Positions 1-64,000 of a DNA stretch of 64,000 nucleotides are shown one piece after another. The translations under genes and the position numbers were made by a program. How positions within the stretch are numbered: the first letter of the stretch is position 1; each line of letters opens with the position of its first letter. The notes under the pieces were generated by a model, which saw only the letters and a list, made by a program, of their open reading frames with translations, was not told where the DNA came from and made no database searches. Source of the DNA: Pelotomaculum schinkii (GTDB lineage Bacteria > Bacillota > Desulfotomaculia > Desulfotomaculales > Pelotomaculaceae). The DNA lies in contig NZ_QFGA01000001.1 in NCBI RefSeq assembly GCF_004369205.1, forward strand, positions 1,674,001 through 1,738,000, written 5' to 3'.

Positions 1-223
1 GTGAGACGTGAGACGTGTGACGTGGGACGTGTGATACAGGTATTCCTTTCGGGTCAAAGATTAAGCTTATCGATGAATTAACGCTTCTCACATTTTACGT
101 CAAATTATTAGCCTTTTTTATGCAGAATCGCACTTGCACTGCGAAGCAGTGCAATAGCCCTTATACAGCGTTTTCTTGGGGACGATGTGCGAATTAATTC
201 GCATATCGTCTCACGTCTCACGT
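1..223. repeat. Intergenic repeats: ACGTGGG-type heptamers and palindromic element
   Basis: No gene is seen. Positions 1-35 hold imperfect 7-bp repeats of the gacgtgg type. About 125-210 holds a palindrome-bounded element (aatcgcac near its left end, gcgaattaattcgc at 189-202). Positions 208-223 are further cacgtct heptamers running into the livH stop codon. Confidence 0.6.
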
Positions 224-1108
224 CTATACTTTTCTGACGGCGGGGCTGAACAGGCCTTCCGGTCTCATCAGCAGCACGGCCAGCAGGACCAAAAGAGCCA
301 GAGCATCTTTCAGCCCGGAGGATACCAGGCCCGCCCCGTAAGCTTCCAGGAGCCCGAGGAGGAGGCCGCCCAGTACCGCTCCCCCCACATTCTGCATGCC
401 GCCGAGAACAGCCGCGACAAAGCCCTTGACACCCAGTAAAAATCCCATATCATAGGTTGCCAGGGTGACCGGAGTGATAAAAATACCTGCTGCCGCTCCC
501 AGGGCGCCGCTGGCGATGAAAGCGGCGAACGACATGGCGGACGGGTTAATACCCACCAGCCTGGCGGCGGTCCGGTTGATTACACAGGCCCGCACAGCCT
601 TGCCGGCATAGGTCAGCTCAAAGAAAGCGTAGAGTCCGGCCAGGGCTGCCGCCAGCAGGCCTACTATCCATAAGCTCTGCAGGTTGATCGCGGCCCCCCC
701 GGCCACCAGTGGTCCTCCCTCAGAAAAAGCCGGGAGCGAGACGGGATCAGTTCCCCAGATCAGGAGGGCCAGACCCCGCAGGGATATGGAAATGCCAACG
801 GTGATCACCACCAGGGTCAACACCGAAGACTGTATAGCCGGCTTAACAGCCACCCGTTCCAGCAATCCGGCAAGTACCGCGACTGCCGCTACAGCAATCA
901 AAAATGCCGCGGCAAGAGGGAGTCCGGCCGCATAAAGACTGGCGGCCAGCAGGGCGCCCAGGGCCAAAAACTCACCCAGAGCCAGATTGAGCACTCCCGT
1001 AATATTAAAGGTTAAAACCAGGGCCAGGGCAGTCAGCGCATAGATGCTGCCCATGGTAAGCCCTGAAATAAACAGCTGGAGCAGTTGACTGGATAAAGTC
1101 AATTTCAA
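224..1108 (-). CDS. livH: Branched-chain amino-acid ABC transporter permease, LivH-like
   Basis: A 294-residue membrane permease of the LivH/BPD_transp_2 family, which moves Leu/Ile/Val across the cytoplasmic membrane as a heterodimer with LivM. The sequence is hydrophobic throughout, and the family signature GSIYALTALALVL (about residues 20-32) follows the N-terminal helix. The start is TTG, with GGGGGC a few bases upstream, and places the signature at its usual distance from the N-terminus. It lies downstream of the livK binding protein on the same strand, separated by about 380 bp of repeats. livM, livG and livF are not in the window and may lie beyond the left edge. The stop codon abuts a heptamer repeat array. 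Confidence 0.9.
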   Translation of the reverse strand: MKLTLSSQLLQLFISGLTMGSIYALTALALVLTFNITGVLNLALGEFLALGALLAASLYAAGLPLAAAFLIAVAAVAVLAGLLERVAVKPAIQSSVLTLVVITVGISISLRGLALLIWGTDPVSLPAFSEGGPLVAGGAAINLQSLWIVGLLAAALAGLYAFFELTYAGKAVRACVINRTAARLVGINPSAMSFAAFIASGALGAAAGIFITPVTLATYDMGFLLGVKGFVAAVLGGMQNVGGAVLGGLLLGLLEAYGAGLVSSGLKDALALLVLLAVLLMRPEGLFSPAVRKV

Positions 1109-1489
1109 AAGCCCCCGATCCGTAAATTATTCATAGATTAGAACTTTCATGTTGCACGTAGAACAAATTTAAAAGTTTTTGGCTAGTCGAGGCATTTGGA
1201 CGTGAGACGTGAGACGTGGGTCGTGGGACGTGGGATCCTGGTATTTCTAACGGGTCAAAATGACATCTATTAAAGCTTGTTTTGATGGAGGTGCGATTTC
1301 AATCGCACAAGACCTGCTAAACAGTAGGTGTTGCATTCCTTTGGGGTCTTGTGCGAATGAATTCGCACCTACATACTTTAGACCTGGGTCGTGGGATCCT
1401 GGCTTTCTTATGAGTTCAAATACCTGTAGCCTTCTTACACCCACTTCTCACATCTCATTTCTCACGTCCCACGTCCCACGTCCCACGTC
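1109..1489. repeat. livK-livH intergenic repeat region
   Basis: There is no gene here. It holds heptamer repeats (1201-1236 gacgtgagacgtgggtcgtg; 1461-1492 cacgtcc units) and a palindrome-bounded element at about 1288-1376. The element's left arm is gtgcgatttcaatcgcac and its right arm gtgcgaatgaattcgcac. Similar elements recur at about 125-210, 24265-24350, 26340-26395 and 51150-51240. Confidence 0.7.
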
Positions 1490-2710
1490 TCACTCCATCA
1501 GTTTCCACTGACCATTCTGGATCCGTACCAGGACCATGGAGTCTTCATCGAGGCCATTATGGTCGGTTGGCGTCAGGTTGAAGATCCCGGAGACTCCGGT
1601 GAAGTTGCTGGTTTTTTCCAACTGGTCGCGGATACCCGCCCGGTCCGGGCCTGCTGTTTCAATGGCATTCACCAGCAGGTAAAAGGCGTCCCAGGCATAC
1701 CCGCCGAAAGAGTTGGGAGGAGAGTTATAACGCTTGCTGTAGTCGGCGATGTAGTCGTCGAGAACCTTCTTCTGCGGGTCGCTGTCAGGAATTTGCCCGC
1801 TCACGGTCAGTTTGCCGATTGGCAGCCGTACTCCGTCCGCCGCTCCCTGGGCCAGCTCAATAAAATTCTGGTTCCCTACACCATGGCTGTGCAGGAGCGG
1901 AATTTCCAGGCTCAGATCCCTGTAATTTTTAGTGATAATCGAGGCCGATGGCGGAATAGCCCATACAACCGTTGCCTGTGCCCCACTGGTTTTGACTCTG
2001 GTAAGCTGCGGGGTCATATCCTTGTCGGTCGCTTCAAATTTTTCTTCCGCCACTATTTCCAGGCCGCCTGCTCCGGCCGCCGCCTTAAAAGCGTTCCTTC
2101 CGTTGTCGCCGTACGAGTTGTTCATGTAGAGGAAAGCCACCCTGGTAAGGTTGTTTTCCTTCAGGTAATCTATCAGCCTGTTGACCACAACCAGGTCACT
2201 CTGGGCAGTTTTAAAGACCCACTTTCTTTCCTGTACCGGTTCTACAATGGCGCTGGCCGCGGCCATGGAGATCATGGGCACCTGCTCTTTTTGCACGGTA
2301 TCAATCATCGACATGGAGGTTCCGCTGGCGCTGCACCCGATTACCGCCAGCACCTTTTGCTGGTCGATTAGCTTTTTAACTGCAAGTACGGCTTCAGTTT
2401 CGTCGCTCTTATTGTCAAGGATGGTTAACTCTAACGGATGGCCGTTAATTCCACCGCTTTCATTGACCTTGTCAGCCAGCATCTGGAGCGTATTTCGCTC
2501 GGGTACCCCCAATGATGAGGACGGGCCGCTAATGTCTACAACAGCTCCAATTTTATATGGTTCCTTTACCGCGCCGGCATTGCTGCCGGTAGAACTGCTG
2601 CCGGAACACCCGCCAAGCAGCAATAACACAACGGCCAAAACGCCTGCCAGCGCTGTAACCACGATCAACCTTGCCTTCGGCAACGCCTTTTCCCCCTTAA
2701 TCATATTCAT
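1490..2710 (-). CDS. livK: Branched-chain amino-acid ABC transporter substrate-binding lipoprotein
   Basis: A 406-residue LivJ/LivK-type periplasmic-binding-protein-I fold, lipid-anchored on the outer face of the membrane. Residues 1-36 form a lipoprotein signal ending in the lipobox LLGGC. The mature part starts with YKIGAVVDISGPSSSLG, typical of Leu/Ile/Val receptors, and continues with the two-lobe fold (CSASGTSMSM, GYAWDAFYLLVNAI). AAGGAA lies about 8 bases before the ATG. The tandem T-box leader at 2785-3200 should couple expression to uncharged tRNA, which fits amino-acid uptake. The TGA stop lies inside a cacgtcc heptamer array, so the array may have altered the C-terminus. Confidence 0.92.
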   Translation of the reverse strand: MNMIKGEKALPKARLIVVTALAGVLAVVLLLLGGCSGSSSTGSNAGAVKEPYKIGAVVDISGPSSSLGVPERNTLQMLADKVNESGGINGHPLELTILDNKSDETEAVLAVKKLIDQQKVLAVIGCSASGTSMSMIDTVQKEQVPMISMAAASAIVEPVQERKWVFKTAQSDLVVVNRLIDYLKENNLTRVAFLYMNNSYGDNGRNAFKAAAGAGGLEIVAEEKFEATDKDMTPQLTRVKTSGAQATVVWAIPPSASIITKNYRDLSLEIPLLHSHGVGNQNFIELAQGAADGVRLPIGKLTVSGQIPDSDPQKKVLDDYIADYSKRYNSPPNSFGGYAWDAFYLLVNAIETAGPDRAGIRDQLEKTSNFTGVSGIFNLTPTDHNGLDEDSMVLVRIQNGQWKLME

Positions 2711-2784
2711 CTCATTTTCCTTAAGGTTTGTTGGGTAAATAAGCTGTATAAAGAAAGCGGCTCACCCCCTTTACGTAAAATATG

Positions 2785-2905
2785 CACAAAAAAACCGCAG
2801 CCTTCGCGGGGACGAAAGCTGCGGACTTCCGCGGTACCACCCCGGTTGGTTGTTATAGAACCCACTTCAAAAGGTACAGGTTATCCCATTACCTGCAGGC
2901 TTAAT
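2785..2905 (-). promoter_or_regulatory. Second T-box antiterminator/terminator unit (partial T-box)
   Basis: On the minus strand GGGGTGGTACCGCG (2830-2843) is a near-consensus T-box motif. It is followed by a GC-rich terminator stem (2795-2825) and a T-run (2788-2794), just upstream of livK. Only about 70 nt separate it from the terminator of the upstream T-box, too little for a full Stem I. It is therefore a second decision hairpin without its own specifier stem. The UGGU bulge would pair with a tRNA whose discriminator is A, as in Leu, Ile and Val tRNAs. Confidence 0.85.
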
Positions 2906-2912
2906 GTAAAAT

Positions 2913-3200
2913 AAAAAAACTTTCCGCCCGATAGGGACGAAAAGAATTTCGCGTTACCACCCTAGTTGGCTCACAAAAAGAGCCCACTCCTTGCAGGGTA
3001 CGGGAACAAATTCCTTATACCCCCTTCCTTTTAACGGTAGAAGTCTCCGTACGGGCCTACTTTCCTTCATGGTTTCAGTCCGTCAACTCGGGGGAGAACT
3101 TCAACGGCTCATACTGTAGAAGCGCTTTCAGTCGCGACGCTTCCTCCCTGAAAAGCTGTGTCCCGTCTACTTTTCCCCTTCATCGCTTTTGGCGATATAT
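2913..3200 (-). promoter_or_regulatory. Full T-box leader upstream of livK
   Basis: The minus strand shows a long Stem I region (about 3190-2990, starting GAAGGGGAAAAGTAGACGGG), a stem III-like hairpin, the T-box motif AGGGTGGTAACGCG (2950-2963) and a terminator stem with seven Ts (2913-2944). The specifier codon could not be assigned with confidence by eye. The UGGU acceptor-pairing bulge fits A73 tRNAs, in agreement with a branched-chain amino-acid transporter downstream. Confidence 0.9.
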
Positions 3201-3211
3201 CCTTAGTGCTA

Positions 3212-3240
3212 ATAATAGAGGAACCCCTCTCACAAGTCAA
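3212..3240 (-). promoter_or_regulatory. Sigma-A type promoter of the T-box/livKH transcript
   Basis: The minus strand reads TTGACT (3235-3240), a 17-bp spacer, then TATTAT (3212-3217). This sits just upstream of the T-box Stem I and downstream of the lysE stop. Confidence 0.8.
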
Positions 3241-3269
3241 GAAGAAAATGGCGCAATGCCTGTCCTTTT

Positions 3270-3893
3270 TCATATGACTCCCAACAGGATTAAAACACCG
3301 AACACGGTGATAACCAGTCCGGAGATCTGGGTGATCCTGTGGAGGACATGACTGTTCAATTTTTTGCGCAGAAAGCTCGCTATCGAACTGATTGTAAACC
3401 ACCAGATAATAGATCCGAGAAAAACACCGGTGACTACCAGGAACGCAAAGGCGTGTCCCTCGTCCGGGTTGATTAAGTCAAACCCAGCAAAAGCAGCGGC
3501 AAAAGCCAGGATGGTAATGGGGTTGGTTAAAGTGAGAAAAAAGCTCGAAATAAAGGCCTGGAAGCCTCCCCTACCGCGTCCTCCGTTCTTCTTTTCGGGC
3601 TTCCCGGATTCGTGTGAGAGCATGGACATCACGCCCAAAACGCATATAAAGATTCCGCCTCCAAATTGGAGCCATTTTTCCTCCTGGACATAGAAATTAG
3701 TAATGAAACTTAATCCAAAGGCTGCGGCAAAGGCGAAAAAAGTATCCGCCACGGCTGCTCCAAGCCCGGATATAAAACCAATAATCCTGCCTCCGAGCAG
3801 GGTCCTGCGGATACACAGTAAATTTACCGGCCCAATCGGTACGGCCAGAAAAAAACCAATAACAACTGCCTTTAGGAAAAGGATCTCCTTCAC
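3270..3893 (-). CDS. LysE/RhtB-family amino-acid exporter
   Basis: A 207-residue membrane protein of the LysE/RhtB translocator family. Members are six-helix exporters of amino acids or related small molecules. The family N-terminal signature AVPIGPVNLLCIRRTLLGG is present (about residues 17-35), and helices are spaced across the protein. A loop of charged and Gly residues (about 98-110, KPEKKNGGRGRGG) is family-typical. The start is GTG after GAGGGA. It is monocistronic and lies just upstream of the livKH T-box promoter on the same strand. The substrate cannot be deduced. Confidence 0.85.
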   Translation of the reverse strand: MKEILFLKAVVIGFFLAVPIGPVNLLCIRRTLLGGRIIGFISGLGAAVADTFFAFAAAFGLSFITNFYVQEEKWLQFGGGIFICVLGVMSMLSHESGKPEKKNGGRGRGGFQAFISSFFLTLTNPITILAFAAAFAGFDLINPDEGHAFAFLVVTGVFLGSIIWWFTISSIASFLRKKLNSHVLHRITQISGLVITVFGVLILLGVI

Positions 3894-4131
3894 TTACAGT
3901 CCCTCGAAAACATTTCCCCACATACCACTGTGGACAAACAGCGTAAATGATAGGATTTTGTAGATATATAATAGCTCATTTTACCATGAAACTTGATTCT
4001 ATTGCTAGATGGACCGGACTTTGTTATCAGGGGTTACAATAAAAAAACACAGGCAATTAAAACCTTAAATTAAAAAGCATCCTTAAACCCCTATCTTACG
4101 GTTTCAGACGCTTCTTTTATTACGCGCCGGC

Positions 4132-4455
4132 TTACGAATCCAACTCTTTTTTAGTCGCCTCTTGCACTTTAGGCTCTACTGTCACGGCTGCCGGCTGCTG
4201 GTTTTTCAAAGTTTTAATTTCCGCCTCCAACTGGCGTATATACATAGCTTTTTTAATCTGCCACCAAAAGCCTAAAAACATAACCATCACTGCGCCAACT
4301 GCCGCCGAGGCGAGGATTACGAGGACCTTGGAAATGCCCTGGTACTGCCAGAATAAAAATTTTATACTGATGCTCTCCGTGTTTTGGATAGCAAAGACTG
4401 CTACGCTGAGAGCAAATAAAAGAGCCACAATAAAGTATATTTGGGCTTTACTCAC
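4132..4455 (-). CDS. LapA-domain (DUF1049) membrane protein
   Basis: A 107-residue protein with two transmembrane helices (residues 5-22 and 42-65) and a C-terminal coiled-coil-like tail (about 66-90). The motif FAIQNTESISIKFLFWQY between the helices is the hallmark of the LapA/DUF1049 family. In Gram-negatives LapA assists LPS assembly; in Gram-positives the role is unknown. The start is GTG with AGGAGGG about 8 bases upstream. It is convergent with nothing, and stands alone between lysE and the glycosyltransferase. Confidence 0.85.
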   Translation of the reverse strand: MSKAQIYFIVALLFALSVAVFAIQNTESISIKFLFWQYQGISKVLVILASAAVGAVMVMFLGFWWQIKKAMYIRQLEAEIKTLKNQQPAAVTVEPKVQEATKKELDS

Positions 4456-4615
4456 ATTCGTAACCCTCCTTTAAGATAATGGTATCCAATGCAAGTATAC
4501 CATTGTTTAGTTGTCAGGTTAACCACAACTAAAAAAATTGTCCACCTGCGTCCCCTTGTCAACCACCCACAAAAAAACAAAACCCCGCTTGGGGGGTTCG
4601 TATCAAAGCAAATCG

Positions 4616-5854
4616 TTAGCTCGTTCTCCTGCTTTCGGCCTTGGCCGGCAGGTACAGGTTTGGCAGGTTTTCGTGCTTGATGTTGCGGATGTGCAGGGTA
4701 TGGGACCACTCTTTGTTCTTGCGCATGGCGAAACCGATGTAGGCGATGGGGATCCAGGTCAGGGCAAAGATTGGGTAAAACACCAGCCACCAGTATACTT
4801 TAAACCTGACCCGTTCCAGATATAGACCCAGGCCGAAGTAGAAAAACTGGGCAAAGAAACCGATATAGCCCCAAGCTGAATGTTCCAGCAGCAGCTCCGG
4901 ACCAAGATATAAAACATTTACAATCACGCTCAGACCGATAAGCATCTGAAAAAAGGGCTGAATCAAATACAGGGCGCCGTCAATCATGGCAAAGTTCCTG
5001 GTGCGAATCCCCTCCCGCAACAACTTGCCCATATAGCGGCCGGCAACATTGGTGTGTCCCTGCATCCAGCGCCTGCGCTGGTTCCAGGACTGCCCCAGGG
5101 TCAGGGGCTTCTCGTCATAGACCTTGGCTTCATGAGCCCAGCAAACCTTGACGTTGTTCAATAGAGCCTTGGTCTGAAATTCCAGGTCTTCGGTGAGGGA
5201 AGTCATACCCCACCCATACTTTTTCAGCAGATCCACTGAAATGCACATACCGGTACCGCCCAAAGCACAGGTAAGGCCCAGGTTATACTTAGAAAGCTGC
5301 CAAAGGCGATTGGTTAGTGTGTAGCCGATATAAATAGACTTGGTAATCCAGGTATCGCTGGCGTTCTTGGTATCCAAATAGCCCTGGACGATTCTTTCTC
5401 CCTTGAGCAGGTGCGCGTTCATGATCCTTAAAAAATCATTGTCGACCAGGTTGTCCGCATCAAAGACAACCACCGCGTCGTAAGAAACGTTGCCCGCAAA
5501 AATTTGGTTGAAGGCATACTCAAGGGCATAGCCTTTGCCTATCTCTTTCTTGTTAAAACGCTCGATTACCTGAGCGCCATGCTCTCTTGCGATAGCGGCG
5601 GTACGATCGGTGCAATTGTCAGCGATAACATAGATGTCATAAAGCTCTTTCGGGTAGTTTAGTTCATGGAGGTTCCGGATTAATTCCCCAATAACCTTCT
5701 CTTCGTTGTGCGCAGCGCTCACTATAGCAAAACGGGAACTGGGCGGCAAAGAATAGTCTTCCGGCTTACGGAAGAACCCAAACAGAGAAATCACAAAGTA
5801 ATAAAACGTAAAGCCAGTCAGGAAAATTTGGACACCGTAAAAAAGTACCTCCAT
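4616..5854 (-). CDS. Processive family-2 glycosyltransferase
   Basis: A 412-residue membrane glycosyltransferase of the cellulose/hyaluronan-synthase-like GT2 group. It has an N-terminal helix (residues 1-25), then a GT-A domain with AAHNEEKVIGEL, the sugar-nucleotide DxD-type FDADN, TEDLEF (catalytic base region) and the processivity motif QRRRW. Several C-terminal helices follow. It probably builds a cell-surface polysaccharide; the substrate is unknown. I chose the ATG at 5854 because AAAGGGGA precedes it and the helix starts directly there. An upstream in-frame TTG would add 43 non-conserved residues. Confidence 0.9.
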   Translation of the reverse strand: MEVLFYGVQIFLTGFTFYYFVISLFGFFRKPEDYSLPPSSRFAIVSAAHNEEKVIGELIRNLHELNYPKELYDIYVIADNCTDRTAAIAREHGAQVIERFNKKEIGKGYALEYAFNQIFAGNVSYDAVVVFDADNLVDNDFLRIMNAHLLKGERIVQGYLDTKNASDTWITKSIYIGYTLTNRLWQLSKYNLGLTCALGGTGMCISVDLLKKYGWGMTSLTEDLEFQTKALLNNVKVCWAHEAKVYDEKPLTLGQSWNQRRRWMQGHTNVAGRYMGKLLREGIRTRNFAMIDGALYLIQPFFQMLIGLSVIVNVLYLGPELLLEHSAWGYIGFFAQFFYFGLGLYLERVRFKVYWWLVFYPIFALTWIPIAYIGFAMRKNKEWSHTLHIRNIKHENLPNLYLPAKAESRRTS

Positions 5855-6372
5855 GGCTATCCCCTTTGCAAACGTTAAAGTCTCATAAAAAAGTACACCA
5901 GAAGAATTTTCTGCTAAGAAAGCAAAAGTCCTTCTTTTTTTATAGTGAAAGGCCAAAAGAAAATATCTTTTGAAAAGATGCAATATTAAGGGGGCGTCCC
6001 TATACTAACCCGCATCTGGCGATTTTATACTCTTATCCAAGGTCCGGCCCCAACAGCTGCGGGCTGATAAATTCCGGAAATCATGCTCCCATCTCCCCCT
6101 GCTCCACTTCTTATTTAAATGTCATTATGTATATGCCGGTGGCGCTGCAAAGCTTACCGGAACTACTAGACATTATGACCCAGAACAAGAAAATATTACT
6201 AAAATATTGAGATTTACGCCTATTCACCTCCGCAGCTCAGTGCATTGCCAGGCATTTTTTCACAGGCAAGGTCGTGAACACATACCCGCTATAAAAAAAC
6301 CTATCGTTCACAACGACAGGCTTTTTCATACCAGCGTGAGCAAGCTCATTCATTCCGGGCCGGTTCATTCAA
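5855..6372. other. Intergenic region without recognised gene
   Basis: About 500 bp separate two minus-strand genes. Apart from the terminator at 6294-6327, nothing coding, repeated or structured stood out. It should contain the promoter of the glycosyltransferase gene. Confidence 0.5.
6294..6327 (-). terminator. Rho-independent terminator after the TGS GTPase gene
   Basis: On the minus strand AAAAAGCCTGTCGTTGTGAACGATAGG is followed by TTTTTTT. This is a compact stem-loop about 45 bp after the GTPase stop codon. Confidence 0.8.
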
Positions 6373-7350
6373 TCACTGAGTTATTTCTACGATGTCGCGA
6401 TCCTGCAGCACGTAGTCGCGCATGACTGATTGACCCTCAAAACGGGCGGAACCCCAGATTCTGGCATTTTTCATCAGGCGCGGCAGATCCCGGTGGATAG
6501 ACACGGCCAATTCCTGAATTGTGCTGCCCTGCTGCAATATAAACGGAGTTTTCAGATCAGGCTCTTTGCCGGGAACCTTGGTATAGACGCGAATGATCCC
6601 CAGTATCGTGAAAATCTTTTCCTTCAGCGCTTCCAGACCTACACCGGTGACAGCTGAAACAGGGTAAATCTCCAGACCGGCGGGGCCCAGTTCCCGCATG
6701 ATCTCAATATTGTCACTGCTGTTCGGCATATCCGCGCGGGTGGCCAGCACCAGGCGCCGGCCGGGTGGTATCCCGCGAGTGTTGAGAGCCGCATCGTCCC
6801 GGACGATCTTTTTATCATTTAAATACTTCAAACAAAACTCCAACTGCTCGAGGCATTCGTCTGAGCCCGCATCGACCAGGACCAGCAACGCGTCTGCGTT
6901 GCGCAGGGCGCCGGCCAACCCGGGTGGTACAATCTCTTGCGTAATGGGTGGAGTATCAACCAGCTGGATGTAAATATCCTCGTAAGGCATCATACCGGCC
7001 AGAGGCACGGTAGTGGAAAAAGGATATCCGGCAATCTTCGGCCTGGCCCTGGTTACAGCGCCCACGAGGGCCGACTTGCCGGTATTCGGAAATCCAACCA
7101 GAGCCACCTGCCCGGCCCCCTGCTTCTCAATAAAGAAAGGGTCGATCCGGGCGGTTTTGCTTTTCTTTTGACCTTCCTCCCGAAGTTTGGAAAGACGCTT
7201 CTTTAAATCGGCCTGCATCTTTTCGGTACCCTTGTGCTTGGGAATAACCGCGAGCATCTCTTCTAAGGCGGCGATTTTTTCCTCAACAGTTACCGCTTTC
7301 TTGTAGGACTCTTCCGCGTCATAATACTGGGGTGTAAGATTGGCAGGCAA
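6373..7350 (-). CDS. TGS-domain GTPase (Obg/DRG-like)
   Basis: A 325-residue P-loop GTPase with an N-terminal helical region (residues 1-70), a G domain and a C-terminal TGS domain (about 250-325). G1 is GFPNTGKS, switch/G2 is near GYPFSTTVPLAGM, G3 is DTPP and the G4 position is TRAD rather than NKxD. This arrangement resembles the DRG/Obg subfamily, which associates with ribosomes or RNA. The downstream terminator suggests a single-gene unit. The physiological role in bacteria is not established. Confidence 0.85.
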   Translation of the reverse strand: MPANLTPQYYDAEESYKKAVTVEEKIAALEEMLAVIPKHKGTEKMQADLKKRLSKLREEGQKKSKTARIDPFFIEKQGAGQVALVGFPNTGKSALVGAVTRARPKIAGYPFSTTVPLAGMMPYEDIYIQLVDTPPITQEIVPPGLAGALRNADALLVLVDAGSDECLEQLEFCLKYLNDKKIVRDDAALNTRGIPPGRRLVLATRADMPNSSDNIEIMRELGPAGLEIYPVSAVTGVGLEALKEKIFTILGIIRVYTKVPGKEPDLKTPFILQQGSTIQELAVSIHRDLPRLMKNARIWGSARFEGQSVMRDYVLQDRDIVEITQ

Positions 7351-7484
7351 AAAATTGCACCCCCTAATGTTTTTTTTATACTATAAAACTAACACAAACG
7401 ACAGCTAAAAGAAATCTCAAAAAAGAACCGGCCGGTATATCGGTAAAGAAGGTTATAATAATGTCGAGGGCTTGACCTGAAAAA

Positions 7485-7535
7485 GCAAGTCGTAGGTCGT
7501 AAGGCGTAGGGCGTAAAAAGTGGGATGTAAATTCC
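7485..7535. repeat. Degenerate heptamer repeat (cgtaggg type)
   Basis: The sequence reads gtcgtaggtcgtaaggcgtagggcgtaa, with units of about 7-9 bp related to the cgtaggg repeats at 21920-21975. It lies in the divergent region between the TGS GTPase and the YaiI-like gene. Confidence 0.5.
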
Positions 7536-7572
7536 GGAATAAATGTTAAATTTGGCGGCAAGGGATGTAATT

Positions 7573-8007
7573 ATGAAAATTATTGTTGACGCGGACGCCA
7601 CGCCGAAGAAGGCGCTGGAAACCTGCAGGGCGGCTGCCGCAGAATTTGCAGTAAACCTGGTGACAGTGGCAAGCTTCAATCACCGGATTGAATCCGACCA
7701 CCACATCACTGTGGGAAACGCGCCCCAGGAAGCCGACCTGCAAGTGGTCAACCTGACCGGTAAAGGAGACATTGTGGTCACCCAGGACTGGGGCCTGGCC
7801 GCTATCGTCCTCGGCAAGGGGGCCGCCGCTCTTTCTCCGGCCGGCCGGATTTTCCGGAAGGAGACAATTGACTTCCTATTGGAGGAGCGGGAGCTAAAGG
7901 CGAAATTCAGAAGAAGCGGGGGTAGAACCAGAGGACCCAGAAAAAGAACGGCCGCGGACGACGATCACTTTAAGAAATCCCTGTACCGGCTGCTGGAACA
8001 AAGATAA
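7573..8007 (+). CDS. YaiI/YqxD family (DUF188) protein
   Basis: A 144-residue protein of the UPF0178/DUF188 family, with a PIN/NYN-like fold. It starts [16 protein letters not shown], where DADA(C/T)P is the family signature, and continues with TQDWGLAA and a C-terminal RTRGPRKR stretch. The ATG at 7573 is preceded by AAGGGA and matches the usual N-terminus; an upstream ATG adds ten unconserved residues. A nuclease function is suspected from the fold but not proven. The stem-loop at 8027-8064 follows the gene. Confidence 0.88.
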
Positions 8008-8026
8008 TTAATATTTGATTGCATGA

Positions 8027-8064
8027 AAAAAGCGTCCCCCTCTACGACAATGGCGACGCTTTTT
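8027..8064. terminator. Bidirectional stem-loop terminator
   Basis: Arms AAAAAGCGTC (8027-8036) and GACGCTTTTT (8055-8064) are perfectly complementary. The hairpin has T-runs on both strands, so it can end the YaiI-like gene from the left and the peptide array from the right. Confidence 0.75.
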
Positions 8065-8092
8065 GCGTATTTCAGCTTTGTATGTAAAATTT

Positions 8093-8164
8093 CTACCACC
8101 TGTGGCCGGCGCCGGAGGCGATGACCAGGGAAAGAACCACTACCAGGCTGTATATCCAACGCAT
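8093..8164 (-). CDS. 23-residue hydrophobic peptide, tandem copy 1 (last transcribed)
   Basis: An ORF of 23 codons plus TAG, beginning MRWIYSLVVVLSLVIA and ending in Ser-Gly-Ala-Gly-His-Arg-Trp. AAAGGAGG lies 8 bases before the ATG, an excellent ribosome-binding site. The central 14-15 residues are one hydrophobic helix; both ends carry Arg and Trp. The first transcribed copy differs at one residue and the others only synonymously. The family is not recognised. Tandem arrays of tiny membrane peptides recall the Ldr and Ibs type I toxins of enterobacteria, but no homology is claimed. Confidence 0.75.
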   Translation of the reverse strand: MRWIYSLVVVLSLVIASGAGHRW

Positions 8165-8231
8165 CTGTTTTTCCTCCTTTAGGTTTTAAAAGATTATCTT
8201 CACCATTTTGGTTTGTGACTGCTTTAAGCTC

Positions 8232-8303
8232 CTACCACCTGTGGCCGGCGCCGGAGGCGATAACCAGGGAAAGAACTACTACCAGGCTGTATATCCAACG
8301 CAT
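8232..8303 (-). CDS. 23-residue hydrophobic peptide, tandem copy 2
   Basis: It has the same peptide as copy 1, exactly 139 bp away, with the same AGGAGG site. The differences are synonymous (for example GTC to GTT and GTG to GTA), which suggests selection on the peptide sequence. Confidence 0.75.
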   Translation of the reverse strand: MRWIYSLVVVLSLVIASGAGHRW

Positions 8304-8370
8304 CTGTTTTTCCTCCTTCAGATTTTAAAAGATTATCTTCACCATTTTGGTTTGTGACTGCTTTAAGCTC

Positions 8371-8442
8371 CTACCACCTGTGGCCGGCGCCGGAGGCGAT
8401 GACCAGGGAGAGAACCACTACCAGGCTGTATATCCAACGCAT
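8371..8442 (-). CDS. 23-residue hydrophobic peptide, tandem copy 3
   Basis: It encodes the same peptide as copies 1 and 2, again 139 bp further on, and keeps the ribosome-binding site and the spacer sequence. Nucleotide changes are synonymous (CTT TCC to CTC TCC). Confidence 0.75.
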   Translation of the reverse strand: MRWIYSLVVVLSLVIASGAGHRW

Positions 8443-8509
8443 CTGTTTTTCCTCCTTCAGATTTTAAAAGATTATCTTCACCATTTTGGTTTGTGACTGC
8501 TTTAAGCTC

Positions 8510-8581
8510 CTACCACCTGTGGCCAGCGCCGGAGGCGATGACCAGGGAGAGAACCACTACCAGGCTGTATACCCAACGCAT
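8510..8581 (-). CDS. 23-residue hydrophobic peptide, tandem copy 4 (first transcribed)
   Basis: The promoter-proximal copy has Val instead of Ile at residue 4 and otherwise the same 23 residues. It is preceded by AAGGAGGAAAAACAG. The extended -10 at 8613-8621 lies about 32 bp upstream, so transcription would start close to this copy and could run through all four. Confidence 0.75.
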   Translation of the reverse strand: MRWVYSLVVVLSLVIASGAGHRW

Positions 8582-8612
8582 CTGTTTTTCCTCCTTCCTG
8601 CAAACTTTTTAA

Positions 8613-8621
8613 ATTATATCA
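8613..8621 (-). promoter_or_regulatory. Extended -10 promoter of the peptide array
   Basis: The minus strand reads TGATATAAT, a perfect TGnTATAAT extended -10. No good -35 is evident. It is suitably placed about 32 bp before the first peptide start. Confidence 0.6.
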
Positions 8622-8923
8622 CAGATCTCAACATAGTAACGATAAATACCTCATAGTACACCGATGATACAATTATAAGCATCTTTAAATCCCATATTCT
8701 GATTACATTTATTATATATCAACATTAGCGACTTGTCTACAAAAACATTTCAATTTTTTTCAACAATTTGCAGCAAATCTTCACTTGCCACCCCTCTCAT
8801 ATTAAGATATCAAAAAAAGCAACAAAAAACTAAACCTACTACCCATTAGAGGTCTTTTTACTGAGCTTTACAGATATAGTGTCTTTTTTTATTAGCCAAC
8901 ACAGAGTATTTAGGCAATTTTAC
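8622..8923. other. AT-rich intergenic region
   Basis: There is no gene. This AT-rich stretch lies between the peptide-array promoter and the end of the opp operon. It may contain an antisense RNA or the opp terminator, but no convincing hairpin with a T-run was found. Confidence 0.5.
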
Positions 8924-9679
8924 TTATTTGACCCTGACACCTTCCGCAACGATCAATTTTTCGGTGTAATCATCAAGACTTTGCTCCTGGCCCACATACC
9001 AGAAGTCTGTTTGCCGGCCTTCCCGCAGAGCCATAATTTTATGGCACAGCTTCAGCAGAGTCCTGGGTTCGTGACTTATGATGATAAACGCGACGCCGTT
9101 TTTCTTATTTAACTCAACCAATATTTGTTCCATCCTGGCCCTGCTCGATATATCCAGCGCTGAAAAAGGCTCGTCGCAGATAATCAACTTTGGCCTGGTG
9201 GTGATGGCGCGGGCCAGGCAAATACGCTGGAGTTGGCCAAGGCTGAACTGGTCGGGGTAATCATACCAACGGCCGTATTCCAGTCCCACCAACTTCAGCG
9301 CCTCAGCTGCCAGAGCCTCTCTGGTCCCCTTGTGGAATCCGCGGTAAGACAGCGGCTCGGCAACAATATCGAAGATGTTCCTGTACCTGTTGACCGAACT
9401 CCTGGGGTTTTGAAAAAGGTACTGGATACTGCGCCGGTACTCCCGGTAGTTTTTACTTTGAGCTATACTTAAGCTTCTAAATAAGACACGACCTGAAACG
9501 GGTCTTTCAAAGCCTGCCAGGACGAGGGACAGAGAGGTTTTTCCCGAGCCGCTTTCACCCAGTATCCCCAATATCTCCCCATCGTCCAAATTGAGGTTGA
9601 TGTCCTGCAAAATCCTGCGCGCCGAACCCGGGTAGGAAAATGAAAGCTCCCTCGCAGCCAGCAGTGATCCCGTTCTCAC
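8924..9679 (-). CDS. oppF: Oligopeptide/nickel-type ABC transporter ATPase, OppF/DppF-like
   Basis: A 251-residue ABC ATPase. Walker A is GESGSGKT, the Q-loop is QYLFQNP, the signature region is FSLGQLQRICLARAI, Walker B is LIICDEPFSALD and the switch His is in IIISHE. It would pair with OppD to power peptide import. The GTG at 9679 overlaps the oppD stop in a GTGA junction and has GGGGGCG about 7 bases upstream, so I prefer it over longer starts inside oppD. It is shorter than typical OppF because the C-terminal oligopeptide-binding extension is missing. Confidence 0.88.
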   Translation of the reverse strand: MRTGSLLAARELSFSYPGSARRILQDINLNLDDGEILGILGESGSGKTSLSLVLAGFERPVSGRVLFRSLSIAQSKNYREYRRSIQYLFQNPRSSVNRYRNIFDIVAEPLSYRGFHKGTREALAAEALKLVGLEYGRWYDYPDQFSLGQLQRICLARAITTRPKLIICDEPFSALDISSRARMEQILVELNKKNGVAFIIISHEPRTLLKLCHKIMALREGRQTDFWYVGQEQSLDDYTEKLIVAEGVRVK

Positions 9680-10638
9680 TGGTTTTCGCCCCCATCGTAA
9701 AGCCAGCATGCCACCTGGCCGGTCCCTATCCGAATAAGAACCGGCTCTTGTACTTCGCATGCCGTTATACGCTCGCGGCAGCAGGCAAAATAACGGCAAC
9801 CCGGCGCCCGGTCGTTGAGAACCGGCGGTTCGCCATGAAATAATGCGCTCTCCCGCCCCTTCATCTCATTAAAAAAGCAGCCAAACAGGTTTTTAGAATA
9901 GGGATGCCGGGGATAAAAACACAATTCCCTGGTGTCACCCATCTCCACCAGTCGACCACTGTAAAGAACAGCCAGTGTATTACAATATTTCAGAGCTATA
10001 CCTAAGTCGTGGGTCACCAGGACCATGGCAAAATTGTATTCTTTCTGAGCTTTCCCCAGCAGTGTCATAATTTCGATTTTTGACAACAGATCCAGAGATG
10101 ATGTAGGCTCATCCGCCAGTATGACTTCGGGCCTGCCTGCGATCGCCATGGCCACAGCAATTCGCTGGCACATACCCCCGCTCAACTGGTGAGGGAACAT
10201 CCTTAAGATCCGGCCGGGCTCACTGAAGCCAACCTTAACCAGCAGTTCCGCGGCATAATTTGCCGCCTCTTTCCGCCGCAAACCGGTTGTTACGGCAATC
10301 ACTTCTTGCATTTGGGCTTCTATCTTTCGCGTGGGGGTCAGCGACCCTTGCGGGTTCTGGGGAACATACCCGATTTTCTGACGCCTTAGTTGGCGAATTT
10401 CCTTCCGGCCGGCCTTGAGAAGGTTGCGGCAGCCACACACCGCTATATTTCCCTCCAGGCCGGCCGTATGGTTCAACAACCCCAGTAAGGTATAGGTGAC
10501 CAGGCTTTTACCGCTGCCCGATTCACCGATAATACCCAAAGTTTCCCCCGGTCCCAGGCTGAAACTGACATCTTTCAGCAGAGGGATAACCGCCTTATCT
10601 TTACGAATGCTGACGCTAAGATCCGCTACGTCAATCAT
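9676..10638 (-). CDS. oppD: Oligopeptide ABC transporter ATPase, OppD-like
   Basis: A 320-residue ABC ATPase with Walker A GESGSGKS, signature LSGGMCQRIAVAMA, Walker B VILADEPTSSLD and H-loop VTHD. The C-terminal oligo/dipeptide-transporter extension ends in the Cys cluster APGCRYFACCRERITAC, which resembles the family's PGCRFxxRC motif. The ATG at 10638 overlaps the end of oppC by 8 bp. The genes oppABCDF are packed with overlaps or no gaps and form one operon. Confidence 0.9.
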   Translation of the reverse strand: MIDVADLSVSIRKDKAVIPLLKDVSFSLGPGETLGIIGESGSGKSLVTYTLLGLLNHTAGLEGNIAVCGCRNLLKAGRKEIRQLRRQKIGYVPQNPQGSLTPTRKIEAQMQEVIAVTTGLRRKEAANYAAELLVKVGFSEPGRILRMFPHQLSGGMCQRIAVAMAIAGRPEVILADEPTSSLDLLSKIEIMTLLGKAQKEYNFAMVLVTHDLGIALKYCNTLAVLYSGRLVEMGDTRELCFYPRHPYSKNLFGCFFNEMKGRESALFHGEPPVLNDRAPGCRYFACCRERITACEVQEPVLIRIGTGQVACWLYDGGENQ

Positions 10639-11470
10639 GTTCGAGCAATCCCTTCGCCTTGGAACTGTATGCCTCATGCAACGCGTCACCCAGTATGTTG
10701 AAACATAGCACAAGCATGGTCAGGGTCAGGACCGGAAAAAACCACTGCCACGGGTAAACTCTGAATGACTGTAGTCCGTCGGAAATCAATACGCCCAAGC
10801 TGGCGTTTGGCGCCTGTACGCCTAAGCCGACGATACTTAAAAAAGCTTCCGCCATAATCGCGTCCGGGATCGAAAAAGCTGCGGTGGTAAGAAGGACCGG
10901 AATGCAGTTGGGGAGAATGTGGCGAGCCATAATCTGAAAACTACCCGCCCCGTTCAGCCTGGCAAATTTGATAAAAGGCGAGTTTCTGATAACGCGGACT
11001 TCACCCCTGATCATCCTGGCGGTCGGTATCCACAATACCAGGCCCAGGGCGATAAAAATGTTCTTTATCCCCGGCTCCAGAACTACGGTAAGCATTACCA
11101 CAATTAAGAAGGGCGGGATGCACCAAAAAATGTCAACCATACCAATAAGCAAGCGGTCAGCCAGTCCTCCCAGCAGGCCTGAAACGCTGCCCACCAGAAA
11201 TCCGACTGTGATGTTGATAAGCGTGGCAAAGAAAGCAATCGTAAGTGAAATCCTGATTCCGTAGACGATCCTGGCCAGCAGGTCCCGGCCCAGGTAGTCG
11301 GTTCCCAGCCAATGGACGGCGCCGGGCCCGGTATTGGCCTGGAGCAAATCCTGGCTGTTGGGTTCATATTGAAAAAATAGCGTACCCCCGATGGATACGA
11401 CCGCGTACAGCCCGATCAGGATTAAGCAGGCCAACACCAGCCTGTTTTTCAAGGTCTCGATGAGCATCAT
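10631..11470 (-). CDS. oppC: Oligopeptide ABC transporter permease, OppC-like
   Basis: A 279-residue inner-membrane permease with BPD_transp_1 helices. It has the family features GTDYLGRDLLARIVYGIRISL after the first helix and an EAA-type loop (EAFLSIVGLGVQAP near residue 210). The start ATG overlaps the oppB stop in ATGA. It forms the translocation channel with OppB. Confidence 0.92.
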   Translation of the reverse strand: MMLIETLKNRLVLACLILIGLYAVVSIGGTLFFQYEPNSQDLLQANTGPGAVHWLGTDYLGRDLLARIVYGIRISLTIAFFATLINITVGFLVGSVSGLLGGLADRLLIGMVDIFWCIPPFLIVVMLTVVLEPGIKNIFIALGLVLWIPTARMIRGEVRVIRNSPFIKFARLNGAGSFQIMARHILPNCIPVLLTTAAFSIPDAIMAEAFLSIVGLGVQAPNASLGVLISDGLQSFRVYPWQWFFPVLTLTMLVLCFNILGDALHEAYSSKAKGLLEHD

Positions 11471-12393
11471 GTTACCTCATCCCTGACCCGGCTTTGGGGG
11501 TTAATTAAAAAAATCAGGACGTCTGCCAGAAAGGTTGAAACCAGCAATACAAAAGTATAAAAAATGGTTACCCCGGCCACCAGGTTATAATCACGGTTGC
11601 CCACGGACGTGACGTAGTACTGGCCGAGTCCCGGCAGGGCAAATATTTTCTCGACAATAAAACTTCCCGTCAGGAGGGTCGCAGCCAGCGGGCTCAAGTA
11701 ATGGACCATACCGGAAAGGGCATTGGGCAGGGCATGTCTGAAAAGCACCGAGCAGGAGTTCAGTCCCCTGGCCCGGGCGGCGACAATATAGTCCCTATCC
11801 AGCGCCTCAATCATTTCCGTCCTTACCAGGCGTACGATTATAGCCGCCGGCAAAGCTGCGAGGGTAAGCGCCGGCAGAACCAGTCCTACGGGGCTGGTGG
11901 ACATTGCTGCCGGCAGCCAACGGAGTTTCAGAGCAAAAATATAAATTAGGCCGGCTCCCAGGGCAAAATTAGGCACAGACATCCCCAGCGTCGCCAATAC
12001 CAGCACCAAACGGTCCGGCCATTTGTTCCTGAGCGCCGCTGAGGCGACTCCCAGGCTCACACCCAGTACGATCGACAGCAATAGGGCCAGGAGGCCTACC
12101 GTTGCCGAAACGGGGAACGATTCCTTGATAATGTCATTGACCGAGCGCCCCGGATACTTAAGTGAAGGACCCAGGTCCAATCTGGCCAAATTGTAAAGGT
12201 AGCCGGTATACTGGGTCACCAGAGGCTGGTTTAGTCCATACCTGGCAAGGATATTATCCTTAATTTCGGGCGCAACCCGCCTGGTTGTAAAAGGATCCCC
12301 CGGCAATAGGCGCATCAGGAAGAAGGTGAGAGTCACCACCACAAACATGACTCCCAGGTTGAAAACAGCTCTTTTTAGTATATAGCCGGCCAT
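11467..12393 (-). CDS. oppB: Oligopeptide ABC transporter permease, OppB-like
   Basis: A 308-residue permease with the typical opening YILKRAVFNLGVMFVVVTLTF and LLPGDPF. An EAA loop ARARGLNSCSVLFRHALPNA faces the ATPases. It starts immediately after the oppA stop and overlaps oppC at its own stop, so the genes are translationally coupled. Confidence 0.92.
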   Translation of the reverse strand: MAGYILKRAVFNLGVMFVVVTLTFFLMRLLPGDPFTTRRVAPEIKDNILARYGLNQPLVTQYTGYLYNLARLDLGPSLKYPGRSVNDIIKESFPVSATVGLLALLLSIVLGVSLGVASAALRNKWPDRLVLVLATLGMSVPNFALGAGLIYIFALKLRWLPAAMSTSPVGLVLPALTLAALPAAIIVRLVRTEMIEALDRDYIVAARARGLNSCSVLFRHALPNALSGMVHYLSPLAATLLTGSFIVEKIFALPGLGQYYVTSVGNRDYNLVAGVTIFYTFVLLVSTFLADVLIFLINPQSRVRDEVT

Positions 12394-14004
12394 TTAATTA
12401 ACGGAAGCCCACTTAAAATCCGCGAAGAACGCAAAGCTGGGATGGATAACGCCCTGTATGTTGTCATTTTCCAGATAAGGATTGGTGTAGTAGTAAACAG
12501 GCATAACCGGCTGCTCATCCATAAGGATTTTTTCCGCCCTTAAAAAGGCGTCCATACGGGCCCCGGGGTCTTTGGCCAATCTGGCCTCTTCCAGCAAACG
12601 GTCATATTCTTCGTTGCTCCAGTCCGCCTGGTTATTGGGGCCGTCTGTCTCCCACAGGTCCAGGAAGGTCATGGGGTCATTGTAATCAGCGTTCCAGCCC
12701 ACCCGGGCAACCTGGTAGTCCCTTTCGTCGAGGGTTCTGAAGTAGACTTTATACTCCTGCTCAATAATCTCCGCTTCGATGCCCAGGGTCTCCTTCCACA
12801 TTCCCGTAAGGGCCTCGGCTACGGGCCTGTGGTTCTGGTTGTTGCTAAGAAGAAGTTTGACCTTGGGAAAACCACGGCCTTCGGGGTAACCCGCTTCTGC
12901 CAGCAGCTTCCTGGCTTCAGCCGGGTTGAACCCTGCGATCAGCTTTTCATCCAGGCTCCTGAATTCCTGGCCCGGGGCAGGCCCGTTTACTCCCGGAGGG
13001 ACAAAGGCATAGGCAGCCTTTTCCCCGCCCATGGTCACTTTGCTGACCAGGGCTTCGCGGTCGATAGCCAAAGACAGCGCCTGGCGGACTCTGACATCGT
13101 CAAAGGGGGGTAGATTGGTATTGAACATGTAGAATTCATTGGAAAGGTCCGGGCTCAGCTTGAGCAGGTTGCTCTTGGCCAACCGCTCCACCTCGCGGTA
13201 GGGTGGCGTCTCGGCAATGTCTATCTGCCCGCTCTCAAACATGGCCAACTCGGTGTTGGAGTCGTCGACCAGGGTAACCACCAGGCTTTTCAGCCTCACG
13301 CTTTCCTGGTCCCAATAGCGCTCATTTTTCTCAAGTATAAATTGCTTATTGTGCTCCCATGCGGTCAATTTGAAAGGCCCGTTGCCGGTAAATGTAGCGG
13401 GATTTTGAGCCCAGCCTGCGCCGTCCTTATCAACAGCCTTTTTGTTGACGGGAAACAGGGTGGGAAACGCTGTTAACGATAGAAAATAGGGTACAGGCTC
13501 CGTTAGGGTGACGATCAGCTTGTCTTTTCCCTCGGCGCGGACACCAACTTCAGCCGGGTCTTTGACTTTGCCGGCGTTGAAGGCTTCGCCGTTGACCAGG
13601 TAATAAAGCTGATAGGCATAAGGTGAAGCGGTTTCCGGATCCAGCACCCGCCGCCAGGAGTAGACAAAGTCCTCGGCTGTAAGCGGCTCCCCGTCAGTCC
13701 AGGTGGACTCTCTCAGGGTAAAGATATAAGTCTTGCCGTCCTCTGAAACCTCCCAGCTCTTGGCTATGCCCGGGGAAGGGTTACCGTCGCGGTCCATCCG
13801 TACCAGACCTTCCAACAGGGCGTTCTCCAAAGTTTGCTCCGTAACTCCGTTAGAAAGGGCCGGGTCGAGAGTGGCCGGCTCGGCGCCGATGTTGTACCTG
13901 ATGGTCTGCCGGACAGTCTGGTTTGGTGCGGGTTTCGAGGGGGAACAGCCGGCGGCCAGGACCACCAAGAAAATATAAATAAACAGCCTTGTAAGCTTGT
14001 TCAA
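12394..14004 (-). CDS. oppA: Oligopeptide-binding lipoprotein, OppA-like
   Basis: A 536-residue SBP_bac_5 solute receptor. The lipoprotein signal ends in VVLAAGC (Cys about 20). The conserved opening NIGAEPATLDPALSNG and later WTDGEPLTAEDFVYSWRRVLDP place it in the OppA/MppA group. It would deliver peptides to OppBCDF. The start is TTG with a GGGGGTA-type site. It is the first gene of the operon. Upstream it diverges from the HD-GYP gene across about 170 bp. Confidence 0.92.
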   Translation of the reverse strand: MNKLTRLFIYIFLVVLAAGCSPSKPAPNQTVRQTIRYNIGAEPATLDPALSNGVTEQTLENALLEGLVRMDRDGNPSPGIAKSWEVSEDGKTYIFTLRESTWTDGEPLTAEDFVYSWRRVLDPETASPYAYQLYYLVNGEAFNAGKVKDPAEVGVRAEGKDKLIVTLTEPVPYFLSLTAFPTLFPVNKKAVDKDGAGWAQNPATFTGNGPFKLTAWEHNKQFILEKNERYWDQESVRLKSLVVTLVDDSNTELAMFESGQIDIAETPPYREVERLAKSNLLKLSPDLSNEFYMFNTNLPPFDDVRVRQALSLAIDREALVSKVTMGGEKAAYAFVPPGVNGPAPGQEFRSLDEKLIAGFNPAEARKLLAEAGYPEGRGFPKVKLLLSNNQNHRPVAEALTGMWKETLGIEAEIIEQEYKVYFRTLDERDYQVARVGWNADYNDPMTFLDLWETDGPNNQADWSNEEYDRLLEEARLAKDPGARMDAFLRAEKILMDEQPVMPVYYYTNPYLENDNIQGVIHPSFAFFADFKWASVN

Positions 14005-14174
14005 AACCCTATACCCCCTGTATACGTTGTCCTTATTAAACTGGTTATTTCTCCATATTTTTGATAATTCCCTCCCGCATGAAGAAAATTTTTAAATATG
14101 ATGTCGTTTGGGAAGGGATTTGCACATTTTGTCAGAAATATTCTCCTCGACCTACGTTAAAAGGAAGTAACATA

Positions 14175-15461
14175 ATGTCAGTCGACAGCGTCAAAAAACA
14201 TAAGTATTCGGGATTAATAAATCCTGCTGGCATATTTCAGTTCATTATCAATCTTTTAGGTTTATACCTTATCTTTAAAGCCGCCTTGGTCTGGAACACC
14301 GACATGCTTTGGGTTTATATCTTTTGGCTGCTGTTTAGTACGGCTACAGAACTTAAACCCATCTCCATGCCGAATAATGATCAGCTGACAGTATCATTCG
14401 CAGTCCATATTTCAGCCCTGATATTGTTTGGAGTTCCCATAGCCATCCTGTCTTCCACCGTCGCCAATATTATCACCGACATCGTCGGCCGCCGCGGTTG
14501 GAAAAAGATGCTGTTTAACGTCAACCAGTACGCTGTAACTATTTATTGTTCCTGGTTTATCTATCATCTTGTGCGATCGGGCTCCGGCCCCCTTGAATTA
14601 AAAGCGGATTTTCTTGCTATGGTCTTGAGCTGCCTGACTTATGTTGTCGTCAACTTCCTGCTGGTATCTACGGTAATTTCATTAAGCCAGGGGACCAGGT
14701 GGCTTCGTCAGTTGACCAACGACGTCAAGCTGGAGATGATCCATTTTGTCACTTTAGTCCCGGTAAGTCTTTTGATTGTCATCCTGTACAACTATGAACC
14801 ACTTTCGATCATAATCCTGCTGCTTCCTTTGGCTATGGCTCATTTCAGTTTCGACAATTATATGACTTTGCGCACCGAAACCAAGAATACCATCGAAGTC
14901 CTGGCCGACATTATTGACAAAAGAGACGCCTATACCGCTCAGCACTCTTACCGGGTGGCCAATTACTGTGAAGCAATTGCCCACAAGCTAAAACTTAATC
15001 AAAGCGATTATGAAACCCTGATTACCGCGGCAAGGGTGCATGACCTGGGAAAGATTTCCGTGCCGGACTCAATCCTTTTGAAAAACCAGCGTCTTCAACC
15101 TGAAGAAAGAAACTTAATTATCGACCATGCCATGATCGGCTTTACAATTCTCAGCAACCTGCGATTTTACAAATCCGGCGCCAAGTTTGTCTTCCACCAC
15201 CACGAAAGGTACGACGGGACAGGCTATCCGCACGGGCTAAAGGGGGATCAGATACCTCTGGGGGCAAGAATTATGGCTGTCGCGGACAGTTACGACGCCA
15301 TGACTTCCGACCGCCCGTACCGTAAAGCAATGAGCGTTGAGGAAGCCCTTACAGAAATTATCAACAATTCAGGCACCCAGTTTGATCCCAGCATTGTAGA
15401 GGTCTTTGTGCAAATCGTCAGAAATGAGCTTGGAGTGAAATTAAAGAGTGATGCTATTTAG
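14175..15461 (+). CDS. Membrane HD-GYP domain protein (cyclic-di-GMP phosphodiesterase family)
   Basis: A 428-residue protein with about six N-terminal transmembrane segments (residues 15-230) and a C-terminal HD-GYP domain. The metal and catalytic motifs are present: [44 protein letters not shown] and [14 protein letters not shown]. The family hydrolyses c-di-GMP. The membrane part is probably a sensor of unknown ligand. I chose the ATG at 14175 because AAGGAAG lies about 8 bases before it. It is followed after 12 bp by the DUF5317 gene, probably an operon. Confidence 0.9.
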
Positions 15462-15473
15462 AGGAGGAAATAT

Positions 15474-16082
15474 ATGGCTTTTGTAATCGTGGTACTTTTA
15501 GCTGCTGCTGTCGCCTTGCTCACCGGCGGCAGGTTGAGCAACTTGAAAAACATACAGTTCAGGTTTCCATGGCTCGTTCTGGCGGCCGTAGCCCTAAAGA
15601 TCGTTACGAATTCCAACCTGCGTTACACACTGGGCATCTCCGACCTGCTGGCTCCCAAATTATATATGCTCTCCTTAGGTCTGGTCGTTCTTTTTGTTAT
15701 CCTCAACATAGGGCTGAGAGGGCTCGCCTTAATCGGCCTGGGCCTTTTAAGCAACCTGGCCGCGATATTTTTTAACGGCGGCTACATGCCCTTAAAGCGT
15801 GAATATTTCATGCTGATCGCTTCTGCCGAGGAACTGGAAAAAATCAACCAGGGGCTGCCGGCCTATAACTATATCGCCACCGGGCCGCAAACTAAGCTCT
15901 ACTACCTGTCTGATATTTTTCTCATGCCGCACTGGATTTTTATAACCAAGGTGTTCAGCGTCGGGGATGTCCTGATTACCATTGGCGGCTGCATCTTCGT
16001 CTGGTTCTTTCTCAAGACTCCTGTTAAAAGGAAAAACGGTATCCTCACCAGCATCGGATACCGCAACAGCAACAACCCTTGA
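15474..16082 (+). CDS. DUF5317 family membrane protein
   Basis: A 202-residue integral membrane protein with about five helices, resembling DUF5317. Conserved-looking features are GGRLSNL near residue 20, FFNGGYMPLKREYF near residue 100 and LSDIFLMPHWIF. GAGGAGG precedes the ATG, and the gene starts 12 bp after the HD-GYP gene. Function is unknown. Confidence 0.75.
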   Translation: MAFVIVVLLAAAVALLTGGRLSNLKNIQFRFPWLVLAAVALKIVTNSNLRYTLGISDLLAPKLYMLSLGLVVLFVILNIGLRGLALIGLGLLSNLAAIFFNGGYMPLKREYFMLIASAEELEKINQGLPAYNYIATGPQTKLYYLSDIFLMPHWIFITKVFSVGDVLITIGGCIFVWFFLKTPVKRKNGILTSIGYRNSNNP

Positions 16083-16116
16083 TTAAGACAGACAATGGGA
16101 CGGTCCTATGTCTTGT

Positions 16117-16344
16117 GTTCTCGAAAAGCCTCTGGGGTAGTGGTCAGGGGGTTGTCCTCCGCTCTCTTCGCAATTCTACATTTGTGTAAATAGAACATCA
16201 TACCACCCGCATCTATAGACTGACCCCCGGCACCTACGCGCTATTTAAGCTTTTCTGCATGCAACGCACGCGCTAAGGACCGCATCCAAGTGCTCCGTTC
16301 ACTCCGGACAACCCCCTGCCCGCTAGTCAAGCCTTTTCGAGAAC
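16117..16344 (+). mobile_element. MITE-like element, copy A
   Basis: A 228-bp non-coding element bounded by imperfect terminal inverted repeats, GTTCTCGAAAAGCCT on the left and AGCCTTTTCGAGAAC on the right. It shares almost its whole length with copy B at 16389-16616. It has no transposase; mobilisation would have to be in trans. Confidence 0.75.
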
Positions 16345-16388
16345 ACTCTTTGTGACAATGAAACAGGGGAAGGTTCTCTCTGTCCGTC

Positions 16389-16616
16389 GTTCTCGAAAAG
16401 CCTCTGGGGTAGTGGGTTTGGGGTTATCCTCCGCTCTCTTTGCAATTCTACATTTGTGCACCTAGAACATCATACCGCCCGCATCTACAGACAGCCCCCC
16501 GGCACCTACGCGCTATTTGAGCTTTTCTGCATGCAACGCACGCGCTAAGGAACGCATCCAGGTGCTCCGTTCGCTCCGGATAACCCCAAACCCGCAAGTC
16601 AAGCCTTTTCGAGAAC
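16389..16616 (+). mobile_element. MITE-like element, copy B
   Basis: It has the same length (228 bp), orientation and termini as copy A, starting 44 bp after it. Internal shared blocks include CTACGCGCTATTTGAGCTTT and CATGCAACGCACGCGCTAAGG. Confidence 0.75.
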
Positions 16617-16745
16617 ACTCTTTGCGATCAGCGAAACAGACCGCCCCAAAACTTCTCTCACGCCGACCCCACAGAAATGCCTGCATCCTACGCCCTGCGA
16701 CTCAGCTACGCAGTGCCAGAACCCATATCTCCTACGTCCCCGGTC

Positions 16746-16791
16746 CTCACGTCCCACGTCCCACGTCCCACGTCCCACGTCCCACGTCTCA
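16746..16791. repeat. Heptamer array CACGTCC at the glgP 3' end
   Basis: About six uninterrupted 7-bp units (cacgtcc) end five bases from the glgP stop codon. Confidence 0.85.
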
Positions 16792-16795
16792 CTTC

Positions 16796-19333
16796 TCAAA
16801 ATCCCGGCGCCCATTTGACCAGGGGCAGTTCCGTGTACGGAAAATCCGGGCTTGCCGGCCTCACCCGCACGGTATAGCCCAGGCCTCCCTGAGGGAGGAC
16901 CAGGCTCCCGCTGAAACGATGCACACCGGAGCCGATCTCTTCAATATGGTCCAGGACAACCCTTTTGATACGCTTTAACCCGTAGTCCACGGCATTCCCG
17001 CAAACCAGTTCCACCGCGACGCTGCCGTGGTCAAGCTGCCCCAGGTCTATATCGACCTTGACTTCCAACTTTTGCCCGGTGTACATCTTGGGGGCGCCGT
17101 TGGTTTCGATCCGGACGAATTTGACCTGGTCCCAGTGCTCCCTGAGCAGCTGTTTTAAGCGGCTAACTCTTTCACCCTGCTCATAATTGTTGTTTCTGAA
17201 ATCGTTCCCTCTGTGGGCGGCCGGGATATAAAACTTATTGGTGTATTCAGCCACCATCCGGTGGGTATTGAAAACCGGGACAATGGTCTTGATACTGTGT
17301 TTCATCATCCTGACCCACTCCCGGGGCAACCCGGCTTCCCTGCGGTAATACATCGGGATCAGCTTTTCTTCCAGGGTAACGAAGAGGGAATGGCAGTCCT
17401 CCTGGTCCTGGGTCTCTTCATTAAGGTAATTACATTCCGTCCCGACGGCAAAGCCGTTGTTGCCGTCGTAGGCTTCCGGCCACCATCCGTCCAGGGTACT
17501 GATATTTATGAGGCCGTTTAAGGCGGCCTTTTGGCCGCTGGTGCCGCTGGCCTCCATGGGCCGCCGCGGGGTATTCATCCACACATCGACGCCCTGCAGG
17601 AGGTGGCGGGCCATATGGATATCATAGTCCTCCAGGAGCAAAACCTTACCCCTGAAATCCGCTTCGTTGGATAAATCGTATATTCTCTTAATAAGGTCCT
17701 GGCCGGCCATGTCGGCCGGGTGCGCCTTGCCCGCGAAGACAAACCGCACGGGCCGCTCCGGATGGTTGATCAGCTGTTTTAGCCTTCCGGGATCGCGAAA
17801 CAATAGCGCAGCCCTTTTATAGGTGGCAAAACGCCGGGCAAAACCAATTGTCAGCACATCCGGGCTTAAGTACTCGTCAACCTCGTGGATCCTCTTGGAC
17901 AGCTCGTAATTGCGCATGCGTTGTCTTTTTAAAGAGGAGCGCGCGAAGTCAATCATTTGCACTTTGAGGAAACGGTGCACCCTCCAAAGCTCCTCGTCGG
18001 GTATATTTTCCACCTTTTCCCAGATTTCCGGCCCGACTTTTTCCACACATTCCTTACCAAGGTAGCGAAAGTACAAGTCCCTCAATTCTTTGGCCAGCCA
18101 GGTCTCAAGGTGCACTCCGTTGGTAATGGCGGTAATGGGTATTTCCTCCGGGTGCAGGCCGTCGTAATGCCCCAGGAACATTTTCCTGCTAACCTTGCCA
18201 TGCAGCCGGCTAACCCCGTTGCAGAGGCAGGAATTGTTCAAGGCCAGCAGGGTCATATTAAAACCCTCCCGCTCACGATCCCAGGCCAGTTCCAGCAAGG
18301 TTTCCAGTTCAACGCCCATATCTTTTGCGGCCGGGGCGAAGAAATTTTCAATGGTTTCTTTGCTGAACACATCGTGACCGGCCGGTACCGGAGTGTGGGT
18401 GGTGAAAATGGTCGAGGCCCGCACCACTTCCCTGGCGGTGTTGAAGGTAAGCCCTTTGGCCACCAGTTCCCTGATCCGCTGCAGGATCAGGAAGGCCGCG
18501 TGACCTTCATTGATGTGCCAGACACGCGGCAATACGCCCATTTCATACAGGGCTTTGACCCCGCCGACCCCCAGCAGGATTTCCTGAGCAATACGGTATT
18601 GGTGGTCCCCCCCATAGAGCGTCCCGGTCAACCGGCGGTCATCGCCCGTGTTTTTGGGAGTGTCGGCATCCAAAAGGTAAATCCAGATCCTGCCCACTTT
18701 CACCTTCCATACCAGGATAAAAATATCCCGGCCCGGCAATTCCAATTTGACCGTGAGGTGGCCACCTTTTGCATCATACACAGGGGTAATGGGCAGTTCA
18801 ATAAAATTCAGGTGGGGGTAAACCGCCTCCTGCCGCCCTTCAGCATTAATTTTCTGGGTAAAATAACCGTGTTTATACAAAAGTCCGACTCCCACGAAAG
18901 GGAGACCCAGATCGCTGGCCGATTTGCAATGATCCCCGGCCAGCAGCCCCAACCCCCCGGAATAAATCGGGTGGGACTCGTGCAGCCCAAATTCAGCGCT
19001 AAAATAGGCGACGACATCTTCCTTGTGCTCCGGGTAGTGTTCGGCAAACCAGGTTTCTTCCGACTTATAGCGGTCATAAAGCTCAAAAACCCGCCGGTAC
19101 ATGGCCAGGTAGTCATCGTCCCGCGCGACCCTTTCCAGGTCTTCGCTTGACACTTTGATCAGAAACCTGGCCGGGTTATGGCCTGCCTCGCGCCACAGGT
19201 CGGGCTTAACCGTCCTGAATAATTCAATAGCCTCCGGTTTCCAGGAAAACCAGAAATCATAAGCCAATTCTTTTAGCCTGCAGATTGACGCGGGCAGCTT
19301 GGGAGTCACGGAGACAACACGAAAAGGAAACAT
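16796..19333 (-). CDS. glgP: Alpha-glucan (glycogen) phosphorylase
   Basis: An 845-residue cytoplasmic enzyme of the alpha-glucan phosphorylase family. It releases glucose-1-phosphate from glycogen or maltodextrin. The N-terminal DUF3417-type region starts RLKELAYDFWFSWKPEA. The substrate motif SAEFGLHESHPIYSGGLGLLAGDH and the PLP-binding stretch EASGTSGQKAALNG, with its Lys, are intact. Length matches the family. AGGGAGG precedes the ATG. It stands alone; the 3' end abuts a heptamer array and the 5' side faces repeats. Confidence 0.93.
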   Translation of the reverse strand: MFPFRVVSVTPKLPASICRLKELAYDFWFSWKPEAIELFRTVKPDLWREAGHNPARFLIKVSSEDLERVARDDDYLAMYRRVFELYDRYKSEETWFAEHYPEHKEDVVAYFSAEFGLHESHPIYSGGLGLLAGDHCKSASDLGLPFVGVGLLYKHGYFTQKINAEGRQEAVYPHLNFIELPITPVYDAKGGHLTVKLELPGRDIFILVWKVKVGRIWIYLLDADTPKNTGDDRRLTGTLYGGDHQYRIAQEILLGVGGVKALYEMGVLPRVWHINEGHAAFLILQRIRELVAKGLTFNTAREVVRASTIFTTHTPVPAGHDVFSKETIENFFAPAAKDMGVELETLLELAWDREREGFNMTLLALNNSCLCNGVSRLHGKVSRKMFLGHYDGLHPEEIPITAITNGVHLETWLAKELRDLYFRYLGKECVEKVGPEIWEKVENIPDEELWRVHRFLKVQMIDFARSSLKRQRMRNYELSKRIHEVDEYLSPDVLTIGFARRFATYKRAALLFRDPGRLKQLINHPERPVRFVFAGKAHPADMAGQDLIKRIYDLSNEADFRGKVLLLEDYDIHMARHLLQGVDVWMNTPRRPMEASGTSGQKAALNGLINISTLDGWWPEAYDGNNGFAVGTECNYLNEETQDQEDCHSLFVTLEEKLIPMYYRREAGLPREWVRMMKHSIKTIVPVFNTHRMVAEYTNKFYIPAAHRGNDFRNNNYEQGERVSRLKQLLREHWDQVKFVRIETNGAPKMYTGQKLEVKVDIDLGQLDHGSVAVELVCGNAVDYGLKRIKRVVLDHIEEIGSGVHRFSGSLVLPQGGLGYTVRVRPASPDFPYTELPLVKWAPGF

Positions 19334-19520
19334 ACGGCAACCTCCCTACAACTTAACAGCACACTATTCTTCCCTTCAGCTCATATTCCTTCTTAATATT
19401 TATATTTCGACAACATTTAAGACGCTCCGGGGTAAGGTAATAAATGGCGCACAAGAAAAAGCCCCCTACTTGGGAGCTGAGGATAACCCCTTCCCACTGC
19501 CCCAGAGGCTTTTAGGACGC

Positions 19521-19550
19521 ATGACAACGAGAACCGTCCCCATTGTCACT
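19521..19550. repeat. TGACAACGAGAACCGTCCCCATTGTCA repeat
   Basis: A short imperfect palindrome found again at 19799-19828 and, changed, at 34509-34568. Here it lies between a MITE fragment and MITE copy C. Confidence 0.7.
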
Positions 19551-19558
19551 AAGTCTAA

Positions 19559-19781
19559 GTTCGAAAAGGCTTGACTTGCGGGTCTGGGGTTTTCCGGAGC
19601 GAGCGGAGCACCTGGGTGCGTTCCTTAGCGCGTGCAGGCATGCAGCAAAGCCTAAATAGCGCGTAGCTGCCGGGCGGCCGTCTGTAGATGCGGTGGGCAT
19701 GATGCTCTAGTTGCACAAAAGTAGAATTGGGTAGCGAGCGGAGGAAATCCCCGGACCCCCTACCCCAGAGACTTTTCGAAC
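19559..19781 (-). mobile_element. MITE-like element, copy C
   Basis: An inverted, slightly decayed copy of the 16117-16344 element. It has the same blocks (ccttagcgcgtg, gcatgcagcaaagcct, gtctgtagatgcgg) and the termini gttcgaaaaggc and acttttcgaac. Confidence 0.75.
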
Positions 19782-19798
19782 GCTTCTCAAGAGAAAGC

Positions 19799-19828
19799 GT
19801 GACAACGAGAACCGTCCCCATTGTCACT
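19799..19828. repeat. GTGACAACGAGAACCGTCCC repeat overlapping a stop codon
   Basis: A second copy of the 19521 repeat. The TGA of the kinase-like gene at 19824-19826 is part of it. Confidence 0.7.
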
Positions 19829-20576
19829 CATTGCCAAAGAATTTATTGTAACTCAACTCTTCTATTTTGGCATTTAAATAGTGGCGTTGATTTGCTCTCC
19901 TCCCGGCGGCTGCCTTTAGCTCCTCAATTAAATAAAACCATATCGCATCATGATCAAGTTTAGTCATGCTTCCGCCGCCGGGCAGCAAAGCCTCGTAAGC
20001 CCGGATCAGTGAGTTGCAAATTCTGTACTTCCAATTTTCAAACATTGGGTGGTTGTTTAATATGAACGCACATATTCCTCCCAGATCTCTCTCCGGGGGA
20101 TAAAAACAAACGCTTTCAAAATCCAGGCCATAAAACTTTCGACCGTCAAAAATAAAATTACGCAAGTTTAAGTCAGACATGCACAAACATACCTGACTGG
20201 ATATATTCATATACCCGTGCAACTTACGCAACCATTTCGCAAGCTCGCCAATCCATAACTCCTCTTCTATTTCGATGTCTATCAGTAAATCGACCAACAA
20301 AACGCCTTGAATATATGGCATAATAATGATGTTGTTATCATGCCATATAACGTCCGGCACATTGATCCCCTGTTTATTCAAAGCATTTAAAATAAATACC
20401 TCATTTCCTGTTGACGAGTTAACATGTTCCTTGATGATATACCGCTGGGTTACATTTGTTGCGGTAACCGCTTCAACAAAAAAAACATTATTGCGCCTGC
20501 TGAATCTCTTTTCACTGTATACAACCTTTACTCCCAGAGCTTGTTCCAGCTTATTGACGCTATCCTCCATTATCAC
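19824..20576 (-). CDS. APH/choline-kinase-like small-molecule or protein kinase
   Basis: A 250-residue protein with a kinase-like fold. The ATP-site Lys is in RYIIKEH. The catalytic loop is MSDLNLRNFIFD, corresponding to HGDLxxxN with the His replaced, and the metal Asp is in GLDFE. This is the pattern of aminoglycoside/choline phosphotransferases and Bud32-like kinases. The substrate is unknown. The GTG start overlaps the preceding stop (TAGTG) with AAGGAAG upstream, so it is coupled to the MobB-like gene and may act with it. Confidence 0.7.
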   Translation of the reverse strand: MIMEDSVNKLEQALGVKVVYSEKRFSRRNNVFFVEAVTATNVTQRYIIKEHVNSSTGNEVFILNALNKQGINVPDVIWHDNNIIIMPYIQGVLLVDLLIDIEIEEELWIGELAKWLRKLHGYMNISSQVCLCMSDLNLRNFIFDGRKFYGLDFESVCFYPPERDLGGICAFILNNHPMFENWKYRICNSLIRAYEALLPGGGSMTKLDHDAIWFYLIEELKAAAGRRANQRHYLNAKIEELSYNKFFGNE

Positions 20577-21325
20577 TACTTCCTTATTGATATTTTTATT
20601 TGCTCGCTGAGATCGTAGTTATTCAATTTAGAAAAAAGAACCTCCAGAAAGGCCTCCAGTTTAGCCTGCAGCAATGAGTCAACCGCTATTTCCCTTTGAC
20701 CGACAACGACGGTTGCCCTGTCCTTCACAAAGGCACACTCTTCCCGGGCCGCCTCACCTTTTAGGACCTTCGCAACAAAGTCCTTGCAATTGCTGCCGCA
20801 GGCGCCGCATTGTTCCAGCCCGTTGACAAACGGTATTATATCAGTAACTTTTTCCTCAATCAAGTCAACTAGTTTAGCCGCGTCAGACAATGTGTTTATC
20901 ACCGGGACACCGTGATATGCCGATGTCTGATCGGAAATACGGCCTGAAATCGCAAAAACCAAATCATTCAACCGCTCGTCGATTTCCTCAGCGCTGCCGG
21001 CACAGAGTATTTTCGGCAGAATGGTATCGGCTACCCCCTCAATAACAACGTAATCGTGATCGAAATAGCGCAATATCTTGTCTATCCCCAAATGCCGCGG
21101 GATAAGGATATCTGTCTCCTTAAAGCCTCTTGCCACAATCATCTCCGAGCCCGCCTGTTTATGCCGCCAGGTGTTGCTCCCCGCCACATCAAGGATAAAG
21201 TCCTCATAATGAATATTTTTCACCGAACCTACACTATAACCTCTTTCTTTTAATTCTGCAATAATATTTTCAATAGTTGTCGTTTTACCGGACTGGGTAA
21301 CCCCAAAAACTGAAAAAGCTTTCAT
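20576..21325 (-). CDS. MobB-like P-loop protein with a C-terminal Cys motif
   Basis: A 249-residue protein. The first 165 residues match the MobB group (molybdopterin-guanine dinucleotide biosynthesis). They include Walker A GVTQSGKT, the switch-like VKNIHYEDFILDVAGSNTWRH, where MobB normally reads KHxxHxFDID..GKDS, and YVVIEGVAD. The C-terminal part has CGACGSNCKDF, a possible Fe-S or metal site not typical of simple MobB. It probably binds GTP; a role in Mo/W-cofactor or related nucleotide chemistry is inferred. Genes on both sides are closely spaced. Confidence 0.75.
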   Translation of the reverse strand: MKAFSVFGVTQSGKTTTIENIIAELKERGYSVGSVKNIHYEDFILDVAGSNTWRHKQAGSEMIVARGFKETDILIPRHLGIDKILRYFDHDYVVIEGVADTILPKILCAGSAEEIDERLNDLVFAISGRISDQTSAYHGVPVINTLSDAAKLVDLIEEKVTDIIPFVNGLEQCGACGSNCKDFVAKVLKGEAAREECAFVKDRATVVVGQREIAVDSLLQAKLEAFLEVLFSKLNNYDLSEQIKISIRK

Positions 21326-21340
21326 GCAATTCTTCCTTTC

Positions 21341-21862
21341 CTAAGGTATTCCGTAACCCCCTATGTTCCTGTCATACAAGGACTTGTATACATACTTTGT
21401 TAACAGGCCGACATTGTATCCGGTTATCACAGCGGATATCATTAATACGGGCAGAAGAATGTAAATATGAAAATCCTGAGCCAGTACACTTGCTACAAAT
21501 AATTGACCTATGTTATGGCATATAGCGCCAATCACGCTGATATTGACAATACTGACATATTTTTTTAGATAGCGCCACATGACGGACATGACCAGCGTGC
21601 TCAGCATACCTCCGGTAATACTAAATAAAAAACCGACCGGGTTGCCCCCCAATAAAGACCCCAAAATACACCTGACAGCGACAACAAAAAAGGCATCTTT
21701 GTACCCCAAAACTAATATTGACAATAAAGTTACGATATTGGCCAGTCCCAGCTTCACCCCGGGAGGTACACCGGGAATAATAACGGACCTTTCCACTATG
21801 CTAATAACCGTTGCCAATGCGACAAACATGGCAATCGTTACAATACGTTTTGTGCTAAACAC
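21341..21862 (-). CDS. Gx-type transporter (Hpre_diP_synt_I family), ECF S-component-like
   Basis: A 173-residue integral membrane protein of the family named heptaprenyl diphosphate synthase component I or Gx transporter. The signature IPGVPPGVKLGLANIVTLL follows the first helix, and RCILGSLLGGNPVGFLFSITGG is typical. The family resembles substrate-binding components of ECF transporters and is often seen near ApbE and NusG-II genes. The start is GTG with AGGTGG upstream. Only 15 bp separate it from the MobB-like gene downstream. Confidence 0.85.
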   Translation of the reverse strand: MFSTKRIVTIAMFVALATVISIVERSVIIPGVPPGVKLGLANIVTLLSILVLGYKDAFFVVAVRCILGSLLGGNPVGFLFSITGGMLSTLVMSVMWRYLKKYVSIVNISVIGAICHNIGQLFVASVLAQDFHIYILLPVLMISAVITGYNVGLLTKYVYKSLYDRNIGGYGIP

Positions 21863-21914
21863 CGGCAGTCCACCTTTACACTGAAGATTATCATTGCTTT
21901 ATATACTGAATTTC

Positions 21915-22050
21915 TTACCGGTCAGTCATAGGGCGTAGGCTCATACTGATTTGTATCTGGGTCAGGCGTAGGGCGTAAGATTGTTTAAAAAGGTAGGGGG
22001 ATAATCCCCTGCTATTATTTGTTACGCCTTGCGCCCTATGGCCTACGACC
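21915..22050. repeat. cgtaggg/gcgtagg degenerate repeats
   Basis: Repeated gggcgtaggc and caggcgtagggcgtaag (21928-21980) and an inverted gcgccctatggcctacg (22029-22045) fill the gap between the Gx transporter gene and the NusG-II gene. They end a few bases from the latter's stop. Confidence 0.55.
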
Positions 22051-22054
22051 AAGC

Positions 22055-22435
22055 TCAGTAGGAAGTGGCGTCCACACCTGTAGACTTTCCTTTGATAACA
22101 ACTTTCAGATTGTTTGGGGCACAAAAGGATATTTGACCGGGCTTGCTCAACCAGCCTGTCTTAACACAAATTTGATTGGGGCAATCGGCTTCTTGAACCC
22201 TGACCCGGCCGTCTTTTATCTCCACCACGTTATAATGTCCGTCTGAATCCGTAACCTTAATTTCCTCATCGGTGGCCTCAGACAGCGGTATTTGCCGGTA
22301 CAACTGACCAAATTTGTATATTTCTACAGTTAAGCCTTCTCCCGCCGGTTGGCGCTGCGACAGGTACAAAAACACGAAACTAATCAGAGCCAGGGCTAAG
22401 AGGGCGGCAGTTATATAACGATTAAGGTTTTGCAT
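22055..22435 (-). CDS. NusG domain II-containing membrane-anchored protein
   Basis: A 126-residue protein with one N-terminal helix (residues 5-24) and an extracellular NusG-II-like beta domain (VEIYKFGQLYRQIPL... VVEIKDGRVRVQEADCPNQICVKTGW... NNLKVVIKG). The motif DCPNQICVxxGW is the family hallmark, with two Cys. GGAG lies 6 bases before the ATG at 22435. The family co-occurs with Gx transporters; its role is unknown. Confidence 0.88.
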   Translation of the reverse strand: MQNLNRYITAALLALALISFVFLYLSQRQPAGEGLTVEIYKFGQLYRQIPLSEATDEEIKVTDSDGHYNVVEIKDGRVRVQEADCPNQICVKTGWLSKPGQISFCAPNNLKVVIKGKSTGVDATSY

Positions 22436-22798
22436 TGTTATCTCCAAAGTTCATAGATGCTGAACTAGTATTTATTTTTTAAACAGCTTTATTTTATCTT
22501 GCAGCTTATTTGGACCCATTTTTTCAAGGTATTGTTAAATTGCTCAAACAGCTCCAGAGGTTTACCATGTGCTACTTTTTTATTAATATTATTAAATTAA
22601 TGTTTTTTTATTTTGTTTCCACGCTTTAAAATTAATCGTAAAGCAAAGTCAGTCTTAAAGCAATCTTTTTTGGCAGGTCAAATAAAGGAAAAGGGTATCC
22701 CTCATATTTCACTTCCGGGATACCCCTTACATTTTCATTAGTTAGCGCAGTTTGTGCTGTATTTCTTTGTGGTCAATCGCGAATGAATTCGCGCAAAA
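22436..22798. other. Intergenic region
   Basis: There is no gene. It is AT-rich up to 22680, followed by the terminator at 22691-22728 and a single gcgaatgaattcgc palindrome near 22780. Confidence 0.5.
22691..22728 (-). terminator. Terminator of the first ion-transporter gene
   Basis: Arms AAGGGTATCCC (22691-22701) and GGGATACCCCTT (22717-22728). On the minus strand the stem is followed by TTTTCC. A homologous terminator follows the paralogous gene at 24790. Confidence 0.8.
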
Positions 22799-24202
22799 TT
22801 AAGGTTCGAGACGGGGAGCCTCTTTTTTGGGTTTCTTTAGCAGCAGGCTGTTCAGGGACCTTGACAACACCGCGAGAACAATGCCGATCCCCAGCGTCAC
22901 CCCTGCCGCCGGCAGGTGGCCCAGGAAATACCAGAGCAACAGGTAGCCGGTGGAAATCGCGATGGACATCAGCATCAGGGGGAAGGCCAGTTTGAAAAAT
23001 TCAATAAAGGTGACGCGGACGCCCCTCTTCTCCGCCATACCGATAACCACCACGTTGGCGGAGGCGCCGATGATGGTCCCGTTGCCACCCAGGCAGGCGC
23101 CCAGCGACAGCGCCCACCAGAGCAGGTTCAGGTCCGCAATACCGCCGAGGCGCCCCATGTCCTGGATAAGCGGGATCATGGTCGCGACAAAGGGGATATT
23201 GTCGACAAAGGCCGAGGCTATCGCCGACAGCCAGAGGATCAGCATGCCGGTCGGCAGCATGTTGCCGCCGGTCGTTTCCAGTGCCCACTTGGCCACTATC
23301 TCAATGACACCGACTTCTTCCAGAGCGCCGATGATTACAAACAGGCCGATGAAAAAGAACAAAACCGGCCACTCCACCACCTGCAGGGCGTGTTCGACAT
23401 CTTCGCGGGTAACCAATAAGAGGAAACTCGCGCCCGCCAGGGCGATGACCGAGGATTCAAGGTGGACGTACTGGTGCAGGACAAAGCCCAAAATGGTCAA
23501 CCCAAGGATAACCAGACACTTTTTAAGGAGGACGGCGTCCTTGATCTCATCCTGCTCGTTCATTTGCATAATATTTTCCTTCAGCTCTTCCGGCGTGTCC
23601 AGTTGATCCCGGTAGATGAACTGTAGTAAAAAGACCGTCACCACATATACAACGACAACAACCGGAGTCAGGTTAAGAACAAAGTCCATGAAGCCAAGTC
23701 CGGTGGCGCTGCCGATCATGATGTTCGGCGGGTCCCCGATCAGGGTGGAAGTGCCGCCGATGTTGGACGCTAAAATTTCGGTAAACAGGAACGGCCACGG
23801 GCTGATTTTGAGTTGGCTGGTGATGGCGAAGGTAACCGGTACAATTAAGAGGACGGTGGTCACATTGTCCAGTAACGCCGACAGGACCGCTGTAACCAGG
23901 GCGAGAGCGGCGAGGATCTTCAGCGGTTCGCCCCCGGACGCTCTGGCCGCCTTGATCGCCAGGTATTCAAATACACCGGTTTTTCTGGTGACGCCGACAA
24001 TGATCATCATGCCCACCAGGAGGCCGATGGTGTTAAAGTCGATAGCATGCACCGCTGTCTCCAAGGAGAGTATCCCCAGCAAGATCACCACCATTGCCCC
24101 TACCAGGGCTATCACCGTACGGTGGATTTTTTCGGAGACGATGATCGCGTAGGTTATTAGAAAAACTGCTATGGCTACTATTGACTGGTACTGTTCGGGC
24201 AT
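22799..24202 (-). CDS. ArsB/NhaD-type ion transporter, copy 1
   Basis: A 467-residue membrane protein of the ion-transporter superfamily that includes ArsB, NhaD and SLC13-like carriers. It has about 11-12 helices and the two-fold repeated motifs NIGGTSTLIGDPPNIMIG (about residue 150) and LGGNGTIIGASANVV (about 390), which form the substrate/ion site. It is likely a Na+-coupled anion carrier or Na+/H+ antiporter; the substrate is uncertain. It is preceded by a structured 300-nt leader. It is very similar to the gene at 24905 along its whole length, a tandem duplication. Confidence 0.82.
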   Translation of the reverse strand: MPEQYQSIVAIAVFLITYAIIVSEKIHRTVIALVGAMVVILLGILSLETAVHAIDFNTIGLLVGMMIIVGVTRKTGVFEYLAIKAARASGGEPLKILAALALVTAVLSALLDNVTTVLLIVPVTFAITSQLKISPWPFLFTEILASNIGGTSTLIGDPPNIMIGSATGLGFMDFVLNLTPVVVVVYVVTVFLLQFIYRDQLDTPEELKENIMQMNEQDEIKDAVLLKKCLVILGLTILGFVLHQYVHLESSVIALAGASFLLLVTREDVEHALQVVEWPVLFFFIGLFVIIGALEEVGVIEIVAKWALETTGGNMLPTGMLILWLSAIASAFVDNIPFVATMIPLIQDMGRLGGIADLNLLWWALSLGACLGGNGTIIGASANVVVIGMAEKRGVRVTFIEFFKLAFPLMLMSIAISTGYLLLWYFLGHLPAAGVTLGIGIVLAVLSRSLNSLLLKKPKKEAPRLEP

Positions 24203-24509
24203 TAGATCACCTCATGTAAATGTTTTACGAATAAATATAAAAATAGCATACTCATCACAATGTGAGTGCAAATTCATTCGCACGAAGACCCCAAAGGAAT
24301 GAACAAATCCCTTAAGCAGCTGCGCAGCTTTTATGCGATTAAAATCGCGTCCACATTGTTGGGGGAATAAAAAAAGATGGTGAAATCAGAAAAAACTGAC
24401 TTCCCACCCCAGAAGCCTTAGGTTCCTTGAAAACGGATTTTGAGATCCGTCCAACACGTTAACACACGTTATGCGATTACCGGCAAATTTGATCATACAC
24501 CCCCTATAG
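24203..24509 (-). promoter_or_regulatory. Leader of transporter copy 1
   Basis: The transcript leader of about 300 nt includes a palindrome element (24265-24350) and one copy of a hairpin unit (24375-24455). The unit's GGTGGGAAGTCAG pairs with CTGATTTCACC, next to a second stem around ACGGAT. It matches the triplicated units before copy 2. There is no match to a riboswitch class I can name. Confidence 0.55.
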
Positions 24510-24617
24510 TCTATAGTAACATTTGCAGTCTGGTCAAGACGGTACCGGAAAAAATTTTTACAGTATTGCAGAGAAATGTACCTGCCGGTAGAGAAATAAG
24601 GTTACTATAACTATAGG
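24503..24617. promoter_or_regulatory. Promoter region with long inverted repeat (copy 1)
   Basis: On the minus strand TTGACC (24532-24537), a 16-bp spacer and TATAGA (24510-24515) form a promoter for the transporter. CCTATAGTCTATAGTAAC (24503-24520) and GTTACTATAACTATAGG (24601-24617) are an inverted repeat flanking the region. The same arrangement recurs at 27177-27293. Confidence 0.7.
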
Positions 24618-24619
24618 TG

Positions 24620-24722
24620 TATGGTCTGAGCAAAAAATCTGATAGCTTACGGCAACCATATCATCTGTTGCGGATCCTGAGCTGCGCAGTAGCTGGAAAG
24701 GAAAATATTTAGTGATTAATGT
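24620..24722 (+). pseudogene. Remnant of a universal stress protein gene
   Basis: Just after the inverted repeat, where the intact usp begins in the second module, the sequence is a shortened relative of it. GAGCAAAAAATCTGATAGCT corresponds to the usp start, and TCATCTGTTGC...TCCTGAG..TGC corresponds to usp codons around 40-50. The sequence between these blocks is missing, and no open frame remains. Confidence 0.65.
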
Positions 24723-24789
24723 TTTCAATTCTATTTCTATTTATCATGAAAGTCAATCGTAAAGCAATCTTTTGGCAGGTCAAAAAAAA

Positions 24790-24832
24790 GAAGAGGGTAT
24801 CACGGAAATTTTGCTTCCGGGATACCCTCTTC
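24790..24832 (-). terminator. Terminator of the second ion-transporter gene
   Basis: Stem arms GAAGAGGGTATC and GATACCCTCTTC, with TTTTTTTG following on the minus strand. It is a diverged copy of the terminator at 22691. Confidence 0.85.
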
Positions 24833-24904
24833 TTTTTCAGTAATTATCCGGCGGTATACACTGCTTTCTTTGGAGTCAATGTCCGTATGAATTCACTCCT
24901 GTAT

Positions 24905-26311
24905 TTATAACTCAACGGGCTGGGTGGCCTCTTTTTTGCCCCCCTTTAGCAGCAAGCCGTTCAGGGACCTTGACAGAACCAACAGGACTATTCCCAGACC
25001 CAGCGCCACTCCTGCCGCTACCAGGTGGCCGAAGAAATAAAAGAGCAGCAGGTAGCCGGTACAGATCAAGATGGACAACAGCATCAGGGGGAAGGCCACT
25101 TTCATAAATTCAACAAAGGTAACGCGGACGCCCCTCTTTTCCGCCATGCCGACGACTACCACGTTGGCGGAGGCGCCGATGAGGGTCCCGTTGCCGCCCA
25201 GGCAGGCGCCCAGCGACAGCGCCCACCAGAGAAAGTTCAGGTCCGCAATCCCACCCAGGCGTCCCATGTCCTGGATGAGCGGGATCATGGTCGCGACGAA
25301 GGGGATATTGTCAACAAAGGCCGATGCTATCGCCGATAACCAGAGGATCAACATGCCGGTCGGCAGCATGTTGCCGCCGGTTGTTTCCAGGGCCCACTTG
25401 GCCACCATCTCAATGACACCGACTTCTTCCAGCGCGCCGATGATTACGAACAGGCCGATGAAAAAGAACAGCACGGGCCACTCCACCGCCTGCAGGGCGT
25501 GTTCGACGTCTTCTCCGGAAATTAATAAGAGGAGGCTCGCGCCGGCCAGGGCGATGACCGAGGATTCAAGGTGGACGTACTGGTGCAGGACAAAGCCCAA
25601 AATGGTCAGCGCCAGGACCACCAGGCATTTTTTGAGGAGGACAGCATCCTTGATCTCATCCCGCTCGTTCATAAGCATAATATTTGCTTTCAGCTGTTCC
25701 GGCGCGTACAGTTTATCCCGGTAGAGGAACTGGAGCAAAAAGATCGTCGTAACATATACGACTATAATAACCGGGGTCAGGTTAAAAGCAAAGTCCATAA
25801 AGCCAAGTCCGGTGGCGCTGCCGATCATGATGTTCGGCGGGTCCCCGATCAGGGTGGCGGTGCCGCCGATGTTGGACGCTAAGATTTCGGTAAACAGAAA
25901 CGGCCACGGGCTGATTTTGAGTTGGCTGGTGATGGCGAAGGTGACCGGTACAATTAAGAGGACGGTGGTCACATTATCCAGGAAAGCCGACAGGACTGCC
26001 GTGACCAGGGCGAGAGCCGCGAGGATCTTCAGCGGCGCTCCCCCGGACGCTTTGGCCGCCTTGATCGCCAGGTATTCAAAAACACCGGTTTTCCTGGTGA
26101 CGCCGACAATGATCATCATGCCCACCAGGAGGCCGATGGTGTTAAAATCAATGGCCTCCACCGCTGTTTCCAAGTGGAGAATCCCCAGCAAAATCACCAT
26201 TACCGCCCCTAGCAGGGCTATCACTGTACGGTGGATTTTTTCGGAAACGATGATCGCGTAGGTTATTAGAAAAATTGCTACGGCTATAACTGGCTGGTAC
26301 TGTTCGGGCAT
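24905..26311 (-). CDS. ArsB/NhaD-type ion transporter, copy 2
   Basis: A 468-residue paralogue of the gene at 22799, nearly co-linear with it. NIGGTATLIGDPPNIMIG and LGGNGTLIGASANVV are intact. GAGGTG lies 6-7 bases before the ATG at 26311. An upstream GTG three codons earlier is less well placed. Divergence is scattered and mostly conservative, so both copies look functional. The leader is about 870 nt long and triplicated, unlike copy 1. Confidence 0.82.
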   Translation of the reverse strand: MPEQYQPVIAVAIFLITYAIIVSEKIHRTVIALLGAVMVILLGILHLETAVEAIDFNTIGLLVGMMIIVGVTRKTGVFEYLAIKAAKASGGAPLKILAALALVTAVLSAFLDNVTTVLLIVPVTFAITSQLKISPWPFLFTEILASNIGGTATLIGDPPNIMIGSATGLGFMDFAFNLTPVIIVVYVTTIFLLQFLYRDKLYAPEQLKANIMLMNERDEIKDAVLLKKCLVVLALTILGFVLHQYVHLESSVIALAGASLLLLISGEDVEHALQAVEWPVLFFFIGLFVIIGALEEVGVIEMVAKWALETTGGNMLPTGMLILWLSAIASAFVDNIPFVATMIPLIQDMGRLGGIADLNFLWWALSLGACLGGNGTLIGASANVVVVGMAEKRGVRVTFVEFMKVAFPLMLLSILICTGYLLLFYFFGHLVAAGVALGLGIVLLVLSRSLNGLLLKGGKKEATQPVEL

Positions 26312-27183
26312 TGTGTTCACCTCATAATGTAAAATTATTATATCTTAAGCTGCTCGTGAAAGCTTTTGTACGATTGAAATCGCACCAGCATTTGTTGGGG
26401 AATGAAACAAGGCAGTGAAATAAAAAATCTGACTTCATACCCCACCTTAAAAAGCCCAGGTTCCTTTTAAAAGGCGGTGAAATCAGAAAGCTGACTTCCC
26501 ACCCCAGAAGCCTTAAGTTCCTTGAAAACGGACCCTCCAGGTCCGTCCAACACGTTAACACCCGTTATGCGCTTACCACGGTATACGCTATCATATTGCA
26601 CTGCTATGGTTCGTTCATTGTGCTCACCTCTTGTAACAATTTAAATACCTAAAATCGCACCCATATTTACGGGAAATAAAACAAGATGGTAAAAATAAAA
26701 AATCTGATTCATACCCCACCTTAAAAAGCCCAGGTTCCTTTTAAAGGTGGTGAAATCAGAAAACTGACTTCCCACCCCAGAAGCCTTAGGTTCCTTGAAA
26801 ACGGACCTTTCAGGTCCGTCCAACACGTTGCAACCCGTTATGCACTTACCACGATATACCTGATCATATGGCTCTGCTATACTTCAGTCATTGTACTCAC
26901 CCATGTAAAAGTTCAAATACCTTAAGCCGCTGCGAAGCTTTTGTGCGATTGAAACGGCGCCCATATGCCGGGGGGGGTTATAACAGGGTGATAAAATAAA
27001 AAATCCGATTTCATATCCCCCCTAAAAAAGCCCTCAAGCCCCTTTAAAAGGCGGTGAAATCAGAAGCTGACCTCCCACCCCAGAAGCCTTGAGTTCCTTG
27101 AAAACGGACCTTTCAGGTCCGTCCAACACGTTAACAACCGATATGCGCTTAGTACGGTACACTTTATCATATATCTCCTATAG
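26312..27183 (-). repeat. Triplicated transporter leader
   Basis: Three tandem units carry gtccgtccaa at 26541, 26814 and 27117, so they are about 273 and 303 bp apart. Each has a hairpin ACGGACC..GGTCCGT, the hairpin GGTGGGAAGTCAG/CTGATTTCACC, a weaker second copy of it and an upstream region. The two upstream units end in a relic of the gene start: GAGGTGAGCACAATGAACGA near 26610-26630 and a similar ATG near 26900, each followed by an early TAG. There is no gene. Confidence 0.75.
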
Positions 27184-27293
27184 TCTATAGTAACATTTGT
27201 GGTCAGGTCAAGACATTACCGGAAAAAATTTTTAACATCTTGCAGGAAAATGTACCTGTCGGCAGCGAAATTAAAATTACTATGGACTATAGG
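27177..27293. promoter_or_regulatory. Divergent promoter region with inverted repeat (copy 2)
   Basis: Inverted arms CCTATAGTCTATAGTAA (27177-27193) and TTACTATGGACTATAGG (27277-27293) match at 16 of 17 positions. On the minus strand TTGACC (27206-27211), a 16-bp spacer and TATAGA (27184-27189) form the transporter promoter. The right arm ends at the usp ribosome-binding site. The arms may be regulator sites or matching promoters for both directions. Confidence 0.7.
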
Positions 27294-27305
27294 AGGTGAG
27301 CAACA

Positions 27306-27743
27306 TTGATCAAAAAAATTCTGGTCGCTTACGACAACGGAAGCAAGGCCAAAAAAGCCCTGGAAACCGCCATCGAGATTGCCAAGGGGAACAAGGCAGG
27401 GATTTACCTGCTGACTTCGGCAAAGATGACTGATTTTATTTCATCTGTTGCCAGTCCTGAGATGCTTAAGGATCTGGAAGAGAAAAGCCGCGATTATTTT
27501 GTGGAGGCGCTGAAGGAGCCGGTGGAAAGAGTTAAAAAAGAGGGTATCCCGGTCTTTTCTGTCATCCTGCAGGAGCGTCCCGGCGAGGCTATTGTCCGCT
27601 ATGCTGACGAGGAAGGCATGGACCTGATCGTCATGGGTTCGGCCAACCGGGGTACCGTGGAAAGGTTCCTGCTGGGTCTGGGCAGCGTATCCAACTATGT
27701 CCTCCAACAAGCCCGGCAGCCGGTGCTGATCACCAAGGAATAG
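27306..27743 (+). CDS. Universal stress protein, UspA family
   Basis: A 145-residue cytoplasmic protein of the Usp fold. It opens KKILVAYDNGSKAKKALE and has the ATP-binding signature GSANRGTVERFLLGLGSVSNYV (GxxGxxxxxxxGSV type). It is probably ATP-binding and modulates the neighbouring transporter, which is divergently expressed from the same region. The start is TTG with AGGAGGTG upstream. Confidence 0.9.
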   Translation: MIKKILVAYDNGSKAKKALETAIEIAKGNKAGIYLLTSAKMTDFISSVASPEMLKDLEEKSRDYFVEALKEPVERVKKEGIPVFSVILQERPGEAIVRYADEEGMDLIVMGSANRGTVERFLLGLGSVSNYVLQQARQPVLITKE

Positions 27744-28155
27744 GGCGAATAAATTCACATCTTTATTGCTGTTTGCTGTATTTATAATTTATACTATATA
27801 AAATCATTATAAATAACTATCAAATTGCAAAATCGCAAACAACGGCTGGAGTGAATGGAAACCCCTGGTATGGGCTGCAAAGGTTAATCGTAATAGCACT
27901 TACCGGTAGTCAATGCCAATAAACTCAACAACTTCTTAATAAGAAGGCAGAAATCAGCTACCACAACAAATTCAAGAAATACTTGCTCTTTAGGTTGTTT
28001 TTCCATGCCCGATTTAAAGTTTTTGCTCTTCTCTTTCACATCTTTTGTGATATAATAGCGACGTGTCAAATATCGATTTTTTATGATCCGCTCACCCCGA
28101 ACACGTTTAACTGTTTGGCGTGGCGGGTCAAAAATCGTAAGGAGAGAGGGAACGA
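27744..28155. other. rnf upstream region
   Basis: About 280 bp carry no recognised feature. An extended -10 (TGATATAAT, 28048-28056) then sits about 100 bp before rnfC. In the leader, CGATTTTTTATGATCCGC (about 28074-28091) can pair with GCGGGTCAAAAATCG (28125-28139), just before the AAGGAGAG ribosome-binding site. Confidence 0.55.
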
Positions 28156-29466
28156 ATGAGCATTTTCAGCAAACATCTCCCGGCGATCCATGTAGAGCAT
28201 TATAAGTATACCGCGGAAAGCCCTACGGAAAAAATGCCGGTGCCCGATAAGGTGTACATTTCCATGGTACAGCATATCGGCGCTCCCTGCCAGCCCAAGG
28301 TGGAGGTGGGAGATCTCGTCAAGGTGGGCCAGGTTATCGGCGACACCGATGCCTTTGTCAGCGCCCCCATTCATTCCAGTGTTTCAGGTAAAGTGACGGC
28401 CATCGACAAAAGCCTGACCATGTCAGGCGTCTGGGATCTGATCGTAACGATCACGACGGACAAAAAACAGGAAGTTCTGGAAGGACTCGCTCCCCCGCAA
28501 ATCGACGACAAGGACAGCTTTATCAAGGCGGTCCGCGCTTCCGGCCTGGTAGGTCTGGGCGGCGCCGCTTTCCCAACGCACATCAAGTTCAACCCCAAGA
28601 ACCTCGATGAAGTGGACAGCTTCATCATCAACGGCGCCGAATGTGAGCCTTACCTCACCGCCGACTACCGGACCATGATGGAAAACTCGGAACTGCTGAT
28701 CAACGGCCTGAAAAACACGCTGAAATACCTCAAGATCAAGCGCGGAATCATCGGCATCGAATCCAACAAGGCTCCGGCGATCAACAAGCTGCGGGCAATG
28801 GTCAAGGATAACCCGGAGATCGAGGTAATGGAGCTCAGATCCGTTTATCCCCAGGGCGGGGAACGTGTTTTAATCTACGAGACCACAGGAAGAGAGATCC
28901 CGATAGGCAAGCTTCCCGCGGACATAGGCGCGATTGTTTCGAATATCAGCTCCGTGGTCGCTTTGCAGAACTTTATTGAAACAGGAATGCCTCTGGTCTC
29001 AAAGAAGGTCACAGTGAGCGGCAACGCCATCCGTATTCCCAAGAACGTGGAGGCTCCGATCGGAACGCCCATCAGTCAATTGATAACATTCTGCGGCGGA
29101 TACAAAAGAACTCCCAAAAAGATCATCATGGGCGGGCCGATGATGGGGGCAGCCGTCTACGACGACGGGATGACCGTGAACAAGAACACCAGCGGCATCC
29201 TGACTTTTGACGAGGAATTAGCCACATTGCCTAAAGAAACACCCTGTATCAGCTGCGGCCGCTGTATCAAGGCCTGTCCAATGCTGCTCATGCCTACCCT
29301 GCTGGCAAAAGCCTACGACGCCAAGGATGTTGAGCAGCTGCAGAAGCTGAACGTGAATCTTTGTATGGAATGCGGCTGCTGCTCTTATGTCTGCCCCGCG
29401 AAAAAACAGCTGGCTTTCACCAATAAACTGGGCAAACGACTAGTTATGGAAGGAGGTAAAAAATAA
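28156..29466 (+). CDS. rnfC: Rnf complex subunit C, NADH-oxidising Fe-S/FMN protein
   Basis: A 436-residue peripheral subunit of the ferredoxin:NAD+ oxidoreductase. RnfC holds the NAD(H) site and passes electrons on. The nucleotide/FMN region GLVGLGGAAFPTHIKF is at about residues 135-150. Two 4Fe-4S motifs are near the C-terminus: CISCGRCIKACP and CMECGCCSYVCP. AAGGAGAG precedes the ATG. It is first in the order rnfCDGEAB, the usual order in clostridia and acetogens. The complex couples electron flow to Na+ or H+ pumping. Confidence 0.96.
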   Translation: MSIFSKHLPAIHVEHYKYTAESPTEKMPVPDKVYISMVQHIGAPCQPKVEVGDLVKVGQVIGDTDAFVSAPIHSSVSGKVTAIDKSLTMSGVWDLIVTITTDKKQEVLEGLAPPQIDDKDSFIKAVRASGLVGLGGAAFPTHIKFNPKNLDEVDSFIINGAECEPYLTADYRTMMENSELLINGLKNTLKYLKIKRGIIGIESNKAPAINKLRAMVKDNPEIEVMELRSVYPQGGERVLIYETTGREIPIGKLPADIGAIVSNISSVVALQNFIETGMPLVSKKVTVSGNAIRIPKNVEAPIGTPISQLITFCGGYKRTPKKIIMGGPMMGAAVYDDGMTVNKNTSGILTFDEELATLPKETPCISCGRCIKACPMLLMPTLLAKAYDAKDVEQLQKLNVNLCMECGCCSYVCPAKKQLAFTNKLGKRLVMEGGKK

Positions 29467-30422
29467 TGGGCCGTTATAATCAAGGAACTCTTATTGTATC
29501 TTCCTCCCCGCATATCGTGGACAATGTAACCACGACAAGAATTATGTTGGACGTATTGATCGCTCTCATTCCTGCCTTTATCATGTCCGGCGTCATCTTC
29601 GGCTCCAGAGCCATCCTTCTAACGGTCACCTGTGTCGCAGCCTGCGTCCTGTTCGAGGCCGGCTTCCAATATATCACCAAAAAGGACAGCACTATCACAG
29701 ATTTAAGCGCCGTGGTGACCGGTGTGCTGCTTGGCTTCAATCTTCCGTCGTCTTTACCTTTTTGGATGGCGGTGGTCGGTTCCTTTGTGGCTATCGTGGT
29801 TGTCAAGCAAATCTTTGGAGGGATCGGCCAAAACTTTGCTAACCCGGCCATTACCGCCCGCGTCGTCCTGCTGGTATCGTTTGCAACTCCCATGACGACA
29901 TGGCCCTTGCCCAGTAACCTCCTGGGAACTACCGACGCAGTGACCGGAGCGACACCCCTTGGTATTTTGAATATGGGGACAGATCTTAGCTCCCTGCCCT
30001 CCAATATGGACCTCTTCCTCGGATTTGTCGGCGGCTCTTTAGGTGAAACCAGCGCAATCGCGCTTTTAATTGGCGGCATCTATCTCTTATGGCGAAAAGT
30101 CATCGAGCCGTGGATCCCGCTGGCTTTTATCGGCACGGTATTCATCTTTGCCTTGTTGGCGGGTCAGGACCCGATCTTCCACATCTGCGCCGGCGGCGTG
30201 ATGTTGGGCGCATTCTTTATGGCAACGGATTATACGACTTCTCCGCACCTCACAACGGGCAAAATCGTTTTCGGCATCGGCTGCGGTCTTATGACTATGA
30301 TTATCCGGCTCTACGGCTCCTATCCGGAGGGCGTATCCTTTGCGATCCTGCTCATGAACATACTGACACCTCAAATCGACATGCTGTTTAGAAGAAAGAC
30401 TTACGGAGGTGTGAAGATATGA
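29466..30422 (+). CDS. rnfD: Rnf complex subunit D, membrane flavoprotein
   Basis: A 318-residue membrane subunit. The covalent FMN attachment motif TGATPLG (DAVTGATPLGIL, about residues 155-170) is present, as is the NPAITARVVLLVSFA helix. The start overlaps the rnfC stop (TAATG) with GGAGG upstream. Flavinylation would be by the ApbE encoded downstream. Confidence 0.95.
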   Translation: MGRYNQGTLIVSSSPHIVDNVTTTRIMLDVLIALIPAFIMSGVIFGSRAILLTVTCVAACVLFEAGFQYITKKDSTITDLSAVVTGVLLGFNLPSSLPFWMAVVGSFVAIVVVKQIFGGIGQNFANPAITARVVLLVSFATPMTTWPLPSNLLGTTDAVTGATPLGILNMGTDLSSLPSNMDLFLGFVGGSLGETSAIALLIGGIYLLWRKVIEPWIPLAFIGTVFIFALLAGQDPIFHICAGGVMLGAFFMATDYTTSPHLTTGKIVFGIGCGLMTMIIRLYGSYPEGVSFAILLMNILTPQIDMLFRRKTYGGVKI

Positions 30423-31018
30423 AAACCGAAGATATGAAAGCTGAAGCCGTGCAGGTTGTGGCTGTAAAGACATCGAGTTTCGAAGAACTGATCAAGCCCT
30501 CACTGGTCCTGCTGCTCATCTGCCTGGTCGTAACCGCCGCCCTGGCGTTTACCTATCAGGTTACGGCGCCGGTCATAGCGGACATCAATACTCGCAACGC
30601 CAACATCGCCAGAGGTGAGGTACTGCCGCAAGGGCAAGGTTCCTTCTCTCAAGTAAATGCCCAGCTCCCGGAAAACGTGGCTGAGGTCTATAAGGCCGAC
30701 AACGGCGCCGGTATGGTGTTTACCACGCTGGACAAAGGTTTCGGCGGACAGGTTACAGTCATGGTCGGGATCGACAGCGAGGGCGCCATCACGGGCGTTA
30801 AAGTGACCAAACACAGTGAAACTCCCGGTCTCGGCACCAAGGCCATGACCCCCGAATATCTCTCGCAATATAAGGGACAAAAAGCTATTACCAGGTCCGG
30901 TGAACCAAACGAGACCGAAATTGACGCTATTACCGGCGCAACGATCACATCCAATGCTGTATTCCGTGCGACGGAGACAGCCCTGGCCCAATACAAATCG
31001 TTAGGGGGTGCTAAATAA
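30419..31018 (+). CDS. rnfG: Rnf complex subunit G, FMN-binding
   Basis: A 199-residue protein with one N-terminal helix and an extracytoplasmic FMN-binding domain. The attachment motif AITGATITSNAV (about residue 170) carries the acceptor Thr. The start overlaps the rnfD stop. Confidence 0.95.
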   Translation: MKTEDMKAEAVQVVAVKTSSFEELIKPSLVLLLICLVVTAALAFTYQVTAPVIADINTRNANIARGEVLPQGQGSFSQVNAQLPENVAEVYKADNGAGMVFTTLDKGFGGQVTVMVGIDSEGAITGVKVTKHSETPGLGTKAMTPEYLSQYKGQKAITRSGEPNETEIDAITGATITSNAVFRATETALAQYKSLGGAK

Positions 31019-31701
31019 TGAACAAGCTGAGCTTAATAACAAACGGAATCATTAAAGAAAACCCGGTGTTGATCCTGCTTTTGGGTACCTGCCCCACCCT
31101 GGCGGTTACCACTTCGGCCATCAACGGTCTGGGAATGGGCTTTTCTACCATGGCGGTCCTGGTTTCTTCCAACATCGTGATCGCTCTTTTGAAAAACATT
31201 ATTCCGGACAAGGTCCGGATCCCCAGCTTTATCGTAGTCATCGCGGGTTTCGTCACCATAGTCGGCTTGCTGCTGCAGGCCTACGCCCCGGAGATCAATG
31301 AGGCCCTGGGCTTGTTCATACCTCTAATTGTAGTGAACTGTATCATCCTGGGACGGGCTGAAATGTTCGCAAGTAAGAATAAGGTCATTGACTCAGCTTT
31401 CGATGGTATTGGCATGGGCCTTGGATTCACTTTTGCTTTGTTTTTGATGGGTTCCATTCGTGAGTTCCTCGGTTCAGGCGCATGGATGGGCCTCAAGCTG
31501 ACTGCCAATCTGTACGACCCTATTTCGGTCTTCATGCTGGCTCCCGGCGCTTTCTTTACCTATGGTTGCCTGGTGGCATTGATAAATTATGTTTCCAAAG
31601 GCAAAGCCATCAAGAAAACAGACTTCGGCTGCGAGGGCTGTCCTTCTGCCGCCGGCTGTCAGCAAATCGGAATGTCGGCAGATTGTAATAGGGGGTTGTA
31701 A
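31018..31701 (+). CDS. rnfE: Rnf complex subunit E
   Basis: A 227-residue integral membrane subunit of the Rnf/Nqr RnfE family. It has six helices, with VLILLLGTCPTLAVTTSAINGLGMG near the N-terminus and MGSIREFLGSGAWMG. The C-terminal tail has several Cys (GCEGCPSAAGC). It is translationally coupled to rnfG by a TAATG overlap. Confidence 0.95.
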   Translation: MNKLSLITNGIIKENPVLILLLGTCPTLAVTTSAINGLGMGFSTMAVLVSSNIVIALLKNIIPDKVRIPSFIVVIAGFVTIVGLLLQAYAPEINEALGLFIPLIVVNCIILGRAEMFASKNKVIDSAFDGIGMGLGFTFALFLMGSIREFLGSGAWMGLKLTANLYDPISVFMLAPGAFFTYGCLVALINYVSKGKAIKKTDFGCEGCPSAAGCQQIGMSADCNRGL

Positions 31702-31704
31702 GTA

Positions 31705-32298
31705 ATGCAAGAAATGATGATCATTATATTAAGCGCCATACTGGTCAACAATTTCGTACTGGTCAAGTTCCTCGGCATTTGCCCCTTCCTGGGCGTTTCC
31801 AAGAAACTGGATTCCGCCGTCGGCATGAGTCTCGCGGTCATTTTCGTCATGGTCCTGGCCACGGCAGTGACCTATCCGATTCAGATGGGCCTGCTGGTGC
31901 CGCTGCAAATCGGCTACCTGCAGACCATCGTATTTATCCTGGTCATCGCCGCTTTGGTCCAGCTGGTGGAAATTTCCCTGAAAAAATATGTGCCTTCGCT
32001 GCACCAATCACTGGGCGTATATCTTCCTTTGATCACGACCAACTGCGCCGTCCTCGGCGTTACGATCCTCAACATCGACGAAAAATATACATTTTTTCAG
32101 TCACTGTTAAATTCCTTTGGCGCCGGTGTTGGCTTCCTGCTTGCCATGGTCCTTTTCTCCGGGATCCGGCAGCGCATAGAGAACAACGACTTTCCGGCAG
32201 CCTTCAAGGGTATCCCGGCAGTCCTCATCGCCGCTTCAATCGTTTCACTGTCTTTCATGGGCTTTTCCGGCGTGATTGACGGATTGTTCGGGCACTAA
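31705..32298 (+). CDS. rnfA: Rnf complex subunit A
   Basis: A 197-residue membrane subunit with the signature LVNNFVLVKFLGICPFLGVSK and the second-half repeat TTNCAVLGVTILN. With RnfE it forms the antiparallel membrane pair that holds an Fe-S centre in the known complexes. Confidence 0.96.
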   Translation: MQEMMIIILSAILVNNFVLVKFLGICPFLGVSKKLDSAVGMSLAVIFVMVLATAVTYPIQMGLLVPLQIGYLQTIVFILVIAALVQLVEISLKKYVPSLHQSLGVYLPLITTNCAVLGVTILNIDEKYTFFQSLLNSFGAGVGFLLAMVLFSGIRQRIENNDFPAAFKGIPAVLIAASIVSLSFMGFSGVIDGLFGH

Positions 32299-32315
32299 GA
32301 AAGGAGAATTAGACT

Positions 32316-33188
32316 ATGCAATTCATCATACCGGTCGGCATTGTTACGGCTATGGGGCTCCTGGCAGGAGGCATTCTGACCATCGCCGACAAGTTTATGG
32401 CGGTCCAGATGGACGAGACCGCCGCAAAGGTCCTGGCCGCGCTCCCCGGAGCCAACTGCGGAGCCTGCGGCTTCGCCGGCTGCGCAGACTATGCCAATGC
32501 GCTGGCCAAGGACGAGGAACACGCCATCAAAGCCAATCTCTGTACCCCCGGAGGCGATGCTGTGGCGATGGAGGTCAGCAGCATTCTCGGGGTGGAGTTC
32601 GAGGGCGCTTCCAGCAAGATCGCCATCATGAAATGCTCCGGTTCCCGGGACAGGACCAGCTATGCTATGGATTATCAAGGCCACCAGACCTGTAAAGCGA
32701 ACAAACTGTTCTTCCGGGGCAGGGGCGCATGTGAAATGGCCTGCCTGGGCTTCGGAGACTGTGTCAATGTGTGCGCATATGACGCGATCAGGATTGAAAA
32801 CGGTCTCGCCGTGATCAACAAGTATAAATGCGTCGGTTGCGGGCTTTGCGCCAAGGCCTGCCCAAACGCCCTGATCGAGATTGTGCCGGACAAGACCCGT
32901 GTCGTGGTCGGGTGCAGTTCCGTCGATCCGGGAAAAGTTACCCGGGAAATCTGCGCCATCGGCTGCATCGCCTGCAAGCTCTGCGAAAAGACTTGCAAAT
33001 TCGATGCAATCCATGTAATCAATAACCACGCGGTCATTGATTACACCAAGTGCAAAAATTGCACGGCATGCGCCAAGAAGTGTCCCACCAACGTCATCCA
33101 TGTCTTTCCAAGGCCGGTCAGCGCGCCTCAGCAAAAGCCCAAACCGGTAGCTGCAGAAACGGCGCAGGTAGAGGCGCCTGCCCAGTAA
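32316..33188 (+). CDS. rnfB: Rnf complex subunit B, ferredoxin-accepting
   Basis: A 290-residue multi-Fe-S protein. An N-terminal helix is followed by the RnfB motif ANCGACGFAGCADYA and then three clusters of ferredoxin Cys motifs, including CVGCGLCAKACP, CIACKLCEKTC and CKNCTACAKKCP. The last 25 residues are Pro/Ala/Lys-rich. It is the entry point for reduced ferredoxin. AAGGAG precedes the ATG. Confidence 0.95.
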   Translation: MQFIIPVGIVTAMGLLAGGILTIADKFMAVQMDETAAKVLAALPGANCGACGFAGCADYANALAKDEEHAIKANLCTPGGDAVAMEVSSILGVEFEGASSKIAIMKCSGSRDRTSYAMDYQGHQTCKANKLFFRGRGACEMACLGFGDCVNVCAYDAIRIENGLAVINKYKCVGCGLCAKACPNALIEIVPDKTRVVVGCSSVDPGKVTREICAIGCIACKLCEKTCKFDAIHVINNHAVIDYTKCKNCTACAKKCPTNVIHVFPRPVSAPQQKPKPVAAETAQVEAPAQ

Positions 33189-33456
33189 ACTTAGAAAAGA
33201 CAGGACTCCTAAACGCGTGATGGGGGAACAGACGCAGTTTCCGGCACGGTTAAGAGGACTGGTAAGACGTTTACGCCGGGCAGGCTTGCCTTTCGCAAGC
33301 TGCCCGGCGTTTTTATAAGCTGATGAACAGGTATTGTTTTATAAGCGAAACTGGTGAGAATGAAAGCAAAACCTTATGGCAGACCCAAAACCGGGTTATA
33401 ATGATTTAGACGTGTTTATAAAATACTTAAGGTGGTGATTAAACATATTTAAGTAT

Positions 33457-34503
33457 ATGGTTCTGCTTATTAGTTTTTGTATTACCCTGTTTAGTATGGG
33501 ATGTGTGCAAAAGCCTGCCGCCATGCAGGGATTTTCAGGTGAAAAATTCATTATGGATACCTTGATCCAAATAACTGTATATAGTGAGGATAAAGAGAAA
33601 GGACAGCAGGCTTTGGAGCAAGCTTTCGGCGCTTTTGAAAGGATTCATCGTTTAACTGATAGATTTCAAAAGCAGGAACAAACCATAACCTCAAACGATG
33701 TAGTTAAGATCAACGAAAATGCCGGCACAAAACCCGTTGCGGTCAGCGCCGATACAATAAACATGATCGAGCGTTCACATTATTTTGCCAGTGCAACCGG
33801 CGGAGCTTTTGATGTTACCATAGGGCCGGTAATGGACCTGTGGGGTTTTGGAAAAAGTGAGCAGCATGTTCCGGCTGATCAGGAAATAAAAAGGGGACTA
33901 AGCCTGGTTGACTATAACAAAGTCCAGGTTGACCCTGATAATATGACGGTCTTTCTTGCGCAACCAGGGATGAGTTTAGATTTGGGCGGTGTGGCCAAAG
34001 GCTATGCCACAGATGAGGCGGTCAAGGCTCTTAGAGATATGGGGATACAACATGCCATTATTAATGCCGGGGGCAACGTTTACGCCCTTGGCGATAAGCC
34101 GGACGGCTCGCCCTGGCGGGTCGGCGTGCAGGACCCGCGCGGCGCCAAGGGCATCATCGGGATCTTGTACGTAAAGGATAGAGCTGTAGTAACATCAGGT
34201 GATTACCAGCGCTACTTTGAGCAGGACGGAGTCCGCTACCACCACATTGTAGATCCATCTACCGGAAAGCAAGCCAGGGGCGTAATGCAAGCCACAGTGG
34301 TTGCAGATTCAGCCACGGATGCGGATATTTTATCTACAACGCTGTTTGTGCTAGGGGCTCAAAAAGGCATGGGCTTTGTGCAGGAGCTGCCCGACACCGG
34401 GGCCATCTTTATCGATACGGACAAGCAAGTGTCCTACACTGAAAATCTGCATGGACAGCTGGAATTCACTGGTGACGGCGACTACCAGATTAAACAAAAC
34501 TGA
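33457..34503 (+). CDS. apbE: FAD:protein FMN transferase ApbE, lipoprotein
   Basis: A 348-residue flavin transferase that attaches FMN to Thr of RnfD, RnfG and other FMN-binding proteins. It has lipobox FSMGC, then MDTLIQITVY, SLDLGGVAKGYATD (metal/FAD site), INAGGNVYALG and HHIVDPSTGKQA, all typical. The only ATG that fits is at 33457, but the strong AAGGTGGTG sits 20 bases away. An in-frame ATA at 33445 has proper spacing and adds a Lys to the signal peptide. It probably belongs to the rnf unit. Confidence 0.92.
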   Translation: MVLLISFCITLFSMGCVQKPAAMQGFSGEKFIMDTLIQITVYSEDKEKGQQALEQAFGAFERIHRLTDRFQKQEQTITSNDVVKINENAGTKPVAVSADTINMIERSHYFASATGGAFDVTIGPVMDLWGFGKSEQHVPADQEIKRGLSLVDYNKVQVDPDNMTVFLAQPGMSLDLGGVAKGYATDEAVKALRDMGIQHAIINAGGNVYALGDKPDGSPWRVGVQDPRGAKGIIGILYVKDRAVVTSGDYQRYFEQDGVRYHHIVDPSTGKQARGVMQATVVADSATDADILSTTLFVLGAQKGMGFVQELPDTGAIFIDTDKQVSYTENLHGQLEFTGDGDYQIKQN

Positions 34504-34508
34504 TAAAT

Positions 34509-34568
34509 GTGACAACGAGAAAGTCCCCATTGTTCAATATGTGACAATGGGGACTTTTCTTGTTGTTA
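34509..34568 (+). terminator. Long hairpin after apbE
   Basis: Arms ACAACGAGAAAGTCCCCATT and the complementary AATGGGGACTTTTCTTGTTGT form a hairpin of about 22 bp just past the apbE stop. It is related to the gacaacgagaaccgtcccc repeats at 19521 and 19799. Confidence 0.75.
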
Positions 34569-34628
34569 CTCTCTTTCTATGGTAGCAATGAGAAAAAAGC
34601 AGAGAATCGTCTCATGTGCAGACTGATA

Positions 34629-34845
34629 AAGACCCGACTTGCGGGTGTGGGGTTATCCGAAAGCGATGAGGAGCACCTGGGTGCGTTCCTTAGCGCGTGC
34701 GTTGCATGCAGCAAAGCCTGAATAGCGCGTAGGTTATGGGTGGCAGTCTGTAGATGCGGTCGTTATGATGTTCTTAGTACACAAATGGAGAATTGCGAAG
34801 AGAGCGGAGGATAACCCCACGCCCACTACCCAAGAGGCTTTTGAA
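34629..34845 (-). mobile_element. MITE-like element, copy D
   Basis: A diverged inverted copy of the 16117 family, with decayed termini. It keeps gcgttccttagcgcgtgcgt, gcatgcagcaaagcc and gtctgtagatgcgg. Confidence 0.7.
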
Positions 34846-34861
34846 TTATCGATTGAGCGTT

Positions 34862-35701
34862 TTAGTTTTTATTTACAGCGGCAAACAATATTTTCTCGCC
34901 GGCCTCCAGTACTTCACTTGCACCTGAGTAGATATGATCATTGAGCCAGATTTCTGCTTCACTGTCTTTACCTGCAAGCTTCAGTTTCCACTGTCCCGGC
35001 GATGTATTGAGTTCTTCAAAAATCATATTGCCCCGCAAAACACTGCACCCGGTAGCTCCCTCTATTCCCTGGGCAAAGAAATGTCCGCCGGACACTTCCG
35101 CTCTGGCCGCTTCGCCGCGGCTGATACCCAAGGCCTGTAACGCCCTGGCGCCCGTCCTGAGCCCCAGAGCGAGCCCGACGTTGATGGTATCCCAGTGCAA
35201 ACGCCGGGAGGTGGCGCTCAGTTCATTCCTCATACAACAATTTAATGGTGTTTCTGCTAATGGAAACGCGTCATAATGGGGAATATAGATTTTAATGTCC
35301 AGGACGGGAGTGCCGTCCAGGGCATCCAAACCCCTGACATAAAGACGGTTCTCTTCACATTTGATGAGCTCAACAACGCACGACCCCATCGCTGAAGGAC
35401 GGGACGGAGACCGGGTGGAGTATACGCCCCGGCAGACCGGTTCGCCGGCGACAGGTAATGTTATTGGCGGCTGCTCCTTTTTCCATTCAACCAGTTCCAG
35501 CCAGTCTTGCCTGCGATGCTGGTGATAGATCACATGGATATGGGAAAAGTATTCGATCCCGATGAGAGCGTCCGTGAGATCTTCCCTCATATAAATTACG
35601 CTTTCTCTGTGATAATCATAAGTGCGGCTAACTTTTTTAAAGTCGGAAACAACAACGCCAACCGGCTGAATGGAAACCGGTTCCTTCGGAACTAAGACCA
35701 C
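34862..35701 (-). CDS. TrmO-like (TsaA/UPF0066) methyltransferase fused to an FmdE-like domain
   Basis: A 279-residue two-domain protein. Residues about 8-145 match the TrmO/TsaA family, which methylates t6A37 in tRNA (PVGVVVSDFK, YFSHIHVIYHQH, TRSPSRPSAMGSCVVELI, DALDGTPVLDIKIYIPHYD). Residues about 160-279 resemble the FmdE/FwdE domain of molybdenum formylmethanofuran dehydrogenase: HWDTINVGLALGLRTG in place of HGHxCPGLALGxR, and ATGCSVLRGN in place of TGCTxGKGN. The metal-binding Cys and His are partly lost. The GTG at 35701 has GGGAGG 9 bases upstream. The fusion suggests a role other than tRNA modification alone. Confidence 0.7.
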   Translation of the reverse strand: MVLVPKEPVSIQPVGVVVSDFKKVSRTYDYHRESVIYMREDLTDALIGIEYFSHIHVIYHQHRRQDWLELVEWKKEQPPITLPVAGEPVCRGVYSTRSPSRPSAMGSCVVELIKCEENRLYVRGLDALDGTPVLDIKIYIPHYDAFPLAETPLNCCMRNELSATSRRLHWDTINVGLALGLRTGARALQALGISRGEAARAEVSGGHFFAQGIEGATGCSVLRGNMIFEELNTSPGQWKLKLAGKDSEAEIWLNDHIYSGASEVLEAGEKILFAAVNKN

Positions 35702-35793
35702 GCTTATCAGCCTCCCGTAAATCATAAATATTGGCCCTGACGCCGCCAACATTGCACCGGAGACGGATGAAAATCTATTTCAACCGGCCTGTT

Positions 35794-36540
35794 TCAAAAA
35801 CAGCCTAACCCACATTGCGTTATCCTGTAGCCCAGTTCATCGCATACACTGCCGACCAGAAACAAACTAACCCCCAACTCCCCGGCCATTCTGTGGGCTG
35901 ATGTACAGCTTATTTGCAGCTCCGGATGCCGTGAATTCAATATATCTTTGATTCTATTCCTTTTTTTTATATAATCAGCAAACAAAACCTCCAGGCTGAC
36001 TTTTAGGTCATTCGACAAGCCTTCCTGGACCTTTTCTGAAAAAATGGGGATATCCGGACGAATTGTTTTCATTCCAGTTGCAAAATCCCTGGCTGCTTCA
36101 CTTTCCGAATCAAGCAAAACAATGATATCCGCTTTTCGTATCCATTCCAGATCCTGCTCTAAAACCTTTACCGGCAGCTGAATCACAACGATTTGCACGG
36201 CCCACGGAAAGTCGGTTATGCCATCGCATCCTTCCAGTAAAACTTTTTCAAACTTCTTTTCCTCGTCGAAAAAAAACATATAACGCACCATTCTTTGCAG
36301 TTTAACCTTTGGGCCCCGGAGTTCCAGCAAGGATTGTGATGCGTTCCAGGACTTCTGAATATTCTTCAACAGATCTCCATACCCCTCAGGTTGACATAGT
36401 TGCAGCCGTCCTTCCTCTAAATCGCCACAGGGACTGAGCTTAACCACCATAAAATCATCGAATGACTTCATAAAAACAGGCCCAAATTTTTGCTCGTCTG
36501 TTAATCCCAGATAACTTGTCGCTACTGCCAGCATATTCAT
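35794..36540 (-). CDS. Uncharacterised protein with a C-terminal Cys-rich helical motif
   Basis: A 248-residue soluble protein of unrecognised family. The middle (about residues 130-190) has alternating hydrophobic strands (VQIVVIQLPV, ADIIVLLDSES) like a Rossmann or P-loop-derived fold without a Walker A. The end, SCTSAHRMAGELGVSLFLVG followed by a segment ending ITQCGLGCF, looks like a small helical module with three Cys. It sits next to the TrmO-FmdE fusion, 92 bp upstream on the same strand. AGGTG precedes the ATG. Confidence 0.5.
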   Translation of the reverse strand: MNMLAVATSYLGLTDEQKFGPVFMKSFDDFMVVKLSPCGDLEEGRLQLCQPEGYGDLLKNIQKSWNASQSLLELRGPKVKLQRMVRYMFFFDEEKKFEKVLLEGCDGITDFPWAVQIVVIQLPVKVLEQDLEWIRKADIIVLLDSESEAARDFATGMKTIRPDIPIFSEKVQEGLSNDLKVSLEVLFADYIKKRNRIKDILNSRHPELQISCTSAHRMAGELGVSLFLVGSVCDELGYRITQCGLGCF

Positions 36541-36739
36541 CAACTCACCTTTTCATTTGTTTAACCCATTATCCCTGTCAGCAATGGGGATTTCAACCGC
36601 ACCCAGCGCGTCAGCCCCGGATTGCGGGGTATGCGCAACATTCGTTTTTAAGGAAAAAATGGTCCACCTGTACAATACTTTATCATGTATATTTCCTTTC
36701 GCCTTCCCCTATGCCATTTATTACAAAGCGCTCATATAC

Positions 36740-36771
36740 GCTTAAGCCCGCTAATTAGCGGGCTTAAGCGC
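36740..36771 (-). terminator. Perfect palindrome after the SLH/DUF4430 gene
   Basis: CTTAAGCCCGCTAATTAGCG plus GGCTTAAG is a perfect inverted repeat about 25 bp past the stop codon. There is no long T-run, so the termination efficiency is uncertain. Confidence 0.65.
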
Positions 36772-36796
36772 AATAGGTAGCAGCATTCATGATGAG

Positions 36797-39700
36797 TTAA
36801 TCGGCTTTATACTCCAACGCGTTCACAATGACCGTCACAGCCTCAGCCCTGGTGGCGTTGCCCAAGGGCTTGACGGTATTGTCGGGGTATCCCTTCATGA
36901 TCCCGCTCTCCGTCGCGGCGGCAATAGCTTCCCTGGCCCAACCGGAAATGCTGCCGTTGTCGGCAAACTGGGGCTCTCCTGCAACTGCTGGAAGCTTCGC
37001 GGCCTTTACAATCATCACAGCCATCTGCTCGCGGGTGATCAGGTCGTCCGGACCAAATGTACCGGAGTCATAGCCGTTGACTACCCCATTGGCCGCCGCC
37101 GCGGCAATGTAGTCCTTGGCCCAGTGCGCTGCGGTGTCGGCAAAAACTCCGCCGCCCTTGTTCTCGAGCTTGAACGCCTTAACCAGCACAGCAGCAAATT
37201 CGGCCCGGGTAATACTGTTGTCAGGCTTGAAAGTACCGTCGGGATAGCCGCTGATGGCGCCCAGGGCCACCAGTTGGTTGATGTTGTCCATTGCCCAGTG
37301 GCCGGTGATGTCTTTTAATGCCGCAGGGACTTGCCCTGACGGTACGGCTTCCGCTTTCCCGGCAATCATTACGGCAAACTTGGTGAAGTGGTCCACCTGC
37401 ACGGTCACGGTATTGCCTGAGACAGTGCCGCCCAGGCTGACCCACTGGCCGGACGCCTCGTCGTAGTAGAATATTTCCGGTTTTTCACCGGGAGCCAGCG
37501 CTGACGGGTCGAAGCTCAGTGTTATGACCACGTCCTTGTTAAAGTTATAGCTGTTCTTGCCGTCCACACTGAACTCGTATACGCTGCCGGCCAGTTTGAA
37601 GCCTGCCGGAACGGCGGGAGGCGTGGTTACTTTCTGTACCTTTACTTCCACTGCGCTGCTTCCGGTCAGCGCGTTGGCCGGCACTTTAATGGTGGCTTCG
37701 CTGCCGAGGCTGATTTTGCCGCCGGCGCCGGGTTTGACTGTCGCTCTCCCGGTGGTGGAGGTAACTGCCTGCGACGATGAGCCACCGCCGCCGCTGCTAC
37801 CGGTGGAATTTGAGCTTACCAACTCGATACTTACAATCTTTGATATCGATGTTGACCCGGTGACAGCCGCTCCAACAAGCCTGAGCGGCCAGTTATCATC
37901 GGACTCGGGTATCGGGGCGCCGTTCAGGGAATTGGCGATAATGTAGTTGCTGTTCCGGATGATATCCGCGCTATTGATAGTTACCGAATGGCCGTCGGAG
38001 GCGGTAATCACAACCTGGTACCCGTCCTCAGCCAGCGCATCGTTAAAGGCGTTATCGGTATGCTGGTCAGCGTCATCGACGAATCCTGCGAGGAACCACA
38101 GGGGCATGCCTTCCCAGACCTGTTCTTCAGAATCCGTGTAGGTTGCCTTGTGGTTGGCGCCGAACTGACAGGCGAGAGCCTGCTCAAAATAGGTTTTGCT
38201 TACATCATAGTTCAAACCACCGATATCCCGGCCATCGAGCTCCAGTGTCCAATCGCCCACAGGCAAGGAGTACATCTTGATGGTTTCAATAAGTTTTGAT
38301 GATAAGCCGGCACAAGAAGGATACTGGATACCTCCATCGTAATAGTAGTGCCAGTAATTTGACGGAAGCGTCTCGTGCATATCCCACTGGCCGTAGACGT
38401 GGTCGTCCGGAGTAAAGAATAAACGGATACCATCTTTATAATTGGGAACGTATTCCCCGTCACCCCACCAGGCCAGAATGGCGTCTCCCTGGCGCGCCTG
38501 CACCGCAGGGTCGGTATATATGGAGGAATAGGGAAGCGTAGTCTCATAACCGTCTTTTGCAACCAGTACAATTTCAGTACCTGCTCCCATGCCGCCCACA
38601 AGCTCACAAAGATCTCTGATGCGTGTTCCCTTCACGGCATTTTCTATCTTGTAACCGCCGGGATATTCCTCGTCAGCATCCCATAAATCATTCGGGTCGT
38701 TGGTGATTCCCTCGTAGCGGTATACCGTTGTCCCGTCTCCAATCACTTCGAGGTTTTCCTGCGTCCATAGATAATCGACCGTGATCTCGTCAAGGATGGT
38801 GGTATGATCTTCAGCGTACTTGATGACACGGAGTTCGGGTATGGGTTGAGCAGTCGCAAAAGACGTTAATTCAATCTCCTCAATATTCCCAACGCTGGTA
38901 CCGCTAAGGGCGCCTTCAGCGCTGGCGACACCGGCGCCGACCAGCCGCAGCGGCCATGCATCGGTAAGCGGCGCATCGTTGCATTTATTCGCAATGATAT
39001 AGTCGTTGCTCCAGGCTACGTCCGCGCTGGCAAAATCCTTGGTGTAGCCGTCTCCGGCTTTCACCAGGATTGTGTAACCGGCAGTTGCCTGATTGGCGTC
39101 ATAATCGTGTGGCTGCCGGTCGTCCACCCAGCCGGTCAGGAACCAGAGAGGTATACCTGACCAGACATTGCCGTCACCGTCAGTCCATTCTTGGAGGTGG
39201 CCCGAATTTGGGCAGGCCAGAGCGGCCTCAAACTCAGCCTGCGAAATAACATCACTGATCTTGCCGTTCAGAGCAAGGTTCCAGCTTCCGGGATCAGCCG
39301 GCGGCGTCTGCAGCTCGGGGATCTCTATCTTTACGATGTTACCGACAGCAGAGCCCCCGAGGGAGCCATCATCTTTGGTAACACCGGCCCCAACCAGGCG
39401 CAGTGGTCCTGCCTCGGTAAGCGGGGCGCCGTTGCATTTGTTTGCAACGATATAGTCGTTGCTCCCGGCTACATCCGCGCTATCAAAAGTCTTGTAAAAA
39501 TCATCTCCGGCAACTACTTTCACAGTATAACCGTCTGCAGCTAATGCATCATTGAAAGTCCAGTGGCTGCCTGTCTCGATGTCGTCCACCGCGCCCAGGA
39601 GCACCCACAGGGGCACGCCGGACCAGACGTTATTTTCAATATCGATCCATTCCCTGTTGTGGCCTGAACCCGTGCAGGCAAGCCCGGCTTCAAACTCCTC

Positions 39701-40756
39701 CTGGGTGATGGTATCCCCTACCTCTCCGATCATCTCCAGGGTCCATCCTTCGGGTGGTTCAGGCAGACCCGACAGCTCGATCCGGACGATGTTGCCTACC
39801 TGTTGTCCGCCAAAAACAGCCGGACCTTTCAGATAGAGCGGCCAGCAGGCTTTTCCCGATTCGGTCTCGAGCGGAAGCGGTTCTCCGTTCAGTGTGTTGG
39901 CGACGATATATCCATCGTCGCGGGCGATTGCGGCGCTGTCAAGGGTTGCCGACCAATCGCCGGCTATAACATTCACTTCATAGTTCTGGGCGGCGAGGTC
40001 GTCGTTGAAGTTGAAGTGGTAAGGGCCAACATCCGGGTCGTCGTCAACCATGGCGACGAGCAGCCATAGCGGCACGCCTCCCCAGACATTACCGTCACCG
40101 TCGGTCCAGGTCACCTGGTGACCTGATGACGGGCAGGCAAGGGCATCCTCGAAGTAGGCCTTGGTTACGGAAGCATTCTTTGCCCCGGAGAGCTGAAGAG
40201 TCCAGTCCGTCGGCGCAATACCTGTAGCCACAACGGTTTTCACCGCGGCGGTAGCCGCTGCCTTAACAGCATCGAGGTCAGCCGGGGCAGCAATACCAGC
40301 GGCGTAGTAGTACTCAACCTTATCCCCGTCTACAAGCTCGATCAGGTTCAAGGCGTCATCGCCATTGTTGTAGCCGTCTTTATAGACGTCGTTTACGTAT
40401 GCATACCACTTGCTACCCCCCTTTACATAAGGGTAGTCTCCTACATTGTCCAAAAGGAGAGCGCCCGACGCTGCGTAATTCTTGTCGGTGACGTCATAGG
40501 TGAAGCCACTGACAGTTGCGGCTGCCTGAAGCGCTCCAAGCGGTGTGTTCTTTTTGACAGTATACTCTTCCCCTGAGTTATAGGCGGTCACGCTAAAGGT
40601 CTCGCCGGGTGTCAAAACAACCGTCCCATCGTAGAGGACGTCAACTGCCGGCGTCCCTGCGTCCGCTTCTGTCGGGGTGAATACTACGGGCAGCATTGCC
40701 AGCAATGTTACCAGTAGAATTCCCAGCCCACGCTTCATCAGTCTCTTCATAAACAT
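36797..40756 (-). CDS. S-layer-anchored multi-domain protein: DUF4430, molybdopterin-binding-like repeats, ZU5-like, three SLH
   Basis: A 1319-residue secreted protein. It has a signal peptide (1-33) and then a DUF4430 domain (about 50-155), related to the C-terminal domain of transcobalamin. Four related modules of a sulfite-oxidase/YedY-like fold follow (about 185-325, 340-480, 490-630 and 840-990). Each starts near a FExALAC..(S)GH motif and continues VWxGxPLWxLxxxVDD and PLRLVGxxV..VGNI.xIE. Between modules 3 and 4 lies a more divergent domain (about 640-840). A ZU5-like domain (about 1000-1130) and three SLH repeats (1135-1319) close it. SLH repeats bind cell-wall polymer. No catalytic residue set was identified. 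Confidence 0.8.
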   Translation of the reverse strand: MFMKRLMKRGLGILLVTLLAMLPVVFTPTEADAGTPAVDVLYDGTVVLTPGETFSVTAYNSGEEYTVKKNTPLGALQAAATVSGFTYDVTDKNYAASGALLLDNVGDYPYVKGGSKWYAYVNDVYKDGYNNGDDALNLIELVDGDKVEYYYAAGIAAPADLDAVKAAATAAVKTVVATGIAPTDWTLQLSGAKNASVTKAYFEDALACPSSGHQVTWTDGDGNVWGGVPLWLLVAMVDDDPDVGPYHFNFNDDLAAQNYEVNVIAGDWSATLDSAAIARDDGYIVANTLNGEPLPLETESGKACWPLYLKGPAVFGGQQVGNIVRIELSGLPEPPEGWTLEMIGEVGDTITQEEFEAGLACTGSGHNREWIDIENNVWSGVPLWVLLGAVDDIETGSHWTFNDALAADGYTVKVVAGDDFYKTFDSADVAGSNDYIVANKCNGAPLTEAGPLRLVGAGVTKDDGSLGGSAVGNIVKIEIPELQTPPADPGSWNLALNGKISDVISQAEFEAALACPNSGHLQEWTDGDGNVWSGIPLWFLTGWVDDRQPHDYDANQATAGYTILVKAGDGYTKDFASADVAWSNDYIIANKCNDAPLTDAWPLRLVGAGVASAEGALSGTSVGNIEEIELTSFATAQPIPELRVIKYAEDHTTILDEITVDYLWTQENLEVIGDGTTVYRYEGITNDPNDLWDADEEYPGGYKIENAVKGTRIRDLCELVGGMGAGTEIVLVAKDGYETTLPYSSIYTDPAVQARQGDAILAWWGDGEYVPNYKDGIRLFFTPDDHVYGQWDMHETLPSNYWHYYYDGGIQYPSCAGLSSKLIETIKMYSLPVGDWTLELDGRDIGGLNYDVSKTYFEQALACQFGANHKATYTDSEEQVWEGMPLWFLAGFVDDADQHTDNAFNDALAEDGYQVVITASDGHSVTINSADIIRNSNYIIANSLNGAPIPESDDNWPLRLVGAAVTGSTSISKIVSIELVSSNSTGSSGGGGSSSQAVTSTTGRATVKPGAGGKISLGSEATIKVPANALTGSSAVEVKVQKVTTPPAVPAGFKLAGSVYEFSVDGKNSYNFNKDVVITLSFDPSALAPGEKPEIFYYDEASGQWVSLGGTVSGNTVTVQVDHFTKFAVMIAGKAEAVPSGQVPAALKDITGHWAMDNINQLVALGAISGYPDGTFKPDNSITRAEFAAVLVKAFKLENKGGGVFADTAAHWAKDYIAAAAANGVVNGYDSGTFGPDDLITREQMAVMIVKAAKLPAVAGEPQFADNGSISGWAREAIAAATESGIMKGYPDNTVKPLGNATRAEAVTVIVNALEYKAD

Positions 40757-40891
40757 TTATCCCCGGAGCCTCCTTTAATTAATTAATAATGTGATCTACA
40801 AATCATTCTTACTGCTACAATTCAAAGCAAAGTCACATCACCATAATACTCACCTTCGTAGGATTTTCTCTAAAATTTCAAGGTTTCATCT

Positions 40892-40911
40892 TACTGGTCA
40901 GTTGACCAGTA
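40892..40911. promoter_or_regulatory. Perfect 20-bp palindrome, possible operator
   Basis: TACTGGTCAGTTGACCAGTA has 9-bp arms and a 2-bp centre, of the TetR-operator style. It lies about 135 bp upstream of the SLH/DUF4430 gene and is flanked by a wider CTTACTGG/CCAGTAAG pairing, so a hairpin role is also possible. Confidence 0.5.
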
Positions 40912-40973
40912 TAGGTCCAGTAAGAAAAAGAATATCTTGCAGAGTAAAAATGGAGAGTCTTTCCTTCCGCACA

Positions 40974-42536
40974 TTACTGCAAAATAACAGGATTGACACC
41001 GGTGTCATTGGTCAAATTATCAACAATGTAGACCTTGATCACATCGCCCGGCTGTACATTAAAACCGGCCTGGGCGATTTCAACCTGGTCAAAATCAGCT
41101 CTGGTGGCGTTAAGTGCAAGTTGGCTGCCGTTTCTAAAATGAGTAAAGACTACTGTTTCATTACCGCTATGGGAGATCACCGGCGTAATGCTGACCGCGA
41201 AGTATTTAAACCCGGTCACACCGTCATCAACGGTCATGGTATTGATACCGTCCGGGGTTGTCCCGGCAGTATAAGCAGGATCAGGCTGGGAAGAAAGCCT
41301 GTAGACAGGTCCCGGCTCTGTGATGTCGCCTTTGTTGATCATGTATCTTTCAATCAGTTCACCGGTTGATTGTTCTGATGTCAGGGTCAAGACATCACCC
41401 TCAATATCAATAACCTGGTAGTTGCTGCCGGTCTGTTCCACAGCGATGTAGGGAAATTCTCCGCCCCCGCCGTAAGTCTTGGAACCGGCATTACCCATCA
41501 CATAGACAATCCCGTACGAGGGTTCAGTCTGGACCTCCTCCTGGTAAATTGGATGGGTCCTCATATACTCATGCTGGTGCCCGACAAAAACCATATCCAC
41601 CCGGTTCTGTTCCAGAACCGGCACCCAATTGGCCCGGATGGACTTATCTATCCCCTTATAATCATAAGTGGCTGGATACGCGGGAATGTGAAAAACAACA
41701 AACTTCCACTTTTTTGTTGTGCCTTGCAGATCATTTTGCAGCCATTGTTTTGCTCCCTCGTCAGTATTTTTATTGCTGTTGAGCACCACGAAATGAGCAT
41801 TGCCGTAATCGAAGGAGTAAAACTCCTGCTTCAAACCTTCGGGACCGTTATCCGGCAAGGCAAAAAAATCTAAGTACATGTCTCCGTCGTGGTTGCCCAT
41901 AGCCGGCATCACCGGGATCCTGGAGAACAAAACTGTGGCAGCAGCAAGAAACTGTCCCCACTCTTCTTCATCGCTGTCGTTATCCGTCAAATCCCCGCCT
42001 AAAAGGGCAAACTTGATTTGGGGATAGGACTGATAAACCGCATCCAGCGTACTGCCCCATTCAGCATATCCGGACTGCACGTCGCCCATATACAGAAATG
42101 AGAATTCTTGCGTGTCCGAGGCAGTTGTAAAGGATAAGGGCCCGCTCCAGGCCTCTTCCCGCCCTACCTGGTAAACATATTTTGTCTCCGGGGTCAATCC
42201 AGTTATATTTACTTTGAACCTGTAATGGGTACTGTCAAATGCCGAGCATTCTGCATTCATTTCCTGGGCGGCGTCAAAATTACCGGCAAATTCATCTGCG
42301 CTGATGTACTGCACCCGGGCCGGCGAATTATCCGGCGTTAACCAGGTAATGGTCTGAGATGCAGCCGGATCAAGCGTCCAGGTCAGAATAATTTGCTCCG
42401 GCGCTGCGCTTTCCTCAGCAAGGGCAACCGGAGACAGAAACCAGCAGAAAAAAACCGCTAATACCATTAAGACTGGACACATAATCTTGCTTCTTACTGC
42501 CATATTTCTTTGGGAGTATCCAAATCCAGGGCTCAT
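40974..42536 (-). CDS. Secreted purple-acid-phosphatase-like metallophosphoesterase with a shared C-terminal domain
   Basis: A 520-residue secreted protein. It has a signal peptide (to about residue 40), a purple-acid-phosphatase N-terminal Fn3-like domain (45-135) and a calcineurin-like phosphoesterase domain (140-390). The metal motifs are MGDVQSG, GGDLTDN, GNHDGD, FHIPAYP and GHQHEY. The last 100 residues (about 415-520, AGTTPDGINTMTVDDGVTGF onward) are nearly identical to the end of the RCC1-containing protein at 44413. The substrate is unknown. Confidence 0.85.
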   Translation of the reverse strand: MSPGFGYSQRNMAVRSKIMCPVLMVLAVFFCWFLSPVALAEESAAPEQIILTWTLDPAASQTITWLTPDNSPARVQYISADEFAGNFDAAQEMNAECSAFDSTHYRFKVNITGLTPETKYVYQVGREEAWSGPLSFTTASDTQEFSFLYMGDVQSGYAEWGSTLDAVYQSYPQIKFALLGGDLTDNDSDEEEWGQFLAAATVLFSRIPVMPAMGNHDGDMYLDFFALPDNGPEGLKQEFYSFDYGNAHFVVLNSNKNTDEGAKQWLQNDLQGTTKKWKFVVFHIPAYPATYDYKGIDKSIRANWVPVLEQNRVDMVFVGHQHEYMRTHPIYQEEVQTEPSYGIVYVMGNAGSKTYGGGGEFPYIAVEQTGSNYQVIDIEGDVLTLTSEQSTGELIERYMINKGDITEPGPVYRLSSQPDPAYTAGTTPDGINTMTVDDGVTGFKYFAVSITPVISHSGNETVVFTHFRNGSQLALNATRADFDQVEIAQAGFNVQPGDVIKVYIVDNLTNDTGVNPVILQ

Positions 42537-42609
42537 ATCAGCGTACTCCTTTTATCCCACAATTTTAGGACAACTTTGCGCATGGTTCTCATCTGTGAAT
42601 TCCAGGGAT

Positions 42610-42644
42610 AGCGGAAAAGGGTTTGACTTACTCCCCTTTCCGCT
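42610..42644 (-). terminator. Hairpin between the SLH gene and the phosphatase gene
   Basis: Arms AGCGGAAAAGGG and CCCCTTTCCGCT around a short loop. It lies 55 bp past the stop of the upstream SLH gene. There is no clear T-run. Confidence 0.55.
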
Positions 42645-42699
42645 AAAGCCCCCGTTTTTAACTCCCTGTCCGCAAGTCCCAAGCATTCATTACTGTTTC

Positions 42700-44049
42700 T
42701 TATCGGTTCAGCGCATTGACTATAACTGTAACAGCTTCCGCCCTGGTGGCGTTACCCTGTGGCTGAATGGTGTTATCAGGATACCCTTTCATGATCCCGT
42801 TTTCCGTCACGGTGGCAATAGCCTCTCTGGCCCAGCCGGAAATGCTGCCGCTGTCGGAGAACTGAAGCTCTCCCGCAGCCGGGGCAAGTTTCGCGGCCTT
42901 GGCAATCATAACAGCCATCTGCTCGCGGGTAATCATATCATCCGGCCCGAAGGTATTGGAGTCATAGCCGTTGACCACGCCCGCAGCTGCCGCGGCCGCA
43001 ATGTAATCTTTAGCCCAGTGCCCGGCTGTATCCGCAAATGTTTTACCGTCTTGAGACGTCAGTTGGAACGCTTTAACCAGCACAGTGGCAAATTCGGCCC
43101 GGGTTATCGCGTTGTCAGGCTTGAAGTTGCCGTCGCTATAACCGCTGATAGCGCCGAGCCTAACCAATTGATTGATATTGTTCTCAGCCCAGTGACCGGC
43201 GATATCATTTAATGTGGGCTGCAGCGTGGGCTGCTCCTCCTGCTTGCTGGAAGCCAGTACGGCAAATTTGGTGAAGTGGTCCACCTGCACGGTTATGGTA
43301 TTGCCGGATACGGCGCCGCCGATGTTTACCCATTTGCCAAGGGTTTCGTCGTAGTAATGGACCGCCGGGGTCTCGCCCGGACTTAAGGAAGCTGGATCGA
43401 AAGTAAAAGTCAGGGTGACCGGCTTGTTGAAAGTATAAGTTTCATTGCCGTCTACTTTAAATTCGTAGACGGAGCCAAGCAGCTTGAAGCCTGCAGGAGT
43501 AGCTTGCGGGCTACTAACCTTCTGAATAGTAATGTCTACTTTAGCTGTGCCTGTTAAGGCGTTGGCCGGAATATTTACTGAAACATCACTGCCCAGGCTG
43601 ATTTTTCCACCGGCACCCGGGCTTACAGAGGCTTCTCCGGTAGTGCTGTTAACCGGTTGCGGAGTAGTAGATCCACCACCAGAACCACCAGAACTACTGC
43701 TGCTGGCGCCTACGTTAAGTCTCTTGTTGTCTACGTTGTCGCCTTCACCGGCAACAACTGTTAATGTGCCTGCAGCGCCTCCCGGGACGATGAAGTCTAT
43801 GCTGTAATTTCCGGTTGCATCTGATTTTGTTGTATCAAAATATACGATGTTTTTTGCCGCGTCTACTACTTTGAGGGGAACCCATGCGTTTGGTTCGGTT
43901 GTGCCTGAAGCTGTGACGCTTTTGTTAACTGACGCCGTAGTTTTACTTAACGACAGGGTGGTGTTTGGCGTGTTTGCCAGCGCCATAGCAGGAACACACA
44001 TCAGCAGCATTAACGCTATTTGGAGATATGCTACTATTCTGAGCTTCAT
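42700..44049 (-). CDS. Small S-layer protein: Ig-like domain, ZU5-like domain, three SLH
   Basis: A 449-residue secreted protein. A signal peptide (1-26) is followed by an Ig-like repeat (27-110, TTLSLSKTTASVNKSVTASG), a Ser/Gly linker, a ZU5-like domain (about 135-260) and three SLH repeats (about 270-449). The ZU5-like and SLH parts closely resemble the C-terminus of the 36797 protein. There is no molybdopterin-binding-like domain. AAGGAG lies 8 bases before the ATG at 44049. It may be a structural S-layer component. Confidence 0.85.
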   Translation of the reverse strand: MKLRIVAYLQIALMLLMCVPAMALANTPNTTLSLSKTTASVNKSVTASGTTEPNAWVPLKVVDAAKNIVYFDTTKSDATGNYSIDFIVPGGAAGTLTVVAGEGDNVDNKRLNVGASSSSSGGSGGGSTTPQPVNSTTGEASVSPGAGGKISLGSDVSVNIPANALTGTAKVDITIQKVSSPQATPAGFKLLGSVYEFKVDGNETYTFNKPVTLTFTFDPASLSPGETPAVHYYDETLGKWVNIGGAVSGNTITVQVDHFTKFAVLASSKQEEQPTLQPTLNDIAGHWAENNINQLVRLGAISGYSDGNFKPDNAITRAEFATVLVKAFQLTSQDGKTFADTAGHWAKDYIAAAAAAGVVNGYDSNTFGPDDMITREQMAVMIAKAAKLAPAAGELQFSDSGSISGWAREAIATVTENGIMKGYPDNTIQPQGNATRAEAVTVIVNALNR

Positions 44050-44412
44050 TTTCATCACTCCTTTTTACTTAAGCCTGTGCCGGGATAAGGCTAAGGGAAG
44101 TATCCAGCAAATCAACCAGCCGGCAATCCTCTTCGCCGTCACGAACACACGTGATTCGTTCTTTCATTAAATACTGTTCTTAAAATACTGTTCTTAAGGC
44201 TTTTTAAAGCCAATGGGTTTTTATCCAATTCTAAGACGGACACTTTTACAGTGGGAGCTTTTCCACGGTGAGGGCAGAGTCGTCCCCCACCGTGGTCTTG
44301 ATGTCCAGTTTTAGCTGGACAAGTTCACTTGTTCTTTCTATAAACCGTTTTGCAGCTTATATATTTTTGCAAAGGAGCTCATTTTTTGACTACAATATCC
44401 CATAACAGGTAT
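44050..44412. other. Intergenic region with several hairpins
   Basis: There is no gene. On the minus strand a hairpin TCCAGCTAAAACTGGA (about 44310-44325) and another, CCACGGTGGGGGACGACTCT with CCCTCACCGTGG (44259-44302), lie after the 44413 gene. I could not name a riboswitch class for them. Confidence 0.5.
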
Positions 44413-47400
44413 TTATTGTAAAATAATCGGGTTTAAGTCAATTGCGTTGGTTAAATTATCAACAATGTAAGCTTTGATCACGTCGCCCGATTGGACATTA
44501 AAACCGGCCTGGGCAATTTCAACCTGGTCAAAATCAGCTCTGGTGGCGTTAAGCCCGAGCTGGCTGCCGTTTCTAAAATGAGTAAAGATCACTGTTTCAT
44601 TACCGCTATGGGAGACTACCGGCGCAATATTGACCGTGAAGTATTTAAACCCGGTCACACCGTCATTAACGGTCATGGTATTGATGCCTTCCTGGGTCGT
44701 CCCCGCGGTATATGCATCATCAGCCTCAGGTGTAACTGTGTAGACCGGATTTGGTCCAGACGTTTCCTCTATCGTCTGCACTACGGCAGCGTCTTCGTAC
44801 CCTGCAGCCTTAACCACAACAGTGTAGTCTTTGGCTTCGGTAAACACATCTGCGGCAATGGTAATCACACCGGCAGAAACAGTATATTTACCGTCAGCCA
44901 GGGTTGCGCCGTCCACAGTGATTTCTGTGATGGCGCTACGCCAGTCAGCATCATCGGTAAAGGTGATATCTACCGCCTGGCCAACTGTATTGTCGCTGGT
45001 ATCTGCCTTTAAGACAGGCGCGGCAGGCTCTCCTCCAGTATCTACCGTATAGGTAAAACTGACAACATCGCTATCTGCTCGGCCTGGCCCAATAGCAATG
45101 GCCTTGATGGTAGTGTCCGCGGTTATTTTAATCGGCACATTTAATTCAGGCTGGTAATAGCTGGCGCTCTTGTTATACATGTTGCTGTTTACATCCGGGG
45201 TACTGCCATCCAGGGTATAGTAAATCTTAACTCCATCAAAAGCTGTATGTCCCAGTGTAACCTCGGTTCCCGGTGCAACCACGCCTTCTGCTACATCTGC
45301 CGTAACATTATCCCACTTCAGGGGTTGTTCTGTGAAAACAATAATCTCATTAACTTTTTTTACAAACCACGGTTTATTCTGTTCGGTAACAGCCCGCTGA
45401 CCCATGATCAACCGCAATCCGTTACTTTCCAGTGTATCCGTGGAGAGGATCGCCGGCACCAATACTTTACCGTTTGAAGAACCTTCCATCAAACCCGGGA
45501 AATAGTAACGGGGTTGTGCAAGCAGCTCATCTCTGGTAAAAGTCTTGGTAAGGCCGTCGGAGGCCTTGATGGTTATTAGTTTGGCTTCACCTTTTATTTG
45601 GGCCAGGTCCAGAATATCCTGCAGCTTTACTCCTTTAACATCAACAAACCCATTATCTTCAGCGGGATAGTTATTGATAGCGCTATAGCTGTGGGACACC
45701 TCCGGCAGCGCCAGGACCTGGCTTAGAGTAAGCTCAACGGCGGCAGGCACCCCATCACCGGTAATAGTAATAGCTAGCGCTTCTGCTGCGCCAATTGTCT
45801 GAGTCACTGTGGCATCATTGTATCCGGTGGCGCTGACCGTGATTTCGTAGTCTTCAGCCGCGGTGAACACGTCAGCGGTGATATTGATATTCCCTTCCGT
45901 AACCGTATACTGGTCGCTGGTTAAGGCACTACCGTTAACAGTGATACCGGTAATCGCCGCCCGCCAGGCCGCATCATCGGTGAAGGTCAGGTCGATGGAA
46001 TTGCCTGCCTTGTTGTCGGTGGTGTCGGCTGCCAATACCGGCGGCGCCTCGGGCTGGCCTTGGACTTGCATAGTTACCACCGAATCCGCGTAGCCCGCAG
46101 CTTTGAACGTAATGTCAAATTCCCCGGCTGCGGAAAGAACGCCGGCTGCGATGGTAATCTTTCCTTCACCAACTGTATAATCGAACTCTGTGAGACTCTT
46201 ATTGCCCACAATCACGCTGGTAATTGACTCTCTCCAGCCCGCAAAATCGGCAAAAGTCAGGTCTAAAGCTTCACCCGGGGCTATCACTCCGGCTGCCGGG
46301 GTAAGCGTCACGGGCGCCCGCTTAACCTGCGTGGGAACCAGCCTCTCAGAAGTTGTCCCATCGCCAAGTTTGCCTTTCGAATTATTCCCCCAGGCCCATG
46401 CGGTACCATCGGTCTTTAAAGCCTGCGAGTAGTTGGAACCGGCATTTAACATGGCAATACCGGCCTCTGGCCCGTAGAGCTTAATAGGTACTTTACTACC
46501 GTTATCATACCCCATCTTGCCGTTACCGAGTTGACCTTGACTATTGTTGCCCCAGACCCATAACGATCCGTCGGTCTGCAGGGCCATCGTGTGGTTATCC
46601 CCGGCCGTAATTGCTTTCACATCTGTTAGATCAGAAGCTTGAACCGGCACAAGACTTCTCATTATTTTAGTCAGGTCCAGATCTTTATTACCTAACTGTC
46701 CACTCGAAGCGAAGCCCCAGCCCCAGACCGTACCGTCCTCTTTAATTGCTAAAGAAAATCCGCTTCCGGCGGCAATGGCCTTGAAGACACCGGTAAGGCC
46801 GGTAGCCTGAACGGGCTTATTGCTATTCGTTTGGGTACCGTCACCCAATTGTCCTTCGCTATTTTTGCCCCAGGCCCAGACCGTGCCGTCGTTTTTAAGG
46901 GCCAGAGCATGCTCCTTACCGGCTGCAATAGCCTGGACATCAGTCAGGCCGTAGACCTGCTCCGCAACAGTTCTTGAACCTCCGGCGCCGATACCCAACT
47001 GTCCATAGCTATTTTTGCCCCAGGCCCAGACCGTACCGTCGTTTTTAAGGGCCAGAGAAAAACCGTCCCCGGCTGCAATAGCCTGGACCCCGGTCAATCC
47101 GTAAACCTGTTCCGGGACAGTCCTGGTTCCGGATGTACCGCTGACACCGTTGCCCAGCTGTCCATACAAATTATAGCCCCAGGCCCAAACCGTACCGTCG
47201 TCCTTCAGGGCCAAAGTATGGTTGTAACCGGGCGCCGCCGCCGTGACCTCCGTTAAGCTGGAGACCTGCACCGGTGTGTATTTAGTTTCAGTACTGCCGT
47301 CACCAAGCTTGCCCTGGGCGCCGTCACCCCAGGCCCAGACCGTACCGTCGTTCTTGATCGCGACAGTATGCCGATCTTTCCCGGCCACGTAAACCATGTC

Positions 47401-48393
47401 GCCTGCGCCGGCGGAGCCGAACGGGACCAGGTATTCTTTAGTGACGATCTCGCTGTCCGACCGGCCGGGACCGATGACGACGGCTTTGATGGTGGTGTCG
47501 CTGTTAAGGGGGCCGATTTTGTGGTTTATTTCGTCCAAATCATCGCTTCGCGACGACCACCAACGCATGGCAATCCAGTTATACATGGGGCTGTCTATGG
47601 TCGGGTCGCTGCCGTCCAGGGTGTAATGAACCTTGTCTTCATCGTCGAAGGGACTGTGCATTTCCACCATGGTCCCTGCGGGTACCTCTCCAGGCGCCGG
47701 ATTGACCGTGGGATTATCCCATTTGGGCACGGGATCGGTGAGCACCTCGATTTTTACTACCAATTTGGCAAACCTGGCGTTGGTCTGCTGGGTTACCGCC
47801 CGCTGCCCGTACAGCAAATGGTTTGCGTCCGAACGGCTAAAGTTGTCCGCAACCAGGATATCGTTATAACTTTGAGCAGAGAAACTTCTGTGCGCGATGA
47901 TGGTATCCACTAATACTTTACCCGACGGGTCACCGGGAAGATGGCCGGGAAGGCCGCTGCTCATAAAATTAGGGAAACGATACCGGGGGGCGTTTAATAA
48001 CTCCTCCACCGTAAAGGTAACTCTAAAATTGTCTCCGGAAGTAAATCTGATCTGTGTGGCTTCCGGCTTGAGTCCCCCGGCTAAATCAAGCAGGTCGGTC
48101 AGTTTGACGCCCTGCCCCCTGTACCAGCTCTTGGTGGGCCAGGTGTTAATAGTGCTGTAGATTACGTCTTGTTGTTGTAAATAAACCCCTTCTGATACTG
48201 ACTCCGTACCCCGGAGCTGGTTTTGGGTAATGGTTACGGGCACGGGGCCGTTCAGCCCGGGCCCCGATATTATAATGTCACCCCCGGCGGCCAGGGCGTC
48301 CGCGGGCGCCATCAGACTAACCGTACCGGCAAGCAACAGCACGCTGAAGACGGTCAGAAAAAGCTTAAATACCCAACTGCTCCTTATACGCAT
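44413..48393 (-). CDS. Giant surface protein: molybdopterin-binding-like domains, RCC1 propeller, Shr-like (DUF1533) domains
   Basis: A 1326-residue secreted protein. It has a signal peptide (1-37), a molybdopterin-binding-like domain (40-225) and a chitobiase-C/Fn3-assoc-like repeat (KVHYTLDGSDPTIDSPMYNW, 230-320). Seven RCC1 repeats (about 331-688, each near DGTVWAWG..GQLG) make a complete seven-blade propeller. Then come two DUF1533/Shr-like hemoglobin-interacting domains (690-865), a second molybdopterin-binding-like domain (875-1030), another chitobiase-C repeat, a third DUF1533 and the C-terminal domain shared with the phosphatase. The ATG at 48393 has AAGGAGG 7 bases upstream. It lies behind a Moco riboswitch. 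Confidence 0.82.
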   Translation of the reverse strand: MRIRSSWVFKLFLTVFSVLLLAGTVSLMAPADALAAGGDIIISGPGLNGPVPVTITQNQLRGTESVSEGVYLQQQDVIYSTINTWPTKSWYRGQGVKLTDLLDLAGGLKPEATQIRFTSGDNFRVTFTVEELLNAPRYRFPNFMSSGLPGHLPGDPSGKVLVDTIIAHRSFSAQSYNDILVADNFSRSDANHLLYGQRAVTQQTNARFAKLVVKIEVLTDPVPKWDNPTVNPAPGEVPAGTMVEMHSPFDDEDKVHYTLDGSDPTIDSPMYNWIAMRWWSSRSDDLDEINHKIGPLNSDTTIKAVVIGPGRSDSEIVTKEYLVPFGSAGAGDMVYVAGKDRHTVAIKNDGTVWAWGDGAQGKLGDGSTETKYTPVQVSSLTEVTAAAPGYNHTLALKDDGTVWAWGYNLYGQLGNGVSGTSGTRTVPEQVYGLTGVQAIAAGDGFSLALKNDGTVWAWGKNSYGQLGIGAGGSRTVAEQVYGLTDVQAIAAGKEHALALKNDGTVWAWGKNSEGQLGDGTQTNSNKPVQATGLTGVFKAIAAGSGFSLAIKEDGTVWGWGFASSGQLGNKDLDLTKIMRSLVPVQASDLTDVKAITAGDNHTMALQTDGSLWVWGNNSQGQLGNGKMGYDNGSKVPIKLYGPEAGIAMLNAGSNYSQALKTDGTAWAWGNNSKGKLGDGTTSERLVPTQVKRAPVTLTPAAGVIAPGEALDLTFADFAGWRESITSVIVGNKSLTEFDYTVGEGKITIAAGVLSAAGEFDITFKAAGYADSVVTMQVQGQPEAPPVLAADTTDNKAGNSIDLTFTDDAAWRAAITGITVNGSALTSDQYTVTEGNINITADVFTAAEDYEITVSATGYNDATVTQTIGAAEALAITITGDGVPAAVELTLSQVLALPEVSHSYSAINNYPAEDNGFVDVKGVKLQDILDLAQIKGEAKLITIKASDGLTKTFTRDELLAQPRYYFPGLMEGSSNGKVLVPAILSTDTLESNGLRLIMGQRAVTEQNKPWFVKKVNEIIVFTEQPLKWDNVTADVAEGVVAPGTEVTLGHTAFDGVKIYYTLDGSTPDVNSNMYNKSASYYQPELNVPIKITADTTIKAIAIGPGRADSDVVSFTYTVDTGGEPAAPVLKADTSDNTVGQAVDITFTDDADWRSAITEITVDGATLADGKYTVSAGVITIAADVFTEAKDYTVVVKAAGYEDAAVVQTIEETSGPNPVYTVTPEADDAYTAGTTQEGINTMTVNDGVTGFKYFTVNIAPVVSHSGNETVIFTHFRNGSQLGLNATRADFDQVEIAQAGFNVQSGDVIKAYIVDNLTNAIDLNPIILQ

Positions 48394-48660
48394 GGAATTC
48401 CCTCCTTGTTTCAACAAATAATAGTCACACTGCTGAGAAACATTTACAACAAACCACTTCTCCTCTCTCAACTCGCACATCAGAGTAGCCCCAAAGACTT
48501 AATAGTTTTCAGCCTCCGTTACACCATCTGCCATATGGCATCAGTCCAGCATTCTCAACACCCCCTTCGTCAAATGGCCTGTCGGCGCTGAACCCCTGTA
48601 CTTTGGAGAAAAAACCGGTCACCTCCTGCTTGTCCCGGCTACGGGTAGCCGGAAAGATTT
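48394..48660 (-). other. Long leader between the riboswitch terminator and the 44413 gene
   Basis: About 270 nt lie between terminator and gene. It contains a hairpin CCGGCTACCCGTAGCCGG (48637-48654), a small palindrome TGCCATATGGCA and a possible 37-codon ORF at 48509-48622. That ORF starts with GTG; AGGAGG lies directly against it, which is too close for normal initiation. Confidence 0.45.
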
Positions 48661-48667
48661 GTAAAGC

Positions 48668-48708
48668 AAAAAAGCTTTGTCCCATTGGTTGAAAGGGACA
48701 AAGCTTTA
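48668..48708 (-). terminator. Expression-platform terminator of the Moco riboswitch
   Basis: On the minus strand AAAGCTTTGTCCCTTTC and the complementary GGGACAAAGCTTT, followed by TTTTG, form a strong intrinsic terminator right behind the riboswitch aptamer. Confidence 0.85.
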
Positions 48709-48721
48709 AAGTCCGGCAGCT

Positions 48722-48819
48722 TATGTTTCCTTTCCTCAATGGGAGGCACGGCAGTTTCCCGGCGTACCCTGTGAGGCCGATAACCATAGTCTCCCTTAGG
48801 TCATGCGGCTCGGAAAAAC
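48722..48819 (-). promoter_or_regulatory. Molybdenum/tungsten cofactor (Moco/Tuco) riboswitch
   Basis: The minus strand has the conserved elements of the MOCO RNA motif in order: TTTTCCGAGCCGC, CGGCCTCACAGGGTACGCCG, GGGAAACTGCCG, TGCCTCCCATTGAGGAAAGG. GGTACG and CGTGCC pair to form the inner stem, and the GCCTCCC...GGAAAGG block is as in known moa leaders. The class binds molybdopterin-type cofactor. The terminator lies immediately downstream, so ligand binding should control the surface-protein gene at 44413-48393. Confidence 0.82.
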
Positions 48820-48857
48820 ATACTTATTTTTGTGAACTCAGTCATGCATATTTACTT

Positions 48858-49373
48858 CTACTGCAGTTCCAGGCTTGTGAGAAAATTGGTAAAGCGCTGT
48901 CCGAACTCATCCTGGTAAATAATGATGCGCATAGCGCCCTCCCCGCCGGTCTTGGTTTTTAACGGTTCACCGTGGTCGGCGTAAACAATGAACACATTAT
49001 TCGGCCGCAGGACTTCAGACATGTTCACCCCGGAGGTGTAGTTGTCGATGCCTCTGGTTATGATCCTGGTACATTTTTGGGACAGACCCGGATCGATGCT
49101 GTTTAAGGCGTCCAGCAGCGGGGCGCCTGTAAACTCATGTTTGGTCATGCCGGAGGTGGACTGAATCACCATTTTCTTCTGCGCCGCCGGCAGTTTCTGA
49201 AGATCGGCAACTGTCAGGACGCCGATAACATTATCTCCTGTCTTAACTAAGATTTGGCCTTCCTGCAGGTTTTCATCGCCGCGGTTCAAAAACGCAAATA
49301 CCACAATAATAATGACCAGTAATGCAATCACCGCATAGAGGATCTTCTTTTGGTCAACAGCCTTACTCTCCAT
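48858..49373 (-). CDS. Membrane-anchored molybdopterin-binding-like single-domain protein
   Basis: A 171-residue protein with one N-terminal helix (residues 11-31) and an extracytoplasmic domain of the sulfite-oxidase-like fold. VLTVADLQKLPAAQKKMVIQ is followed by KHEFTGAPLLDALNSIDP and a VYADHGEPL segment, matching the pattern of PF00174-like domains. The Mo-coordinating Cys is not evident. GGGAGGG lies about 8 bases before the ATG at 49373. It follows the NapH-like gene and is the last gene before the riboswitch. Confidence 0.7.
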   Translation of the reverse strand: MESKAVDQKKILYAVIALLVIIIVVFAFLNRGDENLQEGQILVKTGDNVIGVLTVADLQKLPAAQKKMVIQSTSGMTKHEFTGAPLLDALNSIDPGLSQKCTRIITRGIDNYTSGVNMSEVLRPNNVFIVYADHGEPLKTKTGGEGAMRIIIYQDEFGQRFTNFLTSLELQ

Positions 49374-49453
49374 CAACAATACCCTCCCAAGCATAGCCGG
49401 TTTTGGCCGGATGAGACAGGAGAACCATCCCCTTGCCTGTCTTAAACCTTTGG

Positions 49454-50329
49454 TTACATCCTGAAGCCTTTATTCTGGTCCAGCTTTTTCTTTAGCCTAA
49501 GCGTTTTTTCGCCAATACCTGCCTTGATGCCCAACAGGCCGTCCCGGCAACCCGCAAAACACTGCATGCAGCGGACGCATTCCGGACTATTGGGGTTGTT
49601 GTATATGTCTATCCCCAACTCACATTGCTCTTGACAGCCTCCGCACTTTTTGCAGTTATCCCTATTGATTTCGAACCTCAGCAGGCTTAGCCGGTTCAGG
49701 AGGGCATAGACCGCTCCGAGCGGGCAAATAAACCTGCAAAAAGGCCTGAAGATGATCATGGACGGCAAAACCGCGACGGCAAGCAAAACCAGCTTCCACT
49801 TGAACAAGACACCTGCCGTTGTCATCAGGGAAGGTTGTAACGCCATTAAGGGCAGGTACGCTTCCAGCGTCTCCACCGGGCATAAATACTTGCAGAAGGT
49901 CGAGCCGCTCAAATAAGTCAGACCAAGGGCCGGGAACAGGAGCACAAACAGGACCAGCACGACGTATTTTAAATAGACGAGTTTTATTAACTTCCGGCCG
50001 GGCCGGTACTTGGGCAGCGGTATTTTATATAACAGTTCCTGCATGAAGCCAAAGGGACAGAGCCAGCCGCAAAGGAACCTGCCCAGCAGTCCCCCCAGCA
50101 AAAGCAGCAGCCCGGAGGTAACCATAAGGAGCAGATAATTGCCGAATATAAGCGAGCTCTGGATCAGTCCCAGCGGACACGAGCTAAAAGCGCCGGGGCA
50201 GGAAGTGCAGTTCAGTACCGGCACACAGAGCCTTTTCAGAGGCCCGTTGTACGCCGTACCCTGCAGAAAACCGGCAATATGTCCGTTTATAAGCGCCGCT
50301 GTAATGGTCTGGACAACCCTTCTTTTCAA
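49454..50329 (-). CDS. NapH/YccM-like membrane ferredoxin
   Basis: A 291-residue membrane protein with about five helices. Two CxxxCP-type motifs lie at membrane edges (GWLCPFGFMQELLY and FICPLGAVYAL), and two 4Fe-4S motifs are near the C-terminus (CKKCGGCQEQCELGID and CVRCMQCFAGC). Proteins of this family (NapH, NosR C-terminal part, RdhC-like) pass electrons from quinol or flavin donors to exported redox enzymes. It lies 40 bp after the FMN-binding lipoprotein gene, consistent with a shared electron path. Confidence 0.9.
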   Translation of the reverse strand: MKRRVVQTITAALINGHIAGFLQGTAYNGPLKRLCVPVLNCTSCPGAFSSCPLGLIQSSLIFGNYLLLMVTSGLLLLLGGLLGRFLCGWLCPFGFMQELLYKIPLPKYRPGRKLIKLVYLKYVVLVLFVLLFPALGLTYLSGSTFCKYLCPVETLEAYLPLMALQPSLMTTAGVLFKWKLVLLAVAVLPSMIIFRPFCRFICPLGAVYALLNRLSLLRFEINRDNCKKCGGCQEQCELGIDIYNNPNSPECVRCMQCFAGCRDGLLGIKAGIGEKTLRLKKKLDQNKGFRM

Positions 50330-50369
50330 TCATCACACTCCCGGATTACGTGGTAGCGGTATCCTTCCC

Positions 50370-50993
50370 CTACTGTATTTCCGTGACAAACCCTTCTACC
50401 TTCAGGGGTACCGGCTCAGCTTCCTCCCCCAGGAGCAACTCGCGGTAGGTCCCCATTGCGGCGTTGACCCCGTTGATCACTGCCTGGGAGCTTACTGTAG
50501 CGCAGGTAATCTGGATAATATCATTTGGCCGGGACGGCTCCAGAACCACTCTGTTTAAATAGGCGCCGGCGCTTTTGTTGTTAAACCGGTCCAAAAACCA
50601 TTCTTTGGTCAGACTATCTCCTCCGTACAAGGGTGTCTCATCATGCTGCAATACTCTGATCCCCAGCAACTCGTTTTTTTCGCCATCTATTAAAACAAAT
50701 AGGTCTATCGCGCTCCTGTAGCCCAGAGGACTTGATAAAAAAGCATAATTTTTCTGCTCGCCGCAAGTTATTTCGTAAGCATTTTTTACGGCAGGAAACT
50801 TTTCTTTAACTTCCTCCGTCAGTTCGATGCCCTTTATAGCTTCGTCTGCGATTTCCTGCTCGCTTCCCAGCAACTCCTGCAGGGCTTCCTTCTGGGGAGG
50901 CGTCATTTTTTTTGAATTACCGGAAGAGCACCCGGTCACGGTTAAAACCAGGATAGCTGCAGCAGCAAACAGCAAGACTACGCATTTTCGCAC
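50370..50993 (-). CDS. FMN-binding lipoprotein (RnfG/NosR-like domain)
   Basis: A 207-residue lipoprotein (lipobox TVTGC, Cys 22). A C-terminal FMN-binding domain contains ITCATVSSQAVINGVNAA, which corresponds to the S/T-G-A-T-x-S/T flavin motif with Cys replacing Gly. The acceptor Thr is present, so ApbE (33457) may flavinylate it. The start is GTG after GGGAG. It probably forms an exported redox pair with the NapH-like protein. Confidence 0.82.
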   Translation of the reverse strand: MRKCVVLLFAAAAILVLTVTGCSSGNSKKMTPPQKEALQELLGSEQEIADEAIKGIELTEEVKEKFPAVKNAYEITCGEQKNYAFLSSPLGYRSAIDLFVLIDGEKNELLGIRVLQHDETPLYGGDSLTKEWFLDRFNNKSAGAYLNRVVLEPSRPNDIIQITCATVSSQAVINGVNAAMGTYRELLLGEEAEPVPLKVEGFVTEIQ

Positions 50994-51000
50994 GCTTTCA

Positions 51001-51295
51001 CAACTCCCATCTGATACCTGAGTTTCGCGTCCTTGCTTCCTAGGGTGGTATACAGCTCTACCGATATGTACTTCTGCTCACCGGCTTACCCTTGATCGCC
51101 GCTCCCTTAGTTGGAGATACACCTGGCAAAATAGGTCTCCTACCCTGAGGTGCGAATTCATTCGCCCAAATGCAACATTGGCTGCCACAAGTGCGGCGCT
51201 GGCGCGCCGTGTGCGATTGAAATGGCGCCTACATCGGCTGGTATTTTCATGATACGTGGCGCCACTCTAGCGGCAGGTATATGCCCCTTTTCCGC
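51001..51295. other. Intergenic region with palindromic element
   Basis: Near 51150-51240 is another copy of the palindrome-bounded element (gtgcgaattcattcgc ... gtgcgattgaaat). The part 51001-51140 has no coding or structural feature that I could identify. Confidence 0.5.
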
Positions 51296-52234
51296 TCATT
51301 CCACATCGTAATTAAATATTGCTACCTGGCTGTTGTGTTTCCCGAAACCAATTGCAATAGCTTTAATGGTAACAGTCTGGTTAACCTGAATTGGCTTATT
51401 CAATTCCGGCCGGAAGTAGGAAGTGCTGGGATTATAAAGCAAACTCTTCGCATCCGGCTCACTCCCGTCAAGGGTGTAATATATCTTGACGAGATCCTGT
51501 TCAGGATGGCTTAAAACGACCCCTGTGCCCGGCTTTACCTTCCCGGGCGCAGGTTCGGCCCGGACCGCGCCCCACTGGCCCGGCGGCGTTGTCAATACTT
51601 CGATGGTGGTCACACCTTTGACGAAAGCGGCGGTGGCCGCATCGTTCAATCCTGTCTGGCCAAAAAGCAGGCGAAGTTTACCACTGGCCGCCTCACTCAA
51701 ATTACTGGTGTCCTCCTGATACCCCCAGGCCAGGATCATAGGAACTTCCACTGCTCCCTCCGCACTGCCTTTCAACAGATCCGGATAGCAAAAACGCTTT
51801 TCCTCCAGCTGCTCTCTGGTAAAACTGGCGTTATAACCGTCCGCGGCCTTGAAGATGATTGTTTGCGCATCCTCTTTGATCCCGGCCTTTTGCAGCAGGT
51901 GGGTGAGCTTCACACCCTTACCGACAATAAATTTTTTGGCCGGCCAGTTGTTTACGGCCGAGTAGCAGGCGCCGGCCAGAGCGTCTTCCATGCTCTTCAG
52001 TTCGTCGGGGGTAAATTTGGTTTCACGCTCTACACCGTTTCCCGTAATCGTCAGCATGTCCGGTTCACCGCCGGGGTTGCCGGTTTCAAGGCCGGTACTG
52101 CCCGGCGCTATACCGGCCGTCTGCGGGGTCGTTTCCCGCTTCTGGTCCTGACAGCCTGTGATCAGGCTTAAGCATGCGATCAGCAAAACCGCCGCGAATC
52201 CTATTGTTTTAAGCAGCCTATTCATCCATAGCAC
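51296..52234 (-). CDS. Lipoprotein with molybdopterin-binding-like and chitobiase-C domains
   Basis: A 312-residue lipoprotein (lipobox SLITGC). A molybdopterin-binding-like domain (about 60-215: LTITGNGVERETKFTPDEL, YSAVNNWPAKKFIVGKGVKL, LLFGQTGL) is followed by one chitobiase-C/Fn3-assoc repeat (KIYYTLDGSEPDAKSLLYNP, about 240-310). I prefer the GTG at 52234, with AGGAGA 8 bases upstream; an ATG two codons earlier and another three codons later are alternatives. It is anchored on the outer membrane face. Confidence 0.75.
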   Translation of the reverse strand: MLWMNRLLKTIGFAAVLLIACLSLITGCQDQKRETTPQTAGIAPGSTGLETGNPGGEPDMLTITGNGVERETKFTPDELKSMEDALAGACYSAVNNWPAKKFIVGKGVKLTHLLQKAGIKEDAQTIIFKAADGYNASFTREQLEEKRFCYPDLLKGSAEGAVEVPMILAWGYQEDTSNLSEAASGKLRLLFGQTGLNDAATAAFVKGVTTIEVLTTPPGQWGAVRAEPAPGKVKPGTGVVLSHPEQDLVKIYYTLDGSEPDAKSLLYNPSTSYFRPELNKPIQVNQTVTIKAIAIGFGKHNSQVAIFNYDVE

Positions 52235-52442
52235 TGTCATCTCTCCTGAGGCAGTATTTTGGGGGAACTTTCTCGTGCGCATTTCATCTGGGACATTCTC
52301 TAATTGGGGACATTCCCCGGCAGAGGTGTGTCCCCTTCCCGCTGGCGGAGGTGTGTTCTTTTGTTGCGAAGAATGATGCTGCTACTATGTGAATTGTTCT
52401 TCTGACGTCTAAGGTCCGGCGTCCGAAACGTATCTTCTTTCC

Positions 52443-53558
52443 TTAAACAGAACGGATGCGCATCAAGTTATCAATGAGGCTCAGCCCTTCCCCTTCCGTC
52501 CAGACTACCGGATAGGAGCCGTCATCTTGGGTAAGCAGAATTCCTTTGTTAAGGTCCTGCCCGCTTACCTTAACGCTATTGCCGTCTGTACCTACTAGCT
52601 CGAACTGCTTATTGTCAATATCCGTCAGTCCGACTTCCTCCAGAATTGCCCGTAAAGAAATCCCTTTTTGAGCTTCTATCTGCTGTTGCCCGGTTAATTC
52701 CACTATTTCCTCAGGGAAAAATGCCGCGTCCGCATTGGTGGAAAACCAGGCGATATGCATGACGTTCATACCCAGCTTAATATTGGGCGCCATGTTCATC
52801 GGCGCGCCCTCACCTGTAACTTTGATGTAATAGCGCTGGCTGACCATGTTTATGGCTTCATTCTTCTTGAAGCCATCCGATGATTTCATCGTAAAGAAGG
52901 CCTTGCTGTTGACATTGTCAAAGCGGGAAAAGATCTGCGCCAGTTCAATGGCGTCGTCTTTACTGCCGTAATACTCATACTGGTAAGGTTCAATCCCTTC
53001 CGCTAGGTTTTTAAAAACCCAAACGGAATTGATATCTTTCTCCGGAATCTCTTTGTACAAAATAATCCTGTCGACCATCTTCACCCAGTAGGGGCCGAAC
53101 TCCCCCTGCACGCAGAGCCGCGCGGGGCGCAATTCGTCCGGCAGTTCACTTTGCCCGTCGATGGTTAAAGCCAGGATCAGCTGGCGTTCAGCCATGATCT
53201 CCGGCGTTACCAGACAATAATAATCATCCTTTCCGGCAAAGCCGATGCCCTTATAATCCTGATAATTGATGCCCGCGTGTTCCAGCACATCCTTGACCTC
53301 AGGACCGGTTGCTTTAAACTCTTCCAGAAGCCCGGTGGTACGGGTGAGACTGGCGTCAAGTTTTTGTTGGGGAAGCGCCCGCATTTCTCCTACAGTGATC
53401 TCTTTAGGCTGGTCTATGTCGCCCTCGACGATAACATTCTGGCTTTCATATTCCGGATTGCGGGTAGGAGTGTTCTGCTGGGCGCATCCGGTCAGGGTGA
53501 TCCATATCAGGAGCAAAACCAGATAAAGATATATACCCTTTCCGCTCTTAAGCAACAC
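52443..53558 (-). CDS. Lipoprotein with two divergent molybdopterin-binding-like regions
   Basis: A 371-residue lipoprotein (lipobox TLTGC). The first half (about 40-175) has VEGDIDQPKEITVGEMRALPQ, VKDVLEHAGINYQDYKGIGF and PARLCVQGEFGPYWVKMVDRI, where the last is like the LRLVVPGxxGxxxVKWV block of genuine YedY/sulfite-oxidase domains. The second half (about 210-371) is a weaker repeat (YIKVTGEGAPMNMAP, LRAILEEVGL). It has no chitobiase-C repeat. The start is GTG with AAAGGGGGG upstream. Confidence 0.68.
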   Translation of the reverse strand: MLLKSGKGIYLYLVLLLIWITLTGCAQQNTPTRNPEYESQNVIVEGDIDQPKEITVGEMRALPQQKLDASLTRTTGLLEEFKATGPEVKDVLEHAGINYQDYKGIGFAGKDDYYCLVTPEIMAERQLILALTIDGQSELPDELRPARLCVQGEFGPYWVKMVDRIILYKEIPEKDINSVWVFKNLAEGIEPYQYEYYGSKDDAIELAQIFSRFDNVNSKAFFTMKSSDGFKKNEAINMVSQRYYIKVTGEGAPMNMAPNIKLGMNVMHIAWFSTNADAAFFPEEIVELTGQQQIEAQKGISLRAILEEVGLTDIDNKQFELVGTDGNSVKVSGQDLNKGILLTQDDGSYPVVWTEGEGLSLIDNLMRIRSV

Positions 53559-53734
53559 ATTACCCCCCCTTTACGACTCTGAAAATATTGTTGGGCTGCA
53601 AGTTTTCCTCCTTTTGCCGGCGTCGTACTGAGCGGCAGCGAAGGGGTTCACACCAAGATTCTTCATTATCGTTCAGAATGACATTGAAAAATGGCTTTTA
53701 TCCTCTAATGGCGCCGTGATAGCGGCATCGCTGT

Positions 53735-54631
53735 CTATTGAATTCTGTATCGAAACTCAGCTATATCACTGTCATATTTGCCGAAACCCTTAACTAAAAC
53801 CTTGATGGTCGTGTCCCGCTCGATTTTGATGGGCTTGTTCAATTCAGGCTGGTATGTGCTGGGATTATAGAGCGTGCTTTGTTCGGTCGGCGTGGAGCCG
53901 TCCAGCGTATAATACATCTTCACCTTGCCGGTTTCCTTATGCTGCAGTTTTACCGTATCCCCGGCGGCAACATATTCCGTCTGGGGAAAGACGGTAGCTT
54001 TCTCCCATTTTCCGGGGTCTTCCACAGTCACCAGGATCTCCCTGACGCCTTTGACAAAAGTGTGATTGGCCTGCTCGTTAACACATGCCTGCGGCATGAT
54101 CAGGCATAAATCGTCCGCCCTGGCCTCGCTTAGATTATCGCTGTTTTCCACGTACTCATAAGCGATAACCGGCTCAACCGGCTGGGCGCCGGCCGGATCT
54201 CCCGCCATTACTTCCGGAAAATAATACCGCGGGGTATCCAACAACTGCTCCCGTGTAAAGGACCACTCGAAATCGTCTTTGCCCTTAACCGTAATGCATT
54301 TTGCCTCATCTTTAATGCCGGCGGCTTGCAGTACTGCCGCTAATTTGACTCCCCTGACCGCATACTTCTTTGCTGCCGGCCAGTTGTTGATGGTGGAATA
54401 GACGTGATCAAAGCGGGCGCCCGGCAACTTCAGCATCTCTTCCAGAGTCAGCCGGGGTTCTTTCGTCACACCGTTGCCGGTAACCACAACCGCCTTGTCG
54501 CTCTCATTGCTGCTGACCTTATCCTGCTGCGCACCCCCATTATTGCAGGCGGCAGTCAGGAGAATGCACAGCATGAGAAGAAGGCCAACCGGAAGGTAAA
54601 TTTTTTTAGAGAGAAAACTTTTCACTTTCAT
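53735..54631 (-). CDS. Lipoprotein with molybdopterin-binding-like and chitobiase-C domains
   Basis: A 298-residue lipoprotein (lipobox LTAAC). A molybdopterin-binding-like domain (VVTGNGVTKEPRLTLEEML, YSTINNWPAAKKYAVRGVKL, DDLCLIMPQACVNEQ) occupies about 45-200 and a chitobiase-C repeat (KMYYTLDGSTPTEQSTLYNP) about 220-290. GGGAAG lies 8 bases before the ATG at 54631. It is a close relative of the lipoprotein at 51296. Confidence 0.76.
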   Translation of the reverse strand: MKVKSFLSKKIYLPVGLLLMLCILLTAACNNGGAQQDKVSSNESDKAVVVTGNGVTKEPRLTLEEMLKLPGARFDHVYSTINNWPAAKKYAVRGVKLAAVLQAAGIKDEAKCITVKGKDDFEWSFTREQLLDTPRYYFPEVMAGDPAGAQPVEPVIAYEYVENSDNLSEARADDLCLIMPQACVNEQANHTFVKGVREILVTVEDPGKWEKATVFPQTEYVAAGDTVKLQHKETGKVKMYYTLDGSTPTEQSTLYNPSTYQPELNKPIKIERDTTIKVLVKGFGKYDSDIAEFRYRIQ

Positions 54632-54707
54632 TGATTTCACTTCCCGTCACGCCATAATAAAGCTGCAGAATGATAAGCGCCGGCATACGTTTGAGGACAT
54701 TCTTCAA

Positions 54708-56249
54708 CTATTTATTCAACGCATTTATAATTACCGTCACAGCCTCGGCTCTCGTCGCACTGCCTCCGGGCCGGATGGTGTTATCCGAGTAACCCTTCAT
54801 AATCCCGTTTTCAGTAGCGGCGGCAATGGCCTCCCCGGCCCATGCGGAAATACTGCCGCTGTCGGCAAACCGGGGCGCTTCCGCGGCCGGCGCCAATTTG
54901 GCGGCCTTCACGATCATCACGGCCATCTGTTCGCGGGTAATCAGGTCGTCCGGACCAAAAGCACCATTGGCATAACCATTGACAAGACTGTTTGCCGCTG
55001 CCGAGGCAATGTAGTCCTTGGCCCAGTGCGCCGCTGTATCAGTAAAAGTCTTGCCGTCATTATCCTCGAGCTTGAACGCCTTCACCAGCACGGCGGCGAA
55101 CTCGGCCCTGGTAATGGTGCTGTCGGGCTTGAAACTGCCGTCGGGATAGCCGCTGATGCAGCCCTGCGCCACCAGCTTATGAATGTTGTCCAGGGCCCAG
55201 TGGCCTGCGACGTCATTTAAGTTTACTGTCTGCTGCGGCTCTTCTTCTTTATTTTGCTCTCCTGTACCGGGTGCGGGTCCTTCTGTTCCGGGTTCAGACT
55301 CAGCCCCTGCGACCTGATAGGTGAAGGTGACGACATCGCTGTCGTACTTACCGGGACCAATCGTTATTGCCTTGATGACTGTATCTTCATTAATAGGTCC
55401 TACCGGGCAATTCACTTTGCCCAAATCATCCGCCCGCGCCGACCACCACCGTCTGGCAATCCAGTTATACATCGGGCTGTTCAAGGTCGGGGTGCTGCCG
55501 TCCGTGGTGTAATAAACCTTATCGTCATCCATGTGGGCGTTGCTCAGCGCTATCATAGAACCTGCGGGCGCCTCTCCACTAACCGGATTCGCCTGCGGAG
55601 CGTCCCATTTTTCCGGTTCTGCTGTGAGCACCTCGATCTTATTGACATATTTGCTGAACAAATTACCATTCTGCTCGGTAACTGCCCGCTGCCCCAGCAT
55701 CAGCAGCAGTGCATTCAAGTCGTTCATATAGTCCGGGTTATCACTGCCTTCAACACTTTCCAGAGCGAGTATAGGCTCCACCTCTTTTGGGTTCGCTGCA
55801 GAGCCGGGAATATGCCCGTCGCCATCTTTTGCGGTATTACCCTTAAGGCCAGGGAAATAGTACCTTTTATCCTCCAGTAATTCTTTTACGGTCAGGTTTA
55901 CTACGTAACCGTCGCTCGAAGTAAATCTAATCAGCCTGGCCTCCTCGGTCATACCCGCCTGCTTAAACAGGTCTCTCAACTTGACTCCCTTCCCGACATA
56001 CCATTTCTTGGTAGGCCAGGTGTTGATGGCGCTGTACACATGCTGGTATTGTTTCATTGACTCAAGCTGTTCCCTGGTTAAGGTCAAAGGCGTGGTTACA
56101 CCATCGCCCGTGATTTCGAGGGTATCCGTACCGGCGGCCAGGGCCGTTGCGGGCGTCATCATGTTAGCCATACAGAAAAGTAAAAGACCCAGTATGATTA
56201 TTAAACAACCATAAAACCAATTCTTCCGCTGCAGACTTATAGCTTGCAC
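54708..56249 (-). CDS. S-layer-anchored molybdopterin-binding-like protein
   Basis: A 513-residue secreted protein. It has a signal peptide (to about residue 38), a molybdopterin-binding-like domain (about 40-210, YSAINTWPTKKWYVGKGVKL, LLLMLGQRAVTEQNGNLFSK), a chitobiase-C repeat (KVYYTTDGSTPTLNSPMYNW) and a Pro/Glu linker. Three SLH repeats follow (about 340-513). The start is GTG at 56249 with AAAGGAGAG upstream. It sits between the DUF2149 gene and the lipoprotein genes. Confidence 0.82.
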   Translation of the reverse strand: MQAISLQRKNWFYGCLIIILGLLLFCMANMMTPATALAAGTDTLEITGDGVTTPLTLTREQLESMKQYQHVYSAINTWPTKKWYVGKGVKLRDLFKQAGMTEEARLIRFTSSDGYVVNLTVKELLEDKRYYFPGLKGNTAKDGDGHIPGSAANPKEVEPILALESVEGSDNPDYMNDLNALLLMLGQRAVTEQNGNLFSKYVNKIEVLTAEPEKWDAPQANPVSGEAPAGSMIALSNAHMDDDKVYYTTDGSTPTLNSPMYNWIARRWWSARADDLGKVNCPVGPINEDTVIKAITIGPGKYDSDVVTFTYQVAGAESEPGTEGPAPGTGEQNKEEEPQQTVNLNDVAGHWALDNIHKLVAQGCISGYPDGSFKPDSTITRAEFAAVLVKAFKLEDNDGKTFTDTAAHWAKDYIASAAANSLVNGYANGAFGPDDLITREQMAVMIVKAAKLAPAAEAPRFADSGSISAWAGEAIAAATENGIMKGYSDNTIRPGGSATRAEAVTVIINALNK

Positions 56250-56321
56250 TGTTAAACTCTCCTTTCTGTTGTATGCCAGCAAGATCCCGGGCGGTTACAT
56301 CACGAATACGGACGAACCGGA

Positions 56322-56636
56322 TTATTCACCGGTCAGCATAAACAGCTGCCCCGTAGCGGGATCCTTGTAAACCGTGCCCATCTTTTCGTAAAGTTTGCCC
56401 TCCCCTTGCGTTTCGATCAAATCGTCCCTGATCTCCGGTGTCCCGGTCACCTCCTGACCGCGATTAAGGTTGATGCGCTCCCCTACCCGGCTCAGGTCTA
56501 CGTTCCAGTGTATGACCAGAGAAAGCATCAGACCGCAGGCAAAAACCAGCATGGCATCTACAATATTGATGGCGCCCTCGAGGGGACTGACATCTTCAGG
56601 TACTCTGCGTCTACTGCTCCTCAATCCGCCGTCCAC
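56322..56636 (-). CDS. DUF2149 protein, ExbD-like single-helix partner
   Basis: A 104-residue protein with one N-terminal-half helix (residues about 21-42). The stretch INIVDAMLVFACGLMLSLV lines up with the ExbD/TolR membrane segment (IDVMLVLLIIFMV), including the essential Asp at its start. The rest is a short soluble domain. The GTG at 56636 has GGAGGTG about 7 bases upstream and overlaps the ExbB-like gene by 26 bp, implying tight coupling. The role is inferred as the proton-coupled partner of the ExbB-like protein. Confidence 0.8.
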   Translation of the reverse strand: MDGGLRSSRRRVPEDVSPLEGAINIVDAMLVFACGLMLSLVIHWNVDLSRVGERINLNRGQEVTGTPEIRDDLIETQGEGKLYEKMGTVYKDPATGQLFMLTGE

Positions 56637-57267
56637 GGGCAAACACCTCCAGCAAGCTTTCCATCAAGGCCTCAAGAGAACTCAAGTATCCCTCATACCA
56701 TCTTTTCCGCAGCCGGGAGACGGCATAGGCGACGCCGGCGGCTGCCAGGCCGATCACGGTCGCGTCAAAGGCGGTGAGCAGTGATTCCGCCAGGGTCTTG
56801 GTGTCGCCCTGGCCCAGGGCGATCATACCGGGTCCCAGTGGAATCAGAGTAGCCATCAACCCCAACATGGGTCCCAACCGCGCCACCAGGTCAGTTCTGT
56901 TGGTGATCCTGGCATAATGCAGCTCCTCGGCGGCAAGCAGCTTGCGGGCCAGCGCCTGCAAGGAAGCGGCCGGTAAACTGCCGTGCCTGATTAGCTCGCC
57001 GAGAGCTGCTTTCTGTCGCCTGAACAGGCCGCTGCTCTCAATACCGCGCATGATCGCCCCGGCATCCTTACCCTGGAAGAATTCCACCATCTCCGGCACA
57101 TTGACCTTCATCTTGCGCCGCTCGGTGAGGACCTCCACCAGCAGGCCGCCCAACTCTATTACCGAAACCGCCAACAACAATAGCAGAATGACAATGGCAG
57201 GCGCCAGTAAACCGGACGAAATAGTATGCATCGTATCTCTGAGCGGCGTCAACATATCAAGGGTCAC
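56611..57267 (-). CDS. MotA/TolQ/ExbB proton-channel family protein
   Basis: A 218-residue membrane protein with an N-terminal helix (residues 20-45) and a cytoplasmic loop with helical coiled segments. Two more helices carry the family motifs: LGPMLGLMATLIPLGPGM (about 133-150) and LLTAFDATVIGLAAAGVAYAV (about 165-185). Family members form pentameric channels that use proton or sodium force with an ExbD-type partner. The start overlaps the preceding surface-protein gene by 4 bp (ATGA), which suggests a functional unit with it. Confidence 0.9.
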   Translation of the reverse strand: MTLDMLTPLRDTMHTISSGLLAPAIVILLLLLAVSVIELGGLLVEVLTERRKMKVNVPEMVEFFQGKDAGAIMRGIESSGLFRRQKAALGELIRHGSLPAASLQALARKLLAAEELHYARITNRTDLVARLGPMLGLMATLIPLGPGMIALGQGDTKTLAESLLTAFDATVIGLAAAGVAYAVSRLRKRWYEGYLSSLEALMESLLEVFARGRRIEEQ

Positions 57268-58967
57268 ATTTCAACCTCCCTCGCGTATTCCAGGTACCTT
57301 CTGCTTGCTCCGAAAAGAAACAGGAAAGCAAACACCCCTGCTGTATAAATGTCCATGTCATTATGCTCCAACTGCAGCTGCGCGGGTCCGGCATCGACCG
57401 ACATCTCGTACACCTGAACAGGCTGGCTGTCCGGCGGCGCCGCAGAGACCTCCGGAGTTGTTGAAGCGGCGGCTAAAGCCTCCTTCTCCGCCAGATACTG
57501 CCCGTTTTCGACCGGCTTCTCCGGCTCGTCAGGCTCTTTCGGTTCAACAGGCTCCTCCTGGATTTCGTCGGCGCTTTTTGGCTCAGCTGCGGCCATATCC
57601 GTTTCCGCCGGAGCTTGCTCAACCGGCCCGGCCTGTTCCTCCTGCGCTTCAGGCTCTTCCTCAAGCGCAACAATCTGCCCATTACCAGCCTGCTCCTGGT
57701 TTGGCCCATTCACAACGCAGCTGGCCGTCAAGCCCCCAACTACCGTCTTTACGGTGATGACGGCCGTGCCCGGCCCGACAACCGTCACCAGGCCGGTGTT
57801 ATCCACCGTGGCCACACTGGTGTCGCTGGAACTCCAGAGCACGCTCTTGTCGACGGCATTGCTGGGGCCTACGGTCGCCGACAGCTCGTAGGTGCTGCCG
57901 ATTTTGAGGTTGACTGCGTTCTGATCCAGGGTCACCCCGGTGGGCGGTCCGCCGGGCAGCTTAGCCCGCTCGGCGGCCCGGCCCGTGAAATCAGCTTTGT
58001 AGGTGAAGGTGACGACGTCGCTGTTCAGCTTGCCGGGCCCAATGGTTATGGCCTTGATAATTGTGTCCTCGTTAATTTCTATCGGTTTGTTGACGCGGTC
58101 CAAATCATCCCGCAGCGGCCACCACCGGCTGGCGCTCGCGTTAAACACGGGACTGTTCAAGGTCGGGGTGCTGCCGTCCGTGGTGTAATAAATCTTATCC
58201 ATGTCATTACGCTTGGTGCTCAGTCTGATCAAGGCGCCTGCGGGCACTTCCCCTTCGTCTGTATCCGCCTTTGGATTCTCCCATTTTGGGGGAGGAGCGG
58301 TGAGTACTTCGATTCTATTGACATATTTTAAAAATAAAGGATTCGTCTGCTCGGTTACTACCCTCTGACCGAGCACCAGAAGCAATGAGTCCCTGTCGTT
58401 CATAGCGGCCGGATCGTTATTATCCTCGGCGCTGACCAGGGCGAGGATCGGCTCCACCTCTTCCGCATCCGCCGGAGAACCGGGAATACTCCCGTCAGTG
58501 GGGTGATGATCCATTAAGTATGGAAAATAATATCGCTTATCGCTTAACAGCTCCTGTACCGTAAGCGCCACTTCGAAACCGTCGTTCGATAGAAAGTTGA
58601 CCAGCGCGGCATCTTCTTTGAGTCCCGCTAAATCAAACAGAGTCCGCAATTTGACCCCTTCCGCAACATACCATTTCTTGGTGGGCCAGGTATTTATCAC
58701 ACTATATACATGCTGGTATTGTTCCATTGCCTGAAGTTGTTCAAGGGTTAACGTTACGGGATTCGTTACCCCTTCGCCGGTAATTTCAACCGATTTCGAC
58801 GGTTCAGCAAGGGCAACACCGGGCGCAGCTATGTGAAGCAAAGCGGCAAGCAGCAGTGAACCCAGGAAAGTCAGCAAAAGTTGGCAATATCTCTTTATTA
58901 AGCGGGGAGATACGGTGTGTCTTCTTTCCGCCACCGGTTTATCTCCTTTCCTTTTATCAGCCTGCAT
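57264..58967 (-). CDS. Surface protein with molybdopterin-binding-like domain, Pro/Glu-rich linker and C-terminal membrane anchor
   Basis: A 567-residue protein. It has a signal sequence (to about residue 54), a molybdopterin-binding-like domain (55-225, YSVINTWPTKKWYVAEGVKL), a chitobiase-C repeat (about 230-325), a Big_2-type Ig domain (about 345-425) and a Pro/Glu/Ala-rich linker (about 430-530). A C-terminal helix (about 540-558) ends in basic residues RRYLEYAREVEM. It is therefore membrane-anchored at its C-terminus with the rest outside. The stop overlaps the exbB-like start. By topology and context it resembles an inverted TonB-like energy transducer, but this is inference. Confidence 0.82.
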   Translation of the reverse strand: MQADKRKGDKPVAERRHTVSPRLIKRYCQLLLTFLGSLLLAALLHIAAPGVALAEPSKSVEITGEGVTNPVTLTLEQLQAMEQYQHVYSVINTWPTKKWYVAEGVKLRTLFDLAGLKEDAALVNFLSNDGFEVALTVQELLSDKRYYFPYLMDHHPTDGSIPGSPADAEEVEPILALVSAEDNNDPAAMNDRDSLLLVLGQRVVTEQTNPLFLKYVNRIEVLTAPPPKWENPKADTDEGEVPAGALIRLSTKRNDMDKIYYTTDGSTPTLNSPVFNASASRWWPLRDDLDRVNKPIEINEDTIIKAITIGPGKLNSDVVTFTYKADFTGRAAERAKLPGGPPTGVTLDQNAVNLKIGSTYELSATVGPSNAVDKSVLWSSSDTSVATVDNTGLVTVVGPGTAVITVKTVVGGLTASCVVNGPNQEQAGNGQIVALEEEPEAQEEQAGPVEQAPAETDMAAAEPKSADEIQEEPVEPKEPDEPEKPVENGQYLAEKEALAAASTTPEVSAAPPDSQPVQVYEMSVDAGPAQLQLEHNDMDIYTAGVFAFLFLFGASRRYLEYAREVEM

Positions 58968-59058
58968 GTTACCCCCCTTTCACTACGCTGCCCTGATCAG
59001 CCGGCGTTTGCCATCCAATCACATAACGGCAGTCACAGCTTGATGCGGCGATACTCTA

Positions 59059-62000
59059 TCAACTATTTGACGAGCTTATATTCAACGCATCTATAATAAC
59101 CGTCACAGCCTCAGCCCTGGTTGCGTTGCCCTGAGGCCGGATGGTGTTATCGGGATACCCCTTCATAATTCCGCTCCCGGCCGCGGTGTTAACAGCTTCT
59201 GCGGCCCACCCGGAAATGCTGTCGCTGTCGTCAAACGAAGGATTTTCTGCTGCCGGAGCGATTTTGGCTGCTTTGACGATCATCACGGCCATCTGCTCGC
59301 GGGTAATCAGCTCGTCCGGACCAAAATTACCGCCGTCATAACCGTTTACTATCCCGCAGGCTGTGGCCGTAGCGATATATTCTTCGGCCCAGTGCCCGGC
59401 CGTGTCGGCAAAGCTTTTGCCTTTCTTATGCTCCAACCCGAACGCCTTCACCAGCACAGTGATAAATTCAGCCCTGGATATGGGGTTATCAGGCCTGAAA
59501 GTTCCGTCAGGATACCCTCCGATGGATCCCGTGGCCAGCAGCTTGTTGATGCTGTCAAAAGCCCAGTGGCCGGCAATATCTGTCAGAGCCGGTTCCTGCA
59601 CGACGACCATTACGGCAAACATGGTGAAGTGGTCCACCTGGACTGTTATGCTATTGCCGGATACTTCACCACCGAGGTTTACCCACTGCTCCGACTTTTC
59701 GTCGTAGCAGTAGATGGCCGGAGTCTCGCCCCCGTTGATAGTATCGGGATCGAAGCTGAGCTTGATGGTTACGCTCTTGGCAAAGCTGTAGCTGCTCTTG
59801 CCGTCCACACTGAACGCATACGCACTGCCCGCCGGCTTGAACCCTGCGGGCGCGGCGGGCGGGGCGGCAACTTTCTCAATTTTTACCTCTACCGCACTGG
59901 ATCCGGTCAGCGCGCCGGCCGGTATTTCTATGGCGGCTTCGCTGCCAAGACTTACGGTACCGCCTTCACCGGGCGTGATTAGCCCGGTCGCGACCCCGGG
60001 CTCACCGGCCACCATTACGGCAAACTTGGTGAAATGGTCCACCTGGATTGTTATGGTATTGCCGGATACTTCACCTCCGAGGTTCACCCACTGCTCCAAT
60101 TCCTCGTCGTAGTAGTAGATGGACGGAATCTCACCCTCGCCTAGAGCGCCGGGATCGAAGTGAAGCGTGATGGTTACACTCTGAGCAAAGCTGTAGCTTT
60201 TCTCGCCGTCCACAAGGAACTCGTAAACACTTCCCAGCAGCTTGAAACCTGAAGGTACGGCAGGCGGGTTGCTTACTTTCCGAATGCCGACCTCCGCATC
60301 AGAGTTTGTCAGCGCTCCAGGCGGTATTTCAATGAGGGCTTCGCCGCTGCCGAACTCTACAGCGCCCCCTTGACTGGATGAAATTTTACTGCTCTCGGTT
60401 GGGTCTTCCTTCACCTTGTAGGTAAAAGTGACGACATTGCTGTTTCTCTTACCGGGACCAATCGTTACTGCCTTGATAGTCGTATCTTCTGTAATTTCGA
60501 TCGGGTGATTAATACTGTCCACTTCACTCTCTCTTGACGACCACCACCGGCTGGCAATCCAGTTGTACATCGGGCTGTCTATGGTCGGGGGACTGCCGTC
60601 CGTGGTGTAATGGATTTTATCATCATCGTTTATCTCACTGCTCAGTTTTACCAGGGTCCCCGGGGCCACCTCGCCGCTATCCGGCTCCGCCTCCGGCTCA
60701 TCCCACTTGTCCGGCGCTTCGGTCGAAACCTCAATTTTTACTACATACTTAAGAAACAATTGTAAATTTTGTTCGGTGACAGCCCGCTGCCCCAGCATCA
60801 GCAGCAAGGCGTTGATACCGTTCATATCGCCGGGAGCGACACTGCCTTCGGCACTTTCCAGAGCGAGGATAGGCTCTACCTCTTGCCTGCCTGCGGAAGA
60901 ACCGGGTACCTGCCCGCCGTTTTCATCATTATCCTTTAATCCCGGGAAATAATAACGCCTGTCTTTAAGCAACTCCTGTACCGTAAGGGTCCTTGTAACG
61001 CCATCGCTGGCAGTAAATTTAATCAGGCTGGCGCTGCTTTTCATCCCCGCCTCATTGAGCAGGGTTCTCAATTTGACACCTTTTCCCACACACCATCTCT
61101 TACTGGGCCAGGTGTTGATTGCGCTGTACACCTGCTCATATTGGTCCATTGCCTGCAGCTGGGCCAGGGTATACGTCTTTTCAGCCGCCACCCCGTCCCC
61201 GGTGATTGTCAGTTTTACATCTCCGTCAGGATTGCCGCCACTGCCCGCCTTGATTGTCTGCGTCACGCAGGCGTCCTCGTACCCGGTTGCCTTAACCACA
61301 ACAGTGTAATCTTTCGCTTTTGTAAATACAGTTGCGGCAATGGTAATCTTCCCGGCAGAAACCGTATATCCGCCGTCAACCAGGTCTGCGCCGTCCACGC
61401 TCACGCCGGTGATCGCCGCCCGCCAGGCCGCATCGTCCGTAAAGGTCAGCTCCACCGGCTGCCCCACTACGTTATCTGTAACATCAGCCGTCAGCAACGC
61501 AGAGTCAGGCACCTGGTAGGAAAAAGTGACGATGTCGCTGTCCGACCGGCCGGGACCGATGACAACGGCTTTGACGGTGGTGTCGCGGTTAAGGGGGCCG
61601 ATTTTGTGGTTTATTTCGGCCAAATCATCAGGTCGTGACGACCACCACCGTTTGGCAATCCAGTTATACATGGGGCTGTCTATGGTCGGGTCGCTGCCGT
61701 CCAGGGTGTAGTGAACCTTATCTTCGTCGTCGAAGGGACTGTGCATTTCCACCATGGTCCCCGCGGGTACCACGCCAGGCGCCGGAGTGACCGTGGGATT
61801 GTCCCATTTGGGCACGGGATCGGTGAGTACCTCAATTTGTACTACCCATTTGGAAAACCTGGAATTGGTCTGCTGGGTTACCGCCCGCTGCCCGTACAGC
61901 AGAAGATTGGCGTCCGAACGGTTAAAGTTTTCCGCATCCAGGATATCGTCATAACTTTGCGCAGAGAAACTTCTATGGGCGATGATGGTATCTACCAATA

Positions 62001-62475
62001 CTTTACCCGACGGGTTACCGGGGAGATGGCCGGGAAGGCCGCTGCTCATGAAATTAGGGAAACGATACTGGGGGGCGTTTAATAACTCATCCACCGTAAA
62101 GGTAACTTTAAACTTGTCTCCGGAAGTAAATCTGATCTGTGTGGCTTCCGGTTTGAGTCCCCCGGCTAAATCAAGCAGGTCGGTCAGTTTGACGCCCTGC
62201 CCCCTGTACCAGCTCTTGGTGGGCCAAGTGTTAATCGTGCTGTAGATTACATCTTGCTGTTGTAAATAAACCCCTTCTGATACTGACTCCGTACCCCGGA
62301 GCTGGTTTTGGGTAATGGTCACGGGCCCGGGGCCGTTCAGTCCGGGACCCGATATTGTAATGTCGCTCCCGGCGGCCAGGGCGTCCGCGGGCGCCGTCAG
62401 ACTAACCGTACCAACAAGCATCAGCAAAACCAGGACAAGCATCAAGAGCTTATAGCGCCATTTCTTTTGCTTCAT
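59059..62475 (-). CDS. Large S-layer-anchored protein with two molybdopterin-binding-like domains
   Basis: A 1138-residue secreted protein. It has a signal peptide (1-34), a molybdopterin-binding-like domain 1 (35-220), a chitobiase-C repeat (225-310) and a DUF1533 domain (325-412). A second molybdopterin-binding-like domain (420-575) and chitobiase-C repeat follow, then two ZU5-like domains (about 700-940) and three SLH repeats (945-1130). Residues 30-320 are almost the same as in the 44413 protein, a recent duplication. GGAGG lies 10 bases before the ATG. It is placed directly after ecfT. Confidence 0.82.
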   Translation of the reverse strand: MKQKKWRYKLLMLVLVLLMLVGTVSLTAPADALAAGSDITISGPGLNGPGPVTITQNQLRGTESVSEGVYLQQQDVIYSTINTWPTKSWYRGQGVKLTDLLDLAGGLKPEATQIRFTSGDKFKVTFTVDELLNAPQYRFPNFMSSGLPGHLPGNPSGKVLVDTIIAHRSFSAQSYDDILDAENFNRSDANLLLYGQRAVTQQTNSRFSKWVVQIEVLTDPVPKWDNPTVTPAPGVVPAGTMVEMHSPFDDEDKVHYTLDGSDPTIDSPMYNWIAKRWWSSRPDDLAEINHKIGPLNRDTTVKAVVIGPGRSDSDIVTFSYQVPDSALLTADVTDNVVGQPVELTFTDDAAWRAAITGVSVDGADLVDGGYTVSAGKITIAATVFTKAKDYTVVVKATGYEDACVTQTIKAGSGGNPDGDVKLTITGDGVAAEKTYTLAQLQAMDQYEQVYSAINTWPSKRWCVGKGVKLRTLLNEAGMKSSASLIKFTASDGVTRTLTVQELLKDRRYYFPGLKDNDENGGQVPGSSAGRQEVEPILALESAEGSVAPGDMNGINALLLMLGQRAVTEQNLQLFLKYVVKIEVSTEAPDKWDEPEAEPDSGEVAPGTLVKLSSEINDDDKIHYTTDGSPPTIDSPMYNWIASRWWSSRESEVDSINHPIEITEDTTIKAVTIGPGKRNSNVVTFTYKVKEDPTESSKISSSQGGAVEFGSGEALIEIPPGALTNSDAEVGIRKVSNPPAVPSGFKLLGSVYEFLVDGEKSYSFAQSVTITLHFDPGALGEGEIPSIYYYDEELEQWVNLGGEVSGNTITIQVDHFTKFAVMVAGEPGVATGLITPGEGGTVSLGSEAAIEIPAGALTGSSAVEVKIEKVAAPPAAPAGFKPAGSAYAFSVDGKSSYSFAKSVTIKLSFDPDTINGGETPAIYCYDEKSEQWVNLGGEVSGNSITVQVDHFTMFAVMVVVQEPALTDIAGHWAFDSINKLLATGSIGGYPDGTFRPDNPISRAEFITVLVKAFGLEHKKGKSFADTAGHWAEEYIATATACGIVNGYDGGNFGPDELITREQMAVMIVKAAKIAPAAENPSFDDSDSISGWAAEAVNTAAGSGIMKGYPDNTIRPQGNATRAEAVTVIIDALNISSSNS

Positions 62476-62540
62476 CGGTTACCTACCTCCATACCTCTGA
62501 TATTTATTGGCCGGAGCTTATTACAGCTATCCGACAGCCT

Positions 62541-63272
62541 TTAATAAAGGAAATCCTGCGCCAGCACCGCGATCGTTGCTATAACAAAGAAACCCATTAC
62601 CACATAGTCTGCGACTCTGTACTGTAAAAGGCGCAGGTAAGTCCGCCGCCGGTATACTCTAAACGCCCTCGCTTCCATAGTGATAGCCAGCTGGTAGGCC
62701 TTGAGCATCACGCTGGAGAGCAGGGGAGCAAAGAGATGCGTGTAAAATTTTATCTTGTGCCTCCATGGTATTCTTTGCAGGTCAACCCCCCGGAGCTGCA
62801 TCGCCACGAGAGTGTCTTTGATTTCTTCTATAAAAACAGGCAGGAAGCGAAGCGCCACCAGGACCATAAAAGCTATTTCGTAAGGGATTTTTAACTGCAC
62901 CAGGGCAAGGACATAGTCTTTGGAGTTGCTGGTCAGGATGATCATGGCCGAACTGAAAAAAGTAAGCAGCCTGAATAAAATAGAAAGAGAGGAATGAATA
63001 CCGTTGGTCGTAAGGATATTAACGCCCTGAAAAGAAAGCATCACTTCACCGCCTGCTGTAAAAACGCTTTGAATTATCAGCATCAATAGGAGCAAAGGCA
63101 GCAATTTTTTAAACCGCATAACCATACGGAAAAAATTGATACGCATCAGTAATAAAACGACCAGCGTAAAAACGAACAATAAAAGCAACGGCCGGGGTTC
63201 ATTAAGAAAAACAGCCAGCGTTGAAAGACAAATAATAATCACTATTTTGGTCCTGGGGTCAAGGCCGGTCAT
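62541..63272 (-). CDS. ecfT: Energy-coupling factor transporter membrane protein EcfT (CbiQ-like)
   Basis: A 243-residue membrane protein of the EcfT/CbiQ family. Five or six helices are followed by the two coupling motifs, MQLRGVDL (about residue 155) and MEARAFR (about 195), which bind the ATPases. It joins an S component to the ATPases of an ECF importer. There is no S component next to it in this window. Its ATPase partner gene ends 12 bp upstream. Confidence 0.9.
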   Translation of the reverse strand: MTGLDPRTKIVIIICLSTLAVFLNEPRPLLLLFVFTLVVLLLMRINFFRMVMRFKKLLPLLLLMLIIQSVFTAGGEVMLSFQGVNILTTNGIHSSLSILFRLLTFFSSAMIILTSNSKDYVLALVQLKIPYEIAFMVLVALRFLPVFIEEIKDTLVAMQLRGVDLQRIPWRHKIKFYTHLFAPLLSSVMLKAYQLAITMEARAFRVYRRRTYLRLLQYRVADYVVMGFFVIATIAVLAQDFLY

Positions 63273-63284
63273 GCTGTATATCCC

Positions 63285-63944
63285 CTATTCTTCGATGAAC
63301 TGTCCGTCCCGGAGCCCGATTAACCGGGTGGCGTACCTGTTTATAAATTTTTGATCATGGCTGATGAGCACGACTCCCCTGCCGGCGCCGAGCACCTTAT
63401 CCAGGTAATCACCCAGTACTTTTTTGCGATAGGGATCCAGGCCCGTTGTCGGTTCATCAAGCAACAGTAACCCGGGCTCCAGCGCAAAGACGGCTGCGAG
63501 AGCCAGACGTCTTTTTTCCCCGGCGCTGAGGCTAAGGGGATAAGCTTGCGCGTGCCGGGTCAATTCAAAGTAGTCCATCACCTCTCTGACTTTTTGCGCC
63601 GCCTGGTCCGGCGGCAAACCCAGATTACGCACACCGAAGTCAATCTCTTCCTCCACTGTCTCACAGAACAACTGTTTATCAGGGTTTTGAAAAACATACC
63701 CGATTTGGCGGCCGATTTGGGCCAGAGTCAGGGAGGTCAATAACTGTCCGTTTAATTTGATCCGTCCTTTTGTCGGAGTCAATATCCCTGTAAGTAGTTT
63801 TGAAAAGGTCGTTTTACCGCTGCCGTTCGCTCCGGTAATCGCGGTAACACCTTTATTAAAGATGCTTAAATTGATCTCTCGTAAAACGGGCCTGCTTTGG
63901 CCAGGATAACAAAAAGAAACATTTTCCAACTCTATATAAGCCAT
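63285..63944 (-). CDS. ecfA: Energy-coupling factor transporter ATPase EcfA
   Basis: A 219-residue ABC ATPase. Walker A is GANGSGKT, Q-loop YVFQNPDKQLF, signature LSAGEKRRLALA, Walker B LLLLDEPTTGLD and switch His SHD. The QNPDxQ stretch is typical of ECF and cobalt/nickel ATPases. ECF importers need two ATPase subunits; a second could be encoded to the right of the window, or this one may act as a homodimer. Confidence 0.92.
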   Translation of the reverse strand: MAYIELENVSFCYPGQSRPVLREINLSIFNKGVTAITGANGSGKTTFSKLLTGILTPTKGRIKLNGQLLTSLTLAQIGRQIGYVFQNPDKQLFCETVEEEIDFGVRNLGLPPDQAAQKVREVMDYFELTRHAQAYPLSLSAGEKRRLALAAVFALEPGLLLLDEPTTGLDPYRKKVLGDYLDKVLGAGRGVVLISHDQKFINRYATRLIGLRDGQFIEE

Positions 63945-64000
63945 TAGACCAGCCTCGGCTATGCTGAAAATACATACGGACTAGGCAACGCAATCAGCCT

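Follow-up and report, generated by a model that had tools for sequence, protein, structure and literature searches.

A P3-lacking Moco/Tuco riboswitch inside a gene run for sulfite-oxidase-fold surface proteins and an ECF transporter in Pelotomaculum schinkii

Closest described systems

Moco RNAs (RF01055) without the P3 stem were described by Regulski et al. (2008, PMC2408646) as accompanying tungsten-cofactor genes, those with P3 being the Moco-sensing type, and the highest number of copies given there was at least 15, in Syntrophomonas wolfei. According to the passages of that paper on this species, P3-lacking RNAs before genes for a "putative Moco-utilizing sulphite oxidase" were possible exceptions, and a triple copy was found before a transport/MPT operon (PMC2408646). 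The S. wolfei RNAs and the loci analysed here are alike in their aptamer, terminator platform, tandem copies and downstream genes of the sulfite oxidase type (PMC2408646). However, the genes in our loci lack Cys at the ligand place and a twin-Arg signal, several of the domains are carried on SLH proteins, and the locus includes ECF and ExbB genes, with the switch internal to the gene run. The present loci may explain the S. wolfei sulphite oxidase cases; no literature linking S. wolfei, sulfite oxidase and the S-layer was found.

The secreted PruR protein has a sulfite oxidase fold, lacks Cys and binds pterin, as reported in PMC13259868. PruR (7kom, 7kos and 7rkb) and the proteins with sulfite-oxidase-fold domains of the locus (hereafter, sx domains) thus share an exported fold of this type without the Mo-ligating Cys. 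PruR signals to DcpA, whereas here there are many copies, several on SLH proteins, together with transporter genes, and no DcpA or DTB-type regulator domain was present among the locus proteins scanned. These transporter genes resemble those of ECF transporters with a PF09819 S-component and CbiQ, which we take to be of the YkoE type, in encoding an S-component, two ATPases and a T-component, but they differ from them in the control by a Moco riboswitch and in that, in two relatives, the S-component carries a fused Oxidored_molyb-like domain. The Isd/NEAT heme system is a wall-anchored relay to an importer, and the system proposed for the locus would be similar to it in this respect. A pair of ExbB and DUF2149 genes is described in the Porphyromonas gingivalis heme operon hmuYRSTUV (PMC10434189), which resembles the locus in the adjacency of these two genes and in their association with a surface cofactor-binding protein (PMC10434189). 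However, a TonB-dependent receptor and CobN are absent among the locus proteins scanned, and both the fold and the predicted cofactor are different.

No bacterial importer for the Mo/W cofactor or molybdopterin is described in the open-licence literature searched. There is one speculation about type 11 secretion proteins, in the text of PMC12282271, and cofactor uptake reactions were termed unrealistic in a modelling study of Escherichia coli (PMC3423039). Transfer of mature Moco from bacteria to a different organism is reported for Caenorhabditis elegans (PMC9793310).

The riboswitch and its expression platform

The window analysed is a 64,000-nt stretch of P. schinkii DNA (contig NZ_QFGA01000001.1); coordinates without a prefix are window positions. 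A preliminary description, made from the sequence alone, proposed a Moco/Tuco riboswitch with a strong terminator in front of a gene for a secreted 1326-residue protein, and suggested scoring with the RF01055 covariance model as a check. The cmscan search of the whole window against 4227 Rfam families (E-value 2.2e-12 on this basis) yielded an RF01055 match on the minus strand, at 48827–48711 (48711..48827), which covered the full model (positions 1–135) with a score of 61.6 bits, above the gathering cut-off of 36. Both the identification and the gene arrangement stand. The RNA adds a further member to this known class. A chance match was rejected on the basis of this score, the stability of the leader relative to shuffles and the paired changes in the leader alignment.

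The P3 stem is absent from this aptamer, its positions being deleted in the RF01055 alignment, and P3 was also judged by eye to be absent from all 19 copies scoring above the cut-off in the P. schinkii genome. Under the subtype rule of Regulski et al. (2008), the predicted ligand is therefore the tungsten cofactor (Tuco), and the sequence points to a P3-lacking aptamer of the tungsten-cofactor type. Given the 19 copies genome-wide, the aptamer at 48827–48711 is one member of a large regulon. Among the matches listed for relatives at E 0.001, there were at least 31 in G074 and at least 30 in G020. The products of genes behind the P. schinkii copies include enzymes (an aldehyde ferredoxin oxidoreductase, an aldehyde dehydrogenase, proteins of the xanthine dehydrogenase and molybdopterin oxidoreductase types and the small subunit of a NiFe hydrogenase), FdhE, tungstate transport proteins like TupA and TupB, and two secreted proteins: the 1326-aa target and a 1490-aa subtilase/Kelch protein. 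The copy before the latter gene (L018:3051–7523) scored 63.9 bits (L018:2788–2911, plus strand) and has a hairpin 3' of the aptamer; a very large subtilase/RHS-like ORF follows the subtilase/Kelch gene. Another copy (66 bits; L014:13190–13307, minus strand; C1:1751190) has no clear gene close behind it on the same strand, an ORF on the plus strand being located there. Tandem or triple copies were found at L012:3211–3540 and 10954–11291, L015:11768–12090 and L048:7127–7593, and the terminators of the tandem copies of this genome have a similar aptamer-complementary arm. Other regulatory RNAs in the window include four Na+ riboswitches (RF03071; minus strand, 24398–24456, 26493–26552, 26766–26825 and 27069–27128), three of them in a row, and a T-box leader (2930–3192, minus strand, 117.8 bits).

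The aptamer is followed immediately, on the same strand, by an intrinsic terminator (48668..48707) composed of a 13-pair hairpin (48707–48671; –20.0 kcal/mol) and a U-run (48673–48668), as the preliminary description had indicated. A simple terminator scan did not pick up this hairpin, because only loops of 3–8 nt were permitted. The leader folded better than its dinucleotide-shuffled counterparts (z –3.32, with 1 of 200 shuffles equally good). The 3' part of the aptamer, CCCAUUGAGGAAAGG (48743–48729), is complementary to CCUUUCAACCAAUGGG of the terminator loop and 3' arm (48696–48681), and the two form a predicted antiterminator (48681..48743, minus strand). This is the structure obtained in the unconstrained fold (–58.1 kcal/mol), as compared with –56.1 kcal/mol for the aptamer plus terminator, and the two mutually exclusive states of the leader are therefore near-balanced in energy.

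The antiterminator duplex has an energy of –20.8 kcal/mol, versus a mean of –9.3 kcal/mol for shuffled terminators, none of 300 of which was as strong; these shuffles preserve base content only. For the leaders at the same position in G016, G020, G002 and G001, the duplex energies were –21.7, –17.9, –21.2 and –23.2 kcal/mol, matched by 0, 4, 1 and 0 of 300 shuffles, respectively. Mutually exclusive terminator/antiterminator complementarity is thus present in the P. schinkii leader and in these four. Of the 57 leaders compared, six had no terminator according to our script and many others had a weak hairpin or complementarity not above that of shuffles; the 11 leaders aligned were picked from this set because they share the terminator/antiterminator platform. 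In this alignment, the aptamer plus terminator contained 23 cells changed on both sides (9.2 ± 2.5 expected; 0 of 500 shuffles) and 10 pairs with both-side changes (6.1 expected; 7 of 500 shuffles), and the terminator pairs were kept in 96.5% of cells, whereas the number of further pair types did not exceed that of shuffles (111 of 500). The covariation of the antiterminator was not beyond that of shuffles, with one pair changed on both sides (reached by 41 of 500) and 93.6% of cells paired (128 of 500). The forced terminator folded better than the forced antiterminator in seven of the 11 leaders, including G020 and G002, the only two among the five same-position leaders; the antiterminator won in the other four, including that of P. 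schinkii. Given this complementarity between the aptamer's 3' part and the terminator, binding of the ligand is expected to bring about termination, and we therefore predict from sequence an OFF switch, its direction in the cell being inferred.

The locus and its relatives

The riboswitch lies inside an operon-like gene run on the minus strand and another RF01055 copy stands at its head. This copy (L014:2112–2232, 47.7 bits) is located beyond the window edge, 733 nt before the gene for the ECF S-component (L014:794–1378, PF09819), which is followed by the first of two ECF ATPase genes (L014:24–743), the second ATPase gene (63285..63944) and that of the T component CbiQ (62541..63272, PF02361), so the run holds a full ECF set (S, PF09819; two ATPases, PF00005; T, PF02361). 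Further upstream, two TupA-like genes are found behind yet another RF01055 copy. After CbiQ come the genes for a surface protein that combines SLH with two sx domains and HID (59059..62475) and for a protein with an sx domain, Big_2 and a Pro/Glu-rich stretch (57264..58967), the latter overlapping the gene for a MotA/TolQ/ExbB-like proton channel (56611..57267, PF01618). A C-terminal membrane anchor was considered for the 57264..58967 product and rejected, the hydrophobic stretch being weak (19-mer mean of 1.27, not the maximum). The DUF2149 partner of ExbB (56322..56642, PF09919) is followed by an SLH surface protein with an sx domain (54708..56282), an exported sx-domain protein (53735..54640), an Oxidored_molyb/sx lipoprotein (52443..53558; PF00174, E 1.3e-12), an sx-domain lipoprotein (51296..52282), an RnfG-like FMN-binding exported protein (50370..50993; PF04205, with TIGR01947 below its cut-off) bearing a VTGC lipobox-like motif by eye that does not match the lipobox pattern of our script, and a NapH-like polytopic ferredoxin (49454..50329; PF12801, with TIGR02163 below its cut-off). 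The last gene before the riboswitch encodes a membrane-anchored Oxidored_molyb/PruR-like protein (48858..49394, PF00174), for which the best PDB sequence match was PruR 7kom (E 0.0076).

The riboswitch begins 30 nt past the stop codon of this gene. A simple promoter scan found no minus-strand sigma-70-like site in 48300–49500, which is consistent with an internal attenuator, although as evidence this is weak. The target gene (44413..48393) starts at an ATG at 48393 behind AAGGAGGG and encodes 1326 aa, as initially proposed, the longest ORF at this place being 1355 aa. Its secreted product contains two sx domains, RCC1 repeats, HID domains and a C-terminal domain shared with other exported proteins; a Pfam scan found no SLH domain, and there is no Cys in the mature protein. 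The genes that follow encode an SLH-domain surface protein (42700..44058, PF00395), a secreted protein that resembles purple acid phosphatases and shares the C-terminal domain of the target (40974..42536; PF16656, PF00149) and a surface protein bearing both SLH and Oxidored_molyb domain(s) (36797..40756; PF00395 and PF00174, E 9.7e-18), in which a Cys was seen by eye near the expected place. The shared domain of about 115 aa (P0001 residues 1239–1355 and the C-terminus of the 40974–42536 product) is very well conserved across exported proteins of the cluster that otherwise differ, and is perhaps a surface-sorting or docking domain. Genes with a TrmO_N domain are found beside the locus (34862–35752 and 35794–36543) and its paralogues (L079:9430–10296 and L083:8653–9552), one of these genes also having an FmdE match, and in several places a 249-aa protein without Pfam match is nearby.

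The AlphaFold2 model of the sx domain at 47713–48285, built from 33 sequences, had a pLDDT of 93.4, and its structural matches included sulfite dehydrogenase 2blf, with Z 13.4 and an rmsd of 2.7 over 133 residues, and two entries for pterin-binding PruR, 7kom with Z 12.5 and the neopterin-containing 7rkb with Z 12.2. The model therefore suggests that the sx domains of the target are structurally closest to sulfite dehydrogenases and secreted pterin-binding PruR. In sequence comparisons, PF00174 was matched at E 0.01 by 27 of the 33 members but not by P0016, and a sequence-only PDB search with the sx profile gave weak matches only (best E 0.061). Conserved motifs of the domain are Y-S-x-x-N and G-Q-R. 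Among 128 well-covered domains of 209 hits, the residue at the position that we take, by the spacing in YedY and not by structure alignment, to be that of the Mo-ligating Cys was Ser in 120, Thr in seven and Phe in one. The preliminary description counted the target as neither a Moco-synthesis nor a Mo-enzyme gene; this is to be corrected in that its domains, although without the metal-ligating Cys, are of the Oxidored_molyb type, with the sulfite oxidase fold, and the target is not unrelated to Moco. None of the 12 exported proteins tested had a twin-Arg pattern, one of them (57264) having an RR pair. Moco enzymes are usually folded before being exported by Tat, and the sx proteins are therefore unlikely to leave the cell loaded with cofactor; their sequences suggest export without an inserted cofactor and proteins other than classical Mo enzymes.

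The sx domain was detected (E 1e-15) in at least 27 of the 113 genomes searched in the class, including that of P. schinkii. In 32 related loci from 25 genomes, each bounded by the outermost sx, ECF S, ExbB, DUF2149, P0005 or FMN gene with a margin of 1 kb, we found 27 RF01055 copies, versus 2.80 expected from the density in each genome (genome sizes rounded, tandem copies counted singly). At least one copy was present in 15 of these loci, and 17 had no copy within their bounds. The count covers neither the carriers G048 and G112 nor five locus fragments (L065, L066, L067, L068 and L071), of which L066 and L068 hold RF01055. In 13 of the 25 genomes, the closest downstream gene of a copy belonged to the surface genes of the locus set, and in nine a copy started –1 to 49 nt past the stop codon of the preceding locus gene. 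In G021, a triple RF01055 lies just outside the locus bounds before an ApbE gene, and a copy also precedes an ApbE gene in G073. Homologous loci thus carry the leader, as the search suggested in the preliminary description was to establish, with compensatory changes in the aptamer and terminator. The proposed tie between the surface cluster and the Mo/W-cofactor status of the cell therefore stands, given the covariance-model score, the conserved leaders and the sulfite oxidase/PruR fold, and this fold independently bears out the reading of the cluster domains as cofactor-linked.

The P. schinkii genome contains two paralogous loci of the sx/ExbB-DUF2149/ECF type (C1:576651–622646 and C1:1635975–1663688; L079–L083, L021 and L069), in which no Rfam riboswitch exceeded the cut-off, an RF01055 match of 21 bits at C1:1647303 not being counted. 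The riboswitch-free loci, including these two, indicate that the module is not tied to the RF01055 signal alone, and the two paralogues are possible sister systems for other ligands. In two relatives, a single polypeptide consists of an S-component ending in an Oxidored_molyb-like domain: G023 (PF09819, E 2.3e-21; PF00174, E 6.5e-4) and G015 (PF09819, E 1.2e-17; PF00174, E 0.0043), the PF00174 scores of both being below the Pfam cut-off. The G015 gene is located 88 nt behind an RF01055 copy; its ORF had an sx-profile match in one count and none in another, and Pfam supports this fusion weakly.

A putative surface system for cofactor acquisition

The occurrence of RF01055 in an operon with surface-protein and vitamin-type importer genes suggests that the cell may take up the cofactor, or the components from which it is made, from its surroundings. 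Our preferred explanation, to which we give an even chance, is that the locus is a riboswitch-attenuated acquisition system for the tungsten/molybdenum pterin cofactor or its pterin/metal precursors. At low cofactor levels, the aptamer's 3' part would pair with the loop and 3' arm of the terminator, and transcription would continue into the gene for the large surface protein and those behind it; when cofactor is bound, the aptamer would close, the terminator would form and transcription would stop. The Sec-type exported domains of the sulfite oxidase/PruR fold, several of them on SLH proteins, would capture the ligand, the ExbB/DUF2149 channel and the NapH/FMN electron chain would drive energisation or reduction at the cell surface, and the ECF transporter would import the ligand. 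Computation establishes what the RNA is, how terminator and antiterminator are built, the fold, the genes present and the conservation, and from these we infer the ligand of the sx domains, the transport and its substrate. The fusions in G023 and G015 support acquisition, as does the ExbB–DUF2149 pair shared with the P. gingivalis heme operon, and the neighbouring TupA-like genes, themselves preceded by an RF01055 copy, also favour uptake. On the other hand, free Moco is labile, which counts against acquisition, as do the 17 loci without an RF01055 copy inside, the lack of antiterminator covariation beyond shuffles, the seven of 11 leaders in which the terminator folds better, the missing PF00174 match of P0016, the 733 nt between the head copy and the S-component gene and the lack of an SLH domain in the target. 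Loss of moaA, as a sign of import need, was not seen in most genomes: moaA was detected in 56 of the 60 genomes searched, including that of P. schinkii, some of the four genomes without a match being incomplete. An import need is therefore not evident, and import would be supplementary.

The surface proteins could instead be extracytoplasmic Mo/W redox enzymes receiving electrons from the NapH-like, FMN-binding and, in relatives, ApbE proteins, with the riboswitch matching their amount to the cofactor supply. The sulfite oxidase fold, the NapH/RnfG-like genes of the loci, ApbE in two of the relatives tested, the single 533–536-aa ORFs of relatives with both FMN-binding and sx/P0005 matches, the Cys seen by eye in the Oxidored_molyb domains of the 36797 protein and the Mo/W enzymes preceded by other RF01055 copies are all in keeping with such a role. 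We nevertheless consider it unlikely, since the predicted OFF logic would turn an enzyme off when its own cofactor is abundant and is better suited to uptake, the expected ligand place carries Ser in 120 of 128 domains and Cys in none, the mature target has no Cys, twin-Arg patterns are lacking in all 12 proteins, and an ECF importer and ExbB would have no place. Capture of oxyanions (tungstate or molybdate) or of another metal, rather than of a pterin cofactor, would fit the adjacent genes for TupA-like binding proteins under the same riboswitch family, the phosphatase gene of the cluster and the naming of the S-component family in Pfam for cobalt transport. It seems quite improbable, because the fold is one that binds pterin or Moco, the S-components of two relatives carry a domain of this family as a fusion, and ABC-type tungstate genes already serve the oxyanion. 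Surface pterin sensing or adhesion of the PruR kind, with the riboswitch coupling biofilm or syntrophic contact to cofactor status, would suit the large repeat-rich SLH proteins and has a precedent in PruR, described as a secreted pterin sensor of this fold without Cys (PMC13259868), but it is very unlikely, as transporter genes, and no GGDEF, EAL or kinase domains, were found among the locus proteins scanned. That a genuine riboswitch stands before the surface gene by accident, or regulates read-through only, accords with the 17 of 32 loci without a copy inside but is hardly credible in view of the 27 copies versus 2.80 expected and of their recurrent placement.

Within the acquisition reading, a more specific proposal, which we advance as tentative and on balance doubtful, is that surface arrays of Cys-less receptors with the sulfite oxidase fold, working with a motor formed by ExbB/DUF2149 and with an ECF transporter of their own, its S-component being fused to a receptor-like domain in some species, scavenge the intact W/Mo pterin cofactor or molybdopterin that neighbours release, under nested Tuco OFF riboswitches, which would be a new kind of nutrient acquisition. 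If this were the case, the paralogous riboswitch-free loci would be sister systems for other pterins. More generally, if the acquisition reading is true, cofactor sharing in anaerobic communities would become open to direct tests, for which the receptor domains, the transporter and, as a natural reporter, the riboswitch would be available.
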